Part shown: piece after piece, positions 1 through 64,000 of the stretch
Layout: each line of letters begins with the position of its first letter
How positions within the stretch are numbered: the first letter of the stretch is position 1
Source of the DNA: Simplicispira sp. 125
GTDB taxonomy: Bacteria; Pseudomonadota; Gammaproteobacteria; Burkholderiales; Burkholderiaceae_C
Direction of reading: 5' to 3'
DNA length: 64,000 bases
Assembly: GCF_003096555.1 (NCBI RefSeq)
Contig: NZ_QEKM01000001.1
Location: 3,348,001 to 3,412,000 of the forward strand
Position numbers and translations under genes: made by a program
The notes under the pieces: model-generated
Seen by the model: only the letters and a program-made list of their open reading frames with translations
The model's database searches: none
Told to the model about the DNA's origin: nothing

Positions 1-131
1 GAGGTGTAAAGCCGCACCACCAGAAACCCCCCGGCGTTGACCGCGCCCGCGTTGAAGGCGAGCAGCAAGCCCAGCCGCCGGTTGCTGGCCACCGTGCGGT
101 GCTGGCCGGTGAGGTGGCGAAATCGCCGCAC
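1..131 (-). CDS. DUF1275 (YoaK-like) membrane protein, N-terminal fragment cut by the window edge
   Basis: Only about the first 43 codons are present. The start is a GTG at 131 reading M-R-R-F-R-H-L-T-G, followed by a stretch with the N-x-G-A-V-N-A-G-G-F motif typical of DUF1275 membrane proteins. The start lies three bases past the glcE stop codon, so the two genes are probably co-transcribed. The family has several membrane segments and no well-defined substrate; function is unknown. The family call rests on a short stretch and is fairly but not fully secure. Confidence 0.7.
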   Translation of the reverse strand, partial: MRRFRHLTGQHRTVASNRRLGLLLAFNAGAVNAGGFLVVRLYT

Positions 132-134
132 GGG

Positions 135-1247
135 CTAGCGCTGCCAGGCCATGCGGCCTGGGTTGAAGATGCCGGCCGGGTCAAAGCTCTGGCGCAAGCG
201 TTCGTGGATGGCTTGCAGCCCGGCGGGTAAAGGATCAAAAAAGGCTGTGGCGCTTTCTCCATCAGCGCTATGCGCTCTGAAAAGTGAAGCGCTGCCGCCT
301 GCCTGGCGGGCGGCGTCGTGTAACGCCTGCGCATGCCCGGGGGCGGCCTGCACCCAGCGCAGCGCGCCGTGCCACTCGACCAGCGGCGGCGCCACGCCGC
401 CGGGCAGCGCCAGCACTGGCGCGGTGGCGGGCAGTGACAGGCGCCACAGATCCAGTCCGGCGCTGGGCCCTGCGGCGAACCAGGGCAAGGCCTGGTCGCG
501 GCAGGCGGCCCAGTCGGCGGCCACGCGGGCGTTGTCCTGGCGCTCGCCGCCCATGCTGCGGCAAGCTGCCTCGACGGCGGCCACGGCGCCGCGCAGGCGC
601 ACGTAAAGCGTGTCCATGCCCGCGTCGTGCACCCAGCAGCTGGCGTTGAGCGGCAGTGGCTGGCCGCCCCAGGCGTGCAGGCGGCGCAGGGCCTCGGTCT
701 GGTCCAGTTCAAAGCGCAGCGTGGCCTCGGCCGGAGCCACGGGCAGCACCTTGAGGCTGACCTCGGTGATCACCCCCAGCGTGCCCCAGGCACCCACCAT
801 GAGGCGCGAAATGTCGTACCCGGCCACGTTCTTCATCACCTGGCCGCCAAACACCAGGTGCTCGGCGCGGCCATTGATCAGTTGCAGGCCGAGGACATAG
901 TCGCGCACCGCGCCCACGCTGGCGCGGGCCGGGCCCGACAGGCCCGCTGCCACCATGCCGCCCACGGTGGCACCCGGGCCGAAATGCGGTGGCTCAAAGG
1001 GCAGGCACTGGTTTTTTTCGGACAGGGCTGCTTCCAGCTCGGCCAGCGGCGTGCCCGCACGCACGGTCACCACCAGCTCGGTGGGCTCGTGGCTGACGAT
1101 GCCTCGCCAGTCCCGGGTGTCCAGCAGCTCACCTGGGGGCAGGGTGCCGTGAAAATCCTTGCTGCCGCCGCCACGGATGTGCAGTGGTGCCTGGCGCGCG
1201 CCTGCGGCGCGCACCTGTTCAATCATGTGGTGAAGGGCGCTTTCCAT
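135..1247 (-). CDS. glcE: Glycolate oxidase FAD-binding subunit GlcE
   Basis: A 370-residue protein of the FAD_binding_4 (PCMH-type) family. With GlcD and GlcF it oxidises glycolate to glyoxylate at the inner face of the membrane. Visible hallmarks are the N-terminal IRGGGSKDF stretch, the flavin-binding segment GATVGGMVAAGLSGPARA near residues 90-107 and the central FGGQVMKNVAGYDISRLM block. These match GlcE rather than the longer GlcD, and the length is usual for GlcE. The start at 1247 gives a normal N-terminus. A DUF1275 gene follows after 3 bases. glcD would be expected upstream but is not here; 287 bp of non-coding sequence lies before this gene instead. Confidence 0.93.
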   Translation of the reverse strand: MESALHHMIEQVRAAGARQAPLHIRGGGSKDFHGTLPPGELLDTRDWRGIVSHEPTELVVTVRAGTPLAELEAALSEKNQCLPFEPPHFGPGATVGGMVAAGLSGPARASVGAVRDYVLGLQLINGRAEHLVFGGQVMKNVAGYDISRLMVGAWGTLGVITEVSLKVLPVAPAEATLRFELDQTEALRRLHAWGGQPLPLNASCWVHDAGMDTLYVRLRGAVAAVEAACRSMGGERQDNARVAADWAACRDQALPWFAAGPSAGLDLWRLSLPATAPVLALPGGVAPPLVEWHGALRWVQAAPGHAQALHDAARQAGGSASLFRAHSADGESATAFFDPLPAGLQAIHERLRQSFDPAGIFNPGRMAWQR

Positions 1248-1367
1248 AGGCTTGGATGGTAAGCCTTGGGGTCTGCCTGTGCGCGGCGGCGCGGTCCTGG
1301 GCTGCGTGAATTTTCTGCACGGGCCATGTGAGCGTTTTCGCCCACAGTCACGCTGTATTTCTTGTAT

Positions 1368-1425
1368 TTGCTACTAATTTAATAGCTATCTGCGCTTGAT
1401 TGGATTGCGCTGGAAGCATATTTTG
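1368..1425. repeat. Comamonadaceae-type imperfect palindromic repeat (copy 1)
   Basis: An AT-rich half (TAATAGCTATCTGCGCTTGA) is followed by an imperfect inverted partner containing GCGCTGG. The same ATAGCT...GCGCTTG pattern recurs near 13978, 16318, 19490 and 22424. I know this palindrome family from Acidovorax and relatives; its function is unknown. This copy lies in the 287-bp gap upstream of glcE and downstream of amtB. Confidence 0.6.
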
Positions 1426-1440
1426 TTCAAATTTTCAGCG

Positions 1441-1468
1441 CAAAAAAAGCCCGCCGTGCGGGCGGGCT
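1441..1468 (-). terminator. Rho-independent terminator after amtB
   Basis: A GC-rich hairpin (AGCCCGCC, short loop, GGCGGGCT) is flanked on the + strand by a run of seven A. On the minus strand this is a stem followed by seven U, placed about 65 bp after the amtB stop codon. Confidence 0.85.
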
Positions 1469-1534
1469 ACAAGCACCTTGGAGTTTTCCGCGCTGTCCTG
1501 CCGTGGCCCCACCAGACACCACGGCAGGGACGCT

Positions 1535-2971
1535 TCAGCGGCTGTAAGCCGTTTCGCCGTGCGAGGTGATGTCCAGGCCTTCGCGTTCGGCTTCTTCGCT
1601 CACGCGCAGGCCCACCAGCATGTCGGCCACCTTGTAGGCCACCAAGGCCACCACGCCGGACCACACGATGGTGACCAGCACGCTCTTGGTCTGGACCCAG
1701 ACCTGGGCGCCCATGGCATAGGTGTCGGGGGTGAGGCCGCCCGTGCCGCCCAGGCTTTGCGAGGCGAACACACCGGTCAGGATGGCGCCCAGAATGCCGC
1801 CCACGCCGTGCACGCCAAACACGTCAAAGGCATCGTCCGCACCCAGCATGCGCTTGAGACCACCCACGCCCCACAGGCAGACGATGCCCGCGATCAGGCC
1901 CATCACGATGGAACCCATGGGGCCCACGAAGCCTGCTGCCGGGGTCACGGCCACCAGCCCGGCCACAGCGCCCGAGGCCGCGCCCAGCATGGAGGCCTTG
2001 CCCTTGTGCAGCGATTCACCCGCCAGCCACGACAGGGTGGCCGCGGCCGTGGCCAGCACGGTGTTGATGAAAGCCAGGCCCGCCACGCCGTTGGCGGCAC
2101 CGGCCGAACCTGCGTTGAAACCGAACCAGCCCACCCACAGGAGCGAGGCGCCCACCATGGTCAGCGTCAGACTGTGCGGGGTCAGCGCTTCCTTGCCGTA
2201 ACCAATGCGCTTGCCCACCAGGTAGGCGCCCACCAGCGCGGCCACACCGGCGTTGATGTGCACCACCGTGCCCCCGGCAAAGTCGAGCGCACCGTCCTTG
2301 GCCAGCAGGCCGCCGCCCCACACCATGTGGGCCATGGGGATGTAGCTGAAGGTGAACCACAGCAGCGAGAAAATCAGCACGGCCGAGAAGCGGATGCGTT
2401 CAGCGAACGAGCCCACGATCAGCGCCACGGTGATGGCGGCAAAGGTGGACTGGAAGGCCACGAACACATATTCCGGAATGGTGGGCAGCAGACCGGAGAG
2501 CGTGTCGGGTGCGATGCCCTTGAGGAACAGCTTGTCCAGCCCGCCGAAGAACCGGCCCTCACCGGTGAATGCCAGGCTGTAGCCGTACAGCGCCCACAGC
2601 ACGCTGATGATGGCAAAGACCACGAACACCTGCACCAGCACCGACAGCATGTTCTTCGAGCGGGCCAGGCCGCCGTAGAACAGCGCCAGGCCGGGGAGGG
2701 TCATCAGGATGACCAGCAGCGTGGAAGTGAGCATCCAGGCGGTATCGCCCGAGTCGAGCTTGGGTGCGGCGGCCGGTGCGGCCGGGGCCACTGCAGCCGC
2801 GGCCACAGGCGCAGCCGGGGCTGGCGCTGTCGCCGTGTCGGTAGCTGCAGCCGGTTCGGCCGGGGCCGCCATGGCGGCGGGTTCGGGAGTGGCAGGTGCC
2901 TGGGCCAGGGCGAGCGGACCGGTGGCCAGCAGGCCCAGCCCTAGCAGGAGGGAGGCAAGCAGTTTTTTCAT
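1535..2971 (-). CDS. amtB: Ammonium transporter AmtB
   Basis: A 478-residue Amt/Rh-family ammonium channel for the inner membrane. A cleavable signal peptide (about residues 1-24) is followed by an unusual Ala/Pro-rich linker to about residue 72, then the 11-helix Amt core with GLALFYGG, the periplasmic FSYIPMAHMVWGGG region and the GGTVVHINAGVAAL pore segment carrying the first pore histidine. The long low-complexity N-terminal extension is common in betaproteobacterial Amt proteins. The gene follows glnK after 32 bp in the same orientation, the classic glnK-amtB pair in which GlnK blocks the channel when nitrogen is plentiful. A terminator follows. Expression is probably from the sigma-54/NtrC promoter upstream of torF. 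Confidence 0.96.
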   Translation of the reverse strand: MKKLLASLLLGLGLLATGPLALAQAPATPEPAAMAAPAEPAAATDTATAPAPAAPVAAAAVAPAAPAAAPKLDSGDTAWMLTSTLLVILMTLPGLALFYGGLARSKNMLSVLVQVFVVFAIISVLWALYGYSLAFTGEGRFFGGLDKLFLKGIAPDTLSGLLPTIPEYVFVAFQSTFAAITVALIVGSFAERIRFSAVLIFSLLWFTFSYIPMAHMVWGGGLLAKDGALDFAGGTVVHINAGVAALVGAYLVGKRIGYGKEALTPHSLTLTMVGASLLWVGWFGFNAGSAGAANGVAGLAFINTVLATAAATLSWLAGESLHKGKASMLGAASGAVAGLVAVTPAAGFVGPMGSIVMGLIAGIVCLWGVGGLKRMLGADDAFDVFGVHGVGGILGAILTGVFASQSLGGTGGLTPDTYAMGAQVWVQTKSVLVTIVWSGVVALVAYKVADMLVGLRVSEEAEREGLDITSHGETAYSR

Positions 2972-3003
2972 GGCAGTTTCTCGCGTTGGGTGGAAGGGGT
3001 GGC

Positions 3004-4087
<1,084 letters not shown>

Positions 4088-4128
4088 GGGTCCTCCGGTC
4101 AGAAAAAAACAAGCGATAGCCTGTCTAC

Positions 4129-4143
4129 GCACAGACCGTGCCA
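4129..4143 (-). promoter_or_regulatory. Sigma-54 (-24/-12) promoter of torF-glnK-amtB
   Basis: The minus strand reads TGGCACGGTCTGTGC. This has the obligatory GG-N10-GC arrangement and a perfect TGGCAC -24 box. It ends about 42 bp upstream of the torF start, leaving room for a transcript start and ribosome site. Confidence 0.8.
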
Positions 4144-4183
4144 GGCCTTTCACCGCTACATTCGCAGGGCGGTACATAGCCTT

Positions 4184-4200
4184 TGCACCGGACTGGTGCA
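4184..4200. promoter_or_regulatory. NtrC binding site
   Basis: TGCACCGGACTGGTGCA is a perfect TGCACC-N5-GGTGCA dyad, the enterobacterial NtrC consensus. It lies about 40 bp upstream of the -24 box, so NtrC could activate the sigma-54 promoter under nitrogen limitation. It also lies about 60 bp from the divergent comM start. Confidence 0.8.
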
Positions 4201-4261
4201 TGGCCACCGGCCATTGCGCCCGCCGCCCGCAAACCGCACTCGTCTGGGGAGAAATACACGC

Positions 4262-5161
4262 ATGAGTCTTGCTTTGGTGCAAAGCCGCGCCCTGCTGGGG
4301 TTGCAGGCGCCGCCTGTCACTGTCGAGGTGCACCTGGCCAATGGCTTGCCCAGCTTCACGCTGGTGGGACTGGCCGAGGTCGAGGTCAAGGAGGCGCGTG
4401 AGCGCGTGCGTTCGGCGTTGCAGAACGCCGGGCTGGAGTTCCCGCACAACAAGCGCATCACCGTGAATTTGGCTCCGGCCGATTTGCCCAAGGACTCGGG
4501 ACGCTTCGATCTGCCCATCGCCCTGGGCATCCTGGCGGCCAGCGGTCAGATCGATGCCGCCCGTCTTGCAGGCTATGAGTTTGCGGGGGAGTTGTCGCTC
4601 TCGGGCGAGCTGCGCCCCGTGCGTGGAGCGCTGGCCACCAGCCTGGCGCTGCGTGCGCTGCCCGCCGGGGTGCGGTTGGTGCTGCCGCCGGGCAGCGCCG
4701 AAGAGGCCGCGCTGGTGCCCGACGCCCAGGTCTGGCGTGCACGCCATCTGCTGGACGTGGTACAGCAGTTTTTGCCGTCCGGCAGCACGGGTGAAGGCCC
4801 GGCGCCCGAGGACAGTGGCTGGACGCGCATGCAGGCTACGCCCCTGCAGACCACGGGTGTCTATGCCGACCTGGCCGATGTCAAAGGCCAGGCCCTGGCC
4901 AAGCGCGCCCTGGAGATCGCAGCCGCGGGCGGCCACAGTCTTTTGTTGATGGGGCCGCCAGGTTCGGGTAAATCCATGCTGGCCCAGCGCTTTGCCGGGG
5001 TGCTACCGGATATGACGGTGGACGAGGCGCTGGAGAGCGCCGCCGTGGCCAGTCTGTGCGGCCGGTTTGCACTGGAGCGCTGGGCCCTGCGCCCCACCGG
5101 CAGCCCGCACCATACGGCGAGTGCGGTGGCTCTGGTGGGTGGTGGCTGTGAATTACAATAA
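4262..5161 (+). pseudogene. comM: comM/yifB (Mg-chelatase-like AAA+ ATPase), 5' half only
   Basis: Encodes the N-terminal 295 codons of ComM, the hexameric helicase for branch migration in natural transformation. Full-length proteins have about 500 residues. Present are the Lon-protease-like N-domain (MSLALVQSRALLGLQAP...), the Walker A GPPGSGKSMLAQR near residue 240, and the segment HHTASAVALVGGG. Codons then change to C-E-L-Q-stop at 5147, where Walker B and the rest should follow. The start at 4262 has GGGGAG about 11 bp upstream. The cut lies where foreign sequence starts; the 3' half is not within the remaining 59 kb. comM is the integration site of AbaR-type islands in Acinetobacter (from memory). 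Confidence 0.93.
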
Positions 5162-5195
5162 TTTTTAAGACTCTACAATATTTAATGCGACCACA
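5147..5195. repeat. Island end: TGTG terminus with two 20-bp-spaced repeats (cluster E1)
   Basis: At the exact point where comM is lost, the sequence starts TGTGAATTACAATAATTTTT. TACAATA occurs at 5154 and again at 5174, 20 bp apart, each in an AT-rich unit ending in GAC. A TGT terminus with spaced repeats is the layout of Tn7-like transposon ends, where TnsB binds sites of about 20 bp; Tn7 itself has GGACAATAAAG next to its end. The copies are only partly alike, so this is a proposal. Confidence 0.55.
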
Positions 5196-5555
5196 AAGGC
5201 TGTGATGCCCGCCCTTCGGCGAGAACGCCGAGTCCCGGATGATCGACATAGCGCAGGGACCGGATCGCGGTGCGGACACGGCCGCAGCATTCGTTGCAGA
5301 ACCGACCTGGGCTTGGCCGCTTCAGGCTGGGTACGGTCGTTCGCCGTTCTAAAGCGAATGTCAGCGACTGCCGGAACCGGTCATTGACCTTCCTCGTGCG
5401 AAGCGATTCCCCTCGCAGCCGACAACTCTCATTCGGCATATGTAGCCAGCCTGGTCGGCTCAAGAGGGAATGACCTTGGTCTTCGTGCAAAACTCCGTCA
5501 CCAATCGTCATACGTCATAACGCCACGCGCCAGTCCAACTGACGAGGAGTTTTCC
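5196..5555. other. Non-coding 360 bp, no gene supported
   Basis: Open frames here are short and look like shadows or debris. I see no convincing ribosome site, tRNA, hairpin terminator or recognised protein. It separates the island end from gajB, which is transcribed toward the end. Confidence 0.5.
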
Positions 5556-7316
5556 TTAGAGTTTGTGCCCCTTGAGCAGGGGGCATTGCGGCCAAAGCGG
5601 ATCGAGGATGAGCGTGTGGACTTTTGCTCGCGTGATGCCGACTCGAAGCACACGTCGGCTTTTGGGATACGGGGCAGGGTCGCCTCGCCAAACGAAAGAT
5701 GATTCGACGGCGGGGCCCGTCCGACGAGCTTCGCGGACGAGGATGACTCCGTCGAACTGCTTGCCCTTGGCCTTGTGGAAGTTCATGACTTGCAAGCCCA
5801 TCGGTGGCTCCACGCCGTCGAGGATTTGCTCCTGTGCGAGAGCCAAGTCGAGGGCGGTGCGGGCGTTGGTGTAGGCGCCGTCGCGAAGCCATTCATCAGA
5901 GAGGGCAGCCGAGATGCGATGTCCCCGACGGAACGCGACCAAGAAGTCCAACTGCGCAGCGACCCGCGTGAGTTCGTCTTGATTGGTCGCCCGCAGCTCA
6001 TGTTTGACCGCGAGCCAGTCCTCGGCGGGATCGCCGCTGAAATCGTTAACTGCCAAGCCTGAAATCAGGCCGCGCAGCGCGTTGGCGATGTTGATGTTCA
6101 GGGCCTTGCCACCCTTGATTTTGTTGGCCTGCTCCAAGAGTTTGGCGACTTCCTTCCGGCCCTGTCCCGTCGCGCGCCTCGCGGCGGCGATCATTTCCAT
6201 GCTGGTGGCGACATCGGCCTCCAATTGGGCGAGATCCTTGGGTTCCAGCAGAAAGGCCGCGAAACGGGCTGACAGCAGCGCTTCGGCCTCGTCGAACAGT
6301 AGCTTGTGCCGAACCGGCCTACCGACGCTGGCCCCCAACGCGTTGAGGGCGTTGGACATCTTCAACGCACTGCGGTTGTTGGTGACCAGTATCGCGATCG
6401 TCTCCACCTTCTTGTCGCTCTGAGCCCGAATTGATTTCAAGAGCTCCCCGAGGGCTCGGCGCAGCAGATGATTCCAGTTCGGCGGTGGCTTCTCGGGGCG
6501 GTAGGCAAGGGCGGATACGCCCTTGTAGGGCGCGCCGCGTGGCTTGGCCGTCAGGATGTCATTGCCGAACGCCAAGATTTCGGAGTCCGGGCTGCGGTGG
6601 TTCTGCGTCCCAAGGTCGATCTCGTGCGGCTTCAACGCCGCCCGGATGGCGATCACGCGCTCCGGGCCGACGCCTGGTAGGTAGTCGAAGATTTGCTGCT
6701 CGAGGTCTGCCAGGCACAGCACCTGCGTGTGTGGCGCGAGCATCTGGATGCACTGCCACGCGTATTGGCCGGTGTCCTGGGCTTCGTCCACGATGATGAT
6801 GGGATGCCGATGGGCGATCGACGCCAAAAGATGCGAGCAGCGCGCCAACAGAGCTGTCGCATTGAGCGCGAACAGATCGAACGCGATCCGCCCCTCTTCT
6901 CGAAACAGCCGCTCACGCTCGACGAGCCACTCGTCCCAGCCATCGTCTTCGTCGCCGAGGCCGCCCGACAGGGCCTTCTCGTCGTGTGGCAGCAAGATCG
7001 AGAGCCTATGCGGTGCCCCAAGCAGGTAGGCGTGGGCTTTGAGGATATCCCAGAAGAACGAATGAAACGTCTGGATGGAGAGCTGCTCCTGTTCGGCTTT
7101 GGTGGACTCGAGCTTGGCGGCATCCAAGATGCGCGCCACTGCCGCCCGCGAGAAGCTCAGGAACAAGGCCGACTGACCCGGAAGCATGCCGTCGCGAATC
7201 CGCTTGACCGCCTTGCGCAGCGCGAGCGTCGTCTTGCCGCTGCCGGGGCCGCCGATGACCAAGACATGGCCCTCGCAAGCCATGACGCTTTCGCGCAGCA
7301 TGCAAGGCTCGTTCAT
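5556..7316 (-). CDS. gajB: UvrD/PcrA-like helicase, Gabija protein GajB
   Basis: A 586-residue superfamily 1 helicase. Walker A is GGPGSGKTTLALRKA (about residues 22-36), motif II is IIIVDEAQDTGQYAW, and late motifs include QVMNFHKAKGKQFDGVIL and RVLRVGITRAKVHTLIL. It is shorter than housekeeping UvrD (about 720), as Gabija GajB usually is. The start at 7316 overlaps the stop of the upstream gajA fragment by 4 bp (ATGA), the coupling seen in gajA-gajB operons. In Gabija, GajA nicks DNA when nucleotides are depleted and GajB acts on the products. Because gajA is truncated, this gene is probably an orphan without antiphage function. Confidence 0.8.
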   Translation of the reverse strand: MNEPCMLRESVMACEGHVLVIGGPGSGKTTLALRKAVKRIRDGMLPGQSALFLSFSRAAVARILDAAKLESTKAEQEQLSIQTFHSFFWDILKAHAYLLGAPHRLSILLPHDEKALSGGLGDEDDGWDEWLVERERLFREEGRIAFDLFALNATALLARCSHLLASIAHRHPIIIVDEAQDTGQYAWQCIQMLAPHTQVLCLADLEQQIFDYLPGVGPERVIAIRAALKPHEIDLGTQNHRSPDSEILAFGNDILTAKPRGAPYKGVSALAYRPEKPPPNWNHLLRRALGELLKSIRAQSDKKVETIAILVTNNRSALKMSNALNALGASVGRPVRHKLLFDEAEALLSARFAAFLLEPKDLAQLEADVATSMEMIAAARRATGQGRKEVAKLLEQANKIKGGKALNINIANALRGLISGLAVNDFSGDPAEDWLAVKHELRATNQDELTRVAAQLDFLVAFRRGHRISAALSDEWLRDGAYTNARTALDLALAQEQILDGVEPPMGLQVMNFHKAKGKQFDGVILVREARRTGPAVESSFVWRGDPAPYPKSRRVLRVGITRAKVHTLILDPLWPQCPLLKGHKL

Positions 7317-7888
7317 GGAGCGGCAGCAGCGGCGGCCGGTTCAGGTGGTGCTCCATCGCCGTCGTCGATCGGGGGTGGAGGTGGGAACAGTGCGAACGCT
7401 GACGCCAGAAACTTCGTCACTGTGGCCGGCAGCTCGTGGAGCTCGCACTCCTCGAACAGGCGCGCCGACCAGCCGGCGCCCTTGTTGCCGCCGAGGGCTT
7501 CTTTGGCGATGGCCTTGACCGCGTCGTCGTTCGGGCGCACATCGGGGATGGCGACGTTGCCGTTCTCATCATTGGCTTTTAGGCCCGACAGGAAGGACCA
7601 CAGCCGATCCACGGGCACCTCCGCCACGACGAGGTCTTCGAAGCCCTTGTAGGCGTGCTCAACATTGATTTCGAAGTTGTCCGCCAGAGCCTGCGCCTGC
7701 TCGGCCTTACGTTTCTTTTTGTAGTCAAGGTCGTAGAAGGCGAAGGTGCGTAGCCCCAGCGTCTTGAAGAACCTTCCGAACTTGGGCATGTTCGACTCGC
7801 CATCAGCGTCGAAGAAAGTCACACCCGCGATGTCCAGCGGCTGCAAGTTGGGATCGCTCTCTTCCATGCGCCTTGCGACGACGGGCAT
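7313..7888 (-). pseudogene. gajA: GajA (OLD-family nuclease) C-terminal TOPRIM fragment
   Basis: About 191 residues. The start reads MPVVARRMEESDP, which in OLD/GajA proteins follows the EGxTE motif of the TOPRIM domain, so the whole ABC ATPase part and the TOPRIM glutamate are missing. Further TOPRIM features remain: VTFFDADGESNMPKF and TFAFYDLDYKKKRK. The C-terminus is Pro/Ala-rich. It overlaps gajB by 4 bp. Upstream of 7888 the sequence switches to an unrelated gene on the other strand, so the 5' part, roughly 1.2 kb in intact genes, has been deleted or replaced. Confidence 0.78.
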
Positions 7889-7893
7889 CCGAC

Positions 7894-8469
7894 ATGGAAC
7901 TTGCCATGCTTGAGTTGTCCGACGCCGATCGACAGTCCGCCGAAAAGGAGTTCACCTTTGGCCCGCTGGCGTTTCAGAACCTCATGAGGATGGCGCCACA
8001 ACCGATGTACGAGGCGCGCTTGAACCAGCTTGATTTCTCCGCAAGCCAGGTTCACAAAACGATGTTTGGCATCGCAGCGGACGCTTCTTTCTTGAAAGGA
8101 GATCGATTGACTGCTTGGGGTCTTGACGCAGCTACGGCTGCGCTGGCGCTGCAGTCAATGAGTTGGCGGTTTCAGCTAGACATGCTGGCTTCGGGGCGCG
8201 CCATCGTGATGCCTGAGATTTGGTATCTGGATGCGATGCAGGCACTATTTTTCGGCCCCGATGATGAGGATGCATTGTCCGAGGCTCTGGGGCGCGTGAA
8301 CGAGATGGGTCAATTTAAGTGGTTGCCAGATACATACGACGCATTGCTGGCGGCGCGCGATCAGTATCACGCCTTGCTTGCCCAACTGGGGCTACATCCA
8401 GCGACTCTCTGGCAGATCGCTGAATGTTCTGATCAAACCCACTCGGCGACCATGCTGAAGGCTGGATGA
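7894..8469 (+). CDS. Hypothetical protein (191 aa)
   Basis: I do not recognise this protein. It reads as a soluble, rather acidic, alpha-helical protein (MELAMLELSDADRQSAEKEF...) with many Met, Trp and Phe residues and no signal peptide. The ATG at 7894 is preferred over an upstream TTG that would overlap the gajA fragment. It begins within a few bases of the gajA break, so it may itself be one flank of the deletion and lack its native 5' end. No ribosome site is obvious. About 200 bp of sequence without a gene follows. Confidence 0.5.
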   Translation: MELAMLELSDADRQSAEKEFTFGPLAFQNLMRMAPQPMYEARLNQLDFSASQVHKTMFGIAADASFLKGDRLTAWGLDAATAALALQSMSWRFQLDMLASGRAIVMPEIWYLDAMQALFFGPDDEDALSEALGRVNEMGQFKWLPDTYDALLAARDQYHALLAQLGLHPATLWQIAECSDQTHSATMLKAG

Positions 8470-8667
8470 GGTCTTCATGTGTCCGAGCAGTGGAGGAACG
8501 GTGTTGAGATGACGGACCCCACTCGCTGAGCACAGCGAGCAATGATTGATCGCCAGAGATTTCGGATGTAGGGCAGAAAAGATATCGTCCACGGGGGCAT
8601 GCTTGCGCAGAGGTCACACTGGGGGCTTGCTTTGTGCCAGATTTTGCTTCCATGATAAGGAGCCGAC

Positions 8668-9039
8668 ATGGAAAGGGACCCAACCAGTTTCACTAGTGTG
8701 CCGAAAGACTTCCCGGTGACTGCGCATATATCAGCCGTTGCAGGCGCTCAGCCCAAGATGGGCCTCATTGAGGAGGGTGGAAAGTTCTATGCCCCGGGCA
8801 CCTCGCCCTCTGAGGTGGTGGCAGCTTTTCTCATGTGCGACGACCTTGCGTCGCAAATGATCCCGTACTGCCAGCGAAAAATCGCGTCCTTCGATGGAGA
8901 CAAGGAGGCGACAGTGAAAGCCGCATTGAAAGGCCTTCAGGCCAAGCGTTGGTGTACCGATGAGCAGTGCGTTTGGATCATGCACAGAGTCGTGGACGAG
9001 TTGAAGTGGTCAGTGGGTGAGCGCACTTGGCGCCTCTGA
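8668..9039 (+). CDS. Hypothetical protein (123 aa)
   Basis: A soluble 123-residue protein with no signal peptide or recognised motif; two Cys and two Trp lie in its C-terminal half (KRWCTDEQCVWIMHRVVDELKW). A good ribosome site (AAGGAG, 8 bp upstream) supports the start. It is the first of a same-strand run of unknown genes (8668-11054) that includes an antitoxin-like gene and a HAD gene, which suggests an accessory toxin-antitoxin or defence neighbourhood. Confidence 0.6.
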   Translation: MERDPTSFTSVPKDFPVTAHISAVAGAQPKMGLIEEGGKFYAPGTSPSEVVAAFLMCDDLASQMIPYCQRKIASFDGDKEATVKAALKGLQAKRWCTDEQCVWIMHRVVDELKWSVGERTWRL

Positions 9040-9138
9040 TGAATCAGGCCCAGATGAATAAACAGGTACACCCCTCACAGAACCTGTCGAGAACCCACGT
9101 ACCGAACATCCACTGCCCTCTGGAGAAAACGCTCGCAC

Positions 9139-9822
9139 ATGAAAAATCCGCACTATGAATGGCTGGGAAGACGCATGCGGGAATACCACCGCACGCACCC
9201 GTGGCGCCTGTCGGAAGGCGGCCTATTTATCCCCCATGCCTATTGGAATATGACGGAGACAAGCCTGTCGTACTGGGACGATGTGGGCTTCATCCTCAAT
9301 GGACGACGCATCATCGTCTGGTGGCGACACCCTCGGGATCTCAATTGGGAGCAAGTCAAATCGCAGGCCTGGGAAGAAGCCGGTGAAGACCCCCACGATC
9401 GCTGGCTCTTTGAAGGTGGCACCAGGAACTACAAGAAGGTGGGAAAGACAGGCAGACGCAAGAAGCTGAATAGCTACACCAGTCGCGAGCCTTCAGCGGC
9501 GCAGCGGCAGTACTACGCCAAACTGCTCGAAATCGAGAAGCGACTGTGCCAGGAAGGCATTGACCTGGAGGTTCGCCCGTCCTGGAAATGGCAGCGCCTG
9601 AGCTGGGCCATGGGGGTGAGCCTGGTGGCGCCGCTGGAAGTTCGAAACGAAAGGGAAGTTGCACACTTGGCAAACTTCGCGCGCCAACTCATCCTGCGGC
9701 AAACCACTCTGGACCAGGAGTTCATGGGCTTTGTGTACGACAAGGCATCCTGGCTGCACGATCAACGTCTTGCTCCGACCTCCTTTGATGCGGACGTAGC
9801 CCCGTTTGCGGGCGCAGGTTGA
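9139..9822 (+). CDS. Hypothetical protein (227 aa)
   Basis: Not recognised. The first half is rich in Trp, Tyr and His (HPWRLSEGGLFIPHAYW, IIVWWRHPRDLNWEQ); a basic linker (KVGKTGRRKKLNS) leads to a helical second half. There is no membrane segment or signal peptide. GGAG lies about 15 bp before the ATG, so the ribosome site is weak. The next gene, a DUF2384-like antitoxin, starts 8 bp after its stop codon, so the two are probably co-transcribed. Confidence 0.6.
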   Translation: MKNPHYEWLGRRMREYHRTHPWRLSEGGLFIPHAYWNMTETSLSYWDDVGFILNGRRIIVWWRHPRDLNWEQVKSQAWEEAGEDPHDRWLFEGGTRNYKKVGKTGRRKKLNSYTSREPSAAQRQYYAKLLEIEKRLCQEGIDLEVRPSWKWQRLSWAMGVSLVAPLEVRNEREVAHLANFARQLILRQTTLDQEFMGFVYDKASWLHDQRLAPTSFDADVAPFAGAG

Positions 9823-9830
9823 GGTCGTTC

Positions 9831-10058
9831 ATGGCTTTCAACGCAGAAATCAACTCCCTCGCCGCGCTCGTGCAGCGCATGGCCGAAGAGTCAGGCAACC
9901 CGCAGGACTTTGATACACGGAGCTGCCTGGACCACGGATTGGTGAGCTTCGTCTCCGGACTCGGCCAAAGGCGCCCCCTGGATATCCTGAAACAGCCCGG
10001 TGGCCTGGACTTGCTGCGCGGCCTGCTCTTGCCGGCTCAGTCCGGCACATTCTCGTAA
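9831..10058 (+). CDS. MbcA/ParS/Xre-type (DUF2384) antitoxin-like small protein
   Basis: A 75-residue protein ending G-Q-R-R-P-L-D-I-L-K-Q-P-G-G-L-D-L-L...QSGTFS. The RRPLD-x-L-x-x-PxG core is the C-terminal toxin-binding motif of DUF2384 antitoxins. The usual N-terminal HTH part is absent, so it is shorter than full family members. A homologue of the same length lies at 55595-55822. A broken HAD-type gene follows 32 bp downstream. A toxin-antitoxin role is inference. Confidence 0.6.
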   Translation: MAFNAEINSLAALVQRMAEESGNPQDFDTRSCLDHGLVSFVSGLGQRRPLDILKQPGGLDLLRGLLLPAQSGTFS

Positions 10059-10090
10059 GAGCTGGCACCTTTTCATTCGGCGAACCAGCC

Positions 10091-10670
10091 ATGCCCTCCC
10101 AGCACCAACCAATCTACGTTCCGGCATCTACGCCCCGCAGTGCCGACGTGATCCTCTACCTGGACCTCGATGCGTGGTCCACCACGAGAAAGTGCTCTGG
10201 CATCCCCGCAAGGGCATCTACACGAGCCCCTACGAAGCCGCAGGAAGCACGTTGTTCGAATGGCTTCCCATCCTGGAACAGGCCCTGGAGCCCTACCCGG
10301 CAGTGGCCCCGGTGCTCAGCAGCACCTGGTGCATCCGCCCGGGGTACAGCGCCACGTCAAACGCCTACCCACATCCTTGCGCTCCCGCTTCATAGGCGGG
10401 ACATACCACAAGGGGGTACATGGCGTGGATCCCTGGAATCAATCCATGTTTCGTGGAACACCCCGGGGAGTACAAATCCAGCAGGACGCCCAGCGCAGAA
10501 CGCCGCGCCACTGGATCGCGCTCGATGACGACCTCGAAGACTGGCCAGAGGCGTATCGGCACCACCTGATCGCCTGCGATGGAACGAAGGGTCTGTCCGA
10601 TCCCAGTGTCCAGTGTGAGCTCGAAGAACAGCTACAACGCTGCCATTCCACCCCGTTCACCCCTGGGTGA
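10091..10670 (+). pseudogene. HAD-like protein (Swiss Army Knife RNA repair type), two frameshifts
   Basis: The coding sense jumps frame twice. Frame 2 carries the N-terminus to ILYLDLD near 10170. Frame 1 then continues VVHHEKVLWHPRKGIYTSPY...LSSTWCIRPGYSAT to about 10350. Frame 3 continues KRLPTSLRSRFIGGTYHKG...HWIALDDDLEDWP to the stop. Joined, these give one HAD domain: DLDGVV motif I, LSSTW motif II and the ALDDD acidic motif. One missing base in the D-G-V-V codons and one near 10347 explain both jumps. Either the gene is decayed or the sequence has two single-base errors. A related C-terminal fragment lies at 39326-39463. Confidence 0.78.
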
Positions 10671-10745
10671 TCTCCGTATGAGACTGCCCATGCTCTCTGC
10701 CCCATCTTGCTGACGAAGCATTCGGAAAATCACACAAGGACAGAT

Positions 10746-11054
10746 ATGCCTCTGAATGAAAGAGCCGTCAAACGCCGCGGTGAACCCACTGGAACGACCG
10801 TCATAGATCGCCACTACCGATTCGCTTTGCCGAAGGAGATGGACTGGAAGGTCGGAACCCGGGTGTACTTCTCCATCATCAAGAGTGTCGCCGCCCGAGG
10901 CAAGTCAAAAGGGTTCGTCATCAGCAAGAAGCCGGGGCCAGTGTGGAAGGGGCGGCTGTTCTCTGGGCGAGTGCGGCGCAACGGCTTTGCTCCGTTGGCC
11001 AGGGGGCACAAACCAATCGGCTGGCGCCGCCCCAAAGGGCCAACAGTCCCCTGA
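10746..11054 (+). CDS. Small basic hypothetical protein
   Basis: A 102-residue, strongly basic protein. The segment TGTTVIDRHYRFALPKEMDWKVGTRVYFSII resembles the short beta-strand swap of AbrB-like proteins, but the match is too weak to assign. Residues from about 77 on (LARGHKPIGWRRPKGP) look less protein-like, so the 3' end may be altered; IS3 debris starts about 90 bp downstream. The ATG at 10746 has an ACAAGGAC-like weak ribosome site. Confidence 0.45.
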   Translation: MPLNERAVKRRGEPTGTTVIDRHYRFALPKEMDWKVGTRVYFSIIKSVAARGKSKGFVISKKPGPVWKGRLFSGRVRRNGFAPLARGHKPIGWRRPKGPTVP

Positions 11055-11195
11055 AGGGAGCATGCCCTGCAGCAGCTCGACGTGGGCATTGGGATCAGTC
11101 AATATGGAGCCGATATGACGATGGACTGTTGATTTCCACGCAGAAGTGACCCACTAACCCCCAGGAGGGGGTGCGGATAAAAACTTGGACTGGTT

Positions 11196-11410
11196 TTATG
11201 CCGCAAGTCCAAGGCTCACCCGGTATTCGATCGGGCTGAGGGCCCCCAGGGAGATCTTGATCCGCTTCTCGTTGTACCAACGGATGTAGTCGTCGAGCAC
11301 CTCAATGAACTGCTCAACTGTGACGCTCTTCCAGTCCCGAGGATAGAACAGTTCATTCTTCAACCGACCGAAGAAGCCCTCGCACGCTGCGTTGTCAGGG
11401 CCGCTGCCGT
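11196..11410 (-). pseudogene. IS3-family transposase OrfB, C-terminal fragment
   Basis: The last 70 or so residues of an rve-type integrase core: GPDNAACEGFFGRLKNELFYPRDW (with the catalytic Glu), then FIEVLDDYIRWYNEKRIKISLGALSPIEYR ending SLGLAA. Everything upstream is missing. The fragment joins the start of a traG gene inside ACGGCAGCGG near 11400, so the IS once inserted in traG and most of both was lost. The IS end probably lies near 11147 (TGACCCAC). Confidence 0.8.
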
Positions 11411-11494
11411 CCATTGCGTGGCGCTCCACACTCCGGCGATCACGATGCCGAACACCACGGCGATCTGACCGAACAGCACGTTCGTTCCCTGCAT
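11396..11494 (-). pseudogene. traG: traG/virD4 coupling protein, first ~33 codons
   Basis: Reads M-Q-G-T-N-V-L-F-G-Q-I-A-V-V-F-G-I-V-I-A-G-V-W-like N-terminus of the Tn4371-family TraG coupling protein, i.e. its first membrane helix, then stops at an IS3 fragment. A GGGAG ribosome site lies just upstream of the ATG at 11494. eexN and traR lie upstream on the same strand, the expected order for this ICE family. Confidence 0.7.
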
Positions 11495-11625
11495 TTCCAG
11501 CTCCCTACTGACGGCACCGCGGTGTGCCGCAGGCATCAGGATCAGGGGCCGGTCTGGTACCGGTCAAAGACCGTTATCAGCACCAAGCTGCCGCAAAAAA
11601 GCAGGTTTCCAGCGGGGGCGAGTTC

Positions 11626-11661
11626 AACAAAAACGCCGCAAGCAAAAGCGCATTGCGGCGT
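11626..11661 (-). terminator. Hairpin with U-run after eexN
   Basis: ACGCCGCA (11633-11640) pairs with TGCGGCGT (11654-11661). On the minus strand the stem is followed by five U. It lies 41 bp after the eexN stop and before traG. Confidence 0.6.
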
Positions 11662-11702
11662 GTCGGGCAAAAAATGCAGCCTGCGTTGCAGGCGGCCCAC
11701 GG

Positions 11703-11957
11703 TTAGAACTTGGGTGATGTCTTGGGAGGGGTGTACGGCGTGCCGTTGCCCTGGAAGCGCTTGCGCGTGGCCTCGGCCACACGGTTGCACAGTGCGTCGC
11801 CCATCTTCGCGTGGTCGAGCCTGCACTGCTCGCGCAACTCCCTCAACCGCTCAGGGTTGCCCACCAACGACTCCACGGTATCCGTGGCCATGGGCTCGGT
11901 CTTTCCGCAGCCGGTAAGCACTGCAGCAATAGTCAGGAGCATCATGAATTTCCGCAT
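11703..11957 (-). CDS. EexN-family entry-exclusion-like lipoprotein
   Basis: An 84-residue protein with a short signal peptide and lipobox (AVLTGC near residues 12-17), then a soluble helix with ELREQCRLDHAKMGDALCNRVAEATRKRF. This Cys-containing helical pattern is that of EexN-type small lipoproteins found between traR and traG in Tn4371-like ICEs; some block redundant conjugation. It starts 12 bp after the traR stop, so the two are co-transcribed. Confidence 0.75.
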   Translation of the reverse strand: MRKFMMLLTIAAVLTGCGKTEPMATDTVESLVGNPERLRELREQCRLDHAKMGDALCNRVAEATRKRFQGNGTPYTPPKTSPKF

Positions 11958-11969
11958 TGCGTACCTCTG

Positions 11970-12887
11970 CTATTTCTCGTCGTTGGCGGCACTGCCCGAG
12001 GTCTGGCCAGACTGCAAGCGCTCGATGAAGCGCGCCAACGCCTGCGAAGGCTCGCTATCACGGCGCAGCAAATAGGTCGTCAACATTGGCGGCTCGCCCG
12101 CCAGTGGCCGACCTACGATGTTGGCCTCGCGGTTGGCCGCGATGTATGAGGCACCCGCGAACCCCAGTGCCAGCCCCGCCGATACCAGCGCCATCATCAT
12201 GTCAGGCGAGGACGCATGCTGCACCAGTAGCGGCTCTTTCTCCTGCGTGCGCAATATCCGATCCACTTGACGGGCATAACCTTCGCACACGGCAGGGTCA
12301 CCCAGCACTAAGGGGTAGCGCAACACCTCGTCCAGTGGAATGCGCTTGTGCGTCAGTGCCGGGTGGCGCGCTGGCATGGCCACCATCAACTCGTCCGCCC
12401 AGGCGGGGTCAACAATCAGTCCCTCACCCACCTCGTCGGCCATCGAGAAACCCGCGTCATAGAGTCCATCGCGCAGGCCTTGGAGTTGCTGAGGCAACGG
12501 TACCTCGAACAGCCGCACCTCAATCTCCGGGTCTTCCTCTCGGCAGCGCGCCAGCAGGGCCGACAGGCGCAAGGGCATCACTCGGTCGGACAGGGCAATG
12601 CGCAATTGCCCTTGGAAACCATTGGCCGCTGCTTTCACGCTCTCACACGCTTGTTCCAGCGTAGCCAGCACACGTGGCACATGCTCCAGAAAAAACCTTC
12701 CCGCCAGTGTCAGCCGCGTACTGCGGCTGGTGCGCACAAATAGCTGCACGCCCAGGTCTTCTTCCAACTCCTTGATGGTCCGCGACAGCGGCGACTGCTC
12801 CACGTGCAGGCGTTCTGCGGCGCGGGCAAAGTGAAGCTCCTCGGCCACCGCCAAAAAAGCAGCGCAAATGCCTAATTTCCATAGCAC
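11970..12887 (-). CDS. traR: LysR-type regulator TraR of a Tn4371-like ICE (possible frameshift at the start)
   Basis: A LysR-type regulator of about 305 residues: N-terminal HTH (FARAAERLHVEQSPLSRTIKELEEDLG), then the two-lobe effector domain. In Tn4371-type ICEs such a gene lies between the relaxase and traG. The expected N-terminus MEIRHLRCFLAVAEELHF is split: MEIRHLRCF (start 12882) is in one frame and FLAVAEELHF in another, because a run of six A on the + strand (12853-12858) is one longer than expected. A GTG at 12887 gives an in-frame start reading LWKLGICAAFLAV, so the protein might still be made, with altered first residues. Confidence 0.75.
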   Translation of the reverse strand: MLWKLGICAAFLAVAEELHFARAAERLHVEQSPLSRTIKELEEDLGVQLFVRTSRSTRLTLAGRFFLEHVPRVLATLEQACESVKAAANGFQGQLRIALSDRVMPLRLSALLARCREEDPEIEVRLFEVPLPQQLQGLRDGLYDAGFSMADEVGEGLIVDPAWADELMVAMPARHPALTHKRIPLDEVLRYPLVLGDPAVCEGYARQVDRILRTQEKEPLLVQHASSPDMMMALVSAGLALGFAGASYIAANREANIVGRPLAGEPPMLTTYLLRRDSEPSQALARFIERLQSGQTSGSAANDEK

Positions 12888-12984
12888 ATCGTTCCTTCTC
12901 CTCTCCCTCCAAGCCGATCTATCCGACCGTGCGAAAGTTTTGTGAAGACCAGCGAACGGATGCGATGGCCCTGACTTGCAACAG

Positions 12985-14013
12985 CTAAGCCCTTTTCCCC
13001 CGCCGCATCCCCAGCATGAATAGCAGGCCCGCCAATAGCAGCACGCCCCCCTGCGAGAGCGTGGGGATGGCTGTTCCGCCCGTCGCCGCCAGTACGGCGG
13101 GGCCGCCCAGATCGACGATGCGGCCATTGGTTGCGTCCAGGTCGTCATCGCCCAAAGCGCCGTCGGTCAAGGTGAGCGTGACGGTGTCGCTGCCGATGCG
13201 GGCGCGGGGATAGGCGTACCAGCCTGCGGCTTGGCCGAGACGCGGGCCGTGTTTCCAGTATTGCGTGGCAGCGGCAGGCAGGGGCTTCGGGTAGGTGATG
13301 GTCACCGTCACTTCGCCGCCGGGCGTGCAGCCTTCGAGGATGAACTCGAACAGGTCGGTCGCCAACGTCACGTGCGCGGGCGGCGCGGGCGCGGTGGATG
13401 GTGCGATGAAGCGCGCCTGGGTGAAGCCGCAGCCCACGCCGCCACCCGCCACCGTGGCCTGCGCCGTCTGGCCCGGCTGGCTGGGCAGGGGCAGTGCGGG
13501 CGTGGCGGCGGGGCCTGCGGACTGGAACGACTGCGCCGCCGTGCCGCCTCGCACCAAACGCAGGGCCTGCGCGGCGGTCTTGGAGGCGGGGTGCGATGCG
13601 CCATCCGAGAAATCCACCGTCCACGCCTGGGCGGGCGCTGGGTGGTAACTGGTGGACGACCAGAAAACGCCGGTGCCGGGCGCATCCAAATCCACACGGG
13701 ATTCCAGCTCGGTACGGTTGGGCACACGCCAGTCGGCGTGGCCTTGGTGCAGCGCGGCGTTGGCCTGGCCTGCGGTTTGCAGCGCCTGCTGCCAGGTCAG
13801 CGGCGCGGGCGTGCCGGTGCAGGCGCTGCCCGATGCCGCCTGGCCCCAGGCGCAGGCGTCCCACACCAAGCCGGTGGAGCCATCGGGGATGGTGGCGGCC
13901 CAGCCAGGGGCGGCGCACAGCAGTAGCGCTGCGGCCCAGGGTTTGAGGGTTTTTTGGCCTCTACCTCCCACCACACAAGCGCTAAAAGCTATTTTTTTGA
14001 TAGCATTTTTCAT
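12985..14013 (-). CDS. Secreted DUF1566 / choice-of-anchor U protein with IPTL-CTERM tail
   Basis: A 342-residue exported protein. The signal peptide (PWAAALLLCAAPGWA) is followed by a DUF1566/Lcl-type domain (LVWDACAWGQ...WQQALQTAGQAN...WRVPNRTELESRVD...FWSSTSYH...AWTVDFSDG). From about residue 185 comes a choice-of-anchor U-like domain. The C-terminus has IPTLSQGG, a membrane helix and a basic end (MRRGKRA), i.e. an IPTL-CTERM sorting tail. The N-terminal 18 or so residues are encoded by a palindromic repeat, so the true start may be one of the GTG codons just downstream. It is the last gene of a seven-gene minus-strand run. Confidence 0.8.
   Translation of the reverse strand: MKNAIKKIAFSACVVGGRGQKTLKPWAAALLLCAAPGWAATIPDGSTGLVWDACAWGQAASGSACTGTPAPLTWQQALQTAGQANAALHQGHADWRVPNRTELESRVDLDAPGTGVFWSSTSYHPAPAQAWTVDFSDGASHPASKTAAQALRLVRGGTAAQSFQSAGPAATPALPLPSQPGQTAQATVAGGGVGCGFTQARFIAPSTAPAPPAHVTLATDLFEFILEGCTPGGEVTVTITYPKPLPAAATQYWKHGPRLGQAAGWYAYPRARIGSDTVTLTLTDGALGDDDLDATNGRIVDLGGPAVLAATGGTAIPTLSQGGVLLLAGLLFMLGMRRGKRA
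13978..14012. repeat. Comamonadaceae-type palindromic repeat (copy 2)
   Basis: Contains CAAGCGCTAAAAGCTATTTT then TTGATAGC, matching the other copies. It overlaps the annotated N-terminus of the gene ending at 12985. Confidence 0.55.
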
Positions 14014-14035
14014 TGTTTTTCAAAGATCTCAATCG

Positions 14036-16303
14036 TCACCGAGGTTGAAAGATCTCAATCGTCACCGAGGCGGGGGCGCTCTCGTTGCCGTCTACGTCGA
14101 TGGCGGAGTAGGTGAAGGTGTCGAAGCCGGTGAAGGTGCTGCTCATGGGCACGTAGCACACTGTGCTGGCCCAGAACCCCCTGGGGCTGTTGCTATTGCC
14201 TGTGGCCCCAGGACTGTTGCCTGTGGTGCCCAGAACATCGTCGGGCACGGTGTCGCCCAAGGGCACGCTGATGCTCTTGGCCGCCATGGATCTGCTGACG
14301 TAGTCCGTCAGGAAGCCTTCATTCGGATAGGTTTTGATCTTGAAGATGGGGGCGTAGCGTCCGGGGTAGATGACGCTGACCGTCGGGTCGGTATCGATGT
14401 CCCGTGCCAGCATGGTGACGGGGATGCAAGCGGCCTTCCAAGCGTGCTTGATGTTGATCTCATTCACGTTGGGCACGGGCGAGATGAATATCTCGAAGCT
14501 GCGCGTGACGCGATCCTGCCCGCCGCCCACAGTACCGCCGTCGTCCTGCAGCGTGACCTCGACCTGCACACGCCCGGCGGACGAGGCCCAGTAGTAGCGG
14601 GGCGTGCCGTCCGAAGCCTGCTCACGCAGCGAGATGCGGTGCATCACGGTGAAGGTGAGATCCCCCGTGGCCGGGTCGATGGCAGGCGGCACGTCGAACT
14701 CCAGCGTCTTGATCCCCGGCACGGGCAACAGCCGCACGCTGGCGAACAATTGCTGCCCCGACTCGCGCGCCGCGCCGGGGCCGATGCCGGTGGCCCAGCC
14801 AGGGTAGGTGCGCGGGCCGGGCCGTTCGTCGTTGGGAATCACGATTTCCGCCGCACCCAGAGTGATGGTGGGCGCTTGGTTAGGGGGCCGCACCACTTGG
14901 CGGGCGGCGTGGGCGGTGCCCTGGTTGGCGCGCAGCGTGGCGCCGTCGGTAAAGTCTACGGCCCAGGCCTGGCTGCCTTGGGTGTCACTGCTCCAGTACG
15001 GAGCGTTCTGTGTGGTGGGGAAGGCGCTGGCGTCGATGGCCGGCTGGCTGGCGCCGTGGTGAACGATGGAGAGCAGCTCGCGCCGCGTGGGCAGGCGCCA
15101 GCCGGTGGCGATGCCGCAGCGGGCGGCGCTGGCAGCGGCGCTGGTGGCATCAACCCAACTTTGCGCAGGCTGGGTAGTAGTGCCCCAGACCAGGCCGGTA
15201 ACACGGTCGGCCACGCAGTCGCTGCCCTCGGCCACGAAGTCGAATGCGGCCCTTCCCGCCTGCGCGTCGGGGCCAAAGCGGCCGTCCTGGCCGGGGTGGG
15301 CGGTGAGCGCGGCGCACGCCACGGCTCCGCCCGCGCTGTCGGTGCACAGCGTCTGGCCGGTGTCACCCAGCGCGCCCGTGGCATGGCCGAGCACGATAGC
15401 CTGACCCACCAGCACGCTGACCGTGGCCGGGGCGGAGGTGCCATTGACCGACGTCGCGGTGAACGCGAAGCTGTCCGCGCCCCAATAACCGCTGGCGGGC
15501 GTGTAGGTGGCGGTGCTGCCGCTGATGGATATGCTGCCGTGCGCGGGCGGCGTGCTGATGACGTAGGCCAGCGCGTAGGGGCCGCCGGCGTTGGCGTCTT
15601 GCGCCGTCAGCGCGATGGCCGTGGCCGTGCCGTGGGGCACGTAGCCGCTGCCCGGCCGGGCCACAGGCAACGTGGGGGCGGCCACGGTGATGCTGGCGAT
15701 AGCGACGTTGGACAGGCCGAACTCGGGGTGGCGCACACGGAAGGTGAAGCGGTCCGGCCCCGAGTAGCCTGCGGCGGGCGTGTAGGAGACCGCGTTGTAG
15801 TTGCCGAACACCACGGTGCCATACAGGGGTGGAGCGACGAGCTCGAAGTACACACGCAGGTCGGTGCGGGCGTTGGGGTTCTCCCCCTTCAGGAGCAAGT
15901 CCGCCCGGGTGTTGAGGAGCACGTCATAGCCGCCGCCATACGCCACCGGCGCCACGGCCGACTGTAGGGTGATGCCGATGGTAGCGGGCGCCGAGCTGCC
16001 GTTGGCCGTGCTGGCGGTAAAGCTGAAACTGTCATCGCCCACGTAGCCCAAATCAGGCGTGTAGCGCACCCTGCCACCGCTGAGAACGGGGCCAAGGCTG
16101 CCGTGTGCCGGCGGCGTTGTGATGGCGTAACCGATGGCGTAGGGCCCGCCGGGAGTGGCGTCGGTGGCCAAAAGGGTGAAGTCCGTGGGCGCGTTGTAGG
16201 GCCGCACGACGACCTGCCCCTGGGCGGTGACCTGGGCTTGTGCGGCCCCGGCCATACTGAACAGGGCCAGGAACCAGAGCAGAAATGGGGTTGTAAAGCG
16301 CAT
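14036..16303 (-). CDS. Secreted multi-domain protein with Ig-like repeats and a DUF1566 domain
   Basis: A 755-residue exported protein with a signal peptide (ending GAAQA-Q). At least three cadherin/Ig-like repeats are visible, each with the GxxSFxFTxxxxNGxSAPAT signature (about residues 30-115, 120-210, 215-300). A DUF1566/Lcl-like domain follows (GLVWGTTTQPAQSWVDATSAA...GWRLPTRRELLSIVHHG...YWSSDT), then further beta-rich domains to about residue 755 ending with TFTYSAIDVDGNES. No IPTL-CTERM or membrane anchor is visible. It lies 22 bp upstream of the DUF1566 protein gene, so probably in one transcript. Cell-surface or matrix function is inferred. Confidence 0.8.
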   Translation of the reverse strand: MRFTTPFLLWFLALFSMAGAAQAQVTAQGQVVVRPYNAPTDFTLLATDATPGGPYAIGYAITTPPAHGSLGPVLSGGRVRYTPDLGYVGDDSFSFTASTANGSSAPATIGITLQSAVAPVAYGGGYDVLLNTRADLLLKGENPNARTDLRVYFELVAPPLYGTVVFGNYNAVSYTPAAGYSGPDRFTFRVRHPEFGLSNVAIASITVAAPTLPVARPGSGYVPHGTATAIALTAQDANAGGPYALAYVISTPPAHGSISISGSTATYTPASGYWGADSFAFTATSVNGTSAPATVSVLVGQAIVLGHATGALGDTGQTLCTDSAGGAVACAALTAHPGQDGRFGPDAQAGRAAFDFVAEGSDCVADRVTGLVWGTTTQPAQSWVDATSAAASAARCGIATGWRLPTRRELLSIVHHGASQPAIDASAFPTTQNAPYWSSDTQGSQAWAVDFTDGATLRANQGTAHAARQVVRPPNQAPTITLGAAEIVIPNDERPGPRTYPGWATGIGPGAARESGQQLFASVRLLPVPGIKTLEFDVPPAIDPATGDLTFTVMHRISLREQASDGTPRYYWASSAGRVQVEVTLQDDGGTVGGGQDRVTRSFEIFISPVPNVNEINIKHAWKAACIPVTMLARDIDTDPTVSVIYPGRYAPIFKIKTYPNEGFLTDYVSRSMAAKSISVPLGDTVPDDVLGTTGNSPGATGNSNSPRGFWASTVCYVPMSSTFTGFDTFTYSAIDVDGNESAPASVTIEIFQPR

Positions 16304-16317
16304 TATTTGCTCCTGTT

Positions 16318-16362
16318 TTTATAGCCTCTTGCGCTTGATGGACATGCGAGAGCTACCAAAAA
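16318..16362. repeat. Palindromic repeat (copy 3) overlapping the 3' end of the GLUG gene
   Basis: TATAGCCTCTTGCGCTTGAT then GCGAGAGCTACC. It supplies the stop codon and last ten codons of the GLUG protein. Confidence 0.6.
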
Positions 16363-19300
16363 CACCCAAAGCCAGCGCCAGCAGCGTCACGCCCCATCCC
16401 GATAGAGTGGGCACAGGCGTTGGCACTGGTGCAGCGCGGGTGAAATGTGCGCCCACGGCCTGAGCTGCCTGCACGCTGGTCAGGCCGCAGGCCATGCCCG
16501 TGCAGGCGCCACTCCAGCCGGCAAAGCGGTAACCCGCATCTGGCGTAGCGGTGCAGGTGGCGTTGGCGCCGTGCGGTACTGGATTGGGTGTGCAACTGGC
16601 GCTGCCGCCCGTGCTGGGCGTGACGGTGATGGCGTAGCTATTCAGCGCGAACTGCGCGGTGACGGTGCAGGCGCCGGTGATGTTGCCAGTGATGTAGCTG
16701 TTAGCCCCTGCCCCCGTGGCCGTGCCACCGCAGCCGCTGATGGACTGCGTGTTGTAGCCAGCATTAGGCACGGCGGTGCAGTCAGCGGGTGCGCCGAGGG
16801 GCGCAGGGTTGGGCGTACAGGTGAGAGCGCCGCCCGTGCCTGCGTCGGTGGTGATGTTTGCTGTGACGGGCGCCAGCGGTGTGATGGTGAGCGTGCCCGC
16901 CACGCGCGCAATGTCGTAGCCATGCTGGGCGGAGTAGATGCCCATGACGCGCGCCGCGTGCGTGCCGGGTGCGCTGTCATCGGCCACCACGCTGGCGGTG
17001 CCCAGCAGGCGGGCATCCGGCGCGGCGGGGCTGTAGGTGACGCCCAGTCCTGTGGCGGTGGTGCCGTCGAAAGGCTTACTACCGCTGGTGGCTGTGGCAG
17101 TAAGCGGGGCAGTGAAGAAGTGGCGCAGCAGCGGGGTGGTATGGCCCTCGTAGATGCGCCAGACGGCGCTGGTGCCACCCGCGTCATCCATGGCCCAGCC
17201 TGCGGCGGTGAAGGTGGCGAGCTGCTGCATCTGCGCCGTGGTGCGGCCCACCGCGCCCGCGCCTCCCGCGCTGGTGCCCTGGCCGGTGGTTTGCGTGTCC
17301 CAGAAGCTGCTGACCACGCTGGCGCCCGTGTTCACATCGCCCACCAGGCCGCGCAGAAAGCTGGGGCCGGAGACGGCGCCGGTGGCGTAGCTGCGGGCGA
17401 CGACGGCGTTGTTCATCAGGCTGCCCGCCAGGCCGCCGGTATGGAAAAAGCCCGCCACGCTGCCGCTGGCGTAGCTGTCGGCGATGAGGGCGTTGGCGGC
17501 GCTGCCGACCAGGCCGCCGGTGGCATTGCCCCCGGTGCTGTTGCTCACGGCGGCGTGGGCGTAGCTCTCGACCACGCTGCCGCCCAGCAGCACGCCGGCC
17601 AGCCCGCCCACGCCGCTGCCGCCCACCACGGTGCCGCCGCCCACATAGGCGTGGGTGATGGTGGCGCTGCCCAGGCCCAGCAGCGCGCCCACGCTGGTGC
17701 CGCCTTCCACGCTGCTGCCCAGCAGGCCCACGTTGCTCAGCGCCGCGCCGCTGGTCTGGCTGAACAGGCCCACGTTCAGCGCGCCGGGTCGGGCGATGGC
17801 GAGCTGGCTGATCATGCGGCCCAGCCCGTCAAAGCTGCCGCTGAAGGCCGTGCCCTTGCCCACGGGCATGAAGCTGCTGCCCTGCCACACGTCGTTGGCG
17901 GCCCCGGCGGTGGGGGCGGCGTCCACGTCGTGCGCCAGGGTGTAGGCGGCGTCAGGCTTCAGGGCCATCAACTGGAGCTGGTGCGCGCTGCCCACGCTGG
18001 CGGCCCATTCGCTGGACCGCAGGGGCAGCACGGTGCCGCTGGCGTTGTTCAGGCCGCCGTCGCTGCCCAGCAGCACCCAGCCTGAATCCGTGCCCGCGCC
18101 CGGCGTGGTGGTGAAGGTGAACAGCGGCGGGTAGTTGGCGGCGTTGCGCATCTGGGCCAGCGTCAGCGGCGTGGCGGCAACCACGCTGGTGCTGTTGCCG
18201 GTGTTTTCGCCGATGCCGGTGGCGCCCGCGCTGTCGCTGTTCCACGTCACGTTGCCCACGTTGCCCAATTGGGTGCGCCCGGCGATGGCACCCAGGCCCA
18301 GGGGCGTGGCCTTGTTGGAGGCCAGCGTGCCCGCGAAGTAGCTGTCGTGGATCTCGGGCCGCTGGCCCGTGTGGCCCAGCAGGCCGCCCGCGAAGTCGCT
18401 GCCGCTGACAGCGCCCAGCGCGTAGCTGCGCACGATGGTGGGGCCGCGCGAGACGCTGCCGCCCACCAGCCCGCCCGCAATGCCGCCCAGGGACGGCGCG
18501 CCCGTGCCCGCGCCCATCTGCGTGGCGGTGACGGAGGCCTTGCTCCACACGCCGTCCAGCATCAGATCGACGAAGCTGTCGCCCGCCACGCCGCCCACGG
18601 CGTTCGCGCCCGTCACGCTGCCGGTGGTATGGACGTTGCGCACCGTCATGGTGTTGGTGCCGCCCGCGAGGATGCCCACGCTCACGCCCCCCGCCACGCT
18701 GGCGCGGGTGAGGCCCACGTTCACCAGCGCGCCATCGCGTGAGTTGCCGAACAGGCCCACGTAGTTGTTGCTGGGCCGGTCGATGGTGAGCCGGTCGATC
18801 ACATGGCCCAGCCCGTCGAAGCGGCCCGTGAAGCCGTCGATGCGGGTGGTGCTGGGCGCAATCGGCCCAAAGCCGCCTGCCCAGCCCGCCGTGGCGCTGG
18901 CATCGATGTCCGCGCCCAATGCGTAGTTGCGCGCCCAGTCGCCGTTCATGCCCTGCAAGTCCGCGCCCGTGGTGCTGCCCTCGGCGCCCAGCGTGGTCAG
19001 GATGGTGTAGCTGCGCACCGCGCCGTCGCTGCCCAGCCGCGTCTGGTAACTGCCGGTGGCGGCCAGGTTGACGGGCGCGCTGACCAGGTAGTCCGCCGTG
19101 TTGCCCGCCGCCACCGCGCCCTGCCCGTAGTGCAGCGCCAGCCCGGCGGCGCCCGTGGCGTCGAGCTGCGCCTGCACGGCCAGGCTGCCGCCCGCCGCCA
19201 GCGTGAGCACGTTGGCGGCCCAGGCGATGGGCGCGCGCACGGCCAGAGCGTCGCCTCCGGTGGACTGCACCGTGACCGCGCCGCCGGCCAGGCGCGTTTG

Positions 19301-19471
19301 TACCTCGCCCGCGTTCACGGTGGCGCCCGGCGCCGTGGGGGTGAAGGTGTTGCCTGCCCATGCACCGCCGCTGGTGGGGGCGGTGGTCACCGTCACATCG
19401 AAGGCATGGGTATGGGCGCAGGCCAAGAGTGCGGTCAGCGCGGCCAGGGTGGCAAGGCGGGGGATGTGCAT
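16319..19471 (-). CDS. Large GLUG-repeat secreted protein with IPTL-CTERM tail
   Basis: A 1050-residue protein. The start at 19471 gives a clean signal peptide (LATLAALTALLACAHTHA-F); upstream codons in the same frame are not protein-like. The middle (about residues 150-640) has many GLUG-type units such as GGLVGSAANALIADSYASGSV, the sequence of filamentous-haemagglutinin-like beta-helical adhesins. Two InlB-B/lamin-like units (CTPNPAPLGAPADCTAVPNAGYNT) follow. The C-terminus has PTLSGWGVTLLALALGVF and a basic end, an IPTL-CTERM signal. The last residues (SRMSIKRKRL) are encoded inside palindromic repeat copy 3. A role as surface adhesin is inference. Confidence 0.82.
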   Translation of the reverse strand: MHIPRLATLAALTALLACAHTHAFDVTVTTAPTSGGAWAGNTFTPTAPGATVNAGEVQTRLAGGAVTVQSTGGDALAVRAPIAWAANVLTLAAGGSLAVQAQLDATGAAGLALHYGQGAVAAGNTADYLVSAPVNLAATGSYQTRLGSDGAVRSYTILTTLGAEGSTTGADLQGMNGDWARNYALGADIDASATAGWAGGFGPIAPSTTRIDGFTGRFDGLGHVIDRLTIDRPSNNYVGLFGNSRDGALVNVGLTRASVAGGVSVGILAGGTNTMTVRNVHTTGSVTGANAVGGVAGDSFVDLMLDGVWSKASVTATQMGAGTGAPSLGGIAGGLVGGSVSRGPTIVRSYALGAVSGSDFAGGLLGHTGQRPEIHDSYFAGTLASNKATPLGLGAIAGRTQLGNVGNVTWNSDSAGATGIGENTGNSTSVVAATPLTLAQMRNAANYPPLFTFTTTPGAGTDSGWVLLGSDGGLNNASGTVLPLRSSEWAASVGSAHQLQLMALKPDAAYTLAHDVDAAPTAGAANDVWQGSSFMPVGKGTAFSGSFDGLGRMISQLAIARPGALNVGLFSQTSGAALSNVGLLGSSVEGGTSVGALLGLGSATITHAYVGGGTVVGGSGVGGLAGVLLGGSVVESYAHAAVSNSTGGNATGGLVGSAANALIADSYASGSVAGFFHTGGLAGSLMNNAVVARSYATGAVSGPSFLRGLVGDVNTGASVVSSFWDTQTTGQGTSAGGAGAVGRTTAQMQQLATFTAAGWAMDDAGGTSAVWRIYEGHTTPLLRHFFTAPLTATATSGSKPFDGTTATGLGVTYSPAAPDARLLGTASVVADDSAPGTHAARVMGIYSAQHGYDIARVAGTLTITPLAPVTANITTDAGTGGALTCTPNPAPLGAPADCTAVPNAGYNTQSISGCGGTATGAGANSYITGNITGACTVTAQFALNSYAITVTPSTGGSASCTPNPVPHGANATCTATPDAGYRFAGWSGACTGMACGLTSVQAAQAVGAHFTRAAPVPTPVPTLSGWGVTLLALALGVFGSSRMSIKRKRL

Positions 19472-19489
19472 GCGCGGGTCACTCTCATT

Positions 19490-19534
19490 TTGATAGCTGC
19501 TTGCGCTTGTCCACAAAGCGCAAGCAGCCAAAAG
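19490..19534. repeat. Palindromic repeat (copy 4), perfect 13-bp stem
   Basis: GCTGCTTGCGCTT (19496-19508) pairs exactly with AAGCGCAAGCAGC (19516-19528) around a 7-base loop. It lies between two genes of the secreted-protein run and might act as a weak terminator or RNA-stabilising hairpin. Confidence 0.75.
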
Positions 19535-19542
19535 GCACTTGC

Positions 19543-22407
19543 CTACTTTTGCAGCACGGCCAGCTTGTTGACAAGATCGAGGCTGGTGGTCGTGACCACA
19601 TCCAGGGGCGCGCGCTCGGGGGCGTAGTTGAACGACTCCTTCAGCCTCTCGCCGGTCGTGGTGGCGTTCAGGGGCAACAGCATCAAGAGGGTATATGAGC
19701 CGTTTTGGCCGACCAACTGGCCGTCGCTCAGGCGCCGCCACGTGTGGTTGCTAGGCAACCTGAAGGCGTTGTAGGTGGCGTCGGACATGTTGCTGTTGTC
19801 GTACTCATCTTTGGTGAAATCGAGCACCGCCGCCGAGTGCGCGGCGGAATAGAGGGTTGCTGGGACTTGATCGCTGTAGATATCGGAAGGCAGTCTGAGC
19901 ACGGGCGCGTTGTACTTTTGCAGGCGCGCGGGGTCGTTGCTGGCTTCGGGGAAGTGCACCGAGGAATCCCACGACATGTGCGGCAGAAAGTCGTTGTTGG
20001 CGTTCGTCATGACGGTGCGCATGTCCTTGCTGCCCAGCGGCTGGTAGTCCTGCCATTTGGGCACCAGGCTCGGGATGACGGGCGTGTCCCCGTCGAAGGG
20101 CCGCGTCACCCACCGGGGGCCGTAGATGGCCTGGTAGGCGCCGAAGTGCTGCACGAACACCAGCGACGGCGCCTTGCTCAGGTTGAAGACATAGACCGGG
20201 TACCAGGGCGTTTGCGGGGCCTTCATGCCATTGCGGTAGAGCATGAGCGGGTCGGCGTTGGGGTTGGTGAAGTCGATGGCCACCACGCCCTCCTTGCCCC
20301 GGTGCCCGCCGCGCTCTTGCGACAGCGCGGTCCAGGTGACCAGCTCCATGCCGTTGTTGCCGTTGTTCTCGTTCTTCCAGCGCATGGGGATGTAGCCGCC
20401 GGGCGCGACAGTCCACGCCTTGCCCCTGGCGGGGTCGAGCAGGGTGCCCACCACGTAGTCGTAGTAGTCGATGTCCTGCAGGCTCTGGTACAGCTCGCTT
20501 TGCGCCTTGGCGGCGGCGGTGCCGAGCATGGCTTTCTTGTAGCCCACCAGCACGGCGGGGCTCAGGTCGGTGCCCTGGCTCAGGGCCAGGGCCACCAGGT
20601 CGTAGGCGCGGGTGGACGCCTTCTGGAAGAACTGGTGGTAGCGCTCGCTCATCTGGGGCGTGACGTTGCTGACCGAGAGGGTGGCGAGGAAGGCCAGGTA
20701 GGCGTCGAGCCGCCCGAGCTTTTCGCTCACCAGCATGATTTCCATGAGGTTGGGGTAGCTGCCGATGGTTTTGTCCAGGCCGGGGATGTCCAGGTTGGGG
20801 CGCAGCTGGGGGATGACGGCGTCGTAGGGCAGCGTCTCGAAGCCGCTGACGTACATCTTGTCGAAGCGCACCAGGTTGCCGTCGCCCGCGCCGGCCTGCG
20901 GCGGTGCCTGGGGGGCCTTGGCGCGTTCCTTCAGCGCGTCCAGCTCGGCGATGAGCTGCTGGTAGGCGTCGGCCTCGCCCGCCTTGAGCAGCATCTTGTC
21001 GTCGTTGACGACCAGGGGCTGCTCATCGACCTTTTTCTTCGTGCGCGCCAGTTCCGCCGCGTCCTTGGCGGCTTTCTTGTCCTCCTGGTACTTCTTCCAT
21101 TGGCCGTAGGAGGTGAAGGCGCTGTCTGGCGGTTCTGTTTCGTCCTTGTGGGGGCCTACCGGGTCGGGCAGCTTCACGCCGGGGTCTTTGGGCAGGCTGC
21201 CCATGGGCGGCACCAGGGAGCTGCCCTGGTCCTTGAGCATGGCCTGGATGCTGCTGACCCAGGCCGTGGTGTCGGCCACGCCGGCGGGCTTGGCCTCGGC
21301 CGAGACGGCCACGTTTTGCATGGCCTTGGCCCAGCCGCTCTGCTTGTAGAACTGCAAGGTGGCTGACCCGCCCGCGCCGCCGGCCGGCGTCTGGTATTTG
21401 CCCGAGAGGGATGCGCCGTTTTGCGCTTCGGCGTTGCCGTCGGATGTGCCGAACGTGAGCTGGCCGTTGCCGACGGCCTGGTTCATCGAGGTGGTCTGGG
21501 AGACGAACGAGTCGCCGTTGAAGGTGTAGAAGTCGGCGATGGCGCTTTCGATCTTGCCGCGCAGCTCGGTCATCTGGCGCACCAACTGGGTCTGGATGGC
21601 GGCGTCGGCGCACAGGGCGTACTGCGCCCGCAGGTCGGCAAAGACGCTTTCCATGCGCGAGAGGATCTGGATGTTGGCGTAGGGCTCGGTGTCGGACAGC
21701 TTGTAGCGGCTGACGGTGACGCTGGTGGTGTAGGGCTTGCCGCCGCAGGCGTTGGCGGGGGCGCTTTCGGTGGTGTTGACGTAGCCGCGCAGCAGCTCGT
21801 CGGTCAGCTTGGTGCCGATGAGGTAGCCGGTGAAGTTCTCGCTGCCGCTGAAGCCGCTGCTGAGGATCGAGACGAGGTTGTTGGTGTTGGCCGACACCAG
21901 CTGCACGTTGACGGTGCCGTCGGACTCGGTTTTGCGCCGGGCTTCGGCATGGTGGAAGGCGGCGGCGGCCTTCCAGTGGCCGAGGGAGCCGGAGAGCGAC
22001 GTGTCTAAGGTGAACTGGCTGCTTTCCGTGCTGGCCTTCCGGTTGCTGGTGATGTGCAGCGCGGTGACCTGCTGTGAGCGGGTGGTGTCCACGTTCAGCC
22101 AGTTGCCTTCCCTGAGCCGCCCCAGGTCGAAGATGGGGCGCAGGTTGTAGGTGGAGGCGGCCGTGTTGATGCTGGAGCCGACGGAGAGCGACTTGATGGT
22201 CTCGGGCGTGATGTCGGTGCCCCGGCCTGCGGCGAGCAGGAAGCGCTCGAAGTCTTCCTCGTCCATGTCGGCGTGCTCGGCCAGCGCGGGGTAGCGCGAG
22301 GCATGGGTGGGCGGCGCGTCGTCCGAGCCGCCGCCGCAACTGGCGAGCAGCAGCAGGCAGGCCAGCGCGGTGGGCAGCAGGGCGGGGAGCGTCTTGGTGT
22401 TGTGCAT
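19543..22407 (-). CDS. Large lipoprotein of unknown function (954 aa)
   Basis: Signal peptide with lipobox LLLASC followed by GGGSDDA, so a membrane-anchored lipoprotein. I do not recognise the body. It is long, mixed alpha/beta, with a Pro/Lys-rich linker around residues 400-460 (DPVGPHKDETEPPDSAF...KKAAKDAAELARTKKKVDEQP). The N-terminal third has Ser/Thr-rich amphipathic stretches vaguely like MACPF or other pore-forming proteins, but that is not enough to assign. The gene is in the same orientation as its neighbours and flanked on both sides by palindromic repeats. Confidence 0.7.
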   Translation of the reverse strand: MHNTKTLPALLPTALACLLLLASCGGGSDDAPPTHASRYPALAEHADMDEEDFERFLLAAGRGTDITPETIKSLSVGSSINTAASTYNLRPIFDLGRLREGNWLNVDTTRSQQVTALHITSNRKASTESSQFTLDTSLSGSLGHWKAAAAFHHAEARRKTESDGTVNVQLVSANTNNLVSILSSGFSGSENFTGYLIGTKLTDELLRGYVNTTESAPANACGGKPYTTSVTVSRYKLSDTEPYANIQILSRMESVFADLRAQYALCADAAIQTQLVRQMTELRGKIESAIADFYTFNGDSFVSQTTSMNQAVGNGQLTFGTSDGNAEAQNGASLSGKYQTPAGGAGGSATLQFYKQSGWAKAMQNVAVSAEAKPAGVADTTAWVSSIQAMLKDQGSSLVPPMGSLPKDPGVKLPDPVGPHKDETEPPDSAFTSYGQWKKYQEDKKAAKDAAELARTKKKVDEQPLVVNDDKMLLKAGEADAYQQLIAELDALKERAKAPQAPPQAGAGDGNLVRFDKMYVSGFETLPYDAVIPQLRPNLDIPGLDKTIGSYPNLMEIMLVSEKLGRLDAYLAFLATLSVSNVTPQMSERYHQFFQKASTRAYDLVALALSQGTDLSPAVLVGYKKAMLGTAAAKAQSELYQSLQDIDYYDYVVGTLLDPARGKAWTVAPGGYIPMRWKNENNGNNGMELVTWTALSQERGGHRGKEGVVAIDFTNPNADPLMLYRNGMKAPQTPWYPVYVFNLSKAPSLVFVQHFGAYQAIYGPRWVTRPFDGDTPVIPSLVPKWQDYQPLGSKDMRTVMTNANNDFLPHMSWDSSVHFPEASNDPARLQKYNAPVLRLPSDIYSDQVPATLYSAAHSAAVLDFTKDEYDNSNMSDATYNAFRLPSNHTWRRLSDGQLVGQNGSYTLLMLLPLNATTTGERLKESFNYAPERAPLDVVTTTSLDLVNKLAVLQK

Positions 22408-22423
22408 TGGAATGCTCTTTTTT

Positions 22424-22468
22424 CAATAGCTTCCAGCGCTTGAATGGCAAGCGCTGGAGCTGTTTTTG
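22424..22468. repeat. Palindromic repeat (copy 5)
   Basis: CCAGCGCTTG (22433-22442) pairs with CAAGCGCTGG (22448-22457), extended by AGC/GCT. It lies between two lipoprotein genes. Confidence 0.75.
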
Positions 22469-22480
22469 CCTAAATCTTCC

Positions 22481-24553
22481 TCAGGGCAGGTACTGCACCG
22501 GCACAGGGAAGCTCAGGTGGTTCTTGATGGCCGCCTCGTCGTTCTCGCGGCTCTGGTTGGGGTTGGCGCCGACGCACCAGGTGTCGGACTTGGGGTGCTT
22601 GTCGCCCCGAGGGGTCATGACGCTGCACGCGCTGCTGTCAACGATGCTGGCCCGATTGGGTGGGCAGTTGGCCAGCGCGCCGGTGCAGGCGGCGAACTTC
22701 TCCTTGACGAGCAAGGTATAGACGTTGTCCTGCGCGTCGGTGAAGCGCACCTTCATGGGGTACGAGGGCAGGGTGCCCACGCGGAAGCCCACGATGCGGT
22801 TGGCGTCGGGCATGAGCACGTCTTGCTTGACGTTGTTGCAGTCCGGGTCGCTGGCGTTTTGGCCCAGCGAGCAGGCCCCGTACTTCTTGAGCAGCGGCTT
22901 GTTCTCGGGCACGCGGTCGGCGGGGTTGCCCAGCAGCACGTCGAAGCCGTCGTGGTAGTTGAAGGCGCTGCCGTTCTCCAGCCCCTGCACGCCGCCCACG
23001 GTGAACACCAGGCCGTTGCCCAGCTCGCTCATGAAGCCCACGGCGTCATCCACCGAGAAGCCGTAGGCGCTCATGCCCAGGTCGTCGTGGATCAGCTTGA
23101 CGTAGGGGTTGAAGGCGAGCTTGGGGTTGGCCTGGACGGCGGCCTGGCCGTAGTTGTATTGCAGGTCCTGGATGTACATGGCCTGCACGTAGGCGTGGTC
23201 GCGGCCGTGGGCCGTGGTGGCCCCCAGCTTGTTGTCGCCCGCGCCGCAGCCTTCGTTGTAGGGCACCCAGCCGTAGATGTGCTTGATGGCCTCCCAGTAC
23301 TTGAACTCGGCGACGTGCGGCGGAATCTTGCCCGAGCCCTTGGGCTCGCCCGCGCATTGCTTGGCGTCGTACATCGCCAAATACTTCTTGTGGTTCTCGG
23401 CGAAGAAGTCCTTGACGAGGGCCAGCTTGTCGCGCATCTCCTGCGGGGCGGGGCAGTCTTGCGGGTACTTCTTGCTGGTGTATTGGGAAATGTCCTCGCT
23501 GCCCCAATCGACGCAGGCACCCCACAAATCCTGGATGTTCTGCACCGACTGGCCCCATTGCAGGCTGCGCTGCTCCTCGGGCGTGCATTGCTTGTCGAGG
23601 CACTTCTTCACCGTGAGCACGGGCGGGTTCTGGCCGTCCGGCGGCTGCACGGGCACGTCGGGGTCTTGAATCAGATAGCCGCCGCGCTGGGCAAAGATGT
23701 TGTAGCCGCCGGGCAGGCGCACTTCGCTCATGTTGTAAACGGGCCAGCCTTCGCCCAGGCCGTCCAGGAAGCTGTGCAGCGCCTTGCGGAAATCGGCGGG
23801 CTTTTGCACCGAGCCGCTGTAGCCGATGTAGGGGTTGTCCTTGGGGCCGATCGCCACGGGCATATAGACGTGATCGACGTAGGAGATGTTGTAGCCCACG
23901 TTGGCGGGCTTGAGCAGCCGCGCGGCCTGCCCTGCGGGGATGTCGGAATCGCCGAAGGTGTATTCGGACAGTTGCGCGAAGGCGTCCTCAGGGAACTGCA
24001 CCGCGCTGGCGTACGTGGTCAGCGCGCAGGCCGTGCCCTGCGCCTGGCAGGTCACCTCAGCGGGGGTGGCTATGGATTTGTCCTCATCGTTGCGCAGGCG
24101 CTTGTTGCGGTCGGCCAGCAGCATGCGGCCGCCGTTCCACCAGGTGATGTACTGCCGGGGGCCGAGTTCGCTGTAGAGCGGCAGGGTGATGGTGACTTCG
24201 GAGCCGGGCGGAATGCCCTGGCCGTCGTTGACGTAGAGCTTGTAAACCACGTCGGTGGGCAGCGCCTCGGTGGTGCGCAGGCAGCCCTGCACCCACAGGT
24301 TCTCCGCATTGGTGCTGGTGGAGAGCACGGGGTAGATCTGCTCATCGGCGTTGTTGCGGATGGTGATGGTCTTGGGCGCGATCGTCACGTCCTGCATGTC
24401 GTAGTCCTTGCAGACGACGGAGCCTTTGGGCGCGCCCGCGCCCGGCGGGGGCGCGGTTTCGCCGCCGGGGCTGGAGCCGCCGCTGCCGCCGCAGCCCGCC
24501 AGGGCAAGCGCCGCCAGCAGGGCGATGTGGGAAGGTGATGGGGTGTTGTGCAT
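22481..24553 (-). CDS. Large lipoprotein, possibly with a thaumatin-like N-terminal domain (690 aa)
   Basis: Signal peptide with lipobox LALAGC followed by a Gly/Ser/Pro-rich linker. About residues 55-140 read TITIRNNADEQIYPVL...LWVQGC...GSEVTITLPLY...WWNGGRMLLAD. This resembles the N-terminal beta-strands of thaumatin-like/GH64 folds, which display similar N-N-x-x-x-x-I-Y-P and W-W-x-G-G-R patterns; the match is by eye. The remainder is Cys-rich and not recognised. It lies 21 bp downstream of the serine hydrolase gene, so is probably co-transcribed. Confidence 0.7.
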   Translation of the reverse strand: MHNTPSPSHIALLAALALAGCGGSGGSSPGGETAPPPGAGAPKGSVVCKDYDMQDVTIAPKTITIRNNADEQIYPVLSTSTNAENLWVQGCLRTTEALPTDVVYKLYVNDGQGIPPGSEVTITLPLYSELGPRQYITWWNGGRMLLADRNKRLRNDEDKSIATPAEVTCQAQGTACALTTYASAVQFPEDAFAQLSEYTFGDSDIPAGQAARLLKPANVGYNISYVDHVYMPVAIGPKDNPYIGYSGSVQKPADFRKALHSFLDGLGEGWPVYNMSEVRLPGGYNIFAQRGGYLIQDPDVPVQPPDGQNPPVLTVKKCLDKQCTPEEQRSLQWGQSVQNIQDLWGACVDWGSEDISQYTSKKYPQDCPAPQEMRDKLALVKDFFAENHKKYLAMYDAKQCAGEPKGSGKIPPHVAEFKYWEAIKHIYGWVPYNEGCGAGDNKLGATTAHGRDHAYVQAMYIQDLQYNYGQAAVQANPKLAFNPYVKLIHDDLGMSAYGFSVDDAVGFMSELGNGLVFTVGGVQGLENGSAFNYHDGFDVLLGNPADRVPENKPLLKKYGACSLGQNASDPDCNNVKQDVLMPDANRIVGFRVGTLPSYPMKVRFTDAQDNVYTLLVKEKFAACTGALANCPPNRASIVDSSACSVMTPRGDKHPKSDTWCVGANPNQSRENDEAAIKNHLSFPVPVQYLP

Positions 24554-24574
24554 TTCAGAGACTCCTCGTAGGTG

Positions 24575-26158
24575 TTATTGGCCATCGGGCACGCGCTCGA
24601 AAAGCCCGTGCGTCAGGTCTTCGGCGTAGAACTCGACCTGCATCCGCCCTGGGTCGCCTAGGCTGAACTGCACGGCTGAGACAGAGCCCGGCGGGGCGTT
24701 TTCGCCCTCCAGGTCGAAGGCGAACAGGTCGCCGTCGTGGTGGCGCAGGCGGTAGCGCGCCTGGGCGGGGCCGAGGACGAGGTCCAGCGCCGTGCCATCC
24801 GCGCCGAGAACCACCTGGGCATCGCCGTAATAGGCGTTGGCATAGCGCCCGGCATAGTGGGCCAGGGGCTGGGCTGGCGCGGGCGCTGCGGGTGCGGGCT
24901 GACCGGCCAGGCGGCCCAGCGGCCGGTACATCTCCTGCATCCTGGCTTGCATGGTGGCCAGCCAATCGGTGCTGGGCGCGCCGTCGGCCACGTCGCCCCA
25001 GGCCCGCTCGCCAAAGGCCAGCGCAATGGCCTCGGCCAGGCCGCGCGGCTGCGCGTTGGTGAGCACGGTGATGCCCAGCCCGGCCTGCGGCCACAGGATG
25101 AAGGCGGTGTGCGCGCCGAGCAGAAACGCGCCGGAGTGCGAGACGCTGGCGTGGCCGTGCGGGTCCGGCCCCACGTTGAAGCCGTAGCCGTAGGCGCCGC
25201 CGGGGCGCGCCGTCATGGCGGCTTGCAGCGCGGCGGGGTGGATGAGCTGCCGGCCCTGGTATTGGCCTTGCGCCAGCACCAGCGCCATCCAGCGCGCCAT
25301 GTCGGCGGCGCTGGCGCTGGCACCGCCGGCGGGCGACTGCGCATCGGGCTGGCGCGGGGGCTGCTGCACGGTGTAGCGGGCGGGCTGCGCGCCGTAGCTG
25401 TCGTAGCCCAGGCCCGCCTGCACGTGGCCCCAGGCCCGGTTGGGCCGGGCGGCAAAGTCGGCGTAGCGCGAGCTGGCGTGGGCCATGCCCAGGGGCTGGT
25501 ACAGGGCCTGGGCGGAGAGCGTGGCCCAGTCGGTGCCGCGCGCCTGGGCCAGCGCCTCTGCGGCGGCCGTCAGGCCGAAGTTGGTGTAGGCGTAGCTGCC
25601 GTAGGGGTTCAGGGCGGCGTGGCGCAGGCGCTGCAGGATGTCGCCGCGCGTGTAGCCCAGGTCTTCGAGATGGTCGCCCGCGTGGTCGGGCAGGCCGCTG
25701 CGGTGGGCGAACAGGTCGCCCAGGCTCAGGCGGGCGTTGTCCCGCGCTTCGGGGTAGGCCAGCGCGAAGCCGGGCAGCAGGCGCTGGATGGGGGTGTCCC
25801 AATCCACGCCAGGGCGCACTTGCTGGGACATTTGCGTGGCCATCACCGTGGCGGCGAGGGACTTGGATACCGAGGCGAGCTGGAATACCGTGTCCGCATC
25901 CACGGCCTCGCTGCCGTCCACCCGGCGCAGGCCAAAGCCCTTGGCGTACACCGTTCGGTCGCCATGCACCACTGAAACGGCCACGCCGGGCACACCAGTG
26001 CGCTCCATCCATTGCGGCACCAAGGTATCGAGCCGGGTGGCGGCCTCGCGCACCGTGCTGGTGTTGGGCACGTCGGCGCCGTTGCTGCCGCCGCAGGCCG
26101 CGATGGAAGCCGCCAGCAGCACGGCGGCAGCAAAACGGGAAAGGCGAAGTACCCGCAT
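24575..26158 (-). CDS. Serine hydrolase lipoprotein (class C beta-lactamase / esterase family)
   Basis: A 527-residue lipoprotein (lipobox ending IAAC, Cys22). The penicillin-binding fold motifs are S96-V-S-K99 (SxxK), Y191-T-N193 (YxN) and an HSG triad in VSHSGAFLLGAHT. A C-terminal lipocalin-like beta extension (about residues 430-527) follows, common in this family. The start at 26158 is chosen because it gives a signal peptide; the upstream open frame runs into the next gene. The stop of the upstream alpha/beta hydrolase lies 2 bp away, so both are translated from one transcript. It may hydrolyse D-amino-acid peptides or esters in the periplasm; the substrate is unknown. Confidence 0.88.
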   Translation of the reverse strand: MRVLRLSRFAAAVLLAASIAACGGSNGADVPNTSTVREAATRLDTLVPQWMERTGVPGVAVSVVHGDRTVYAKGFGLRRVDGSEAVDADTVFQLASVSKSLAATVMATQMSQQVRPGVDWDTPIQRLLPGFALAYPEARDNARLSLGDLFAHRSGLPDHAGDHLEDLGYTRGDILQRLRHAALNPYGSYAYTNFGLTAAAEALAQARGTDWATLSAQALYQPLGMAHASSRYADFAARPNRAWGHVQAGLGYDSYGAQPARYTVQQPPRQPDAQSPAGGASASAADMARWMALVLAQGQYQGRQLIHPAALQAAMTARPGGAYGYGFNVGPDPHGHASVSHSGAFLLGAHTAFILWPQAGLGITVLTNAQPRGLAEAIALAFGERAWGDVADGAPSTDWLATMQARMQEMYRPLGRLAGQPAPAAPAPAQPLAHYAGRYANAYYGDAQVVLGADGTALDLVLGPAQARYRLRHHDGDLFAFDLEGENAPPGSVSAVQFSLGDPGRMQVEFYAEDLTHGLFERVPDGQ

Positions 26159-26160
26159 GG

Positions 26161-27492
26161 TCAGCCGCCGAACAACTCGTCCAGCCAGTCCATGGATACG
26201 GCAGCGGAATAGGCCAGGTTGCCGGTCTGGCAGTGGCCTTCGGCTCCCTCTTCGGCGGTAAAAACGTGGCGCGCGACGGGGCCGCCGACGGCACACAGGA
26301 AGTGCTCGCACTGGGCCAGAGGCTCTGCCCCCTCGCCGGTTCCGAGCAATGCCAGCGAGGGGCAGCGGATGTTGCACAGGCTGGCATCCTGAATCCGGAA
26401 GTCGCGCAGGCGCTGGTAGGCCTGGCGGAAACTGGTCTGGCCCAGGCGCACGATCAGGTTGCGCATCATCTCGCGCGTCTGCGGGGGAATGGCGCTGTCA
26501 GGGATGCGGTCGATATCTTCCAGCCGCACGTCCTCGGAATCGGGCAGTAGGGCCGGATCGAACCCCACGAACGAGGCCATGTAGGCGTGCAGATCGACGA
26601 TGGGCGAGTTGGCGATGAGGGCGCGCACGCGCGGCTCGTGCGCGGCGATGCGGGTGGCGAAGTAGCCGCCGAAGCTGATGCCCATCAGCGCCACGCGGCG
26701 CGGGTCGGTCTCGCGGCGCGCCAGCACGTAGTCCAGCGCCAGGCGGCCCACGTGCTCGTATTCGGGGATGAAGGCCAGGCCGGGGTTAAAGCGCAGCGTG
26801 TCCATCTGCCCCGGGCCGGTGAACAGCAGCAGGTGGTAGCCGCGCTCCAGCGCCGCCAAGCCGTAGGACAGCCAGGTTTCCTCCAGCGTGCCGTCGTAGC
26901 CGCTGATGAGCAGCAGCGTCTTGCCGAGGCGCCCGGGCCGCTGGCCCTGCGGGCGGGGCGCGCGCACGTAGTACGCGGGCAGTTGCGCGCCGCCGAAGGG
27001 CAGAAAAACCTCCTCCACGTCCTGCCCGCGCACGGCGGCCAGGAAGCATTCACGGCTCTTGCGGCCCAGGCGCGTGTGCTCGGGCTCCAGCACACCGCAG
27101 TAGTACTCGGCGGCGCGGTAGCTGTTGCAGGCCACCAGGTATTGCCCGCGCGCGCTGATGGCATGGCCCCGCAGGGCGCGGGCCTGGGCGTCGGCCTCCT
27201 GGCGCTGGGCGGCTGCGCTGAACTCCGCCACCCAACTGGCCGGCACGCCGTCTTGTATGCGCCGCGCCAGCGCCAGGCATTCGCCCACCGCCGCGCCGCC
27301 GTAGCGCGCCGTGCCCAACTGACGCATCAACTGGAAGTCCATCTCGGCGTTGGCAAAGCCCGCCACGCGGGTGCTGCCGCGCTCCATCTTGTCGCCGGTC
27401 CGGGATTGCGCCCCCACCGGCAACGCCAGGCAGGCGGTGGCAGCGGCCATGAAGTGACGACGGCGCGGCAAGTGCAAAGACAGATCCTTCAT
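26161..27492 (-). CDS. Tat-exported alpha/beta hydrolase
   Basis: A 443-residue protein. The N-terminus has a twin-arginine motif (R-R-R-H-F-M) followed by a hydrophobic stretch and AQS cleavage site. The nucleophile elbow is G-I-S273-F-G in RRVALMGISFGGYFATR; TLLLISGYDGT precedes as the oxyanion region and a His occurs near the C-terminus (AEGHCQ). This resembles FrsA/DUF1100-like esterases. It is the first gene of the run of seven minus-strand genes and faces the two-component system across about 200 bp. Confidence 0.85.
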   Translation of the reverse strand: MKDLSLHLPRRRHFMAAATACLALPVGAQSRTGDKMERGSTRVAGFANAEMDFQLMRQLGTARYGGAAVGECLALARRIQDGVPASWVAEFSAAAQRQEADAQARALRGHAISARGQYLVACNSYRAAEYYCGVLEPEHTRLGRKSRECFLAAVRGQDVEEVFLPFGGAQLPAYYVRAPRPQGQRPGRLGKTLLLISGYDGTLEETWLSYGLAALERGYHLLLFTGPGQMDTLRFNPGLAFIPEYEHVGRLALDYVLARRETDPRRVALMGISFGGYFATRIAAHEPRVRALIANSPIVDLHAYMASFVGFDPALLPDSEDVRLEDIDRIPDSAIPPQTREMMRNLIVRLGQTSFRQAYQRLRDFRIQDASLCNIRCPSLALLGTGEGAEPLAQCEHFLCAVGGPVARHVFTAEEGAEGHCQTGNLAYSAAVSMDWLDELFGG

Positions 27493-27698
27493 GGCGTACT
27501 CCCAACTAGACGGTTGCTGGCGGTGCTTGGTCGGCCTCCTCGCCATGCAATTGCCATGTTGTGAAAAATTTTAATATTTCCCGTCAATCCATGGGTCGCC
27601 TCTTTTCTGTCAAATGCTGTCAAAACCTACCAATCAACAGTAATCGGTTGGTATATTTCTAAAAATCAATTTATTCGGTGCGAATAACACTTTGTCAA
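27493..27698. promoter_or_regulatory. AT-rich divergent promoter region
   Basis: The only clearly AT-rich gap in the cargo. It separates the seven-gene run (minus) from the two-component genes (plus). A short inverted pair around 27629-27653 (ACCAATCAACAG / AATCGGTTGGTA) could be a response-regulator site. No exact promoter is claimed. Confidence 0.5.
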
Positions 27699-28418
27699 AT
27701 GCGCCTCCCTAGTCACGTAGCTGTTGTTGAAGACCATGCCGGATTACTGGCGGATCTCGTGGAGTTCCTGGAACTGCGCGGCTTTTTGGTGCGCGGCTTC
27801 GACAATGCAGAGTGTTTTTTCTCTGTCTGGCCGACAGTGCATTTCGATTTGCTGTTACTGGACGTGGCATTGCCGGGTGCCAGCGGATTGGAAATTGCGC
27901 AACGGGTTCGGTCCCATGACGCGAACAACGCGACAGGCGTCGTCATGCTGACGGCGCTGGATGCCAATGACGATCAGGTGCTCGGCTTCAATGCGGGCGC
28001 CGACGTCTATCTTTCCAAGCGCAGTTCCCTGGATGTCATTGAAGCGGCCTGTCATGGCGTGCTGCGCCGTCTAGGGCGGCATGAGGCAAACCGCCCAGCC
28101 ATCCCCGCCGAGCAGCTCTGGCGTCTTCACCCCAAAGACTGGCGGCTGAATACGCCCAATGGCATGGCGCTCGATCTGACCCATGCCGAGGTGCGATTGC
28201 TGTGCGCGCTGTGCAAAACGCCTGGCAAGGCCGTGACCCGAGAGGCTTTGCTGGTGCACCTGGACAAGCAGGAAACACCCTTCACCCTGCGCAACCTGGA
28301 CAACACCGCCAGCCGCCTGCGGCGCAAGGTGCAAGCGGCTTCTGGGCTGGAACTGCCCCTGCGGCCCAGCTATGGAAAGGGCTACACCTTTGCCGCGCAT
28401 TGCGAGCTGGCATCGTGA
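27699..28418 (+). CDS. OmpR-family response regulator
   Basis: A 239-residue two-domain regulator. The receiver domain has acidic E11-D12, phospho-acceptor D55 (LLLLDVALPG) and K107 (YLSKRSS). The winged-helix domain has LDLTHAEVRLLCALCKTPGKAVTREALL...RNLDNTASRLRRKV...YGKGYTF. The ATG at 27699 is chosen over a GTG at 27678 because the receiver fold starts right after it. The downstream histidine kinase overlaps the stop codon by 4 bp (GTGA). Confidence 0.92.
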   Translation: MRLPSHVAVVEDHAGLLADLVEFLELRGFLVRGFDNAECFFSVWPTVHFDLLLLDVALPGASGLEIAQRVRSHDANNATGVVMLTALDANDDQVLGFNAGADVYLSKRSSLDVIEAACHGVLRRLGRHEANRPAIPAEQLWRLHPKDWRLNTPNGMALDLTHAEVRLLCALCKTPGKAVTREALLVHLDKQETPFTLRNLDNTASRLRRKVQAASGLELPLRPSYGKGYTFAAHCELAS

Positions 28419-30301
28419 AGCGCGGCTGGCCCGGTTTACGGCTCCTGCTGTGCTGGCTGCCGCTGTGGTTGGCGATAACGGCGAGCGCCCACGCGGCCCC
28501 GGTTTCGCTGGAGGGGCGGCTGGAGCACTTCGCGGATGCGAGCGGGGCTCTGCCTTTTGAGGCGGTTTCGCAAGCGGATTTCGTCCGCTCGCACTTCGTG
28601 CGCCTGCCCGAGTTCCGCAGCCTCGGCTATGGCACGGACTCGCATTGGTTCCACGTCGAATTGGGGCCAGAAGACAGTGACCCCTCGCATCGCGTGCTCA
28701 CCATCGGCTCGCCGGAGCTGGAAGCATTGGATGTCTGGGTGCAGCGCCAGGACGGCAGCTTCGAAGCACATGCGCTGGGCTATCACCGCACCTACGAAGG
28801 CCGCCCTCTGACGCGCTTGTCCGTGCTGCCGCTAGACACCTTCCCCGGCATGCACATCTATTTCCGCGTGCGCACCACCAATGCCATCAGCGTGTATGCC
28901 GAACTACTCCCCGCGGAGGCATTCACCAGCGGCGAGACCCGTGCCAACTTTTTCCACGGCCTGTACTTTGGCATCCTGCTCATTGCAGTGGCGCTGTATG
29001 CCATTCTCGGGGCGCGATTGCGCGACGCGGTGATGGCCGCCTATGCGGGCTACGTGGCATCGCAACTGCTATTCCACCTGGGTGCGACGGGCTATCTGCC
29101 CGTGCTGCTCGCGGGCCGGTCGGCCTGGCTCATGGACGCGCTGCCCCGCATCGGCTGGCTGGGCGCGGCTGCGTTCATCGTGCTGATGTGGGATCGGCTG
29201 ATCCAGCTAAAAGCCACCCATCCGCGCATCCACCGCCTGTACCTGTTCACGGTCGCCTTGAACCTGGTCTTGCTTTTCTTCGCGCTGCAGCCGTCGCTGG
29301 TGACGAGCACGGTGCTGCTGGTCGTGAAGTCGGCGAATTACCTCAATGTACTGAACTTCGTGATCGCCATGGGCCTGCTGGTGCAATCCTGGCGACGCGA
29401 CCGCCGTGCCGAGTGGATGATCTACCTGATCGCGTTCGTCATCCCCGCGCTCGGCGCACTGGTCAACACGATGACCAACCAAGGCCTGCTGCCCTGGAAT
29501 GCCGAGACGGCCCACTTCTACCAGATCGCCGCGCTGGTGCATGTCCTGGTCATGAGCTATGGGCTGGCGATGCGCCTGCGCCAGTTGCAGCAGGACAAAG
29601 CCGCGGCGGAGCAGGAGATCGCTATCGTCACCCAGCGGGCCCAACAGCAGCGGCACTTCGTCGCCATGCTCTCCCATGAATTCGGCAACCCGCTGGCGGC
29701 GATTGACCGCGCCGCGCAGATGTTGCAGCTCAACTCGCCGCACATGCCGCCGAAGGACGCGCAGAGGTTGACGCTGATTCGCGGCAACGCGGCGACGCTG
29801 TCCGGCTTCGTCGAACGTTTTCTCATGACCGAGGCCCTGGACAATGGCGCCCTGTCGCTGTCGCGCACGCCATGCCGCATTCGCCAGATGCTGGAGGACA
29901 CCATTCGCCAGCAGCCTGCAGACCTTCGTTCGCGCATTCGTCTGCAGGAATTTTCTGAAGGCACGTTCGAGGTGGACAGCACCTTGATCGGCGTTGCGAT
30001 CGGTAATTTGCTCACCAACGCCTTGCGTTATTCGCCTCCCGACAGTCCGGTCGAAATCGCTGCCATCCGGGACGACACTGGGTTGCGCATTCGCGTTGCC
30101 GATCATGGCCCTGGCCTGGATGCCGACGAACTGGACAAGCTGGGGGCGCCATACTTCCGTGGCGCTGCGGCGTTGGGCAAGAAGGGCAGCGGGCTGGGCT
30201 ATCACTTCACCCGGCGCATCGTGGAGGCCCACGGAGGCACACTGACGGCCCGATCCGGCACGGATGCAGGGTTGAAAGTGGAGATTTTTCTGCCTCGTTG
30301 A
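28415..30301 (+). CDS. 7TMR-DISM sensor histidine kinase
   Basis: A 628-residue sensor kinase starting with GTG at 28415, overlapping the response regulator stop. A signal peptide leads to a periplasmic 7TMR-DISMED2 domain (about residues 28-165), then seven membrane helices (about 175-380), a HisKA box MLSHEFGNPLAAIDRA (His about 422) and an HATPase with GNLLTNALRYSPP and GSGLGYHFTRRIVEAHGG. DISM sensors often bind carbohydrate-like ligands. The stop lies 26 bp from the convergent rlxS stop, marking the cargo edge. Confidence 0.92.
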   Translation: MKRGWPGLRLLLCWLPLWLAITASAHAAPVSLEGRLEHFADASGALPFEAVSQADFVRSHFVRLPEFRSLGYGTDSHWFHVELGPEDSDPSHRVLTIGSPELEALDVWVQRQDGSFEAHALGYHRTYEGRPLTRLSVLPLDTFPGMHIYFRVRTTNAISVYAELLPAEAFTSGETRANFFHGLYFGILLIAVALYAILGARLRDAVMAAYAGYVASQLLFHLGATGYLPVLLAGRSAWLMDALPRIGWLGAAAFIVLMWDRLIQLKATHPRIHRLYLFTVALNLVLLFFALQPSLVTSTVLLVVKSANYLNVLNFVIAMGLLVQSWRRDRRAEWMIYLIAFVIPALGALVNTMTNQGLLPWNAETAHFYQIAALVHVLVMSYGLAMRLRQLQQDKAAAEQEIAIVTQRAQQQRHFVAMLSHEFGNPLAAIDRAAQMLQLNSPHMPPKDAQRLTLIRGNAATLSGFVERFLMTEALDNGALSLSRTPCRIRQMLEDTIRQQPADLRSRIRLQEFSEGTFEVDSTLIGVAIGNLLTNALRYSPPDSPVEIAAIRDDTGLRIRVADHGPGLDADELDKLGAPYFRGAAALGKKGSGLGYHFTRRIVEAHGGTLTARSGTDAGLKVEIFLPR

Positions 30302-30327
30302 ATCCTTATTTCTCCTTTGGCAAAGCA

Positions 30328-31950
30328 TCACGATACCCCTGGCTGGCGACCGAGATTCCACGACACGCTGCCACCGCGCACGGTGGCGGCGAGCTGCTGG
30401 CCCAGGCGCTGTTCGATCACGGGTTTCCATGGCACCAGGCTGAACCCCATGCCGTCATCGAGCATCACGTAGCGCCCGCTGGCGAGCATGACGCTGCGGC
30501 GGTAGATGCCGGCCACGCGCTGGCCGTCCGCGACGAGCTGATGCTCCAGGCCGGTTTCCGCCGCTATGTCCTTGGCGGCCTGGGCCAGTTCGCGGTTGCG
30601 CAGCGTGCCCAGCAGGTTGCGCGCCAGGATCACACGCTGCCCGCGCCGCTCGACCAGGCCCTGTTCGGCGAGGAAGTCGGCGCGCTGCTGCATCGCCTGC
30701 TTCGCTTCGCTGCCAAAACCCAGATCGCCCAGGCCCTGGCCACCGCCAATCAACTGCTGATCCAGCCAGGTGGCCCCGATCACGCGGGCCTGTCGCTCGA
30801 TGGGCAGGTGCGATTTCAGCTCCACGGCCACGCCTCCCAGGCGCTGCGCGTCGTAGCTCCGGCCCTGCTCGGGCAGGTCGCCCGGCACCTTCCATAGACC
30901 CTCGGCCACGCGCTCCACGATGCCCGCCCGGCGCAGAGCCTCCAAGCGCCGGACATGGGTCGCCACGACCTCGGGCTGGCCCTTGGCGATGGCGAGGTGG
31001 TGGTCGGTGCGGTACAGCCCGTCAGTCGCCAATGCGGCGATGATCTGGTCGGCCTTGCGCAGGTCGGTGGAGCCCTTCACTTCCACCACGGCGCCCACGG
31101 GGTACTGTGCCAATTCAGTCTTGGGCGGCAGTGCCACATAGTGGGCCTTGCCATCAACGCCATCGACCACCAGATAGCCCCGGTCGTAAAGCTCGTCGGC
31201 CAGCCCTTTGCCCGCCACGCGGCCGACGATAGTGCGGCCATCATCACCGGGTTGGAACACGGTCAGCTCGCGCTGCCGTCCGCCCATCGCGCGTTGCATG
31301 GTGCGGATGATGTCACCGCGCTCGCCTAGGGCGCGCAGGGTCTTCTCTGCATCAGCATGCACGGCCCAGATGCTGGGCTGGGTTTCCGTCGCCAGGCCCA
31401 TGCGCTGCAAGCGTTGCAGGCGGCCTACCAGCAACAGGCGCTGGCTGCGCAGCCTGGGATCGTCGAAGCGTTCGACCTTGACCATGCCATTCACCGCCTC
31501 GCGCTGCAACGTGCGATCCAGGCTCGTCCAGTGCTCTTGCTCCACTTCTCGGGCCAGGCCGCGCTGGATCTCCAGCTCGCTGCGCGGCCCCAGCCATTCG
31601 GTCGCCAGCTCCATGGCCCGCTCGCGCATGCCGCGGGTGATGTACTGCTGCGAGATGATGAGATCCTTGCCCGTGTCATCCTTGCCGCGCAGCACGACGT
31701 GGGTATGCGGGTTGTCGGTGTTCCAGTGATCCACGGCCACCCAGTCCAGCCGGGTTCCCAGGTCGGCTTCCATGCGCTGCATCAGGTGGCGGGTGTAGGT
31801 ACGCAGGTCTTCGAGCTGCTCCGCATCCTCGGGCGAGACTATGAAGCGGAACTGGTGGCGATCGCCCCGGCCCCGCTCCTCGAAGGCTGCGGTATCCGCC
31901 TCGTCGGTCGTCGGGCCGTAGGCATGGCTTGGCTCGCCGCTGCGGCCTAC
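30328..31950 (-). pseudogene. rlxS: RlxS relaxase (DUF3363), N-terminus removed by an IS
   Basis: An open frame of about 540 codons. It includes HQFRFIVSPEDAEQLEDLRTYTRHLMQRME, LDWVAVDHWNTDNPHTHVVLRGKDDTGKDLIIS (metal-binding His cluster) and a long DUF3363 C-terminal region ending near LGRQPGVS. This is the relaxase of Tn4371-family ICEs. The frame runs open into the IS5-type element at 31951, where the first ~100 residues of a normal relaxase should lie; the far side of the IS does not show them. So the relaxase is cut and probably not functional. Confidence 0.85.
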
Positions 31951-33283
31951 CAGGCTGCAGAAATACTCCCCACCATCACTCCTCAGTTGACGCGCTGCCC
32001 GGACAATCGAGGCACCCCACCAACCAGACAGACGAGCCAGACATGCGCGGAGCTGATACCTTCACCGAGAGCCTATTCACCATGCGCCACCTCGATGATT
32101 TCGTTCCCGCCGATCACCCCCTGCGCGTGATCCGTGTGATGGTCAACAAAGCCCTGACCCACATGGATGAGCTGTTTGCCCGGATGTATGCGGCTGACAT
32201 CAAAGGCGGACGCCCCAGCATTGCCCCCGAGAAACTGCTGCGCGCCATGCTCATTCAGGTGCTCTACAGCGTGCGCTCGGAGCGCCAGCTCATGGAACAG
32301 ACCCAGTACAACCTTCTGTTTCGCTGGTTCATTGGCCTGGCCATGGACGATGCCGTTTGGGTGCCCACCGTCTTCAGCAAAAACCGCGAACGCCTGATCG
32401 AGCACGATGCGGTCATCGAGTTCTTCAATCAGATCGTGCAACAAGCCCAGGAACAGGAACTGCTCTCGGGCGAGCACTTCAGCGTGGATGGCACCCTGAT
32501 CCAGGCCTGGGCGGGCCACAAGAGCTTTGTGCGCAAAGACCGCCAGGGCGACGACGATACCGACGCGGGCAACTTCAAAGACCAAAAGCGCAGCAACGAC
32601 ACCCATGAATCCACCACGGACGGGGATGCACGGCTGTACCGCAAGGGCAAGACTGCCAGCGAACTGCGCTTCATGGGCCACACACTCACCGACAACCGCC
32701 ACGACCTGGTGGTCAGCGCCGTGGTCACCCAAGCTGACGGGTATGCAGAGCGTGAAGCGGCCAAGGCCATGATCAACGATGCGCGCCAGGCCCTGCCAAG
32801 CGATGAGCCCGTCACGATCACGCTGGGCGCGGACAAAGGCTACGACGCCAAGGAATTCATCCAAGCCCTGCAGGAGATGAACGTGCTGCCCCATGTGGCG
32901 CAGAACAAGTCAGGGCGTCAATCGGCGGTTCCTGACAGGATCGCGGGCAGCGAAGGCTACGCCATCTCCCAGCAAAAGAGAAAGCTGATCGAACAAGGCT
33001 TTGGCTGGGCCAAGACGGTGGGGCACATGCGCCAGGTGCTGGTGCGCGGGATCAAGAAGGTGGACCAGATGTTTGTGCTGACGATGGCGGGCTACAACCT
33101 CACGCGGTTGCGCAGCCTGGGGCAAATCCGTCTGCAGGGGCAGATGTGAAGGCAAAAGGGGCAAAAAAACCGTGCTTTGCGACTGAAAGCAGGCGATTTT
33201 GAGGGGTTGACTTTCAGGATACGGAAAAATGCGGCTACAGCCGCTGAACAGGTTCGGACGCTGGGGAGTATTTCAGCAGCCTG
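31951..33283 (+). mobile_element. IS5-type insertion sequence, complete
   Basis: Terminal inverted repeats CAGGCTGCAGAAATACTCCC (left) and CAGGCTGCTGAAATACTCCC (right, read on the minus strand) differ at one position. One transposase gene lies between. The flanks CTAC|...|CTAA give no clean target duplication, consistent with a deletion next to the insertion in rlxS. Confidence 0.85.
32043..33149 (+). CDS. IS5-family DDE transposase
   Basis: A 368-residue protein. The N-terminal domain (ESLFTMRHLDDFVPADHPLR...RPSIAPEKLLRAMLIQVLYSVRSERQLMEQ) is typical of this group. The DDE core has FSVDGTLIQAWAGHKSF (first Asp), TLGADKGYDAKEF (second Asp) and the YREK-like QQKRKLIEQGFGWAKTVG (Glu). Length and motifs look complete, so the IS may be active. 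The start at 32043 follows a weak AGACGAG ribosome site. Confidence 0.9.
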   Translation: MRGADTFTESLFTMRHLDDFVPADHPLRVIRVMVNKALTHMDELFARMYAADIKGGRPSIAPEKLLRAMLIQVLYSVRSERQLMEQTQYNLLFRWFIGLAMDDAVWVPTVFSKNRERLIEHDAVIEFFNQIVQQAQEQELLSGEHFSVDGTLIQAWAGHKSFVRKDRQGDDDTDAGNFKDQKRSNDTHESTTDGDARLYRKGKTASELRFMGHTLTDNRHDLVVSAVVTQADGYAEREAAKAMINDARQALPSDEPVTITLGADKGYDAKEFIQALQEMNVLPHVAQNKSGRQSAVPDRIAGSEGYAISQQKRKLIEQGFGWAKTVGHMRQVLVRGIKKVDQMFVLTMAGYNLTRLRSLGQIRLQGQM

Positions 33284-33381
33284 CTAAGGTCTGCAAGCCA
33301 AAACTGATGTTGGATGCATTCCGCAAGAGAGCGCTGTGTGCGGTGCTGTCGATATTAGGCTGTGGAATGCGTCGTCGGTGA

Positions 33382-33583
33382 GTTTACGACTTTAGCGTGC
33401 GCGCTCCACGGCAGAGCAGGGCGCAAGGGCGCGTGGATGCTAGTTCGCTGTTTACGACTTTATTTGGCGCGAATAACTATTCTGGGTAATTAAAGTCGTA
33501 AACACGCAAATAAAGTCGTAAACAAGCCATCAGCATTCATGCGGATTTGCGGGGTGGTTATTTGTAACGGTAAAGTCGTAAAC
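33382..33583. repeat. Cluster E2: five TAAAGTCGTAAAC sites with dyad symmetry
   Basis: Exact 13-bp sites lie at 33382-33394 and 33450-33462 (reading GTTTACGACTTTA), and at 33491-33503, 33511-33523 and 33571-33583 (reading TAAAGTCGTAAAC). The last three are spaced 20 and 60 bp. The inner pair is symmetric about 33476/33477: site, 8 bp, GAATA, AC, TATTC, 8 bp, site. The sites resemble Tn7 TnsB sites (ATAAAGTCTTAAAC) and could be two transposon ends back to back, or iterons/operators. Confidence 0.85.
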
Positions 33584-33656
33584 TCGAATTCAACAAGTAG
33601 AGAAGAGCTAGATTTGCGGAGCTGACCTCGGCCCGGTAAGAACTTGTTGCTATATA

Positions 33657-33689
33657 AAGAAGAGCGCTAGCTTTGAGCGCTCTTTTTTT
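33657..33689 (+). terminator. Rho-independent terminator
   Basis: AGAGCGC pairs with GCGCTCT around a short loop, followed by seven or more T. There is no recognised gene directly upstream; it may end transcription out of repeat cluster E2 or an unseen small RNA. Confidence 0.7.
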
Positions 33690-33991
33690 GCGAGAACTTC
33701 TTGAGGTTCGAGCAGGCCCTACATGCCGCAATGACTGCAAGAGGCTGGTTGCGGAAGTTCGACACCTGCGAGCTAGACATCTGCACGAAAGCTGATTGCA
33801 GTCATTCGCGACCGGTTCGGCTTAGACAAGCGTACCGACGTTTAGACGTTACCCTCCCGAACCTATGAGCCCATCTGACGCAACGTGACATTCGCCCCTT
33901 ACCTCTGCTATACCCACTCTGTTTGCCGATTCACAACGCGAACTGCGGACCGACGCCGCAACAATCGAGCGAGCAAGGAGCGCGAAACAGA

Positions 33992-34561
33992 ATGAGCGAT
34001 TGGGATTTTCTTCACGACATGCACGACCGTGGGTACAGCGCCGACGACATAGCGGATGCTGCGGCCTGCGGCTATGCACCTTGGGAAGCGAAGTACATCG
34101 ACCGGCAGTGGGCCGAGGAGCAACTTGAGGGCGAGCCAGAGGACACCGCCGCCTCGATTCAACCTGTAAGAAGCAGGGAAGGCTTTCCGTTCAGCATCCT
34201 GAAGCAGAAGGAAATCTTCCAAGACTTGGTCGAATGCGCGACGCGCCATTTCGACAACACTGGCCGATACCTCCAGGTCTGGGGCGAACTCGGCGAAATC
34301 TATGCGGAGATCAAGTTTGGGCTTCGCCGCCATGCGACCCACGCCCCCGGCTCGGACGGAACGATTGACGGCAAGCGTGTTGAGGTGAAGACTATTTCCC
34401 CCGAGAAGACCAGCGATCACGTATTGGTCAAGACCCAGGGCAACTTTGAGAAGCTGCTGATCGTCCGCATTGATCGGGAGTTCCAGTTCCAAGGCAAGCT
34501 CATTGACCGCAGCGAGCTTTCGGGCGGCGCGGGCAAGTACCTCAAAGCGCGGCTTCCCTGA
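33992..34561 (+). CDS. Candidate PD-(D/E)xK nuclease-like protein (189 aa)
   Basis: MSDWDFLHDMHDRGYSADDI starts a short helical N-terminal region. The second half has GELGEIYAEIKFG, then GSDGTIDGKRVEVKTI. An Asp followed 10 or so residues later by E-V-K is the catalytic pattern of the restriction-endonuclease-like fold. AAGGAG lies 11 bp upstream of the chosen ATG. A terminator follows, then a TIR-like gene on the other strand. Nuclease function is inferred from one motif; a DNA-end-binding role without cleavage is possible. Confidence 0.6.
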   Translation: MSDWDFLHDMHDRGYSADDIADAAACGYAPWEAKYIDRQWAEEQLEGEPEDTAASIQPVRSREGFPFSILKQKEIFQDLVECATRHFDNTGRYLQVWGELGEIYAEIKFGLRRHATHAPGSDGTIDGKRVEVKTISPEKTSDHVLVKTQGNFEKLLIVRIDREFQFQGKLIDRSELSGGAGKYLKARLP

Positions 34562-34691
34562 CGTTCTATTGGGTGTGGGCCGCATTAAGGTCATGTCCAT
34601 CTGCTGTATCCGGCGGGTCGAAGGCTGACTTCGTGCCACTGCTCCGCCTTATGCAGTCGGCAGGTGCTAAGTACCCGAATCGGATTAGCGA

Positions 34692-34716
34692 AGCCCACTT
34701 GGTGGGTCTTTTTTTT
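34692..34716 (+). terminator. Rho-independent terminator between convergent genes
   Basis: GCCCAC/GTGGGT stem with a short loop followed by eight T. It ends the nuclease-like gene; 40 bp further lies the stop of the convergent TIR-like gene. Confidence 0.75.
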
Positions 34717-34757
34717 AAGGCCGTTTGCTCGGCTGAGCCCATTCGACGTTGGAGGCT

Positions 34758-35579
34758 CTAGCCCCACCACTTTATGGTGTAGCCGCAGGCCTTCAACTCC
34801 TTCGACACTTCGGTCTTCCAACCGCCGAATTGGTCGAGTCCAACGTACACAACGCCACTGATGTCGTTGGGCGTTTCTATCTCGCCCTTGACCAGCGCGC
34901 ATACGTTTTCTCGACCAAGCTTCGCCATCAGGTACCCATGCTCGAACACAACATTCTGACGAGCTCGGTTCTTAGGAGGAATTTCTGATTCGTGAACGCC
35001 GCGCCCGTGGTCGCACGCGGTGTAGAGGACCAGGGCAAAGTCCGCATCATTGGTGTAGCGCTCAATCTTCTCAATGATCGTCATGCCTGAACTCGCCTGT
35101 TCATGCAGGATGATCGGCTCAAGCCCTAGGTCCGAAACGAAGCGTGCCACTTCCTGCTTTGCTTCGTTATCGCGGCCATGCACGATGAAGACTTTTCGCT
35201 TGTTCCGCGTGACGGGCGCGGCTACCGGTAAAGAACCTGGGGATCGCATGAACACTGGCGTAGCAGCGTGTTCGGGTGCTGCCGTCTGCTGTCCAAACTC
35301 CAAGGAGTCCAGCAAGGGGGTGAACTCTTTCGAAATGTACGTTCGCCGCTCTGCGTAGGTCTTGAATTTTGGCTGGATGAAATTCCAAAAAGAACTCAAG
35401 TCGCGATTTGTCCGGACAAATGGCGGAACCAAGTGTGCGGTATCAGACAAGGACAAAAGCTCCTGCCTGAGGGTGGCATATTCATTATTGTCCGCATTTC
35501 CGCCGGTAGCGTGGGAGCTCAGCAACGTGGCCAAATAATTGGCCTTCTCAAATGGGGTGTGCAGGAATTCTATGCTCAT
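34758..35579 (-). CDS. TIR-like nucleotide-binding protein (PF10137 type)
   Basis: A 273-residue protein. Residues 1-120 are a helical domain I do not recognise. Residues 128-273 form a PF10137 TIR-like domain: KVFIVHGRDNEAKQEVARFV, ILHEQASSGMTIIEKIE, DFALVLYTACDHG, then RQNVVFEHGYLMAKLGR with Glu213 in the position of the catalytic Glu of NAD-cleaving TIR proteins. The same domain serves as effector in Pycsar and CBASS Cap12, but no cyclase lies beside it here. Ligand or trigger is unknown; the N-terminal domain could be the sensor. An IS21 copy ends 20 bp upstream of the start, likely affecting its promoter. Confidence 0.8.
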   Translation of the reverse strand: MSIEFLHTPFEKANYLATLLSSHATGGNADNNEYATLRQELLSLSDTAHLVPPFVRTNRDLSSFWNFIQPKFKTYAERRTYISKEFTPLLDSLEFGQQTAAPEHAATPVFMRSPGSLPVAAPVTRNKRKVFIVHGRDNEAKQEVARFVSDLGLEPIILHEQASSGMTIIEKIERYTNDADFALVLYTACDHGRGVHESEIPPKNRARQNVVFEHGYLMAKLGRENVCALVKGEIETPNDISGVVYVGLDQFGGWKTEVSKELKACGYTIKWWG

Positions 35580-35706
35580 GGTTTATTGTCGCTGAGATTG
35601 TTGGCGCCACTTGAATTCTGACCCACCCTGCCGATCCAATATTGACCCAGGGCGGATTGCTGAATTTGGAATCAGCAACTGTGGATAAGTGTAGCCAGTA
35701 GCCCGT

Positions 35707-36534
35707 TTAGAACGGTTCGTCTGGCTCTGCTGATGCCGGTGCAGTTATGCTGCCTTTGCGTGCACTCTCTCTGGCCTTGATGCGTGACTTCGCCGCCAGG
35801 GTGCTGTGGCGGAAGCGGTGGGACTCATTTCCGGTCTCCACGATATGGCAGTGATGGGTCAAACGGTCCAGGAGCGCTGTGGTCATCTTGGCGTCCCCGA
35901 ACACCGCCGACCATTCCGAGAAGCTCAGGTTGGTCGTGATCACCACGCTGGTGTGCTCGTACAGCTTGGAGAGCAGATGGAACAGCAGGGCGCCACCGGC
36001 CTGGCTGAAGGGCAGGTACCCCAGCTCATCCAGAATCACCAGGTCCAGGCGCGACAGCGCCAGTGCGATGCGCCCAGCCTTGCCCTCGCGCTTCTCCTTC
36101 TCCAGTTCGTTGACCAGATCCACCGTGGAATAGAAGCGCACCCGCTTGCCCTTGGCTGCAATGCCCGCCACTCCGATGGCTGTGGCCAGGTGCGTCTTGC
36201 CCGTGCCCGGCCCACCAATGAGCACCACGTTCTGTGCCGTCTCGGTGAACTCCAGCGTACTCAGTTGCTTGACCAACTTGTGGTCTATCTTGGAGGCCTC
36301 GAAGTCAAAGCCTGCCAGGTCCCGGTGTAGCGGGAACTTGGCCGCCTTCATCTGGTGGCGCACCGAGGCAAAGGCCCGCTGTGCGTGCTCTGCCTGCAGC
36401 AGGTGCTCAATCAACCAGCGCGAGGTCTGTATGCCCACATCACTGCTTTGTCCCTCTGCAGTGGTCAACTCGACCCAGGCGCCGGCCATGCCGTTCAGGC
36501 GGAGTTCCTTGAATTGAGCAGCAATATCACGCAT
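35707..36534 (-). CDS. istB: IS21 helper ATPase IstB (copy 1)
   Basis: A 275-residue AAA+ protein with Walker [16 protein letters not shown] and Walker [18 protein letters not shown], close in type to DnaC. It assists IstA in target capture. The start overlaps the istA stop by 8 bp, as usual for the family. The protein is identical to copy 2 at 38387-39214. Confidence 0.95.
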
Positions 36535-37985
36535 GGCTCACGCCCTCCATGGCGTCGCCACGCAGGCTGTCGTAGCGCCCGGTGTCGGCCAGTGGTGCCT
36601 CCTTGAGATCCAGGGTGCTCTCTATGTTGGGAGGAGGCTCTGGCGCATCAAGCCGAGCCAATACGTTGAGAACGTGCTCGGTGCTGAGCGCGCCCGATTC
36701 GATCACCAACTCCACCGCCACCAGCACCGCTTCCAGTCCGTGGCTGGACACGCAGTTGAGCACCTGCGCCATGGTCTTTTCACCGCCCTCATGGCGCATC
36801 AAGCCTTGTCGCAATCGCTGCAAAGGCGTCGGCATGTCTGCAAAGGGCGCGCCATTTCTCAGGGCACCAGACTTGCGCTGAATCAGCGCAATGTAGTGCT
36901 GCCAGTCGTAGCAGATGTGGCCCCGGTTGGGCAGCCTCTCGTGCCGTGCCACGATCATTTCGTCGCTGGCGATCTCCACCCGGCCGGGGTACAGCCGGGT
37001 GCTCACGCGCTGGCCTGCCAATTCGCACGGCACCGAGTAGCGGTTGCGCGCCACCGCCACCAGGCAAGTGCTCGACACCTTGGCTGAGCGCTCCACATAG
37101 CCATCAAAGGCTGTCGGCATGGGCATCAGTTCCGCGCGCTCCTGCTCCAGCATCTCGGCCACGCTGAACGCCTTGTACTCTGGGTGGCGCACCTCCTCCC
37201 ACAGACTGCGGCAGCGTGCGCCCAGCCAAACATTGAGCTCGGCAAAGCTGCCAAACTTCTGCTGCTGCGCCTCCAGCCAGATGCGCCTGCGGCTGTCCTG
37301 CACGTTCTTCTCCACCACGCCTTTCTCCCAGCCGCTGGCTACGTTGCAGAAGTCGGCATCGAATAGGTAATGTGCGCACATCACGGCAAAGCGTGCGTTG
37401 ACGATGCGGCCCTTGCCACCTTGTCCGCCTTTGCCGCGCGGGACCTTGTCCACGGCCGTCTTCATGTTGTCGTAAATACCCCGGCGAGCCACGCCACCGA
37501 GCGCCGCAAAGGAACGGGTGTGGGCGTCAAACAGCATCTCGTGACCCTGGCTGGGGTAGGCCACCAGCCAGAATGCGCGGCTGGCGCACAGCTTCATGTG
37601 CGACACCTGCATGCGGTGGTAGATACCGCCCACCACCAAGCCCTCTTCGCTCCAGTCGAACTGGAACGCCTCGCCCATCTCGAACTTCAGTGGCACGAAC
37701 GCCCGGGCGTCCTTGCCAGCGTCGACGCGCCAGGCCCGGATAAAGTCCGTGACGCGGGTGTACCCACCCTCATATCCGCTGGTCTTGATTTGCGCAAACA
37801 AGGCGCGTGCCGTGCGACGGTTCTGCTTGGGTCGATGCGCATCGGCCTTGAGCGACTGCTCCAGTTCGGCCACATACGCATTGAGCTTGTTGAAGCCCGC
37901 CGTGCGGCTGTAGACGGGCTCCTTCACCTCCTCTGGCTTCCTCAGCCAGCTTCGCACCGTGTTGCGCGATAGGCCCGTGCGCTTG
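36527..37985 (-). pseudogene. istA: IS21 transposase IstA (copy 1), N-terminal ~30 codons missing
   Basis: The frame begins at the junction with AKRTGLSRNTVRSWLRKPEEV, the second half of the HTH, then has the rve/DDE core (FQFDWSEEGLVVGG first Asp, GIYDNMKTAVDKV second Asp, EKGVVEKNVQDSRRR Glu) and the normal C-terminus. The true start codon and HTH first helix are missing, so transposition competence is doubtful. Confidence 0.88.
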
Positions 37986-37986
37986 G

Positions 37987-38394
37987 CTGCCCAACCGGGG
38001 CCACATCTGCTACGACTGGCAGCACTACATTGCGCTGATTCAGCGCAAGTCTGGTGCCCTGAGAAATGGCGCGCCCTTTGCAGACATGCCGACGCCTTTG
38101 CAGCGATTGCGACAAGGCTTGATGCGCCATGAGGGCGGTGAAAAGACCATGGCGCAGGTGCTCAACTGCGTGTCCAGCCACGGACTGGAAGCGGTGCTGG
38201 TGGCGGTGGAGTTGGTGATCGAATCGGGCGCGCTCAGCACCGAGCACGTTCTCAACGTATTGGCTCGGCTTGATGCGCCAGAGCCTCCTCCCAACATAGA
38301 GAGCACCCTGGATCTCAAGGAGGCACCACTGGCCGACACCGGGCGCTACGACAGCCTGCGTGGCGACGCCATGGAGGGCGTGAGCCATGCGTGA
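37987..38394 (+). pseudogene. istA: istA 3' fragment (copy 2)
   Basis: 136 codons from LPNRGHICYDWQHYIALIQ to the normal IstA end ([10 protein letters not shown]). The catalytic core is missing. It has no start of its own; an internal ATG at 38086 would give 102 residues. Confidence 0.9.
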
Positions 38395-39214
38395 TATTGC
38401 TGCTCAATTCAAGGAACTCCGCCTGAACGGCATGGCCGGCGCCTGGGTCGAGTTGACCACTGCAGAGGGACAAAGCAGTGATGTGGGCATACAGACCTCG
38501 CGCTGGTTGATTGAGCACCTGCTGCAGGCAGAGCACGCACAGCGGGCCTTTGCCTCGGTGCGCCACCAGATGAAGGCGGCCAAGTTCCCGCTACACCGGG
38601 ACCTGGCAGGCTTTGACTTCGAGGCCTCCAAGATAGACCACAAGTTGGTCAAGCAACTGAGTACGCTGGAGTTCACCGAGACGGCACAGAACGTGGTGCT
38701 CATTGGTGGGCCGGGCACGGGCAAGACGCACCTGGCCACAGCCATCGGAGTGGCGGGCATTGCAGCCAAGGGCAAGCGGGTGCGCTTCTATTCCACGGTG
38801 GATCTGGTCAACGAACTGGAGAAGGAGAAGCGCGAGGGCAAGGCTGGGCGCATCGCACTGGCGCTGTCGCGCCTGGACCTGGTGATTCTGGATGAGCTGG
38901 GGTACCTGCCCTTCAGCCAGGCCGGTGGCGCCCTGCTGTTCCATCTGCTCTCCAAGCTGTACGAGCACACCAGCGTGGTGATCACGACCAACCTGAGCTT
39001 CTCGGAATGGTCGGCGGTGTTCGGGGACGCCAAGATGACCACAGCGCTCCTGGACCGTTTGACCCATCACTGCCATATCGTGGAGACCGGAAATGAGTCC
39101 CACCGCTTCCGCCACAGCACCCTGGCGGCGAAGTCACGCATCAAGGCCAGAGAGAGTGCACGCAAAGGCAGCATAACTGCACCGGCATCAGCAGAGCCAG
39201 ACGAACCGTTCTAA
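38387..39214 (+). CDS. istB: IS21 helper ATPase IstB (copy 2)
   Basis: A full-length 275-residue IstB identical in translation to copy 1, with the same Walker A and B motifs and an 8-bp overlap with the istA fragment. Without an intact istA in its element it has no known role, though it could act in trans. Confidence 0.95.
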
Positions 39215-39325
39215 ACGGGCTACTGGCTACACTTATCCACAGTTGCTGATTCCAAATTCAGCAATCCGCCCTGGGTCAATATTGGATCGGCAGGGTGGGT
39301 CAGAATTCAAGTGGCGCCAACAGGC

Positions 39326-39463
39326 TGGCCTCAGTCCTGTCGCCAAAACCTGGTCGCATGCGATGGAACTATGGGCTTGTCAAACCCCGAAGTACAACGC
39401 GAACTCAAAGAGAAATTGCACAGCTGCTTTATGAATTTCTCAGCCAAACCTCGTAGTTGCTAG
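39326..39463 (+). pseudogene. C-terminal fragment of a HAD-like gene
   Basis: 46 codons ending WPQSCRQNLVACDGTMGLS...ELKEKLHSC. They align with the end of the broken HAD gene at 10091-10670 (HLIACDGTKGLSDPSVQCELEEQL). The fragment starts 4 bp after the IS21 end, so the IS or its rearrangement removed the rest. Confidence 0.7.
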
Positions 39464-39498
39464 AGGCAAGCAGTTGGCGAAGTGACGGCAGCCCGGGC

Positions 39499-39605
39499 GT
39501 GTCCGAATTTTTGTGTAAACGGTTCGGACTTCAGTTGATGGAGATGCGGTCTCCGAACTGAATGGTAAATCGGGTCAGGGCAGCTTTCCAATCCCGGATG
39601 GGCAT
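39499..39605 (-). pseudogene. IS256-family remnant: terminal repeat and transposase C-terminus
   Basis: GTCCGAATTTTTGTGTAAAC at 39501 looks like an IS256-type terminal repeat. Reading inward on the minus strand comes I-R-D-W-K-A-A-L-T-R-F-T-I-Q-F-G-D-R-like, the usual last residues of IS256 transposases, with stop at 39531. Everything further inside is lost beyond 39606. Confidence 0.6.
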
Positions 39606-39606
39606 G

Positions 39607-39630
39607 GTGAACCGCCCCGGGGCGGTTCAC
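39607..39630. repeat. Perfect 24-bp palindrome
   Basis: GTGAACCGCCCC followed directly by its exact reverse complement, at the edge of the IS256 remnant. The remaining 200 bp up to 39839 show no gene or clear signal. Confidence 0.8.
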
Positions 39631-39839
39631 ACCCACCGGGCTACTCATAACGGCGCACTGTGCATAACGACTCAAAACGGTCGCTCAAACGAATAAAAAT
39701 TCAGGGGACTTCTCGGTCAGATTTCCGCAGATTGCCGCCGAAACACCGTTGCACCTGCCAATGGGCTTCGGTTCGAGGCTCGACGGCGTCTAGATCAACC
39801 GGGTCGATTCACCATAGAGCGTAGGGCGGCACTTCAATG

Positions 39840-40892
39840 TCAATATCTTGTTGAGTGCCACGCGACCCCGTTTTCGTCCATCGTGACTTCTATGGTGGCC
39901 TGTGCGATGAGAAAGTTTATGCAAGCAACTGCCTCACCTGTTGCCAGGCTCAGTTGCTGCGCATCCTGTTCTCCGATGGAGCGATGAAAGAGTGCAGCGA
40001 ACGTATCGATGATCCGTTGAGGCCCGGTAGTCAATGTCTGACGTAACCGATTCAGTGCACTATTTTGGCCTGACCTGAGCGAGTCAAGGCGTTCATGCAG
40101 TCCATAAAAGGGCTCGTTGTGAGAGGGGAGTACCAACACATCGTTGGGAACATCCCTCATTAGTTTGTCGAGCCCTTCGTACCACTCCTTCAGCGGATTG
40201 GCCTGTGGCTCGCTGGCGAACACCGAAACATTCGACGAAATCTTCGGTAGCACCTGGTCGCCGGAGATCAGCAGTTTCAAGTCGGGGCAGTACAGAGAGG
40301 CATGTTCTGGTGAGTGGCCGCCGGTGGTGATGATCCGCCAGCCATATTTACCCAACTGGACGTGGTCGCCGTCCTGCAACCGTCGGTAGCTGTCAGGCAG
40401 AGCGTGGATATGTTTACCAAAGCTGCCGAAGCGACTGCGGTAGCTTTCAATGGCTGCCTCCGACCAGCCGGCGCATCTATTGAAGAGCACGCCGTCGGGC
40501 GGGGCTTCGCGGTTCGTGTCGGCATGCATCACGCGGCAGGTCAGGTACTCCAGCCGGCTCATGTGCAGCGGCACACCAAAGCGACGCGTGAACCAACCAG
40601 CCAAGCCGATGTGGTCTGGGTGCATGTGTGTGGCGAAAACGCCTTGGAGTGGCCGTGCCAGCGGCCCGTGCGCCATGAGGGCCAGCCAGTCGGCCACGGT
40701 GTCGGGGTTATTCAGGCCGGTATCTACCAGCACCCAGCCATCATGGGTATCTATGGCCCATACATTGATGTGGTCGAGTCGGAATGGCATCGACAGTCGG
40801 ATCCAGCGTACGCCCGGGGCGATCTCGACCCAGTGTCGTGACGATGGTGGCTTGAATGGATAAATAAGTGGATTGGCTGCGAGTTCAATCAT
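39840..40892 (-). CDS. MBL-fold metallo-hydrolase
   Basis: A 350-residue metallo-beta-lactamase-fold protein. Metal ligands are visible in ATHMHPDHIG (HxHxDH), GGHSPEH, ISGDQVLP (Asp) and LPSHNEPF. The C-terminal part has the helical extension seen in LACTB2-like and thioesterase-like members. It is the last of three minus-strand genes with a CoA ligase-like gene and a hydratase. It could hydrolyse a CoA thioester or lactone of the pathway; this is inference. Confidence 0.85.
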   Translation of the reverse strand: MIELAANPLIYPFKPPSSRHWVEIAPGVRWIRLSMPFRLDHINVWAIDTHDGWVLVDTGLNNPDTVADWLALMAHGPLARPLQGVFATHMHPDHIGLAGWFTRRFGVPLHMSRLEYLTCRVMHADTNREAPPDGVLFNRCAGWSEAAIESYRSRFGSFGKHIHALPDSYRRLQDGDHVQLGKYGWRIITTGGHSPEHASLYCPDLKLLISGDQVLPKISSNVSVFASEPQANPLKEWYEGLDKLMRDVPNDVLVLPSHNEPFYGLHERLDSLRSGQNSALNRLRQTLTTGPQRIIDTFAALFHRSIGEQDAQQLSLATGEAVACINFLIAQATIEVTMDENGVAWHSTRY

Positions 40893-40961
40893 TGCTATCG
40901 TTTCATGAGGTAAGCGACGGTATAGCCACTAGGTGCATCAGACCAATGGCTTTTTAGAATT

Positions 40962-42185
40962 TCACTGCTTGTTGTCAACCAGCAAGGGTGCGTCAATGGG
41001 CATATCTTCTTGGATTACCCACTCGACTGAGTCGAGCCTCAGGCGGGTCAATTGCCTGAACACTTCGATCAAATCGCTTTGCGTGGCGTAGTGAGAAGCC
41101 CCTGGCGTTAGCACCGCGCGCAAGGTTGCAGTTTCCCGATGCTGCTTTTTTTCAACGATGATCTGGGCACGTTCTATAGCCGGGATCCGGATGATCAGCT
41201 CTTCCACGTTGCGTGGATAGATGAAAATTTCGCGTACTTTGACACCTTGGCCCACTCGGCCTTGCAACAAACTGATTCGTTCGACGAGACCATCCGGGGA
41301 ATGGGCCAGCGCTTGCGCCACATCGCCTGTGCCAAAGCGGACCAGAGGCCAACCGCTGTCCAGCGTGGTGACCACTATCTGGCCGGGTTCGCCCGGCGGA
41401 AGGGGTGCGCCGGTGTGCGGGTCGCAGATCTGGACGAGCCGGTCAGGCTGGACCGTGTAGCCCAGTTGTCCTAGTTCCTCGTAAGCAATCAGCCCGAAGT
41501 CGCCGGTGGCATAAGCCGAGAACGTGCGGATTGCGTATTTCTGCTCCAATGCGCGGCGCTTGCCCATCCAGTCACCCAGTTCGCCGCCCAGCATTGCGGA
41601 GCGGACCTTCCATTGAGAAGGCAGGTCGTAGCCCATGCGCTCAAGCGTTTCGACCAAGGTCACGAAGAAGGAGGTGGAGGAGCAAATGCAGGTGATGCCC
41701 AGTTCCATGATGAGCTGCGCTTGTTGCTCGGCGCCGCCGGGCCCGCAGGGAATGAGCGTCGCCCCGGTGGCAGCAATGCCCGCATCTAGCAATAGGCCGG
41801 CTGGAACAAGATGGTAGGACCAGGTGTTGAGTACACGGTCACCGGGGCCGATTCCCGCCTGCCTGAACACATGCGAGAAGCCCTTGCCAGTGTCTTCGTC
41901 GAAAGAATGGGGTTCATAGACGGGGCCTGGGGAGACATAAATGCGGCGGATAGATGTGTCGTCGGCAGCGAGAAACCCACCGAATGGCGGTGACTGGCGC
42001 TGCTTATCAAGCAGTGAATCCTTACTTGTGACGGCGAGCCGTGCAAGGTCGGCAGGGCCTTGGAGATCCTGCGGCGTCATCATTGCAAGCTGATAGACCG
42101 CGCGGATGGCCGGGGCGCGGTCGTAGGCGAATTGCTGCGAAGCACGCAGTAGTCTGAATCGATCGGTGGTGGGTAACGTATGCAT
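40962..42185 (-). CDS. Phenylacetate-CoA ligase-like AMP-forming enzyme (PaaK-type)
   Basis: A 407-residue ANL-superfamily protein with PaaK features: FGTGDVAQAL, GRVGQGVKVREIFIYPRNVEELI and a compact C-terminal domain. The usual SSGTTG P-loop is replaced by RIYVSPGPVYEP, a variant I know from a PaaK-like subfamily, so substrate or mechanism may differ from true PaaK. It lies 12 bp downstream of the enoyl-CoA hydratase gene. It probably makes or handles an aryl- or alkyl-acyl-CoA. Confidence 0.8.
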   Translation of the reverse strand: MHTLPTTDRFRLLRASQQFAYDRAPAIRAVYQLAMMTPQDLQGPADLARLAVTSKDSLLDKQRQSPPFGGFLAADDTSIRRIYVSPGPVYEPHSFDEDTGKGFSHVFRQAGIGPGDRVLNTWSYHLVPAGLLLDAGIAATGATLIPCGPGGAEQQAQLIMELGITCICSSTSFFVTLVETLERMGYDLPSQWKVRSAMLGGELGDWMGKRRALEQKYAIRTFSAYATGDFGLIAYEELGQLGYTVQPDRLVQICDPHTGAPLPPGEPGQIVVTTLDSGWPLVRFGTGDVAQALAHSPDGLVERISLLQGRVGQGVKVREIFIYPRNVEELIIRIPAIERAQIIVEKKQHRETATLRAVLTPGASHYATQSDLIEVFRQLTRLRLDSVEWVIQEDMPIDAPLLVDNKQ

Positions 42186-42197
42186 GGCGTTGCCGTC

Positions 42198-42980
42198 CTA
42201 GTGGCCCGTGAAGCGCGGGGTGCGTTTTTCGTTGAATGCGGCCAGGCCTTCGTGGAGATCGGCGCTGTGGGAATGCACTTCAGAGGCCAGAAGCTCCAAT
42301 CGCAGGGCGGTGTCTAGAGGCTGTTGCAAACCATCGTCGACCAGCGTTTTCATGCGGCGCAGGCCAAGGGGGCTCTTCGTGGCAATTTTGTCGGCCACGG
42401 CTTGTGCAACGCTTTCGAGCTGGTCGTCGTCCACCACTTGGTTGACGAGGCCCGCTTCCACAAGATCTGCCGCGTCCACGAAGTCACCCGTGAAGAGAAG
42501 GTACTTGGCGCGTGTGGGGCCAATGACCCGCGGCAGGCGCACCGACCCCCCCCCTCCGGGGATCAGGCCGTAGTTGGCATGTGCGTCGCCAATTTTGGCG
42601 CTCCTTGCCGCCAGCACTAGATCACAGCACAGCACCAGTTCGAGCCCGCCCGCCAGAGTTATGCCGTTCAGGGCGGCGATCACGGGTTTTGGAAAGCGGT
42701 CAATCCGGTTCATGGTGGACAGTACGCTGTCCAGAAAGCCACTGGTGCCACTTTCGCCCGCTTGCGTCTTGACGTACTTGAGGTCGGCGCCCGCGCAGAA
42801 GGCCCGTCCAGTGCCCGTCAATACGACGGATATCACGTCTCCGCGGCTCTGTGCTTCGTTGAGTGCGTGGTCTATTCCCCGAAGCACCGCCGGGGTCAGC
42901 GAGTTCATTGCATCAGGTCGGTTCAGGCGAATCCACATGGTGCCTTTTCGTACGTCTGTAATCACAACCGGTGTCGACAT
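42198..42980 (-). CDS. Enoyl-CoA hydratase/isomerase
   Basis: A 260-residue crotonase-fold enzyme. The oxyanion-hole motif GRAFCAGADLK and ALNGITLAGGLELVLCCDLVLAA with the glutamate-bearing AHANYGLIPGGGGSVRLPRVIG region are present. The start at 42980 has AAGGAA 6 bp upstream and is preferred over 43010. It leads the minus-strand trio and faces caiB-like gene 43118 across a shared promoter region with an operator-like site. It would hydrate the enoyl-CoA made by the acyl-CoA dehydrogenase at 53369. Confidence 0.9.
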   Translation of the reverse strand: MSTPVVITDVRKGTMWIRLNRPDAMNSLTPAVLRGIDHALNEAQSRGDVISVVLTGTGRAFCAGADLKYVKTQAGESGTSGFLDSVLSTMNRIDRFPKPVIAALNGITLAGGLELVLCCDLVLAARSAKIGDAHANYGLIPGGGGSVRLPRVIGPTRAKYLLFTGDFVDAADLVEAGLVNQVVDDDQLESVAQAVADKIATKSPLGLRRMKTLVDDGLQQPLDTALRLELLASEVHSHSADLHEGLAAFNEKRTPRFTGH

Positions 42981-43076
42981 CAGGGGTTCCTTGCTGGCTT
43001 GCGTGTTCATGGATCGATTCTGCTTTTGCCTCTGTTTTGAGGGACATGGGGTTTTCCATTACCCATAAGTTAAAAA

Positions 43077-43094
43077 TTCTACCCTAAAGTAAAA
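43077..43094. promoter_or_regulatory. Putative TetR operator, divergent promoter
   Basis: TTCTACCCTAAAGTAAAA matches the perfect palindrome at 44214-44231 at 14 of 18 positions. It lies in the divergent gap between the hydratase and CoA-transferase genes, 24 bp upstream of the latter. Confidence 0.55.
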
Positions 43095-43117
43095 CAATTA
43101 AACAAATGGAGTTCTTC

Positions 43118-44167
43118 ATGCGAAGTAAGAGCAGCCCGCTCATGTTCCCGCTATCGGGTATCAAGATCGTCGAGTTCGAGGGGATCGGCCCAGGGCCCTT
43201 AGCTGGGTTCATGTTGATGCAGATGGGCGCTGACGTTACTGTGGTCGGGCGGCCAGGTGCGAGCGCATTGCCTGATGAGCTCACTCCGAAGGACGGGGCG
43301 CTCTTGTCGCGCGGCAAACGACGCGTCACATTGAATCTCAAGAACGACGAGGACAAGGCGCGGGCGCTGGACATGGTCGCGCAAAGCGACGGGTTGATTG
43401 AGGGCAACCGCCCGGGTGTGATGGAGCGCCTGGGTTTGGGTCCCGATGTATGTGGTGAATACAACCCGCGGCTTGTGTATGGGCGCATGACGGGCTGGGG
43501 GCAGGATGGGCCGCTGGCTCAGGCCGCCGGGCACGACATGAACTATGTCGCTCTCACTGGGCTCATGTCGATCACCGAGCAACCGGGACACCCTCCCATG
43601 CTTCCACCCACAGTGGTTGGGGATGCTGCCGGCGCCCTCGGGTTTGCATTTGGCATGGTGTCGGCGTTGCTAGGCGCGCGGGATAAGGGCCAGGGCTGCG
43701 TGGTTGACGGCGCCATCATTGATGTGTTGGCAATGCTGTCGCCGCTCGTGCAACTGATTCGTCAAGGTGGCGGATTGGAAGGCAGCGAACCCAGTGTCTT
43801 CCATGACTCACCCTTCTACGACCGCTATCTGTGCAGCGATGGGCGATACATCACGGTCGGTGCAATCGAGCCACAGTTCTATGCATTGCTGTTGACGCAA
43901 TTGCAGCTGACGGATGTCGACCCCGCACGGCAAATGGACAAGACTTTGTGGCCGTCTCTCAAGGCGCGGATTGCGCAGCGCTTTGCTTCCCAACCTAGTA
44001 CGTACTGGAATGCACTGATGGAAGGCACTGACAGTTGCTTTGCGCCGGTGCTCACCATGGCCGAAGCCGCCGCTCATCCCCACAACGTGGCTCGTGGTTT
44101 GTACAGCGTGACTGAGCAGGGCGATATTGAGACTGCGCGGGGCATGCGATTCCTGCCGCTTTGCTGA
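43118..44167 (+). CDS. CaiB/BaiF-family protein, alpha-methylacyl-CoA racemase-like
   Basis: A 349-residue family III CoA-transferase fold protein. MFPLSGIKIVEFEGIGPGPLAGFMLMQMGADV is the typical start and EGNRPGVMERLGLGPDV the racemase (AMACR) motif; RMTGWGQDGPLAQAAGHDMNY also fits. The ATG at 43118 has GGAG 7-8 bp upstream, better than the ATG at 43106. It would invert 2-methylacyl-CoA stereochemistry so that branched chains can enter beta-oxidation. That the group is racemase rather than transferase rests on these motifs. Confidence 0.87.
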   Translation: MRSKSSPLMFPLSGIKIVEFEGIGPGPLAGFMLMQMGADVTVVGRPGASALPDELTPKDGALLSRGKRRVTLNLKNDEDKARALDMVAQSDGLIEGNRPGVMERLGLGPDVCGEYNPRLVYGRMTGWGQDGPLAQAAGHDMNYVALTGLMSITEQPGHPPMLPPTVVGDAAGALGFAFGMVSALLGARDKGQGCVVDGAIIDVLAMLSPLVQLIRQGGGLEGSEPSVFHDSPFYDRYLCSDGRYITVGAIEPQFYALLLTQLQLTDVDPARQMDKTLWPSLKARIAQRFASQPSTYWNALMEGTDSCFAPVLTMAEAAAHPHNVARGLYSVTEQGDIETARGMRFLPLC

Positions 44168-44213
44168 GCCGCGAATGTGATACCAAGGGTAATCCCTGGC
44201 AAGCAGTTGAGAA

Positions 44214-44231
44214 TTTTACTGTACAGTAAAA
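44214..44231. promoter_or_regulatory. Perfect 18-bp palindromic operator upstream of the thiolase operon
   Basis: TTTTACTGTACAGTAAAA is an exact dyad 65 bp before the thiolase start. Length and position fit a TetR-family dimer site; the TetR gene at 54617 is the obvious candidate. A degenerate copy lies at 43077-43094. Confidence 0.7.
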
Positions 44232-44296
44232 ACATCTTACGCAAAGTAATTTATTTGACTTTCATGGATCAAGAAGATCCGCCACGGAGAAATGCG

Positions 44297-45535
44297 ATGG
44301 AAGATATCTATGTGGTTGGTGTGGGGATGACGCCATTCGGACGGCATCTGGACAAAGACATCAAGGCGCTCACACGCGAGGCCACGGCGGCTGCTTTGGC
44401 GGACGCGGGATTGGAAAAAGAAGACTTGGAAGCGGCCTTTTTTGGGAACACTTCCCAGGGGCATATGGATGGCCAGCACATGATTCGTGGGCAAATTGCG
44501 CTGCGGGCCATGGGGATTGGGCGCATTCCGGTGGTGAACGTCGAAAACGCTTGTGCAAGCGGCTCGTCGGCGTTCGTTCTAGCCTGCAATCACCTCAAGT
44601 CGGGTGCTGGCGATGTCGCTTTGGCTGTTGGTGCAGAGAAGATGTTCTCATCCGACAAGCTCAAGATGTTCTCGGTGTTTGACAGTGCCTGGGATCTCTC
44701 GCGTGCAGAAGAGATTCGTGGGGAGTTGATGAAGATGGGGCGCGACGTGGCGGTGCCCGAGGGGAGTACCTCACCCAGGCCGTACAGCGTTTTCATGGAC
44801 GTGTATGCGGCGTTTGCACGATCGCACATGCGCACTTTCGGGACGACGCAGCGCCAGTTAGCCGCCGTTTCGTCCAAGAACCACGCGCACTCCATGCACA
44901 ACCCGCTGTCGCAGTACCGGATGGCTTACAGCATCGAAGAGGTGCTCGCCGCGCCGCCGATCACCTACCCATTGACTCTGCCCATGTGCTCCCCGGTGTC
45001 TGATGGCGCAGCAGCAGCCATCATTTGCACACGCTCGGCGCTTATGCGCTTGAACATCGATGAAAAGCGTGCCATCAAGGTGTTGGCGGCAGTAGTGCAA
45101 AGCGGTTCCGACCGGAGCGAAGACGACTACACCAACCACTGCACAGCACTGGCTTCGCGCAGGGCATATGAACTGGCAGGTGTTGGCCCAGCAGATATCT
45201 CGGTGGCCGAGGTGCACGATGCCACGGCCATGGGTGAAATCATTCAGACAGAAAACCTCGGTTTCTGTGAGTTCGGCATGGGCGGTGTGATTGCCGAGCG
45301 GGGTGATACCCGGATTGGTGGCCGCATTCCCGTTAATCCGTCCGGCGGCCTGGAGTCTAAGGGGCACCCTGTTGGGGCCACCGGTATTGCCCAAGTCCAT
45401 GAGTTGGTAACTCAGCTTCGCGGGGAAGCCGGACTGCGGCAGGTGACTGACGCAAGGATTGCGCTGGCAGAAAACGGTGGCGGTCTTGAGGGCATTGAAG
45501 AAGCTGTTGCCTGTATCACCATCTTGGCGCGCTGA
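44297..45535 (+). CDS. SCP2-type thiolase / acetyl-CoA acetyltransferase
   Basis: A 412-residue thiolase. The nucleophilic Cys is in VENACASGSSAF, the second motif is VHDATAMGE and the C-terminal motif NPSGGLESKGHPVGATG is that of the SCP-x/lipid-transfer thiolase subgroup. GGAG lies 7 bp upstream of the ATG at 44297. It cleaves 3-ketoacyl-CoA in the last beta-oxidation step; the subgroup often handles branched or steroid side chains. The SDR gene follows 33 bp later. Confidence 0.9.
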   Translation: MEDIYVVGVGMTPFGRHLDKDIKALTREATAAALADAGLEKEDLEAAFFGNTSQGHMDGQHMIRGQIALRAMGIGRIPVVNVENACASGSSAFVLACNHLKSGAGDVALAVGAEKMFSSDKLKMFSVFDSAWDLSRAEEIRGELMKMGRDVAVPEGSTSPRPYSVFMDVYAAFARSHMRTFGTTQRQLAAVSSKNHAHSMHNPLSQYRMAYSIEEVLAAPPITYPLTLPMCSPVSDGAAAAIICTRSALMRLNIDEKRAIKVLAAVVQSGSDRSEDDYTNHCTALASRRAYELAGVGPADISVAEVHDATAMGEIIQTENLGFCEFGMGGVIAERGDTRIGGRIPVNPSGGLESKGHPVGATGIAQVHELVTQLRGEAGLRQVTDARIALAENGGGLEGIEEAVACITILAR

Positions 45536-45568
45536 GCGCTGCACTCAATAAGAGACAAGAGAAACAGT

Positions 45569-46330
45569 ATGGATGTCAAAAATACCATTGCCTTCGTCAC
45601 AGGAGCTGCTTCAGGCCTGGGGCTCGCCACTTGCAAGGCATTGCTTGCGGCCGGAGCGAGCGTCATGGCGGTTGATCTGGACGAAGAGCGCCTTGCGAGC
45701 GAGGTGCTGCCGATGGGCGAGCGCGTGCGAATCCAGAAGGTTGATGTTTCGGACGAGGCCAGTGTGAAGGCTGGCGTAGACGCGGCAGTGGCGGAATTTG
45801 GTGCGCTGCATGTGGCGGTAAATTGCGCGGGAATTCTGGGTCCCTGCAAGACGCTTTCAAAGGGCGAGTTATTCCCGATGGATCTTTGGAACCGGGTGAT
45901 CGCCATCAACCTGACCGGGACATTCAACGTGGTGCGCTATGCGTCGTTGGCCATGTCGCAGAACGAGCCCAATGTCGACGGTGAACGGGGGGTCATCGTG
46001 AACACGTCATCTGGTGCTGCGTGGCAGGGTCAAGTGGGCCAGGCCGCATATAGCGCCAGCAAAGCGGCGGTCATTGGAATGACGCTTCCGGTGGCGCGGG
46101 ATCTTGCGCAACACGGAATCCGAGTGGTGGCCGTGGCGCCTGGTCTGTTTGAGACCGCCATGTCTGCAGGCATGCCAACGAAGGTGTCGCAAAACATTAT
46201 TGACAACGTCATCCTCTTTCCTCATCGCATGGGGCAGGCACAAGAGTTCGGTGGACTGGTTCGGCACGTTGTGGAAAACGCCTATTTGAATGCCACCACG
46301 ATCAGCCTGGATGCGGGTGTCCGTTGTTAG
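45569..46330 (+). CDS. SDR, HSD10-like 3-hydroxyacyl-CoA dehydrogenase
   Basis: A 253-residue classical SDR. NAD-binding TGAASGLG, NCAG (VNCAGI), catalytic Ser in NTSSGAA and YSASK are all present. The C-terminal NVILFPHRMGQAQEFGGLVRHVVENAYLNATTISLDAG closely follows the pattern of human HSD17B10/type-2 HADH. It would oxidise 3-hydroxyacyl-CoA to the ketoacyl-CoA for the thiolase encoded just upstream. Confidence 0.9.
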   Translation: MDVKNTIAFVTGAASGLGLATCKALLAAGASVMAVDLDEERLASEVLPMGERVRIQKVDVSDEASVKAGVDAAVAEFGALHVAVNCAGILGPCKTLSKGELFPMDLWNRVIAINLTGTFNVVRYASLAMSQNEPNVDGERGVIVNTSSGAAWQGQVGQAAYSASKAAVIGMTLPVARDLAQHGIRVVAVAPGLFETAMSAGMPTKVSQNIIDNVILFPHRMGQAQEFGGLVRHVVENAYLNATTISLDAGVRC

Positions 46331-46442
46331 TCGTGGTCCATTGATCGCTGCGAGCATTCCCGCAAATGGATGCGTAGACCCTGCAAAGGTCTTATGAAGG
46401 AAATTCGATGGACAAAGCCAAGAATTCAGAGTGGAGGTGCCA

Positions 46443-47240
46443 ATGAATGCAGCCATTCAAAGCCAGCGGGAAGGCGTGGTGCTGACAGCCCAGAATCTGC
46501 TGCTGCAGTTCGGTGGAGTTGTGGCGCTGAATGATGTTTCGATTGATGTGCGCAAGGACGAGCTGCTGGCAATCATCGGGCCGAACGGAGCGGGAAAGTC
46601 TTCTCTGATGAACTGCCTGAGCGGGTTCTACCGCCCCAAGAAAGGCGAGATATCCCTGGCCGGGCACAACGTGCGCGACATGGCGGTTCACGACGTGGCG
46701 GCACAGGGCCTAGCGCGCACCTTTCAAGGTACGCACATTTTTTCGGGCATGACCGTTATCGAGAACCTGATGGTGGGGCGCCACATGCACATGCGGGCCA
46801 ATCTCGTGCAGTCATTTTTCCATTTCGGCCCGGCAAAACGGGAAGAAGTTTTGCATCGGGAGGTGGTGGAAGAAATCATTGAATTTCTTGAAATTGAATC
46901 CATCCGGCATGCGCCGGTGGGCAGCCTCGGTTATGGGCTTCGCAAGCGCGTGGACTTGGGGCGCGCACTGGCCCAAGACCCGAAGATTCTGTTGATGGAT
47001 GAGCCTATGGCCGGTATGAATACTGAAGAGAAAGAAGACTTGGCACGTTTCATTCTGGATGTGCGCGAGGCAAAGCGCATTCCTATTGTTTTGGTGGAGC
47101 ACGACATGGGTGTGGTGATGGACCTGGCTGACCGCATCGCTGTGCTGGACTTTGGACGCAAGATCGCCGATGGAACGCCCAAGGAGATCCAGGCTAATCC
47201 CGCAGTGCTTAAAGCCTATCTTGGGGAGGGCGTCCAATGA
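46443..47240 (+). CDS. livG: Branched-chain-type ABC transporter ATPase (LivG)
   Basis: A 265-residue ABC ATPase. Walker A is GPNGAGKSS, Walker B ILLMDEPMAGM, and the C-terminus has the LivG-type HDMGVVMDLADRIAVLDFG. The signature loop is the degenerate LGYGLRKRVDLGRAL common in LivG. GGAGG lies 6 bp upstream of the ATG at 46443. The stop overlaps the ligase start by 4 bp (ATGA), tying uptake to activation. Confidence 0.9.
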   Translation: MNAAIQSQREGVVLTAQNLLLQFGGVVALNDVSIDVRKDELLAIIGPNGAGKSSLMNCLSGFYRPKKGEISLAGHNVRDMAVHDVAAQGLARTFQGTHIFSGMTVIENLMVGRHMHMRANLVQSFFHFGPAKREEVLHREVVEEIIEFLEIESIRHAPVGSLGYGLRKRVDLGRALAQDPKILLMDEPMAGMNTEEKEDLARFILDVREAKRIPIVLVEHDMGVVMDLADRIAVLDFGRKIADGTPKEIQANPAVLKAYLGEGVQ

Positions 47241-49204
47241 AACTCGAAATCGCGACCCTTCCCCAGTTGCTGCGCAAGCATGCGCATGCTAACCCCAACC
47301 GTCTTTCCCAGCGCCATAAGCAGCGCGGCATTTGGCGGGAGTACAGCTTTGCGGATGTGCAGCGCAACGTTCGAGAGATTGCGCTGGGCATGCACCAAGC
47401 AGGCGTCAAAGCGGGTGAGACCATTGCCATCATTGGTGAGAATGAGCCGCAGCATTACTGGGCCGAGTATGCCGCGCATGCACTGGGATGCAAAGTTGTA
47501 TCCATGTACCCGGACCTCACTTCGGAGGAGGTGGCCTATCTTTTGGACGACAGCGAAGCAGTCATCTTGTTCGCGCAGGACCAAGAGCAGGTTGACAAGG
47601 GCCTGGATGTCCGGAACAAGACGTTGAAGATGCGCCACATTGTGTATTGGGATGAAACGGGTATGTGGTCGTATAACGACCCCATCCTGCAAACCTTCGA
47701 TGGCATGCAGCGGCAAGGGCGTGAAATCCATCAACGTAACGGAAAGATGTACGACGCGCTAGTGGATGCGGGAGCCCCCGATGACATAGCGGTTCTTTCT
47801 TACACTTCCGGCACGACGGGGCAGCCCAAGGGCGTCATCCTCACGCATCGCTTTTTGATCGACAACGCCCAGCGCTTGATCGATTCCATGGATGTGAAGC
47901 CGGGTATGGAATACCTGAGTTACATCGCGCCATCCTGGGCCACTGAACAAATATATGGCATCACCATGGGATTGGGATTGCCCATGGTAGTGAACTTCCC
48001 CGAGGGCCCGGAGCAGGTGTTGTCCAACATTCGGGAATTGGCGGTGGAAGGTATGACATTTGCTCCGCGCCAGTGGGAAAGCATGGCGTCCTCTGTGCAG
48101 GCGCACATGCTCGACGCAGGACCCATTCGACGAGGTGTCTACGAGTGGGGCATGAAGATCGGTCACACCGTTAATGTGGGGCGCTTGGATGGAAAACCCG
48201 TTGGCCTGCTGGACCGGTTGCTGTTTCCTATCGCCAATGCACTGGTTCTGCGCCCGTTGCGAGATCTGCTCGGCCTGACCCGGCTGCGCTGTGCCAGCTG
48301 CGGTGGTGCCACCATGGCACCGGATGTGTTTCGCATGTTCCATGCCATGGGTATACCTCTGCGCAACATCTATGGCTCCACCGAAACCGGGTTGCTGACA
48401 TGCCACCAGGGTGACCGATTTGATCTGGAGACCGTAGGGCACTGGATGAAGGCGCATCCAGAGGCGGGCCCACCATTGGAATGGCGCTTGAGTGCGGACG
48501 GAGAGCTGCAGATTCGTGGCGGAAGCCCGTTTCTGGGCTACTACCGCAGAGAGGGTTCCGTAGAGTCGAAGGTGAAAGATGGCTGGTTCTACACGGGCGA
48601 TGCCGTAACGAAAACTGAGCTAGGCGAGCTCGTGTTCCTGGAGCGGTTGTCGGACCTCAAGCGTTTGCGCAGCGGAGAAACCTTCCCGCCGCAGTTCGTC
48701 GAGACCCGCCTTCGGTTCAGTCCCTTCATCAAGGACATCATGACGGTGGGAGACGAGACGAGGGACTTCGTGGCCGCTCTCATCAATATCGACATGGCTG
48801 TTCTGTCGCGGTGGGCAGAAGACAAGCGGATCGGATTTTCAACCTTTACCGATTTGTCACAGCGGCCAGAGGTCGCAGAGTTGATCAGTCAGGAAATTAC
48901 CCGTGTGAATCAGTTTTTGCCGGCGCATGCGCGGGTCAAGCGATTCGCCAATTTTCCAAAAGAGCTTGATCCGGACGAGGGCGAACTAACACGTTCGAGA
49001 AAGCTGCGGCGCGAATTCCTGGAGGTGCGATACGCCACGCTGATCAACGGTTTATATGACGGCTTGCACGCCGTGCGTATCGATATTCCTGTGACCTACC
49101 AGGACGGTCGGCGCGGCAATTTCGAGGCTCTGGTGTCCATCCATGACACGGACGCCGCAGGGTCAGACCACCTGGGCGCAGCCCGAAGCAGAGGACGGAA
49201 ATGA
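47237..49204 (+). CDS. Long-chain acyl-CoA synthetase-like AMP-dependent ligase
   Basis: A 655-residue ANL enzyme. The P-loop VLSYTSGTTGQPKGVILTH, adenine motif YGSTETGLLTCH and YTGDAVTKTELGELVFLERLSDLKRLRSGE are all visible. The FAA1/long-chain type C-terminus is complete. It overlaps livG and livH by 4 bp on either side, so it is embedded in the transporter operon; the imported acid is probably converted to its CoA ester at once. Chain-length specificity cannot be read from sequence. Confidence 0.9.
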   Translation: MKLEIATLPQLLRKHAHANPNRLSQRHKQRGIWREYSFADVQRNVREIALGMHQAGVKAGETIAIIGENEPQHYWAEYAAHALGCKVVSMYPDLTSEEVAYLLDDSEAVILFAQDQEQVDKGLDVRNKTLKMRHIVYWDETGMWSYNDPILQTFDGMQRQGREIHQRNGKMYDALVDAGAPDDIAVLSYTSGTTGQPKGVILTHRFLIDNAQRLIDSMDVKPGMEYLSYIAPSWATEQIYGITMGLGLPMVVNFPEGPEQVLSNIRELAVEGMTFAPRQWESMASSVQAHMLDAGPIRRGVYEWGMKIGHTVNVGRLDGKPVGLLDRLLFPIANALVLRPLRDLLGLTRLRCASCGGATMAPDVFRMFHAMGIPLRNIYGSTETGLLTCHQGDRFDLETVGHWMKAHPEAGPPLEWRLSADGELQIRGGSPFLGYYRREGSVESKVKDGWFYTGDAVTKTELGELVFLERLSDLKRLRSGETFPPQFVETRLRFSPFIKDIMTVGDETRDFVAALINIDMAVLSRWAEDKRIGFSTFTDLSQRPEVAELISQEITRVNQFLPAHARVKRFANFPKELDPDEGELTRSRKLRREFLEVRYATLINGLYDGLHAVRIDIPVTYQDGRRGNFEALVSIHDTDAAGSDHLGAARSRGRK

Positions 49205-50085
49205 TCGATTTTATTAACTACCTGATAAACGGTGCGCTGTCAGGGCTTCTGTATGCGTTGATCGCCATGGGTTTCGTCGTGATCTATCGCGCGTCAAAGG
49301 TGTTCAACTTTGCACAAGGTGAGTTGGTGGTCTTTGGCGGCTACATGGTGTGGTGGACGATTATTCAGATGGGTCTACCGCTGTGGGTCGGATTGCCCGT
49401 GGCATTCGTTAGTGCTGCAATTTTTGGTTTCATGATTGAGCGGATATTTTTTGCCCGTCTGGTTGGGGAATCCGTCTTCTCGATGGTCATGGTGACGATC
49501 GGTCTCTTGATTCTGATCCGAGGCGTTGTGTTGGTGCTTTTTGGTCCACAGGTGCGTGCTTTTCCGATCATCTTTCCTCTGGATCCGATCATCGTTGGCG
49601 ATCTCATCGTCTCCCGTTCGATGCTCTACGGTGGAATTATGACCATCTTCATCGGCGTTGGCCTCTCCTGGTTTTTCAACCGGACAAGGGCTGGCTTGAC
49701 CATGACGGCCGTGGCGGAAGACCACCAGGTGGCCATGTCCATGGGCATCTCGGTGCAGCGTTCCATTGCCTTTGCGTGGGTGCTGGGATCCGTGCTTTCC
49801 ACACTGGGGGCGATAGTGCATTTGAGTGGCCGCTCCATCAACATGATGAGCTCCGACATCGGCCTGGCTGCCTTGCCGGTGGCCTTGCTGGCTGGGTTGG
49901 AGTCCCTCGCAGGTTTGCTGATCGCCGGTGTTTTGGTGGGTGTGATTCAGGGTTTGGCTTCGGCCTATCTCGATCCCCTGGTGGGGGGAGCGCTGGGCTC
50001 CGTCTTTCCTTTCATCATCATGCTGGTGGTGTTGTTAATTCGTCCCACCGGCATGTTCGGGTGGAAAACCATTGAGAGGGTATGA
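49201..50085 (+). CDS. livH: Branched-chain-type ABC permease (LivH)
   Basis: A 294-residue inner-membrane permease with about eight helices. GALSGLLYALIAMGFVVIYRASKVFNFAQGELV is the classic LivH start and the EAA-like loop TRAGLTMTAVAEDHQVAMSMGI is present. It overlaps the ligase and livM by 4 bp each, showing translational coupling. Confidence 0.93.
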   Translation: MIDFINYLINGALSGLLYALIAMGFVVIYRASKVFNFAQGELVVFGGYMVWWTIIQMGLPLWVGLPVAFVSAAIFGFMIERIFFARLVGESVFSMVMVTIGLLILIRGVVLVLFGPQVRAFPIIFPLDPIIVGDLIVSRSMLYGGIMTIFIGVGLSWFFNRTRAGLTMTAVAEDHQVAMSMGISVQRSIAFAWVLGSVLSTLGAIVHLSGRSINMMSSDIGLAALPVALLAGLESLAGLLIAGVLVGVIQGLASAYLDPLVGGALGSVFPFIIMLVVLLIRPTGMFGWKTIERV

Positions 50086-51140
50086 GCATGGATCCCGCAG
50101 GTGTATTCGCGACTTCTTTCGCCAAAGACCAAGCACTAATTCGCACGCGCAGCCAGGCGGTGGCATTGGGCCTGTTTGTTATAGCGTTGTTTGCGCTGCC
50201 CCTGATCAGCGAGGTCCGCTGGGTGGCGATCATGACCTCTATGCTGATTACTGCAGTGGTGGTCATGGGGCTGCAGATCAATACTGGTCTAGCGGGTCAG
50301 ATCAATTTGGGTCAAGCTGCGTTCATGGGGGTTGGTGCGTATGCAACAGCGCTCCTAGCGACGAAAGGCCACCTGCCTTTCTGGCTGGCTTTGCCCATCG
50401 GCGGGCTGTGCGCGGCGCTTTTTGGGCTGGTGTTTGGATTAACCGCAATGCGCATAAAGGGTTTTTACCTTGCCTTGACCACGATTGCTGCGCAGATTTT
50501 GTTCCACTTCTTTGTGCTCAACCTGCCTGCCAAGTGGCTGGGGGGATCTAACGGCATCACTCTGGAACCAGCACAGCTCCTTGGTTTCGTTTTCAACACC
50601 GATACCCGCATTTACTACCTGTGTCTGGTAGTGGCCTTCATCATGATTGCGGGCGCCTACGGCGTCGCACGCAGCCGCCATGGTCGAATTTTTGCGGCAG
50701 TGCGCGATGACGACGTGGCCTCAGGAATGATGGGCATCAATGTCGTGCGCACCAAGGTACTTGCCTTCTTGCTGGGTGCGTTTTACGCGGGCATCGGTGG
50801 AGGGCTCTGGGCTTACTACGTCAGGTTCGTGGCGATTGACCAGTTCACCCTGATCCACTCGATATGGTTCATCGCGATGATCATTGTGGGTGGCATGGGG
50901 TCGGTGACGGGCGCGCTGATCGGCGTGTTTGTTATCCGTACTGCCCAGGAGACGATCACCATCGTGGGCCCTTCACTGGTCGAGAACTTTTCCTTCCTGA
51001 GCGGAGATGTTGTTTTCGCAGTGATGAATATTTTCCTGGGTGGAGTCATCGCGGCCTTTCTGATCTTTGAGCCACGCGGTCTGATGCACCGGTGGAACAT
51101 CGTCAAGCGGTCTTATCGCATGTGGCCTTACCCATATTGA
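50082..51140 (+). CDS. livM: Branched-chain-type ABC permease (LivM)
   Basis: A 352-residue permease with a longer N-terminus than LivH. Typical LivM segments are GLAGQINLGQAAFMGVGAYATALL, RIKGFYLALTTIAAQ, RSRHGRIFAAVRDDDVASGMMGINV and GGMGSVTGALIGVF. It overlaps livH by 4 bp. An 85-bp gap then separates it from the binding-protein gene. Confidence 0.93.
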   Translation: MSMDPAGVFATSFAKDQALIRTRSQAVALGLFVIALFALPLISEVRWVAIMTSMLITAVVVMGLQINTGLAGQINLGQAAFMGVGAYATALLATKGHLPFWLALPIGGLCAALFGLVFGLTAMRIKGFYLALTTIAAQILFHFFVLNLPAKWLGGSNGITLEPAQLLGFVFNTDTRIYYLCLVVAFIMIAGAYGVARSRHGRIFAAVRDDDVASGMMGINVVRTKVLAFLLGAFYAGIGGGLWAYYVRFVAIDQFTLIHSIWFIAMIIVGGMGSVTGALIGVFVIRTAQETITIVGPSLVENFSFLSGDVVFAVMNIFLGGVIAAFLIFEPRGLMHRWNIVKRSYRMWPYPY

Positions 51141-51225
51141 CCGCAATCCTGTTTTCTGCAGCCACCTTAGGCGCTGGGAAGGGCTGCTCCAATGCAAAGC
51201 GCTACTACAAAAGGAGACTTTTTTT

Positions 51226-52476
51226 ATGAAAACGAATCGAGCAAAGTTGTCGGCAATGGTCAAACTGGGGCAACGCGGCGCTTTACTGGCGTCAGCCTTG
51301 TGCCTTGGCGGCATGGCACAAGCTCAGACTACTTACAACGTGGCTGGCCTGGCTGACTTCACCGGACCTTTCGCAGACATCATGAAAGATATGACGGGAT
51401 GCCGCCGTGCGGTGCTCGACTGGTGGAGCGAAGAGGTCGGTAAAGCGCAGGGCGTCGCATTGCGAATCAAGGATTTCGACACCCGCTATGACGTCGCCCA
51501 AGTGGCCAGCCTCTGGCCAGGCATCAAGTCCGAGCTCAACCCGGTGGCTGTTCTGGGTGTGGGCGGTGCAGATACCAATGCGCTGCAGCAGCGCTTGCCT
51601 AGTGACAAGGTGCCTCTTGTCCAGTCGACAGCAGGATATGGATTTGCTTGGAAGGGTGATAACTGGGTGTTCAATGCCCGTGCCACTTACCCGCACGAAG
51701 CGGCTGCGTTTTATGTGTGGATGCAGAAGAAGTCGGGTTCGTCTGCTCCTCTCAAGGTGGGGGTGATTTCATCGGAAGTATCGCCGGCCTACGTGGACAT
51801 CCACAAAGGTGTCGAGAAGTTCGCTAAGGACAATCCGAAGATCATTGAAGTCGTTGAAACGATTTATACCGAAGCACAGCCGACCGACCTTACCCAGCAG
51901 GTCAGCCGCCTGGTCCGCAAGGGGGCCACGGTACTGCAGGTGTTCAACAATACAGCATCGGTAGTGGCGACACGGCGCGCCCTGCAAAGCCTTGGAAAAA
52001 CCAATATTCCGATAGTGGTTAGCGCTCATAACGGGTTGCTTTCGTCGGGGAAAGCGCTGGGTGACCTGAGCCAAATGGATGGAAACTATGAGGTCTATGG
52101 CATGGCCATGGCCGCCGAAGGCGCAACACCGGCACGGGACTTCTTCGAGAAACTGCGCAGCCAATACAAGTTGCAAGCCGCCTATAACTCTGCCTGCATT
52201 ATGGGCATGAGCCAAGCGATGTTGACGGTTCGTGCCGTTGAAAATGTTGTCAAGGTCAAAGGTGCTGGCGGTGTGACGGGCGAAGAGGTTCGCGCTGCAC
52301 TGCTGTCCACCCCCATGCCTACCGAGCGCAGTTTTGGCTTGTTGCCCAATATCAAGTTCAACAATGATGCGCCGTTCCCGACCTCGGGCACAGCCGTCAA
52401 CATCGGCACCGTCGAAAAGGGAAAGTACAAACTTCTCGAGCAGAACGTTCCGGTTCCTGTGTTGAACAAGTGGTAA
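51226..52476 (+). CDS. Periplasmic substrate-binding protein of the ABC importer (LivK-like)
   Basis: A 416-residue type I periplasmic binding protein with signal peptide (GGMAQA-Q). The domain starts TYNVAGLADFTGPFADI and includes AVLGVGGADTNALQQRLPSDKVPLVQST and VGVISSEVSPAYVDIHKGVEKFA. A strong AAGGAG ribosome site precedes the start. In this cluster the ligand is more likely an aromatic or branched acid than an amino acid, but this is inference. Confidence 0.9.
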   Translation: MKTNRAKLSAMVKLGQRGALLASALCLGGMAQAQTTYNVAGLADFTGPFADIMKDMTGCRRAVLDWWSEEVGKAQGVALRIKDFDTRYDVAQVASLWPGIKSELNPVAVLGVGGADTNALQQRLPSDKVPLVQSTAGYGFAWKGDNWVFNARATYPHEAAAFYVWMQKKSGSSAPLKVGVISSEVSPAYVDIHKGVEKFAKDNPKIIEVVETIYTEAQPTDLTQQVSRLVRKGATVLQVFNNTASVVATRRALQSLGKTNIPIVVSAHNGLLSSGKALGDLSQMDGNYEVYGMAMAAEGATPARDFFEKLRSQYKLQAAYNSACIMGMSQAMLTVRAVENVVKVKGAGGVTGEEVRAALLSTPMPTERSFGLLPNIKFNNDAPFPTSGTAVNIGTVEKGKYKLLEQNVPVPVLNKW

Positions 52477-52536
52477 TTGCAAATCGGCCTGGGTCTCGGG
52501 CCACCGAGACCCAGGCCACATCATCTGGAGCTACCC

Positions 52537-53325
52537 GTGCTTGAACTGAACAACGTTGAAGTCCTCTACAGCGACGTCATTCTTGCTGTCAAAGGCATTA
52601 CCGCCAAAGTCCCCGCTGGACAGTGCGTGACCTTGCTGGGCGCCAATGGCGCTGGCAAGAGCACCACGCTCAAGGCCATCTCCAACCTGGTCAGGACAGA
52701 GGATGGTCGTGTGACGGCGGGGAGTATTCAATTTGATGGTGCGGACATCACCGGTGCCAACCCCGTCGATGTCGTTCGCAAGGGGTTGGTACATGTCATG
52801 GAAGGGCGCAAGGTTCTCCGCCACATGACAGTGGAGCAGAACCTGGTGGTGGGCGGTCATATGGGCAGCGCTGGCGATGCCAAGGAAATGCTTGATGAGG
52901 TGTATAGCCGCATCAAGCGTCTGAAAGCCTTGCGTACTCGCACAGCAGGTTACCTGTCGGGCGGCGAGCAGCAATTGCTGGTAATTGGACGGGCCCTGAT
53001 GGCCAAGCCTAAGTTGGTGATGATCGACGAGCCTTCGCTCGGCTTGGCTCCGCTGATGGTCGATGAGGTCTATGGTTTGCTGAGTGACCTCAAGACCAGC
53101 GGTCTGACTCTGCTGATCGTGGAGCAAAACACCCGCGTCGCTCTGGATTTAGCCGACTACGGCTATGTGATGGAGAGCGGACGGATCGTGTTAGAGGGCC
53201 CCTCCAACAGCTTAAAGACCAACGAGGACGTTCGAGAGTTCTACCTCGGCCTGACGGTCGATGGGGAGCGCAAGAGTTTCCGCGACATGAAACATTACCG
53301 CCGCCGCAAGCGCTGGCTGGGTTGA
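52537..53325 (+). CDS. livF: Branched-chain-type ABC transporter ATPase (LivF)
   Basis: A 262-residue ABC ATPase. Walker A LLGANGAGKSTTLKAI, signature YLSGGEQQLLVIGRAL and Walker B LVMIDEPSLGLAP are intact. The GTG at 52537 with GGAG 6 bp upstream is chosen; the further upstream frame codes no known LivF residues. A short basic C-terminal tail (FRDMKHYRRRKRWLG) is unusual but seen in catabolic-cluster LivF proteins. Confidence 0.9.
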   Translation: MLELNNVEVLYSDVILAVKGITAKVPAGQCVTLLGANGAGKSTTLKAISNLVRTEDGRVTAGSIQFDGADITGANPVDVVRKGLVHVMEGRKVLRHMTVEQNLVVGGHMGSAGDAKEMLDEVYSRIKRLKALRTRTAGYLSGGEQQLLVIGRALMAKPKLVMIDEPSLGLAPLMVDEVYGLLSDLKTSGLTLLIVEQNTRVALDLADYGYVMESGRIVLEGPSNSLKTNEDVREFYLGLTVDGERKSFRDMKHYRRRKRWLG

Positions 53326-53368
53326 CCGCATTGGGTCAGTCGTTTTCCAAGTTTTCAAGGATGGGTTT

Positions 53369-54520
53369 ATGAGCATCGTTTCCAATGCATTGCTGAGCGA
53401 ACAAGAAGTCATTATTCGGGAGTCTGCCCGGCGTGTCGCGACTGAAGTGGTGGGTAGCACGGCCGCCGAACGTGATCGCACGGGGGCTTGGCCACACGAC
53501 GAAATCAAGGCAGTTGCCGACGTAGGCTTCATGGGCATGCTCGCCCCGCCAGCATACGGCGGTTCCGGGCTTTCATTCGTGGAGTATTGCCTGGCTATTG
53601 AAGAATTCGCAGCGGCCGATGGTGGCTTCGCCACCATGATGCACGTCCACAACTCAGCTGCGCACGTGTTACGTAGTTTTGGAACCGAACAACAGATGGC
53701 CCGCCATCTGCCGGATCTGGCCAGTGGCAAGCGCATTGGTGCCTTTTTATTGTCAGAGCCCCATGCAGGCTCGGATACCGCAGCCATCCGGACCACGGCT
53801 AAGCGGGACGGCGACGTTTATGTGATCAATGGCAGCAAACAATGGATTTCCAATGGCAGTGAAGCGGGCTTTGCGCTCGTCGTGGCAGCAACTGCGGAAC
53901 CAGGTGCCCGTCACCGCTTCAGCCTGTTCATCGCGGACCCCGAAGATCCAGGCTACCAATGCTTGCGTATCGAAAGGAAGCTGGGCCAGCACACGGCCCA
54001 CACGGCTCAGATTCAGCTGGACAACATGCGTGTTCCAGTTCAGAACATGATCGGTGAGGAAGGGCGCGGGTATGGCAAAGCACTATCGCTGTTGTCCGAT
54101 GGGCGCATCGCAATCGCCGCCCTGGCCATCGGCATTGCCCGTGCAGCGCTGGAGGCAGCCATCCGCTACGCCAAAGAGCGCGAGGCCTATGGCAAGCCAC
54201 TCACCGAACTGCAGGCCATTAGCTTTGATTTGGCGGAAATGGCCATGCAGGTTGAGGTGGCGCACCAGTACATGCTGTATGCAGCTCGTCTTACGGATGC
54301 GGGCCTGCCAACCAGTAAGGAGGCCTCCGTTGCTAAACTCTATGCCAGCGAAATGGCTGAAAAGGTTTGCTCTGCGGCGCTGCAAGTGCATGGTGGCTAC
54401 GGGTATGTCAACGACTTCCCGGTCGAGCGCTATTATCGCGATGTGCGCGTTACAAAGATCTACGAAGGCACTAGTCACATTCAAAAGTTGATCATTGCGC
54501 GCAGTATCTTGGCTGGCTGA
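53369..54520 (+). CDS. Acyl-CoA dehydrogenase
   Basis: A 383-residue flavoenzyme of the short/medium-chain acyl-CoA dehydrogenase type. FLLSEPHAGSDTAAIRTTA and VYVINGSKQWISNG mark the FAD/substrate domain, and VHGGYGYVNDFPVERYYRDVRVTKIYEGTSHIQK is the C-terminal signature with catalytic Glu in Y-E-G-T. It performs the first oxidation of the acyl-CoA and supplies substrate to the hydratase at 42198. The gene is 43 bp downstream of livF. Confidence 0.92.
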   Translation: MSIVSNALLSEQEVIIRESARRVATEVVGSTAAERDRTGAWPHDEIKAVADVGFMGMLAPPAYGGSGLSFVEYCLAIEEFAAADGGFATMMHVHNSAAHVLRSFGTEQQMARHLPDLASGKRIGAFLLSEPHAGSDTAAIRTTAKRDGDVYVINGSKQWISNGSEAGFALVVAATAEPGARHRFSLFIADPEDPGYQCLRIERKLGQHTAHTAQIQLDNMRVPVQNMIGEEGRGYGKALSLLSDGRIAIAALAIGIARAALEAAIRYAKEREAYGKPLTELQAISFDLAEMAMQVEVAHQYMLYAARLTDAGLPTSKEASVAKLYASEMAEKVCSAALQVHGGYGYVNDFPVERYYRDVRVTKIYEGTSHIQKLIIARSILAG

Positions 54521-54616
54521 TGAGCACGGCCTTTCTCCGCAGGCCTATCGGCGAAAGCAGTTCGATACACTTTGCCTCAGTTAGCGATACGAATGCCCTC
54601 AAGGAAAACAACACCA

Positions 54617-55297
54617 ATGAGTACGCCAATTGAGGCAAAGCCCAAGTCACTGACACGCAATGCTGCCAAAAGATCGGGCAAGGGCGCAAAATGGAACAAT
54701 GCGGTCAGCGGCGCGGATGAGCAGTACCAGCTCAAAAAGCAAGCTGTCATTGCGGAAGCTTCGCGCGCATTTGGCCGCCATGGGTACAAGAATGTGTCCT
54801 TGGACGAGATTGCAAAAACGCTCAACGTCACCAAGCCTGCCCTCTACTACTACTTCAAGAACAAGCAGGAACTTGTCTACGAATGCCACGAGCTCGCCAT
54901 GCATTTGGGAGATCGCGTCTTGCAAGACGCGATCGCTTCGGAAAATACTGGTTTCGGTCGGATCTCGGCCTTCATTAAGAACTACATCTCGTTGCTAACG
55001 GATGAAATGGGCGCACCGGCGATCCTCCAGGATTTCTCCGGTATGACTGTGGCGGATCAGAAAAAAATCACTTTGCGTCGGCGAAAGTTTGATCAAGAGC
55101 TGCGCAAAGTGCTCGAGGGGGGTGTTCAGGATGGTTCCATTGCCCCGTGCAACGTGAAATTGGCGGTGTTCTGGTTCATGGGCGCTGTTAGCTCGATTAC
55201 CCAATGGATGCATATCGATGGCAGCCTTGGAAGCGACGAAGTGGCCGATATTTTTATCGGTTTTCTTGCGCATGGTATTCGTCCCAGTCAAGCGTGA
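54617..55297 (+). CDS. TetR-family regulator of the catabolic cluster
   Basis: A 226-residue regulator with an unusually long basic N-terminal arm (about 40 residues) before the HTH: AVIAEASRAFGRHGYKNVSLDEIAKTLNVTKPALYYYFKNKQELVYECHELAM. This fits the PaaR/KstR2-like group with a C-terminal TetR_C-type ligand domain. AAGGAA lies 10 bp before the ATG. It probably represses the cluster through the TTTTACTGTACAGTAAAA palindrome, with a CoA-ester inducer; ligand and sites are inferred. Confidence 0.88.
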   Translation: MSTPIEAKPKSLTRNAAKRSGKGAKWNNAVSGADEQYQLKKQAVIAEASRAFGRHGYKNVSLDEIAKTLNVTKPALYYYFKNKQELVYECHELAMHLGDRVLQDAIASENTGFGRISAFIKNYISLLTDEMGAPAILQDFSGMTVADQKKITLRRRKFDQELRKVLEGGVQDGSIAPCNVKLAVFWFMGAVSSITQWMHIDGSLGSDEVADIFIGFLAHGIRPSQA

Positions 55298-55594
55298 ATC
55301 TGGCGCAACAGGCTTGGGCTTCCGGTTGTGTTCTTCGCAGTGAGGCAATTCTGGCGGACATCGTCGTGCATGGCGGAAACCGGTGCTGGAATCAGGTCTT
55401 CAGGCTTGATCAGGATGGCAAGGTGGTCGAGTTCTTCGAGGTAGCCAATGCGAGTCTTTCTGCTTCGACGATGGGATGCTGAGAAGCTGGTCGGCCCACA
55501 CGGGAATCCAAGGCGGCTTTCAAGGCGTGTGCGATGGCCCAATGAATTAGTGGGCAGTGACGCATTCAATGAATGGAGAGCACCACAATTGCGC
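55298..55594. other. Gap of ~300 bp with no supported gene
   Basis: Short frames only. One plus-strand stretch near 55355-55480 reads like protein debris (HGGNRCWNQVFRLDQDGKV) but has no start or family match. No terminator after the TetR gene was seen. Confidence 0.4.
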
Positions 55595-55822
55595 TCAGGA
55601 ATAGGCCCCGGATTGCGCGCGCAGGAGGTGGCTACGCACCAAATCCAGCCCGCCGGGTCCGCTGAGAACATCCAGTGGACGACGATGACCAAATGTCGGT
55701 GCCAATTCCAACAGCCATTGGTCAAGCCAAGCCCGCGCGTCAAAACCTACTGGTGTTCCTGATTCATCAACCATACGCTGAACAAGTGCGGAGAGGGTAG
55801 CGATATCGTCTTCGAGGGCCAT
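55595..55822 (-). CDS. MbcA/ParS/Xre-type (DUF2384) antitoxin-like small protein, second copy
   Basis: A 75-residue protein homologous along its whole length to the one at 9831-10058. It has LSALVQRMVDESGTP, FDARAWLDQWLLELAP and HRRPLDVLSGPGGLDLVRSHLLRAQSGAYS. The start at 55822 matches the first copy. No toxin or HAD partner follows it on the minus strand, so it looks like an orphan. Confidence 0.6.
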   Translation of the reverse strand: MALEDDIATLSALVQRMVDESGTPVGFDARAWLDQWLLELAPTFGHRRPLDVLSGPGGLDLVRSHLLRAQSGAYS

Positions 55823-55954
55823 GGCCCATTCTGATCTGCACGCCAGATGAATGCAATGCACACGTCCGGGCAAGGTATCTTGAATTGAAGGGAGTTCCCC
55901 GCCCTACCACCGCCTGCATGACGAACATGGAGGCGATGAACTGCAGTGGGCGAT

Positions 55955-56401
55955 TCAGCGAATTGCTCGCTTGCTTTGGGCGGACATATGAAAACTGCCT
56001 TGGTCTTCGGCTGGGGTGCAAGAGTGTGGGGGGTATTTTGAACGTGCGAGCACCGCGCGTGCTGCTGCAACTATCGCGGCTGAGATCAGGCTGATCTGCA
56101 GCCATGCCACCATGAGCAAGAAGTCGAGTTGCTGTGCTCCTCGCTCCAAGTCATCTGGTGCCACAGGCTGCGCAAGTATCACTGCAACATTGAATGATGG
56201 GAGTGTCATCTTCATCAGCAGATTGATTGCCGAGGCAGAGCCCATGGCTGCTGAGCCGTAAGTGGCAATCATCAGGGCGGTACCGATAAGCAGGCCGAGC
56301 AGGATGGGTTTGATGATGCGGGGCATGAGCATGCGAATCAAGCCGATCGCCATCAGTATCGAAGGAGCAACCATAGTGCTGCCCGCTTGAAATTGCCCCA
56401 T
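55955..56401 (-). CDS. Possible small membrane protein or fragment
   Basis: An open frame of 148 codons whose first part has two or three hydrophobic segments (SILMAIGLIRML, PILLGLLIGTALMIATYGSAAMGSASAINLLM, FLLMVAWLQISLISAAIVAAARAVL) separated by a polar stretch. The C-terminal 30 residues look random. No ribosome site or family is recognised; it could be a decayed membrane gene. Confidence 0.3.
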   Translation of the reverse strand: MGQFQAGSTMVAPSILMAIGLIRMLMPRIIKPILLGLLIGTALMIATYGSAAMGSASAINLLMKMTLPSFNVAVILAQPVAPDDLERGAQQLDFLLMVAWLQISLISAAIVAAARAVLARSKYPPHSCTPAEDQGSFHMSAQSKRAIR

Positions 56402-56478
56402 GGAATGCGGCTTGATGCCAATCTTGATGAGCGCGTTGGCCAGGGAGGAATGTCAACATGTGGGCTGCTATGGCAGTT

Positions 56479-56639
56479 TTACAGCTTATATTTTTGCTCT
56501 CGACCCAATTTGACTGAGGCATATGTTTTTACAGGATAGGAAAAGTCATGCCTCAGGAGAGGAATTTTTACAGGGTATATTTTTATGATCAGCATTGATC
56601 GTAAAAATAAACTCTGTAATGTAAAAATTAACTCTGTAA
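56479..56639. repeat. Cluster E3: TTACAG-type ~18-bp repeats with dyad symmetry
   Basis: Consensus TTACAG-N4-TATTTTTA. Forward copies start at 56479, 56529 (weaker) and 56568. Inverted copies GTAAAAATAAACTCTGTAA and GTAAAAATTAACTCTGTAA lie at 56601 and 56621, exactly 20 bp apart. The inner pair is symmetric about TGATCA-GCAT-TGATCG (56586-56601). The architecture repeats that of cluster E2 with a different sequence. Flanking DNA is AT-rich. Confidence 0.75.
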
Positions 56640-57203
56640 ATTTTGCATGGAGTTCGGTCGCTGGGGGGCTTTTCGTTTGAAGGAAAGTCCCAGTTGGCAA
56701 GGAGCCAACTACTCCTGAACGCGCCTGCACTGAAATTTGCTTCTCGGAAAAGTGATATTTCGTCGCAATTAGTCAGTTGACCGTTTCAGGCTGAAAGCGT
56801 TACTAGAGTTTTGCGATCCGCCTGCCACATACGTGCCGTTCAATCGAGCGACTCTGTGTACCCGATGTAGACCTCCAGCGGTCAGCCAACTTGCCGAAAT
56901 GCCTCATCCAAACCGGCCGTTCAGATATGCCTTTGAAGGAATACGAACAGACTTCCCACCTTCCACAAACGGTGTCGAAGCACCAAGATTCATATCTGAC
57001 CATCAATCTGCTGACGGATAAGGGGAAGTCCATGACTGAGATTACACAAGGCGATATCGTTCGAGTAAGGGTTGAACAATCAGCTGGAGAGCTGACTGGT
57101 GAAACATTCGCAACAGCAGCTTGTACTTTTCGGGTGATTTCTTCTGCGCTCACTCCCGTCATAGCGTCCTGACGCAGCGCAGCGCAGCGAAGCGCGCGAA
57201 TGC
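56640..57203. other. Gene-free 560 bp
   Basis: Only short frames are present. A small plus-strand frame at 57031-57172 (MTEITQGDIVRVRVEQSAG...) has no family and ends in a GCAGC-rich repeat patch (57170-57200). I see no tRNA or terminator. Confidence 0.4.
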
Positions 57204-58247
57204 TCATCTTGCAAACTGCGCCAGCGGATCTATCCCTGCCTGAACTCTTTGCCTGACAGCTTCCAAATCCACTGCGCCGTCAACAGGTGGCGGGTTGCTT
57301 AGAAACTCTTCATTCAACTCAAGCAGCATGTCCAGCGGAGCGTCATCAAACCAGACATCTGCGGGGTGTTTGCCATTGGCCAACATCTTGCGCAGCAGGG
57401 AGACCAGTCGATTGCTTTTGCTCCAGTGCTCTTTGCCCAAGTGTTTGAAAAGATCGCGTCGGCGGCGGTAAGGGTAGCCTTCGTCCACGCAGGCGCTGGC
57501 GCACTCCATGTGGATACCGGCGATGGCCCCGTCAAATGTTGCCCATGCGGAGGGTGCCATTGCATAAGGGGGAAAACGCACAAAGCCACCTGACCTCATG
57601 TGGCTAGGCCCCTGCATCAGCGAGGCAAGCCGCATCGCCTCGATGGCCAGCAGTCCGGATCCCACATCCTGGTACAGGCCATCATCGCCACCCAGGAGCA
57701 GCCAGTTGAACATTCCCTGCCTTGCGATCGAGACCACATCGGACGCATCTTTGAGGCGGTTGACGCGCGCCGACATGATGCACAGGTTGCCGGGGACGTA
57801 GCCGAGCTGGTTGTTCAGGCGGTCGACGGACCAATCGGTGTCGGTCATCGTGCCCTGCGTCAAATTGACCCCAGAGACGGGGCACACCGTCACCGTGATG
57901 CTCTTGAGGTATTCCTTGGTCAACGCCGAGCTGACGGCAATCTCTCGGTGGTAGGCGTTCTTGCGCAGCGTCAGGAGCTTGCGGAGATACACGTCTGCAG
58001 TTCTTGATGGCTGGCGCTTGCCGTGCTCGAACCCCCGGACCATCTCGGTGCAAGTGGTGTCAGGGTCAATGCTCAAGCCGTGGCTGGCCAAGTCCTGGCC
58101 GAGCTGGAACGCGTAGCGGTCGGAGAGGGAGTCTTCCCGATCCATTTCTGCATCCCGCTGATCCAGCGTGGCAAGGTAGTCGGGGCGATCGTTCCAGTAC
58201 CGAAGGGGGTTGTGCAAGGTTTCTTTGTCTGATGGGCTCATGAGCAT
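57204..58247 (-). CDS. HNH-like domain protein (347 aa), partner of a GIY-YIG gene
   Basis: Residues about 100-185 read VTVCPVSGVNLTQG...DWSVDRLNNQLGYVPGNLCIMSARVNRLK. This follows the HNH pattern C-P-x-S/C-G ... W-S-x-D-R-x-x-N-x-x-G-Y-x-x-G-N ... N, but with the first His position and second Cys pair not evident, so it is a degenerate or divergent HNH. The C-terminal half is helical and unknown. The start at 58247 is 34 bp after the GIY-YIG gene stop. The function is not known; a nuclease or binding partner in a small defence or mobile unit is plausible. Confidence 0.55.
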   Translation of the reverse strand: MLMSPSDKETLHNPLRYWNDRPDYLATLDQRDAEMDREDSLSDRYAFQLGQDLASHGLSIDPDTTCTEMVRGFEHGKRQPSRTADVYLRKLLTLRKNAYHREIAVSSALTKEYLKSITVTVCPVSGVNLTQGTMTDTDWSVDRLNNQLGYVPGNLCIMSARVNRLKDASDVVSIARQGMFNWLLLGGDDGLYQDVGSGLLAIEAMRLASLMQGPSHMRSGGFVRFPPYAMAPSAWATFDGAIAGIHMECASACVDEGYPYRRRRDLFKHLGKEHWSKSNRLVSLLRKMLANGKHPADVWFDDAPLDMLLELNEEFLSNPPPVDGAVDLEAVRQRVQAGIDPLAQFAR

Positions 58248-58281
58248 TTCTCTGTGAGATGAAGTGTTGGTTTGTGCTGTC

Positions 58282-58806
58282 CTATCGCTTGTTCCAGTCT
58301 GCTCGAACCAGTCTGGCGAGGGCCATTTCAATGTCCTCAAGAGAAGAAGTTGGGTAGGTCATGTGGGTCAACCCAAGCTCGTCGAACACCTCGGCAGGGA
58401 TCTCCCTGACAGGCACATAGCGCAGCGTGTATTCGCGGGAATGCCCACCTTTAAGCCCATTGGCAATATTGACGATGCAACCACCGCTCTTGATGGCGTG
58501 TGTCCAATAGTGCGTAGTAGGCCCACCATAGCCAGGGCGCACCCAGCGATGCAGCACCAGTTTTTCCTCAGACTTGCCCACGTAGCGCACTTGGGCCTGA
58601 TCGTCGGTCACGAAGTAGATGTATGGGCCACTCAAACGTGAGGACTCAAGCGCTGGCGTTTTGCGTTTGTGAGTCGGCAGCGGGGCGATGATTGGATACT
58701 CGATGCCCTTAAATTCCTGCCGGTCTCTGGTAAATGCACCAGGCAAAACACTATTGAACTTCCACGCGACATAAGTCTTGAGTTGGGCGGGCATTTGGCT
58801 AGGCAT
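58282..58806 (-). CDS. GIY-YIG-like nuclease domain protein (174 aa)
   Basis: The central segment GPYIYFVTDDQAQVRYVGKSEEKLVLHRWVRPG has the IYF...YVGKS...R layout of GIY-YIG nucleases (first Tyr motif, then YVG with Lys, then catalytic Arg about 10 residues on). The N-terminal part is a basic region; a small helical C-terminus follows. It precedes and is probably co-transcribed with the HNH-like gene. Two nuclease-type domains as neighbours suggest a defence or homing unit; this is inference. Confidence 0.6.
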   Translation of the reverse strand: MPSQMPAQLKTYVAWKFNSVLPGAFTRDRQEFKGIEYPIIAPLPTHKRKTPALESSRLSGPYIYFVTDDQAQVRYVGKSEEKLVLHRWVRPGYGGPTTHYWTHAIKSGGCIVNIANGLKGGHSREYTLRYVPVREIPAEVFDELGLTHMTYPTSSLEDIEMALARLVRADWNKR

Positions 58807-58948
58807 GGTGCGTTCCTTGAGCAGTAGATTTCAGAGTAGTGTCGAGTTCTGGCGAAACCTGCAGGCCGATTACGACCGTCAGTTGCTAGGCACAAAACAT
58901 ACTGTGAAGGTCAAATTTAGGCCACGCCGCTCGGTCAAGACGCAATAA

Positions 58949-59479
58949 TTAGGGCCAAGAAATTCCTTTTTCTTCGCAAGCTTTTTGCTCGAAATCAAAG
59001 AGATTTCGAAGCGAGTAGCAGTGGCGCTGTAGGTCGGCTGCAGTGGCTCCAACGAGGATCTTTGGCGCGACGCGATTGAGCATGGCCGTGATCGTCGATT
59101 CGGCTACATCCGCATCGGTCGCCTTTTCGAGCCAAAAGCGCAAGTTGGTGCGCAGCGTCGTTGCGCCTTGACGCCATCCCCAGCGATCAGGAGAAATGAA
59201 CGCTCGTTTGACCATCGCCAGTTCCTGGTCCTCAGGGACGAGCGATTGCCGCCGACCTCCGTGCGTGAGCGACTTTTGCCCACGAATAAACCGGTTGCGC
59301 GTGCGGGAGATCCAATACCGATCGCGGCCGAGCATCAGGGCGACCTGGTCCAGCGTGAGGCCCGCGAGCGGCAGGAGATAGGCCTGCGCCGCTCGCAGCT
59401 CTTCGATGTCCGAAGTCTCTTGCAAGATCCGGTGGGCGCGCTGTTCAGCGCCAGCAGAGTGGTTCACTGGGCGGGGCAT
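58949..59479 (-). CDS. HTH protein, IS630-transposase N-terminus-like (176 aa)
   Basis: The N-terminal part has EELRAAQAYLLPLAGLTLDQVALMLGRDRYWISRTRNRFIRG, a helix-turn-helix like those of IS630-type transposases; a second helical segment (PDRWGWRQGATTLRTNLRFWLEKATDADVAESTITAMLNRV) resembles a second HTH. No DDE catalytic domain follows. The start at 59479 avoids an implausible N-terminal extension. It is divergent from capV across 391 bp, so could be a regulator or a domesticated or truncated transposase. Confidence 0.55.
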   Translation of the reverse strand: MPRPVNHSAGAEQRAHRILQETSDIEELRAAQAYLLPLAGLTLDQVALMLGRDRYWISRTRNRFIRGQKSLTHGGRRQSLVPEDQELAMVKRAFISPDRWGWRQGATTLRTNLRFWLEKATDADVAESTITAMLNRVAPKILVGATAADLQRHCYSLRNLFDFEQKACEEKGISWP

Positions 59480-59870
59480 GTTGTCCTCAATAGGGCAGGG
59501 GCGACGGGCGCCCATGGTACGCGGCACCAAAAAAGGGCACCAGAGCCAGGGAGTGCGGGCGAGATGCCAAGTGCGGCCGATTTGGGCTAGTAGCCGCAAC
59601 ATCGATCTGCAGTCGGCCCGGGCAGCCCACGCATCGTGCCTACTTTAGGCTGATCCGAGTCATTCGCTGGTGGCGGCCCTACTGACCACTACCGCCGCAA
59701 CCGGACGTTCGATGGCGCGCGGCATTTGCGGCCGAAGTGCCGCCCAGACCCGTCGATCAGTCAGCAGCGACAGAAATCCGGACGAGTGCGACGAAAGATG
59801 CTTGAAGTGATCGCGCGCACACCCGTTGATTGGTATCCTCACCCTTCAAAACCTAGATGCGGGGGGGCGT
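59480..59870. promoter_or_regulatory. Divergent gap upstream of CBASS
   Basis: 391 bp without a supported gene, between the HTH gene and capV. It must contain the CBASS promoter; no clear -35/-10 or palindrome stands out. A G-run (GGGGGGGCG) directly precedes the capV ATG and is probably its ribosome site. Confidence 0.45.
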
Positions 59871-60869
59871 ATGGCGTGGACCGAAGAGTGGCCTTTTCAG
59901 GCGCTGGCACTGACCGGAGGAGGCTACAGAGGCCTTTTCACGGCGCGGGCACTGCAGGAGATGGAAGATCACATCGGCGAACCCATCGGCCGTCGGTTTG
60001 ACCTCTCGTATGGCACCTCGATCGGCGGCATCATCGCGCTGGCCGTGGCGTTCGAAGTCCCCATGCTGAAGGTTGTACAGGCCTTCGAACAGTCGGGGGA
60101 GAAGATCTTTCCTTCGCGCGAGAAACCTAAGGGCAAGTTCGCCAAGGCTCTGGATATCTATCAACACTGGGATCGGCCACGATACAAGTCACAGGCGCTG
60201 CGCGAGGTGATCACGAGCCTCATTCCTGAGGACGCCACGCTCAACGACGCCATACACGCCGTCGGCATTCCCGCGGTTAATGTCACCAGCGGCAAGCCAC
60301 AGGTCTTCAAGACCCGGCACAAGGCGGAATGGACGCGCGACTGGAAATACAAGGTTGTGGACGTGGCCCTGGCCACCTCGGCAGCGCCGACGTTCTTCGA
60401 ACTGGCGGAAGTCGATGGCCAGCGCTACGCCGACGGCGGCCTGTACGCCAATGCGCCGGATCTTCTGGCCCTTCACGAGGCTGAGCACTTCTTCGACGTG
60501 CCTAGCACCGCCGTCCGCATTCTCAGCGTCGGCACGACGACTAACATGTATTCGCTGTCCTTCGAGACCGGCCGGGAATTGGGCATACAGGGCTGGATGG
60601 ACGATAACCGTCTGTTCTCCGTCACGATCTCGTCGCAGCAGCAGCTTGTGGATCAGCTGATGCAACACAAACTGAAGGATCGGTACTTCCGCCTGGACGC
60701 GCCCCCGTCGAACGAGCAGGCCAAGGATCTTGGCCTAGACGTCGCCACCGAGGCCGCGCGGCGCACGCTGATGGCCCTGGGCAAGAAGGCCGCAAGCGAC
60801 ATCCTCAACACGAATCTGGCGCCGTTCCTGGCGCACAAACCCCAGATGACTCTGGTGCGGGGCGGCTGA
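59871..60869 (+). CDS. capV: CBASS effector CapV, patatin-like phospholipase
   Basis: A 332-residue patatin-like phospholipase. The oxyanion motif is GGGYRG (residues 16-21), the nucleophile elbow GTS50IGG and the catalytic Asp188-Gly-Gly (RYADGGLYANAP). Length and the N-terminal ALALTGGGYRGLFTARAL match CapV, which degrades inner-membrane phospholipids when bound by a cyclic dinucleotide such as cGAMP, killing the infected cell. The ATG at 59871 is preferred over an upstream in-frame one. The CD-NTase gene starts 1 bp after its stop. Confidence 0.92.
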   Translation: MAWTEEWPFQALALTGGGYRGLFTARALQEMEDHIGEPIGRRFDLSYGTSIGGIIALAVAFEVPMLKVVQAFEQSGEKIFPSREKPKGKFAKALDIYQHWDRPRYKSQALREVITSLIPEDATLNDAIHAVGIPAVNVTSGKPQVFKTRHKAEWTRDWKYKVVDVALATSAAPTFFELAEVDGQRYADGGLYANAPDLLALHEAEHFFDVPSTAVRILSVGTTTNMYSLSFETGRELGIQGWMDDNRLFSVTISSQQQLVDQLMQHKLKDRYFRLDAPPSNEQAKDLGLDVATEAARRTLMALGKKAASDILNTNLAPFLAHKPQMTLVRGG

Positions 60870-60870
60870 G

Positions 60871-62280
60871 ATGGGCCGCGCCAGCTCGCTGTTCAATGGC
60901 GCCGGCGAACAGACCCTGATCAGCCGCGTCAGCCCCACGACCCAGCAGCGCGAGTTCTTGCAGACCAGATGGAACGAGCTGGCCGAGCACCTGAAGGTGT
61001 CGCTCAAGGCCCAGCACGGCCATCCGATCTCCACGTGGCTGCAGGGCTCCTACAAGTACGGTACGCTGATCAAGCCCGTCCACTCGGACGAGGAGTACGA
61101 CGTCGACCTGGGCGTTTACTTCGAGTGGGGCAAGGGCGTCGAGATCGAGCCAACGGCCGACCAGTTGCGTCGCTGGGTCCAGCAGGTACTTGTCGACTAC
61201 CAGCCCAATTGCCCGACCATGCGGTCCGTGGCGGAGCCGCCCAAAGAGCGGTGCTCGCGGGCGTCGTACGAGCATCAGTTCCACATCGACACCCCGGTTT
61301 ACCACCTCAACACCGACACCGACGAGCGGCGCCTGGCGTGCCTGACCAAGGGGTGGGAGGACAGCGACCCCAAGGCTTTCTACAAGTGGTTCCGAGATGC
61401 GCGAACCGGCGGTCAGCGGGACCAGCTGCGGCGCTTGATCCGCTACCTGAAGGCCTGGGCTGCGTTGTCGTTCGATGACATCCCGGATTCGCAGCCGACC
61501 TCGATCCTGCTCACAGTGCTGGCCACCGAAGCCTACGGCGACATCGGTCTTGCCCTCCTCTTCGGCGTCGATGATGACGACGCCCTGATCTCCATCATTA
61601 AGACGATCCATGACCGGCTGAACAAGGATCGCCGCGTCCAGAACCCAGCCACCAAGGCCGACGAGGACTTGAATCGGATGAGCGCAGAGGCCTGGGCGGC
61701 CCTCCTGCCACGGCTCGATGCGCTGCTGGACATCGCCCAGCGCGCAGACGAGGCCGAGGGAGAACCGGCGGCGGCTCTGATCTGGACCGAGGCGTTTTCG
61801 TTCCTGATGCCGCTGCCGGAGGTGGACGAGGTCGACTTGGTGGACGAGCAGACGTCGCGCGCACTCATGCAGCTGCCCGACATCGACATTGCGGTCTACA
61901 CGGGGAGTGGAGATAAGCGCTGCTTCGTGGCCAATCACCGCAACCGGGTGGCCGGGGTCGCCAAGGGCTGTACGCTGGTGTTCTCAATCGCCAACGCCCA
62001 CATCCTCCCGCCGTTCGCCACCATCGAATGGACGGTGCGCAACCAGGGGTTGGAGGCCGAAGCTATCAGCGACCTCGGGCATCGCAGGATCGGGATGGGT
62101 CTGCTGCAGGCCGAAGAGCGCACGCGCTACCAAGGCACTCATCACATGGACTGCATCATCCGCGTCAACGGTCAGGTCTACGCCGTTCGCCGGGTTCCGG
62201 TCACTATCCGCGACGTTCACCACGTTCACAGGGCGCTGCAGCCTTCATACACGCGACTGAGCATGAGGCGCCGACGCTGA
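60871..62280 (+). CDS. CBASS CD-NTase (cyclic oligonucleotide synthase) with AGS-C sensor domain
   Basis: A 469-residue protein. The nucleotidyltransferase core has G59-S60-Y (LQGSYKYGT), E-x-D-V-D (EEYDVDLGVYF, Asp77 and Asp79) and a third Asp in FHID140TPVYH. About residues 335-465 (VANHRNRVAGVAKGCTLVFSIANAHILPPFATIEWTVRNQG...THHMDCII) form an AGS-C sensor domain. It senses infection and makes the messenger that activates CapV. Its C-terminus ends in a run of Arg rather than the Gly or Ala to which Cap2 is known to couple CD-NTases. Confidence 0.9.
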   Translation: MGRASSLFNGAGEQTLISRVSPTTQQREFLQTRWNELAEHLKVSLKAQHGHPISTWLQGSYKYGTLIKPVHSDEEYDVDLGVYFEWGKGVEIEPTADQLRRWVQQVLVDYQPNCPTMRSVAEPPKERCSRASYEHQFHIDTPVYHLNTDTDERRLACLTKGWEDSDPKAFYKWFRDARTGGQRDQLRRLIRYLKAWAALSFDDIPDSQPTSILLTVLATEAYGDIGLALLFGVDDDDALISIIKTIHDRLNKDRRVQNPATKADEDLNRMSAEAWAALLPRLDALLDIAQRADEAEGEPAAALIWTEAFSFLMPLPEVDEVDLVDEQTSRALMQLPDIDIAVYTGSGDKRCFVANHRNRVAGVAKGCTLVFSIANAHILPPFATIEWTVRNQGLEAEAISDLGHRRIGMGLLQAEERTRYQGTHHMDCIIRVNGQVYAVRRVPVTIRDVHHVHRALQPSYTRLSMRRRR

Positions 62281-62355
62281 CCCGCATCGCGTACCCGAGG
62301 TGGTTGACGTGGGGACCACGAGAGCTAGATCAAGTGCTTTATTGAGTCTATGTAC

Positions 62356-62841
62356 TCATCCGACATAGTGTCGGAGCAATTCCCGTTTGCCGTCGCCGTA
62401 GGTCATCTCCACGTGCAGGCCGTACCGGCCCACGATGACGGCCAGCAGGGGCCGCTTGTCGGCCCGCTCCTTGGCCAGCTTCGTCCACTCGTTCAGGTCG
62501 ATGTGGGAAGGGACGGGGATGTCTTGCGGGTGGGTGTGCCACTCGCCGATGTAGCGGGTCATGCCGCCGCTGGAACGCCAGTAACGCCTGGCCACGGCTC
62601 GGTGCCCAAACGGCAACCGTTCAAAGAGGTAGCGAAGCTGACGGTCCAGGCGCGTTGGCTTGGTGGCCAGCGTGACCAGCAGCCCCTTCTCATGAACTGT
62701 GCCAAGCAGGACGCCGCCGCTCTCCGGTAGGTCGCCCACCTGGATGTGCCGCTCGAACATGCCTAAGACCTCGTCGGAAAAGTTCAGCAGCAGGCTGCCG
62801 TCGTCCAGCGTCCAGTCGCTCACGTGGCGCATGCGGGGCAT
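62356..62841 (-). CDS. cap3: CBASS Cap3, JAB/JAMM isopeptidase
   Basis: A 161-residue JAB-domain metalloprotease. Glu40 (ESGGVLLG), His102 and His104 (EWHTHP), Ser112 and Asp115 (PSHID) make a complete JAMM zinc site. In type II CBASS it removes the CD-NTase from the conjugates made by Cap2. It overlaps the cap2 stop by about 22 bp (or 13 if the second ATG at 62832 is used) and converges on the CD-NTase gene. Confidence 0.9.
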   Translation of the reverse strand: MPRMRHVSDWTLDDGSLLLNFSDEVLGMFERHIQVGDLPESGGVLLGTVHEKGLLVTLATKPTRLDRQLRYLFERLPFGHRAVARRYWRSSGGMTRYIGEWHTHPQDIPVPSHIDLNEWTKLAKERADKRPLLAVIVGRYGLHVEMTYGDGKRELLRHYVG

Positions 62842-64000
62842 CCTTCGGCCCGTTGGGGCGAGCAGTCTTTGAAATGGACCTCGCGTTGCAGATCAAGCAC
62901 TCTCGTCCTGAAGCTGGGCGACTCGGCGCCGTCCAGCCAGGCCTGCACCATCTCCATGGCCAGCGCGGCCGCCTGGACGGACGCGGTGGCGGGGAAGGGG
63001 ACGTACAGGCCTTCGCAGCCGTGCCCCTTCATGATGACCTCCGGCGGCACGTCGAACACGCGGTACTGGTCATTCAAGGGCGGCTGAGAGATGCACCGCG
63101 CGCAGGCGTGCTCAGGCTTGGCCTTGAGCAGGGCGCGGACGGCCGCGCCGGTCCCTTCCACCCAGGCTGCTAGGAACGGCACCTTGTCGGCGTACTGCCA
63201 GGTGAGCCAGTCGGTCAGGCCCTGTTCCCCAGTGGCGTCGATCAATAGGTCTAGGGGCCCCAGGTTCGTATTCTTGACGTCCCCCACCACGGCCACCGCG
63301 TCGATGCCGGGCGCGACGCGCCGGAGCTCCTCGCCCATCGCCTCGGCCTTATTCTTGATCAGGGCGTTGAAACCGAGCCGATGACGGCCTAGGTTGCCGG
63401 GCTCCATCGACCCCATGTCCACCAGTGTGAGCCTCCCGCCCACTGTGCCCGCCCCGGCCTTGGTCAGCATCTCGGCGAGGTAGCCCCCAATGGTCCCGCA
63501 GCCGACCAGCCCGATCTTGAGCCCGGCCAGAGTCTTAGAGCCCGGCAGGTTGCGCTCGGCGAGGTAGTGGTCGTCGATGCGGCACGCGGAAATCCTGCGG
63601 ATCGGCAGCCGGTAGAGAGTTTCGCGCAGCGACGGCTTGTTGCCGATGCCGACGGGATCCCGCTGCAGGTCCACCTCGACGCCATACTGAACTTGGGGCG
63701 AGTCGATCAAGACAAGTGCGCTCGTCGCCTTCGCCCGAAACAGCTCTAAGAGGCGCCGTTCGATCTTCTTAGTGCACCGCGGGTCCAACGTGTTCTGCCA
63801 CTTCAGGAACTCCTGGACAGTCTTAGGCGGCCAGCGGTCCTGCAGCGGCATGGGCCGTGCTTTGGTATGCACGCGGAACGCCTTCAACTCAGTCTTGGGC
63901 AGCCCCAAGCCGATAGCTTCAAGCTTAGCGTGAGTGCGCAGCGTGTCGTCCGTGGCGACGCTGATCTTCCCGTCGTAGGTGTAAGCATCCAGCCCTCCGG
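62820..64000 (-). CDS. cap2: CBASS Cap2, E1-like enzyme (5' part beyond the window)
   Basis: The frame is open to the window end, so the N-terminal E2-like part is missing here. About 393 residues are visible. The E1/ThiF domain has LKIGLVGCGTIGGYLAEML, LVDMGSMEPGNLGRHRLG (ATP-binding Asp and Arg), DLLIDATGEQG and CARCISQ. A C-terminal Cys cluster (CSPQRAEGCPAC) may bind zinc. It primes CD-NTase for ubiquitin-like transfer. With cap3 it forms a minus-strand pair opposite to capV and the CD-NTase. Confidence 0.9.
   Translation of the reverse strand, partial: GGLDAYTYDGKISVATDDTLRTHAKLEAIGLGLPKTELKAFRVHTKARPMPLQDRWPPKTVQEFLKWQNTLDPRCTKKIERRLLELFRAKATSALVLIDSPQVQYGVEVDLQRDPVGIGNKPSLRETLYRLPIRRISACRIDDHYLAERNLPGSKTLAGLKIGLVGCGTIGGYLAEMLTKAGAGTVGGRLTLVDMGSMEPGNLGRHRLGFNALIKNKAEAMGEELRRVAPGIDAVAVVGDVKNTNLGPLDLLIDATGEQGLTDWLTWQYADKVPFLAAWVEGTGAAVRALLKAKPEHACARCISQPPLNDQYRVFDVPPEVIMKGHGCEGLYVPFPATASVQAAALAMEMVQAWLDGAESPSFRTRVLDLQREVHFKDCSPQRAEGCPACAT

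Follow-up and report, generated by a model that had tools for sequence, protein, structure and literature searches.

The comM gene of Simplicispira sp. 125 is broken by an insertion, and the inserted 96,107-bp stretch is very probably one Tn7-like transposon of the Tn6022 type, as judged from its ends, its target duplication, its gene set, the empty sites in relatives, and the choice of comM as target. The DNA that we analyzed (the window, 64,000 nucleotides) corresponds to genome positions 3348001-3412000 on a single 3,966,897-bp contig. The element begins at window position 5147, fills the window to 64000, and continues through the stretches L006 and L007 (L007:1-17253) to genome position 3449253. 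A preliminary description of the window had taken the boundary at 5147 for a Tn7-like island end that cuts comM and had supposed the island to be large or rearranged. Both ends, a GTGGC duplication, the tns genes, and empty comM sites now bear out the former, as do the length and the nested insertion sequences the latter.

The 5′ part of comM (4262..5146, plus strand, 295 codons) encodes the ChlI domain and the first part of the Mg-chelatase domain (Pfam PF13541 and PF01078; NCBIfam TIGR00368 positions 1-284). In agreement with the preliminary description, its frame is open from the ATG at 4262 through the Gly-Gly-Gly codons GGT-GGT-GGC to 5146; the bases directly after are TGTGAATTACAATAATTTTTAAGACTCTACAATA, and the frame enters TGTGAATTACAATA and meets a stop within a few codons. 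The 3′ half had been reported absent from the following 59 kb, and a search downstream of 64000 had been proposed. We located it on the same contig, outside the window, starting at genome position 3449254, 96.1 kb beyond the left junction. The comM family model places the two halves at genome 3352277-3353149 and 3449151-3449891, the latter match beginning before the true junction and counting stops there. When the flanks were joined with one copy of the duplication, the ComM reading frame was continuous. The Asp-Glu codons of the Walker B motif start 60 bases from the right tip of the element.

The junctions carry the features of a Tn7-like end, namely TGT...ACA tips, more than one TnsB-like site per end, and a 5-bp target duplication. 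The latter, GTGGC, lies at 5142..5146 on the left and at L007:17254-17258 (genome 3449254-3449258) on the right; the left junction reads ...GGTGGC/TGTGAATTACAATAATTT and the right junction ...AAATTATTGTAATCGACA/GTGGC TCACCG. The inverted tips match at 22 of 26 bases. Both the duplication and the matching inverted end that had been sought are present. The left tip (5147..5195, plus strand), delimited by the tip match, the site offsets, and a core search, has a TGT terminus and two TnsB-like 19-bp sites at 5154-5172 and 5174-5192, within which the TACAATA copies first noticed in the window (5154-5160 and 5174-5180) are indeed 20 bp apart. The earlier reading of this terminus and its spacing as the end of a TnsB-type transposon holds, given the inverted right tip and the sites in both ends. 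With one mismatch allowed, the tip core ATTACAATAATTT, in which two free bases follow TGT, occurs at three places in the 3.97-Mb genome. The two exact copies are the tips themselves, inverted, and the third, with one mismatch, lies just inside the right tip; the core read backward was found nowhere in the same genome.

A model of the 19-bp site, TACAATAATTnATGnGACT, matched at offsets 8 and 28 on the left (two mismatches each) and at 8, 86, and 116 on the right (zero, five, and zero). Only four places in the 96-kb element, two per end, have two mismatches or fewer and all others have at least four, the site at offset 86 being no better than chance places. No extra element ends within the 96 kb are thus indicated, as no site with at most two mismatches lies away from the two ends. 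Because the model was built from these same ends, recurrence of the offsets in other elements is the stronger test. They recur in the right tip of Acidovorax soli (zero, five, and zero mismatches at 8, 86, and 116) and in Acidovorax carolinensis (right tip two, six, and one; left tip one and two). At a limit of eight mismatches, which some other offsets also pass, they are present as well in the genomes G336 (left six and eight; right five, four, and five) and G337 (left five and five; right four, seven, and three). The sites presumably bind TnsB. At the right end, site 86 overlaps the tnsA start codon at 17155 and site 116 falls in the first codons of tnsA (L007:17120-17168), an arrangement that could let TnsB repress its own operon.

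Between the ends lies a cargo in which several defense systems are predicted from profile matches. Next to the left end, on the minus strand, are GajB, the UvrD-type helicase of Gabija (5556..7316; PADLOC E 1.2e-254), and a C-terminal piece of GajA (7313..7888; profile positions 409-580 of 600, E 1.3e-40), a pair that looks like an incomplete remnant. A TIR-domain protein with a CAP12/PC-TIR domain (34758..35579, minus strand; Pfam) is the PADLOC candidate PDC-S35. Two CBASS-like clusters follow. The first (59826..62280, plus strand; Pfam and PADLOC) combines a patatin-like effector with a CD-NTase. The second (62356..63908, minus strand; PADLOC) consists of JAB (62356-62841) and an E1-E2 protein (62820-63908) that matches just profile positions 183-545 of 546, and beyond the window it includes a CD-NTase (L006:433-1683; PADLOC) and, on the other strand, a possible 2TM effector (L006:2357-3031). 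A Thoeris-type ThsB is found at L006:17066-18031. At L007:5624-8341, QueC-like and OGG-like genes adjoin a gene encoding nucleoside deoxyribosyltransferase and PfkB domains; together they may belong to a defense set, type IV CBASS-like or other.

The remaining cargo is of a different kind. An acyl-CoA catabolism block (40962..55297; Pfam) comprises AMP-binding, enoyl-CoA hydratase, CoA transferase, thiolase, short-chain dehydrogenase, branched-chain ABC transporter, acyl-CoA dehydrogenase, and TetR genes. Nested insertion sequences are represented by a transposase with DUF772 and DDE domains (31929..33149, plus strand; Pfam) and by IS21-type genes for IstB and an IstA-like protein with a Mu-type C-terminal domain (35707..37957, minus strand; Pfam). 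A partial inverted copy of the IS21 stretch was seen at 37985-39320 (1,336 bp, 100% identical by blastn within window 35600-39320). Window 12985-26387 holds large, mostly G+C-rich frames, several with Lcl_C, bacterial Ig-like, or IPTL-CTERM domains, that differ from the remaining cargo. The element further carries a type IIG-like methyltransferase, large repeat proteins (two with IPTL-CTERM motifs), and a DUF3363 gene. No antibiotic-resistance genes were seen in Pfam scans of 64 chosen open frames of the element.

Such a composition raises the question of whether all 96 kb move together. We consider it an even call that a smaller Tn6022-like element supplied the outer ends, that most of the 96 kb are later additions of insertion sequences and mobile elements, and that the mosaic may no longer move as a unit. 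Two other islands of the family, both with the comM halves on one contig, measure only about 37 kb (G160) and 32 kb (G252), the composition changes sharply along the window, and the IS21 and DUF772 insertions lie inside, together with the DUF3363 gene; DUF3363 typically occurs in plasmids or conjugative elements. Moreover, A. soli shares only 196 bp of the left end, at 97%, after which identity stops, and the next 3.2 kb of the Simplicispira sp. 125 element have just one 44-bp match in the A. soli genome. The two elements thus differ in cargo at least at the left end. However, the relative on the A. carolinensis plasmid pACP3.1 has tips about 70 kb apart, each next to a copy of the 5-bp duplication CGCGT. 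Since large relatives exist, size alone is no proof of immobility, and we retain the single transposon as our reading of the 96 kb, part of which may have arrived later.

The transposition genes, for which a search at the far junction had been proposed, are all present there, beyond the window. The genes tnsF, tniQ, tnsC, tnsB, and tnsA lie on the minus strand from L007:11072 to 17155 or 17179, tnsA itself running from L007:16433 to a start at one of these two positions. Neighboring genes hence encode a TnsA nuclease, a DDE transposase TnsB, an AAA+ TnsC, and a TniQ/TnsD protein (PF08722 for TnsA, PF09299 for the Mu-type transposase C-terminal domain of TnsB, PF05621 for TniB-type TnsC, and PF06527 for TniQ). 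A tnsE-like gene of 578 aa, recognized by its predicted fold, faces this module on the plus strand (L007:9332-11068). The features typical of the Tn6022 family are likewise found, with tnsF beside a short tniQ, tnsE on the opposite strand, and insertion in comM near Walker B. TniQ has 321 aa and TnsF 532 aa. In a comparison covering four proteins of the module, identity to those of an Acinetobacter baumannii plasmid copy was 24% over 415 residues for TnsF, which matched the protein in the same place, 25% over 194 for TniQ, 32% over 282 for TnsC, and 36% over 524 for TnsB. The A. baumannii counterpart of the 532-aa protein is TnsF, formerly orf3 or tniE (PMC10293859).

In this family, TnsF characteristically has zinc fingers at its N terminus and a part that resembles tyrosine recombinases but is inactive. 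A structure search with our TnsF model (mean pLDDT 79, pTM 0.41) gave no match at E 0.001 or better; the weak matches (best E 0.042) were to integron integrase, XerA, XerH, Cre, and LIM zinc domains, in agreement with the published description of TnsF, though not proof of it. A PDB sequence search with the TnsF profile returned seven matches, all to ribosomal proteins. For the model of the 578-aa protein (mean pLDDT 70, pTM 0.55), all six top matches were to the C-terminal domain of TnsE (probability 1.00; lowest E 6.0e-4), and TnsE_C was its sole Pfam match, below the cut-off of that family (E 0.095).

Zoogloea, the source of another comM-inserting element with a TnsF relative, is a betaproteobacterium. 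That element, Tsy (PMC10293859), consists of a tyrosine recombinase, an HTH protein, and the TnsF relative; its presence in comM here is extremely improbable and is ruled out by the gene content, because TnsA, TnsC, and TniQ (Pfam) and TnsB (C-terminal domain and homology) are encoded, tniQ and tnsC rather than recombinase and HTH genes lie upstream of tnsF, and the element has TGT/ACA tips and duplicated 5 bp of its target.

We then compared comM among 40 genomes including Simplicispira sp. 125. A match above the family cut-off was obtained in 33, of which 19 are of the same genus; the remaining seven are Simplicispira sp. 125, G003 (no match), G016, G019, G021, G027, and G031. The comM site was empty in all four same-genus genomes that were fetched (G011, G022, G006, and G014), the left flank matching up to 5146 and the right flank resuming after the duplication. 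The two matches abut to the base in G011, G006, and G014. In G022, the alignment restarts 12 bases in on both sequences, and so no extra DNA is present there. None of the four 10-kb stretches matched window 5147-9000 or L007:9000-17253. We give next to no credence to the idea that comM was cut by a simple deletion or rearrangement and that the repeats at 5147-5195 are due to chance: the window considered alone does lack the 3′ half, but at the far junction this half continues the frame after the 5-bp duplication, beside an inverted matching tip and transposition genes, exact copies of the core occur at the two tips only, and the four fetched relatives have an empty site.

In a family sample of 299 genomes, nine had a TnsF match: six were long (G000, G173, G262, G207, G252, and G160), one was a piece at a contig edge (G257), and two were weak (G205 and G078). 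comM is split in G000, G173, G207, G252, G160, and G257. The weak match in G205 has internal stops, and comM is intact in that genome. G262 has one intact comM besides the broken one, with a comM 5′ half on the contig of the TnsF gene (C192 and C133), which indicates that comM is present twice or that the assembly is mixed. A named scan confirmed 3 of 24 pattern matches as TnsF loci (A. soli, a Burkholderiales bin, and a Proteobacteria bin), all three with a split comM; the Proteobacteria bin, G337, shares coordinates with G173 and was counted with it as one. Among 46 pattern matches in viral contigs, no TnsF relative was confirmed.

Both junctions were read for seven comM insertions. The duplication is GTGGC in Simplicispira sp. 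125, G207, and G160 (the left tip of the last being without its first T), GCGGC in G336, GCGGG in G337, GCGGT in G252, and GGGTT in A. soli. Six of the seven insertions sit directly after the third Gly codon and that of A. soli one base further downstream; in all seven, the transposition genes are on the comM 3′ side. The comM halves are on different contigs in A. soli, G336, G337, and G207, where the tips and duplications suggest that one element joins them. TnsF proteins just 25-45% identical to that of Simplicispira sp. 125 are encoded by elements at the same comM codons.

The A. soli insertion bears on how recently these elements have moved. Its module, aligned without gaps for 8,071 bases as far as the tip, is 98.6% identical to that of Simplicispira sp. 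125, whereas the comM sequence beside it is only 78.0% (3′ side) and 78.9% (5′ side) identical, and the two insertions are one base apart. Near-identical machinery therefore entered two comM alleles recently and independently.

Relatives were also found on A. carolinensis plasmids. The module is about 82% identical in DNA on pACP3.1, a mobilizable 258-kb plasmid (MOBP; PLSDB), and no comM match was found in the fetched A. carolinensis stretches (L026 and L027), which include the surroundings of the pACP3.1 relative. Since tnsB is interrupted in both pACP3.1 and pACP4.1, where an IS3 transposase is annotated at that place in the latter, these copies may be unable to move by themselves. On pACP4.1 (NZ_CP021367.1), two left tips, at 9802 and 269034, share a 20-base flank, which suggests that a stretch is duplicated or that the assembly overlaps itself. 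The 71-kb circular record of pACNA2.1 (NZ_CP021360.1; L026 and L032) starts two bases outside a right tip and has its left tip at 60176. Its tip flanks share no 5-bp duplication, the record was left out of the insertion count, and no replication gene is named among the 61 features of its incomplete gene table; rearrangement or misassembly may account for this copy.

Based on these results, the following mechanism can be proposed. TnsF would bind the conserved Walker B region of comM, the short TniQ would bridge TnsF to TnsC, and TnsC would recruit TnsA and TnsB. The element would then insert by cut-and-paste immediately behind the third Gly codon, its tnsA end pointing to Walker B, and would duplicate 5 bp of the target. 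TnsF is most likely the protein that chooses comM: AjTn6022, an element of Acinetobacter johnsonii, requires its TnsF to enter comM, a 10-bp Walker B region being involved (PMC10293859), and in Simplicispira sp. 125 the gene order, homology, and shared target suggest that TnsF does the aiming. We infer that the Simplicispira sp. 125 element is still active. The TnsE-like protein probably directs family members to plasmids; such a route has been suggested for Tn6022 elements, and the insertion of the pACP3.1 relative outside comM and the TnsE fold would fit it. We also advance, at somewhat less than even confidence, the hypothesis that divergent Burkholderiales TnsF transposons are an active shuttle of defense genes with two targets, chromosomal comM via TnsF and plasmids via TnsE. 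Landing in comM would then give the host phage defense while lowering the replacement of the element by transformation.

When AbaR inserts into comM of A. baumannii, the gene is inactivated, and cells cured of the island regain high transformability (PMC7508600). By analogy, the break in comM should lower natural transformation in Simplicispira sp. 125, provided that the host is competent, and the defense cargo is in line with the view that mobile elements arm their host and at the same time switch off its transformation. TnsF-type insertion into comM extends beyond Acinetobacter, and the known family gains a host group, a TnsF far from the Acinetobacter sequence, a large size, a defense cargo, and a record of recent independent insertion. 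Our literature search found no description of a Tn6022-type element in Acidovorax, while the supplementary data of PMC10293859 may list Burkholderiales loci. Simplicispira sp. 125 and A. soli form a natural pair, with near-identical machinery in two different comM alleles. The divergent TnsF proteins at the same comM codons are a ready set for working out how Walker B is recognized, and plasmid copies that include the tnsE region provide a naturally occurring example of what may be a second route to a target.

By gene set, ends, and target, the element is a member of the Tn6022 (TnsF) family. The Tn6022-type module and the comM site support the original suggestion of a comM-targeting Tn7-like island in a betaproteobacterium, a host that its relatives suggest to stand near Acidovorax, and comM as a known AbaR/Tn6022 target agrees with the requirement for TnsF in AjTn6022. 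The latter (PMC10293859) resembles the Simplicispira sp. 125 element in TnsA, TnsB, TnsC, a short TniQ, TnsF, an opposite-strand tnsE, and comM insertion with a target duplication, but belongs to another host group, and the cargo of Simplicispira sp. 125 is defense and catabolism; the 24% TnsF identity to Acinetobacter refers to the A. baumannii plasmid copy, not to the A. johnsonii protein. The AbaR and AbGRI1 islands of A. baumannii are likewise inserted in comM. The 5-bp repeat reported for AbaR25, accgc (PMC3691203), reads GCGGT on the other strand, which is the duplication of G252 and, as far as the repeat itself can show, suggests the same insertion place; the available text of PMC7142300 gives no duplication sequence. 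AbaR islands carry antibiotic-resistance genes, unlike the scanned frames of Simplicispira sp. 125. Elements with CBASS or Zorya that interrupt comM in A. baumannii (PMC11472951) also place defense cargo inside comM, although the available text describes Acinetobacter hosts and mixed element types. The A. carolinensis plasmid transposons (pACP3.1, pACP4.1, and pACNA2.1) share the module (about 82% identical in DNA), have tips and tip sites of similar sequence, and also match the tnsE region. They differ in that the fetched stretches (L026 and L027) have no comM match, and in the CGCGT duplication of pACP3.1. Finally, Tsy of Zoogloea has a TnsF homolog and the comM target in common with the Simplicispira sp. 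125 element (PMC10293859), but uses tyrosine-recombinase machinery and has no Tn7 components.
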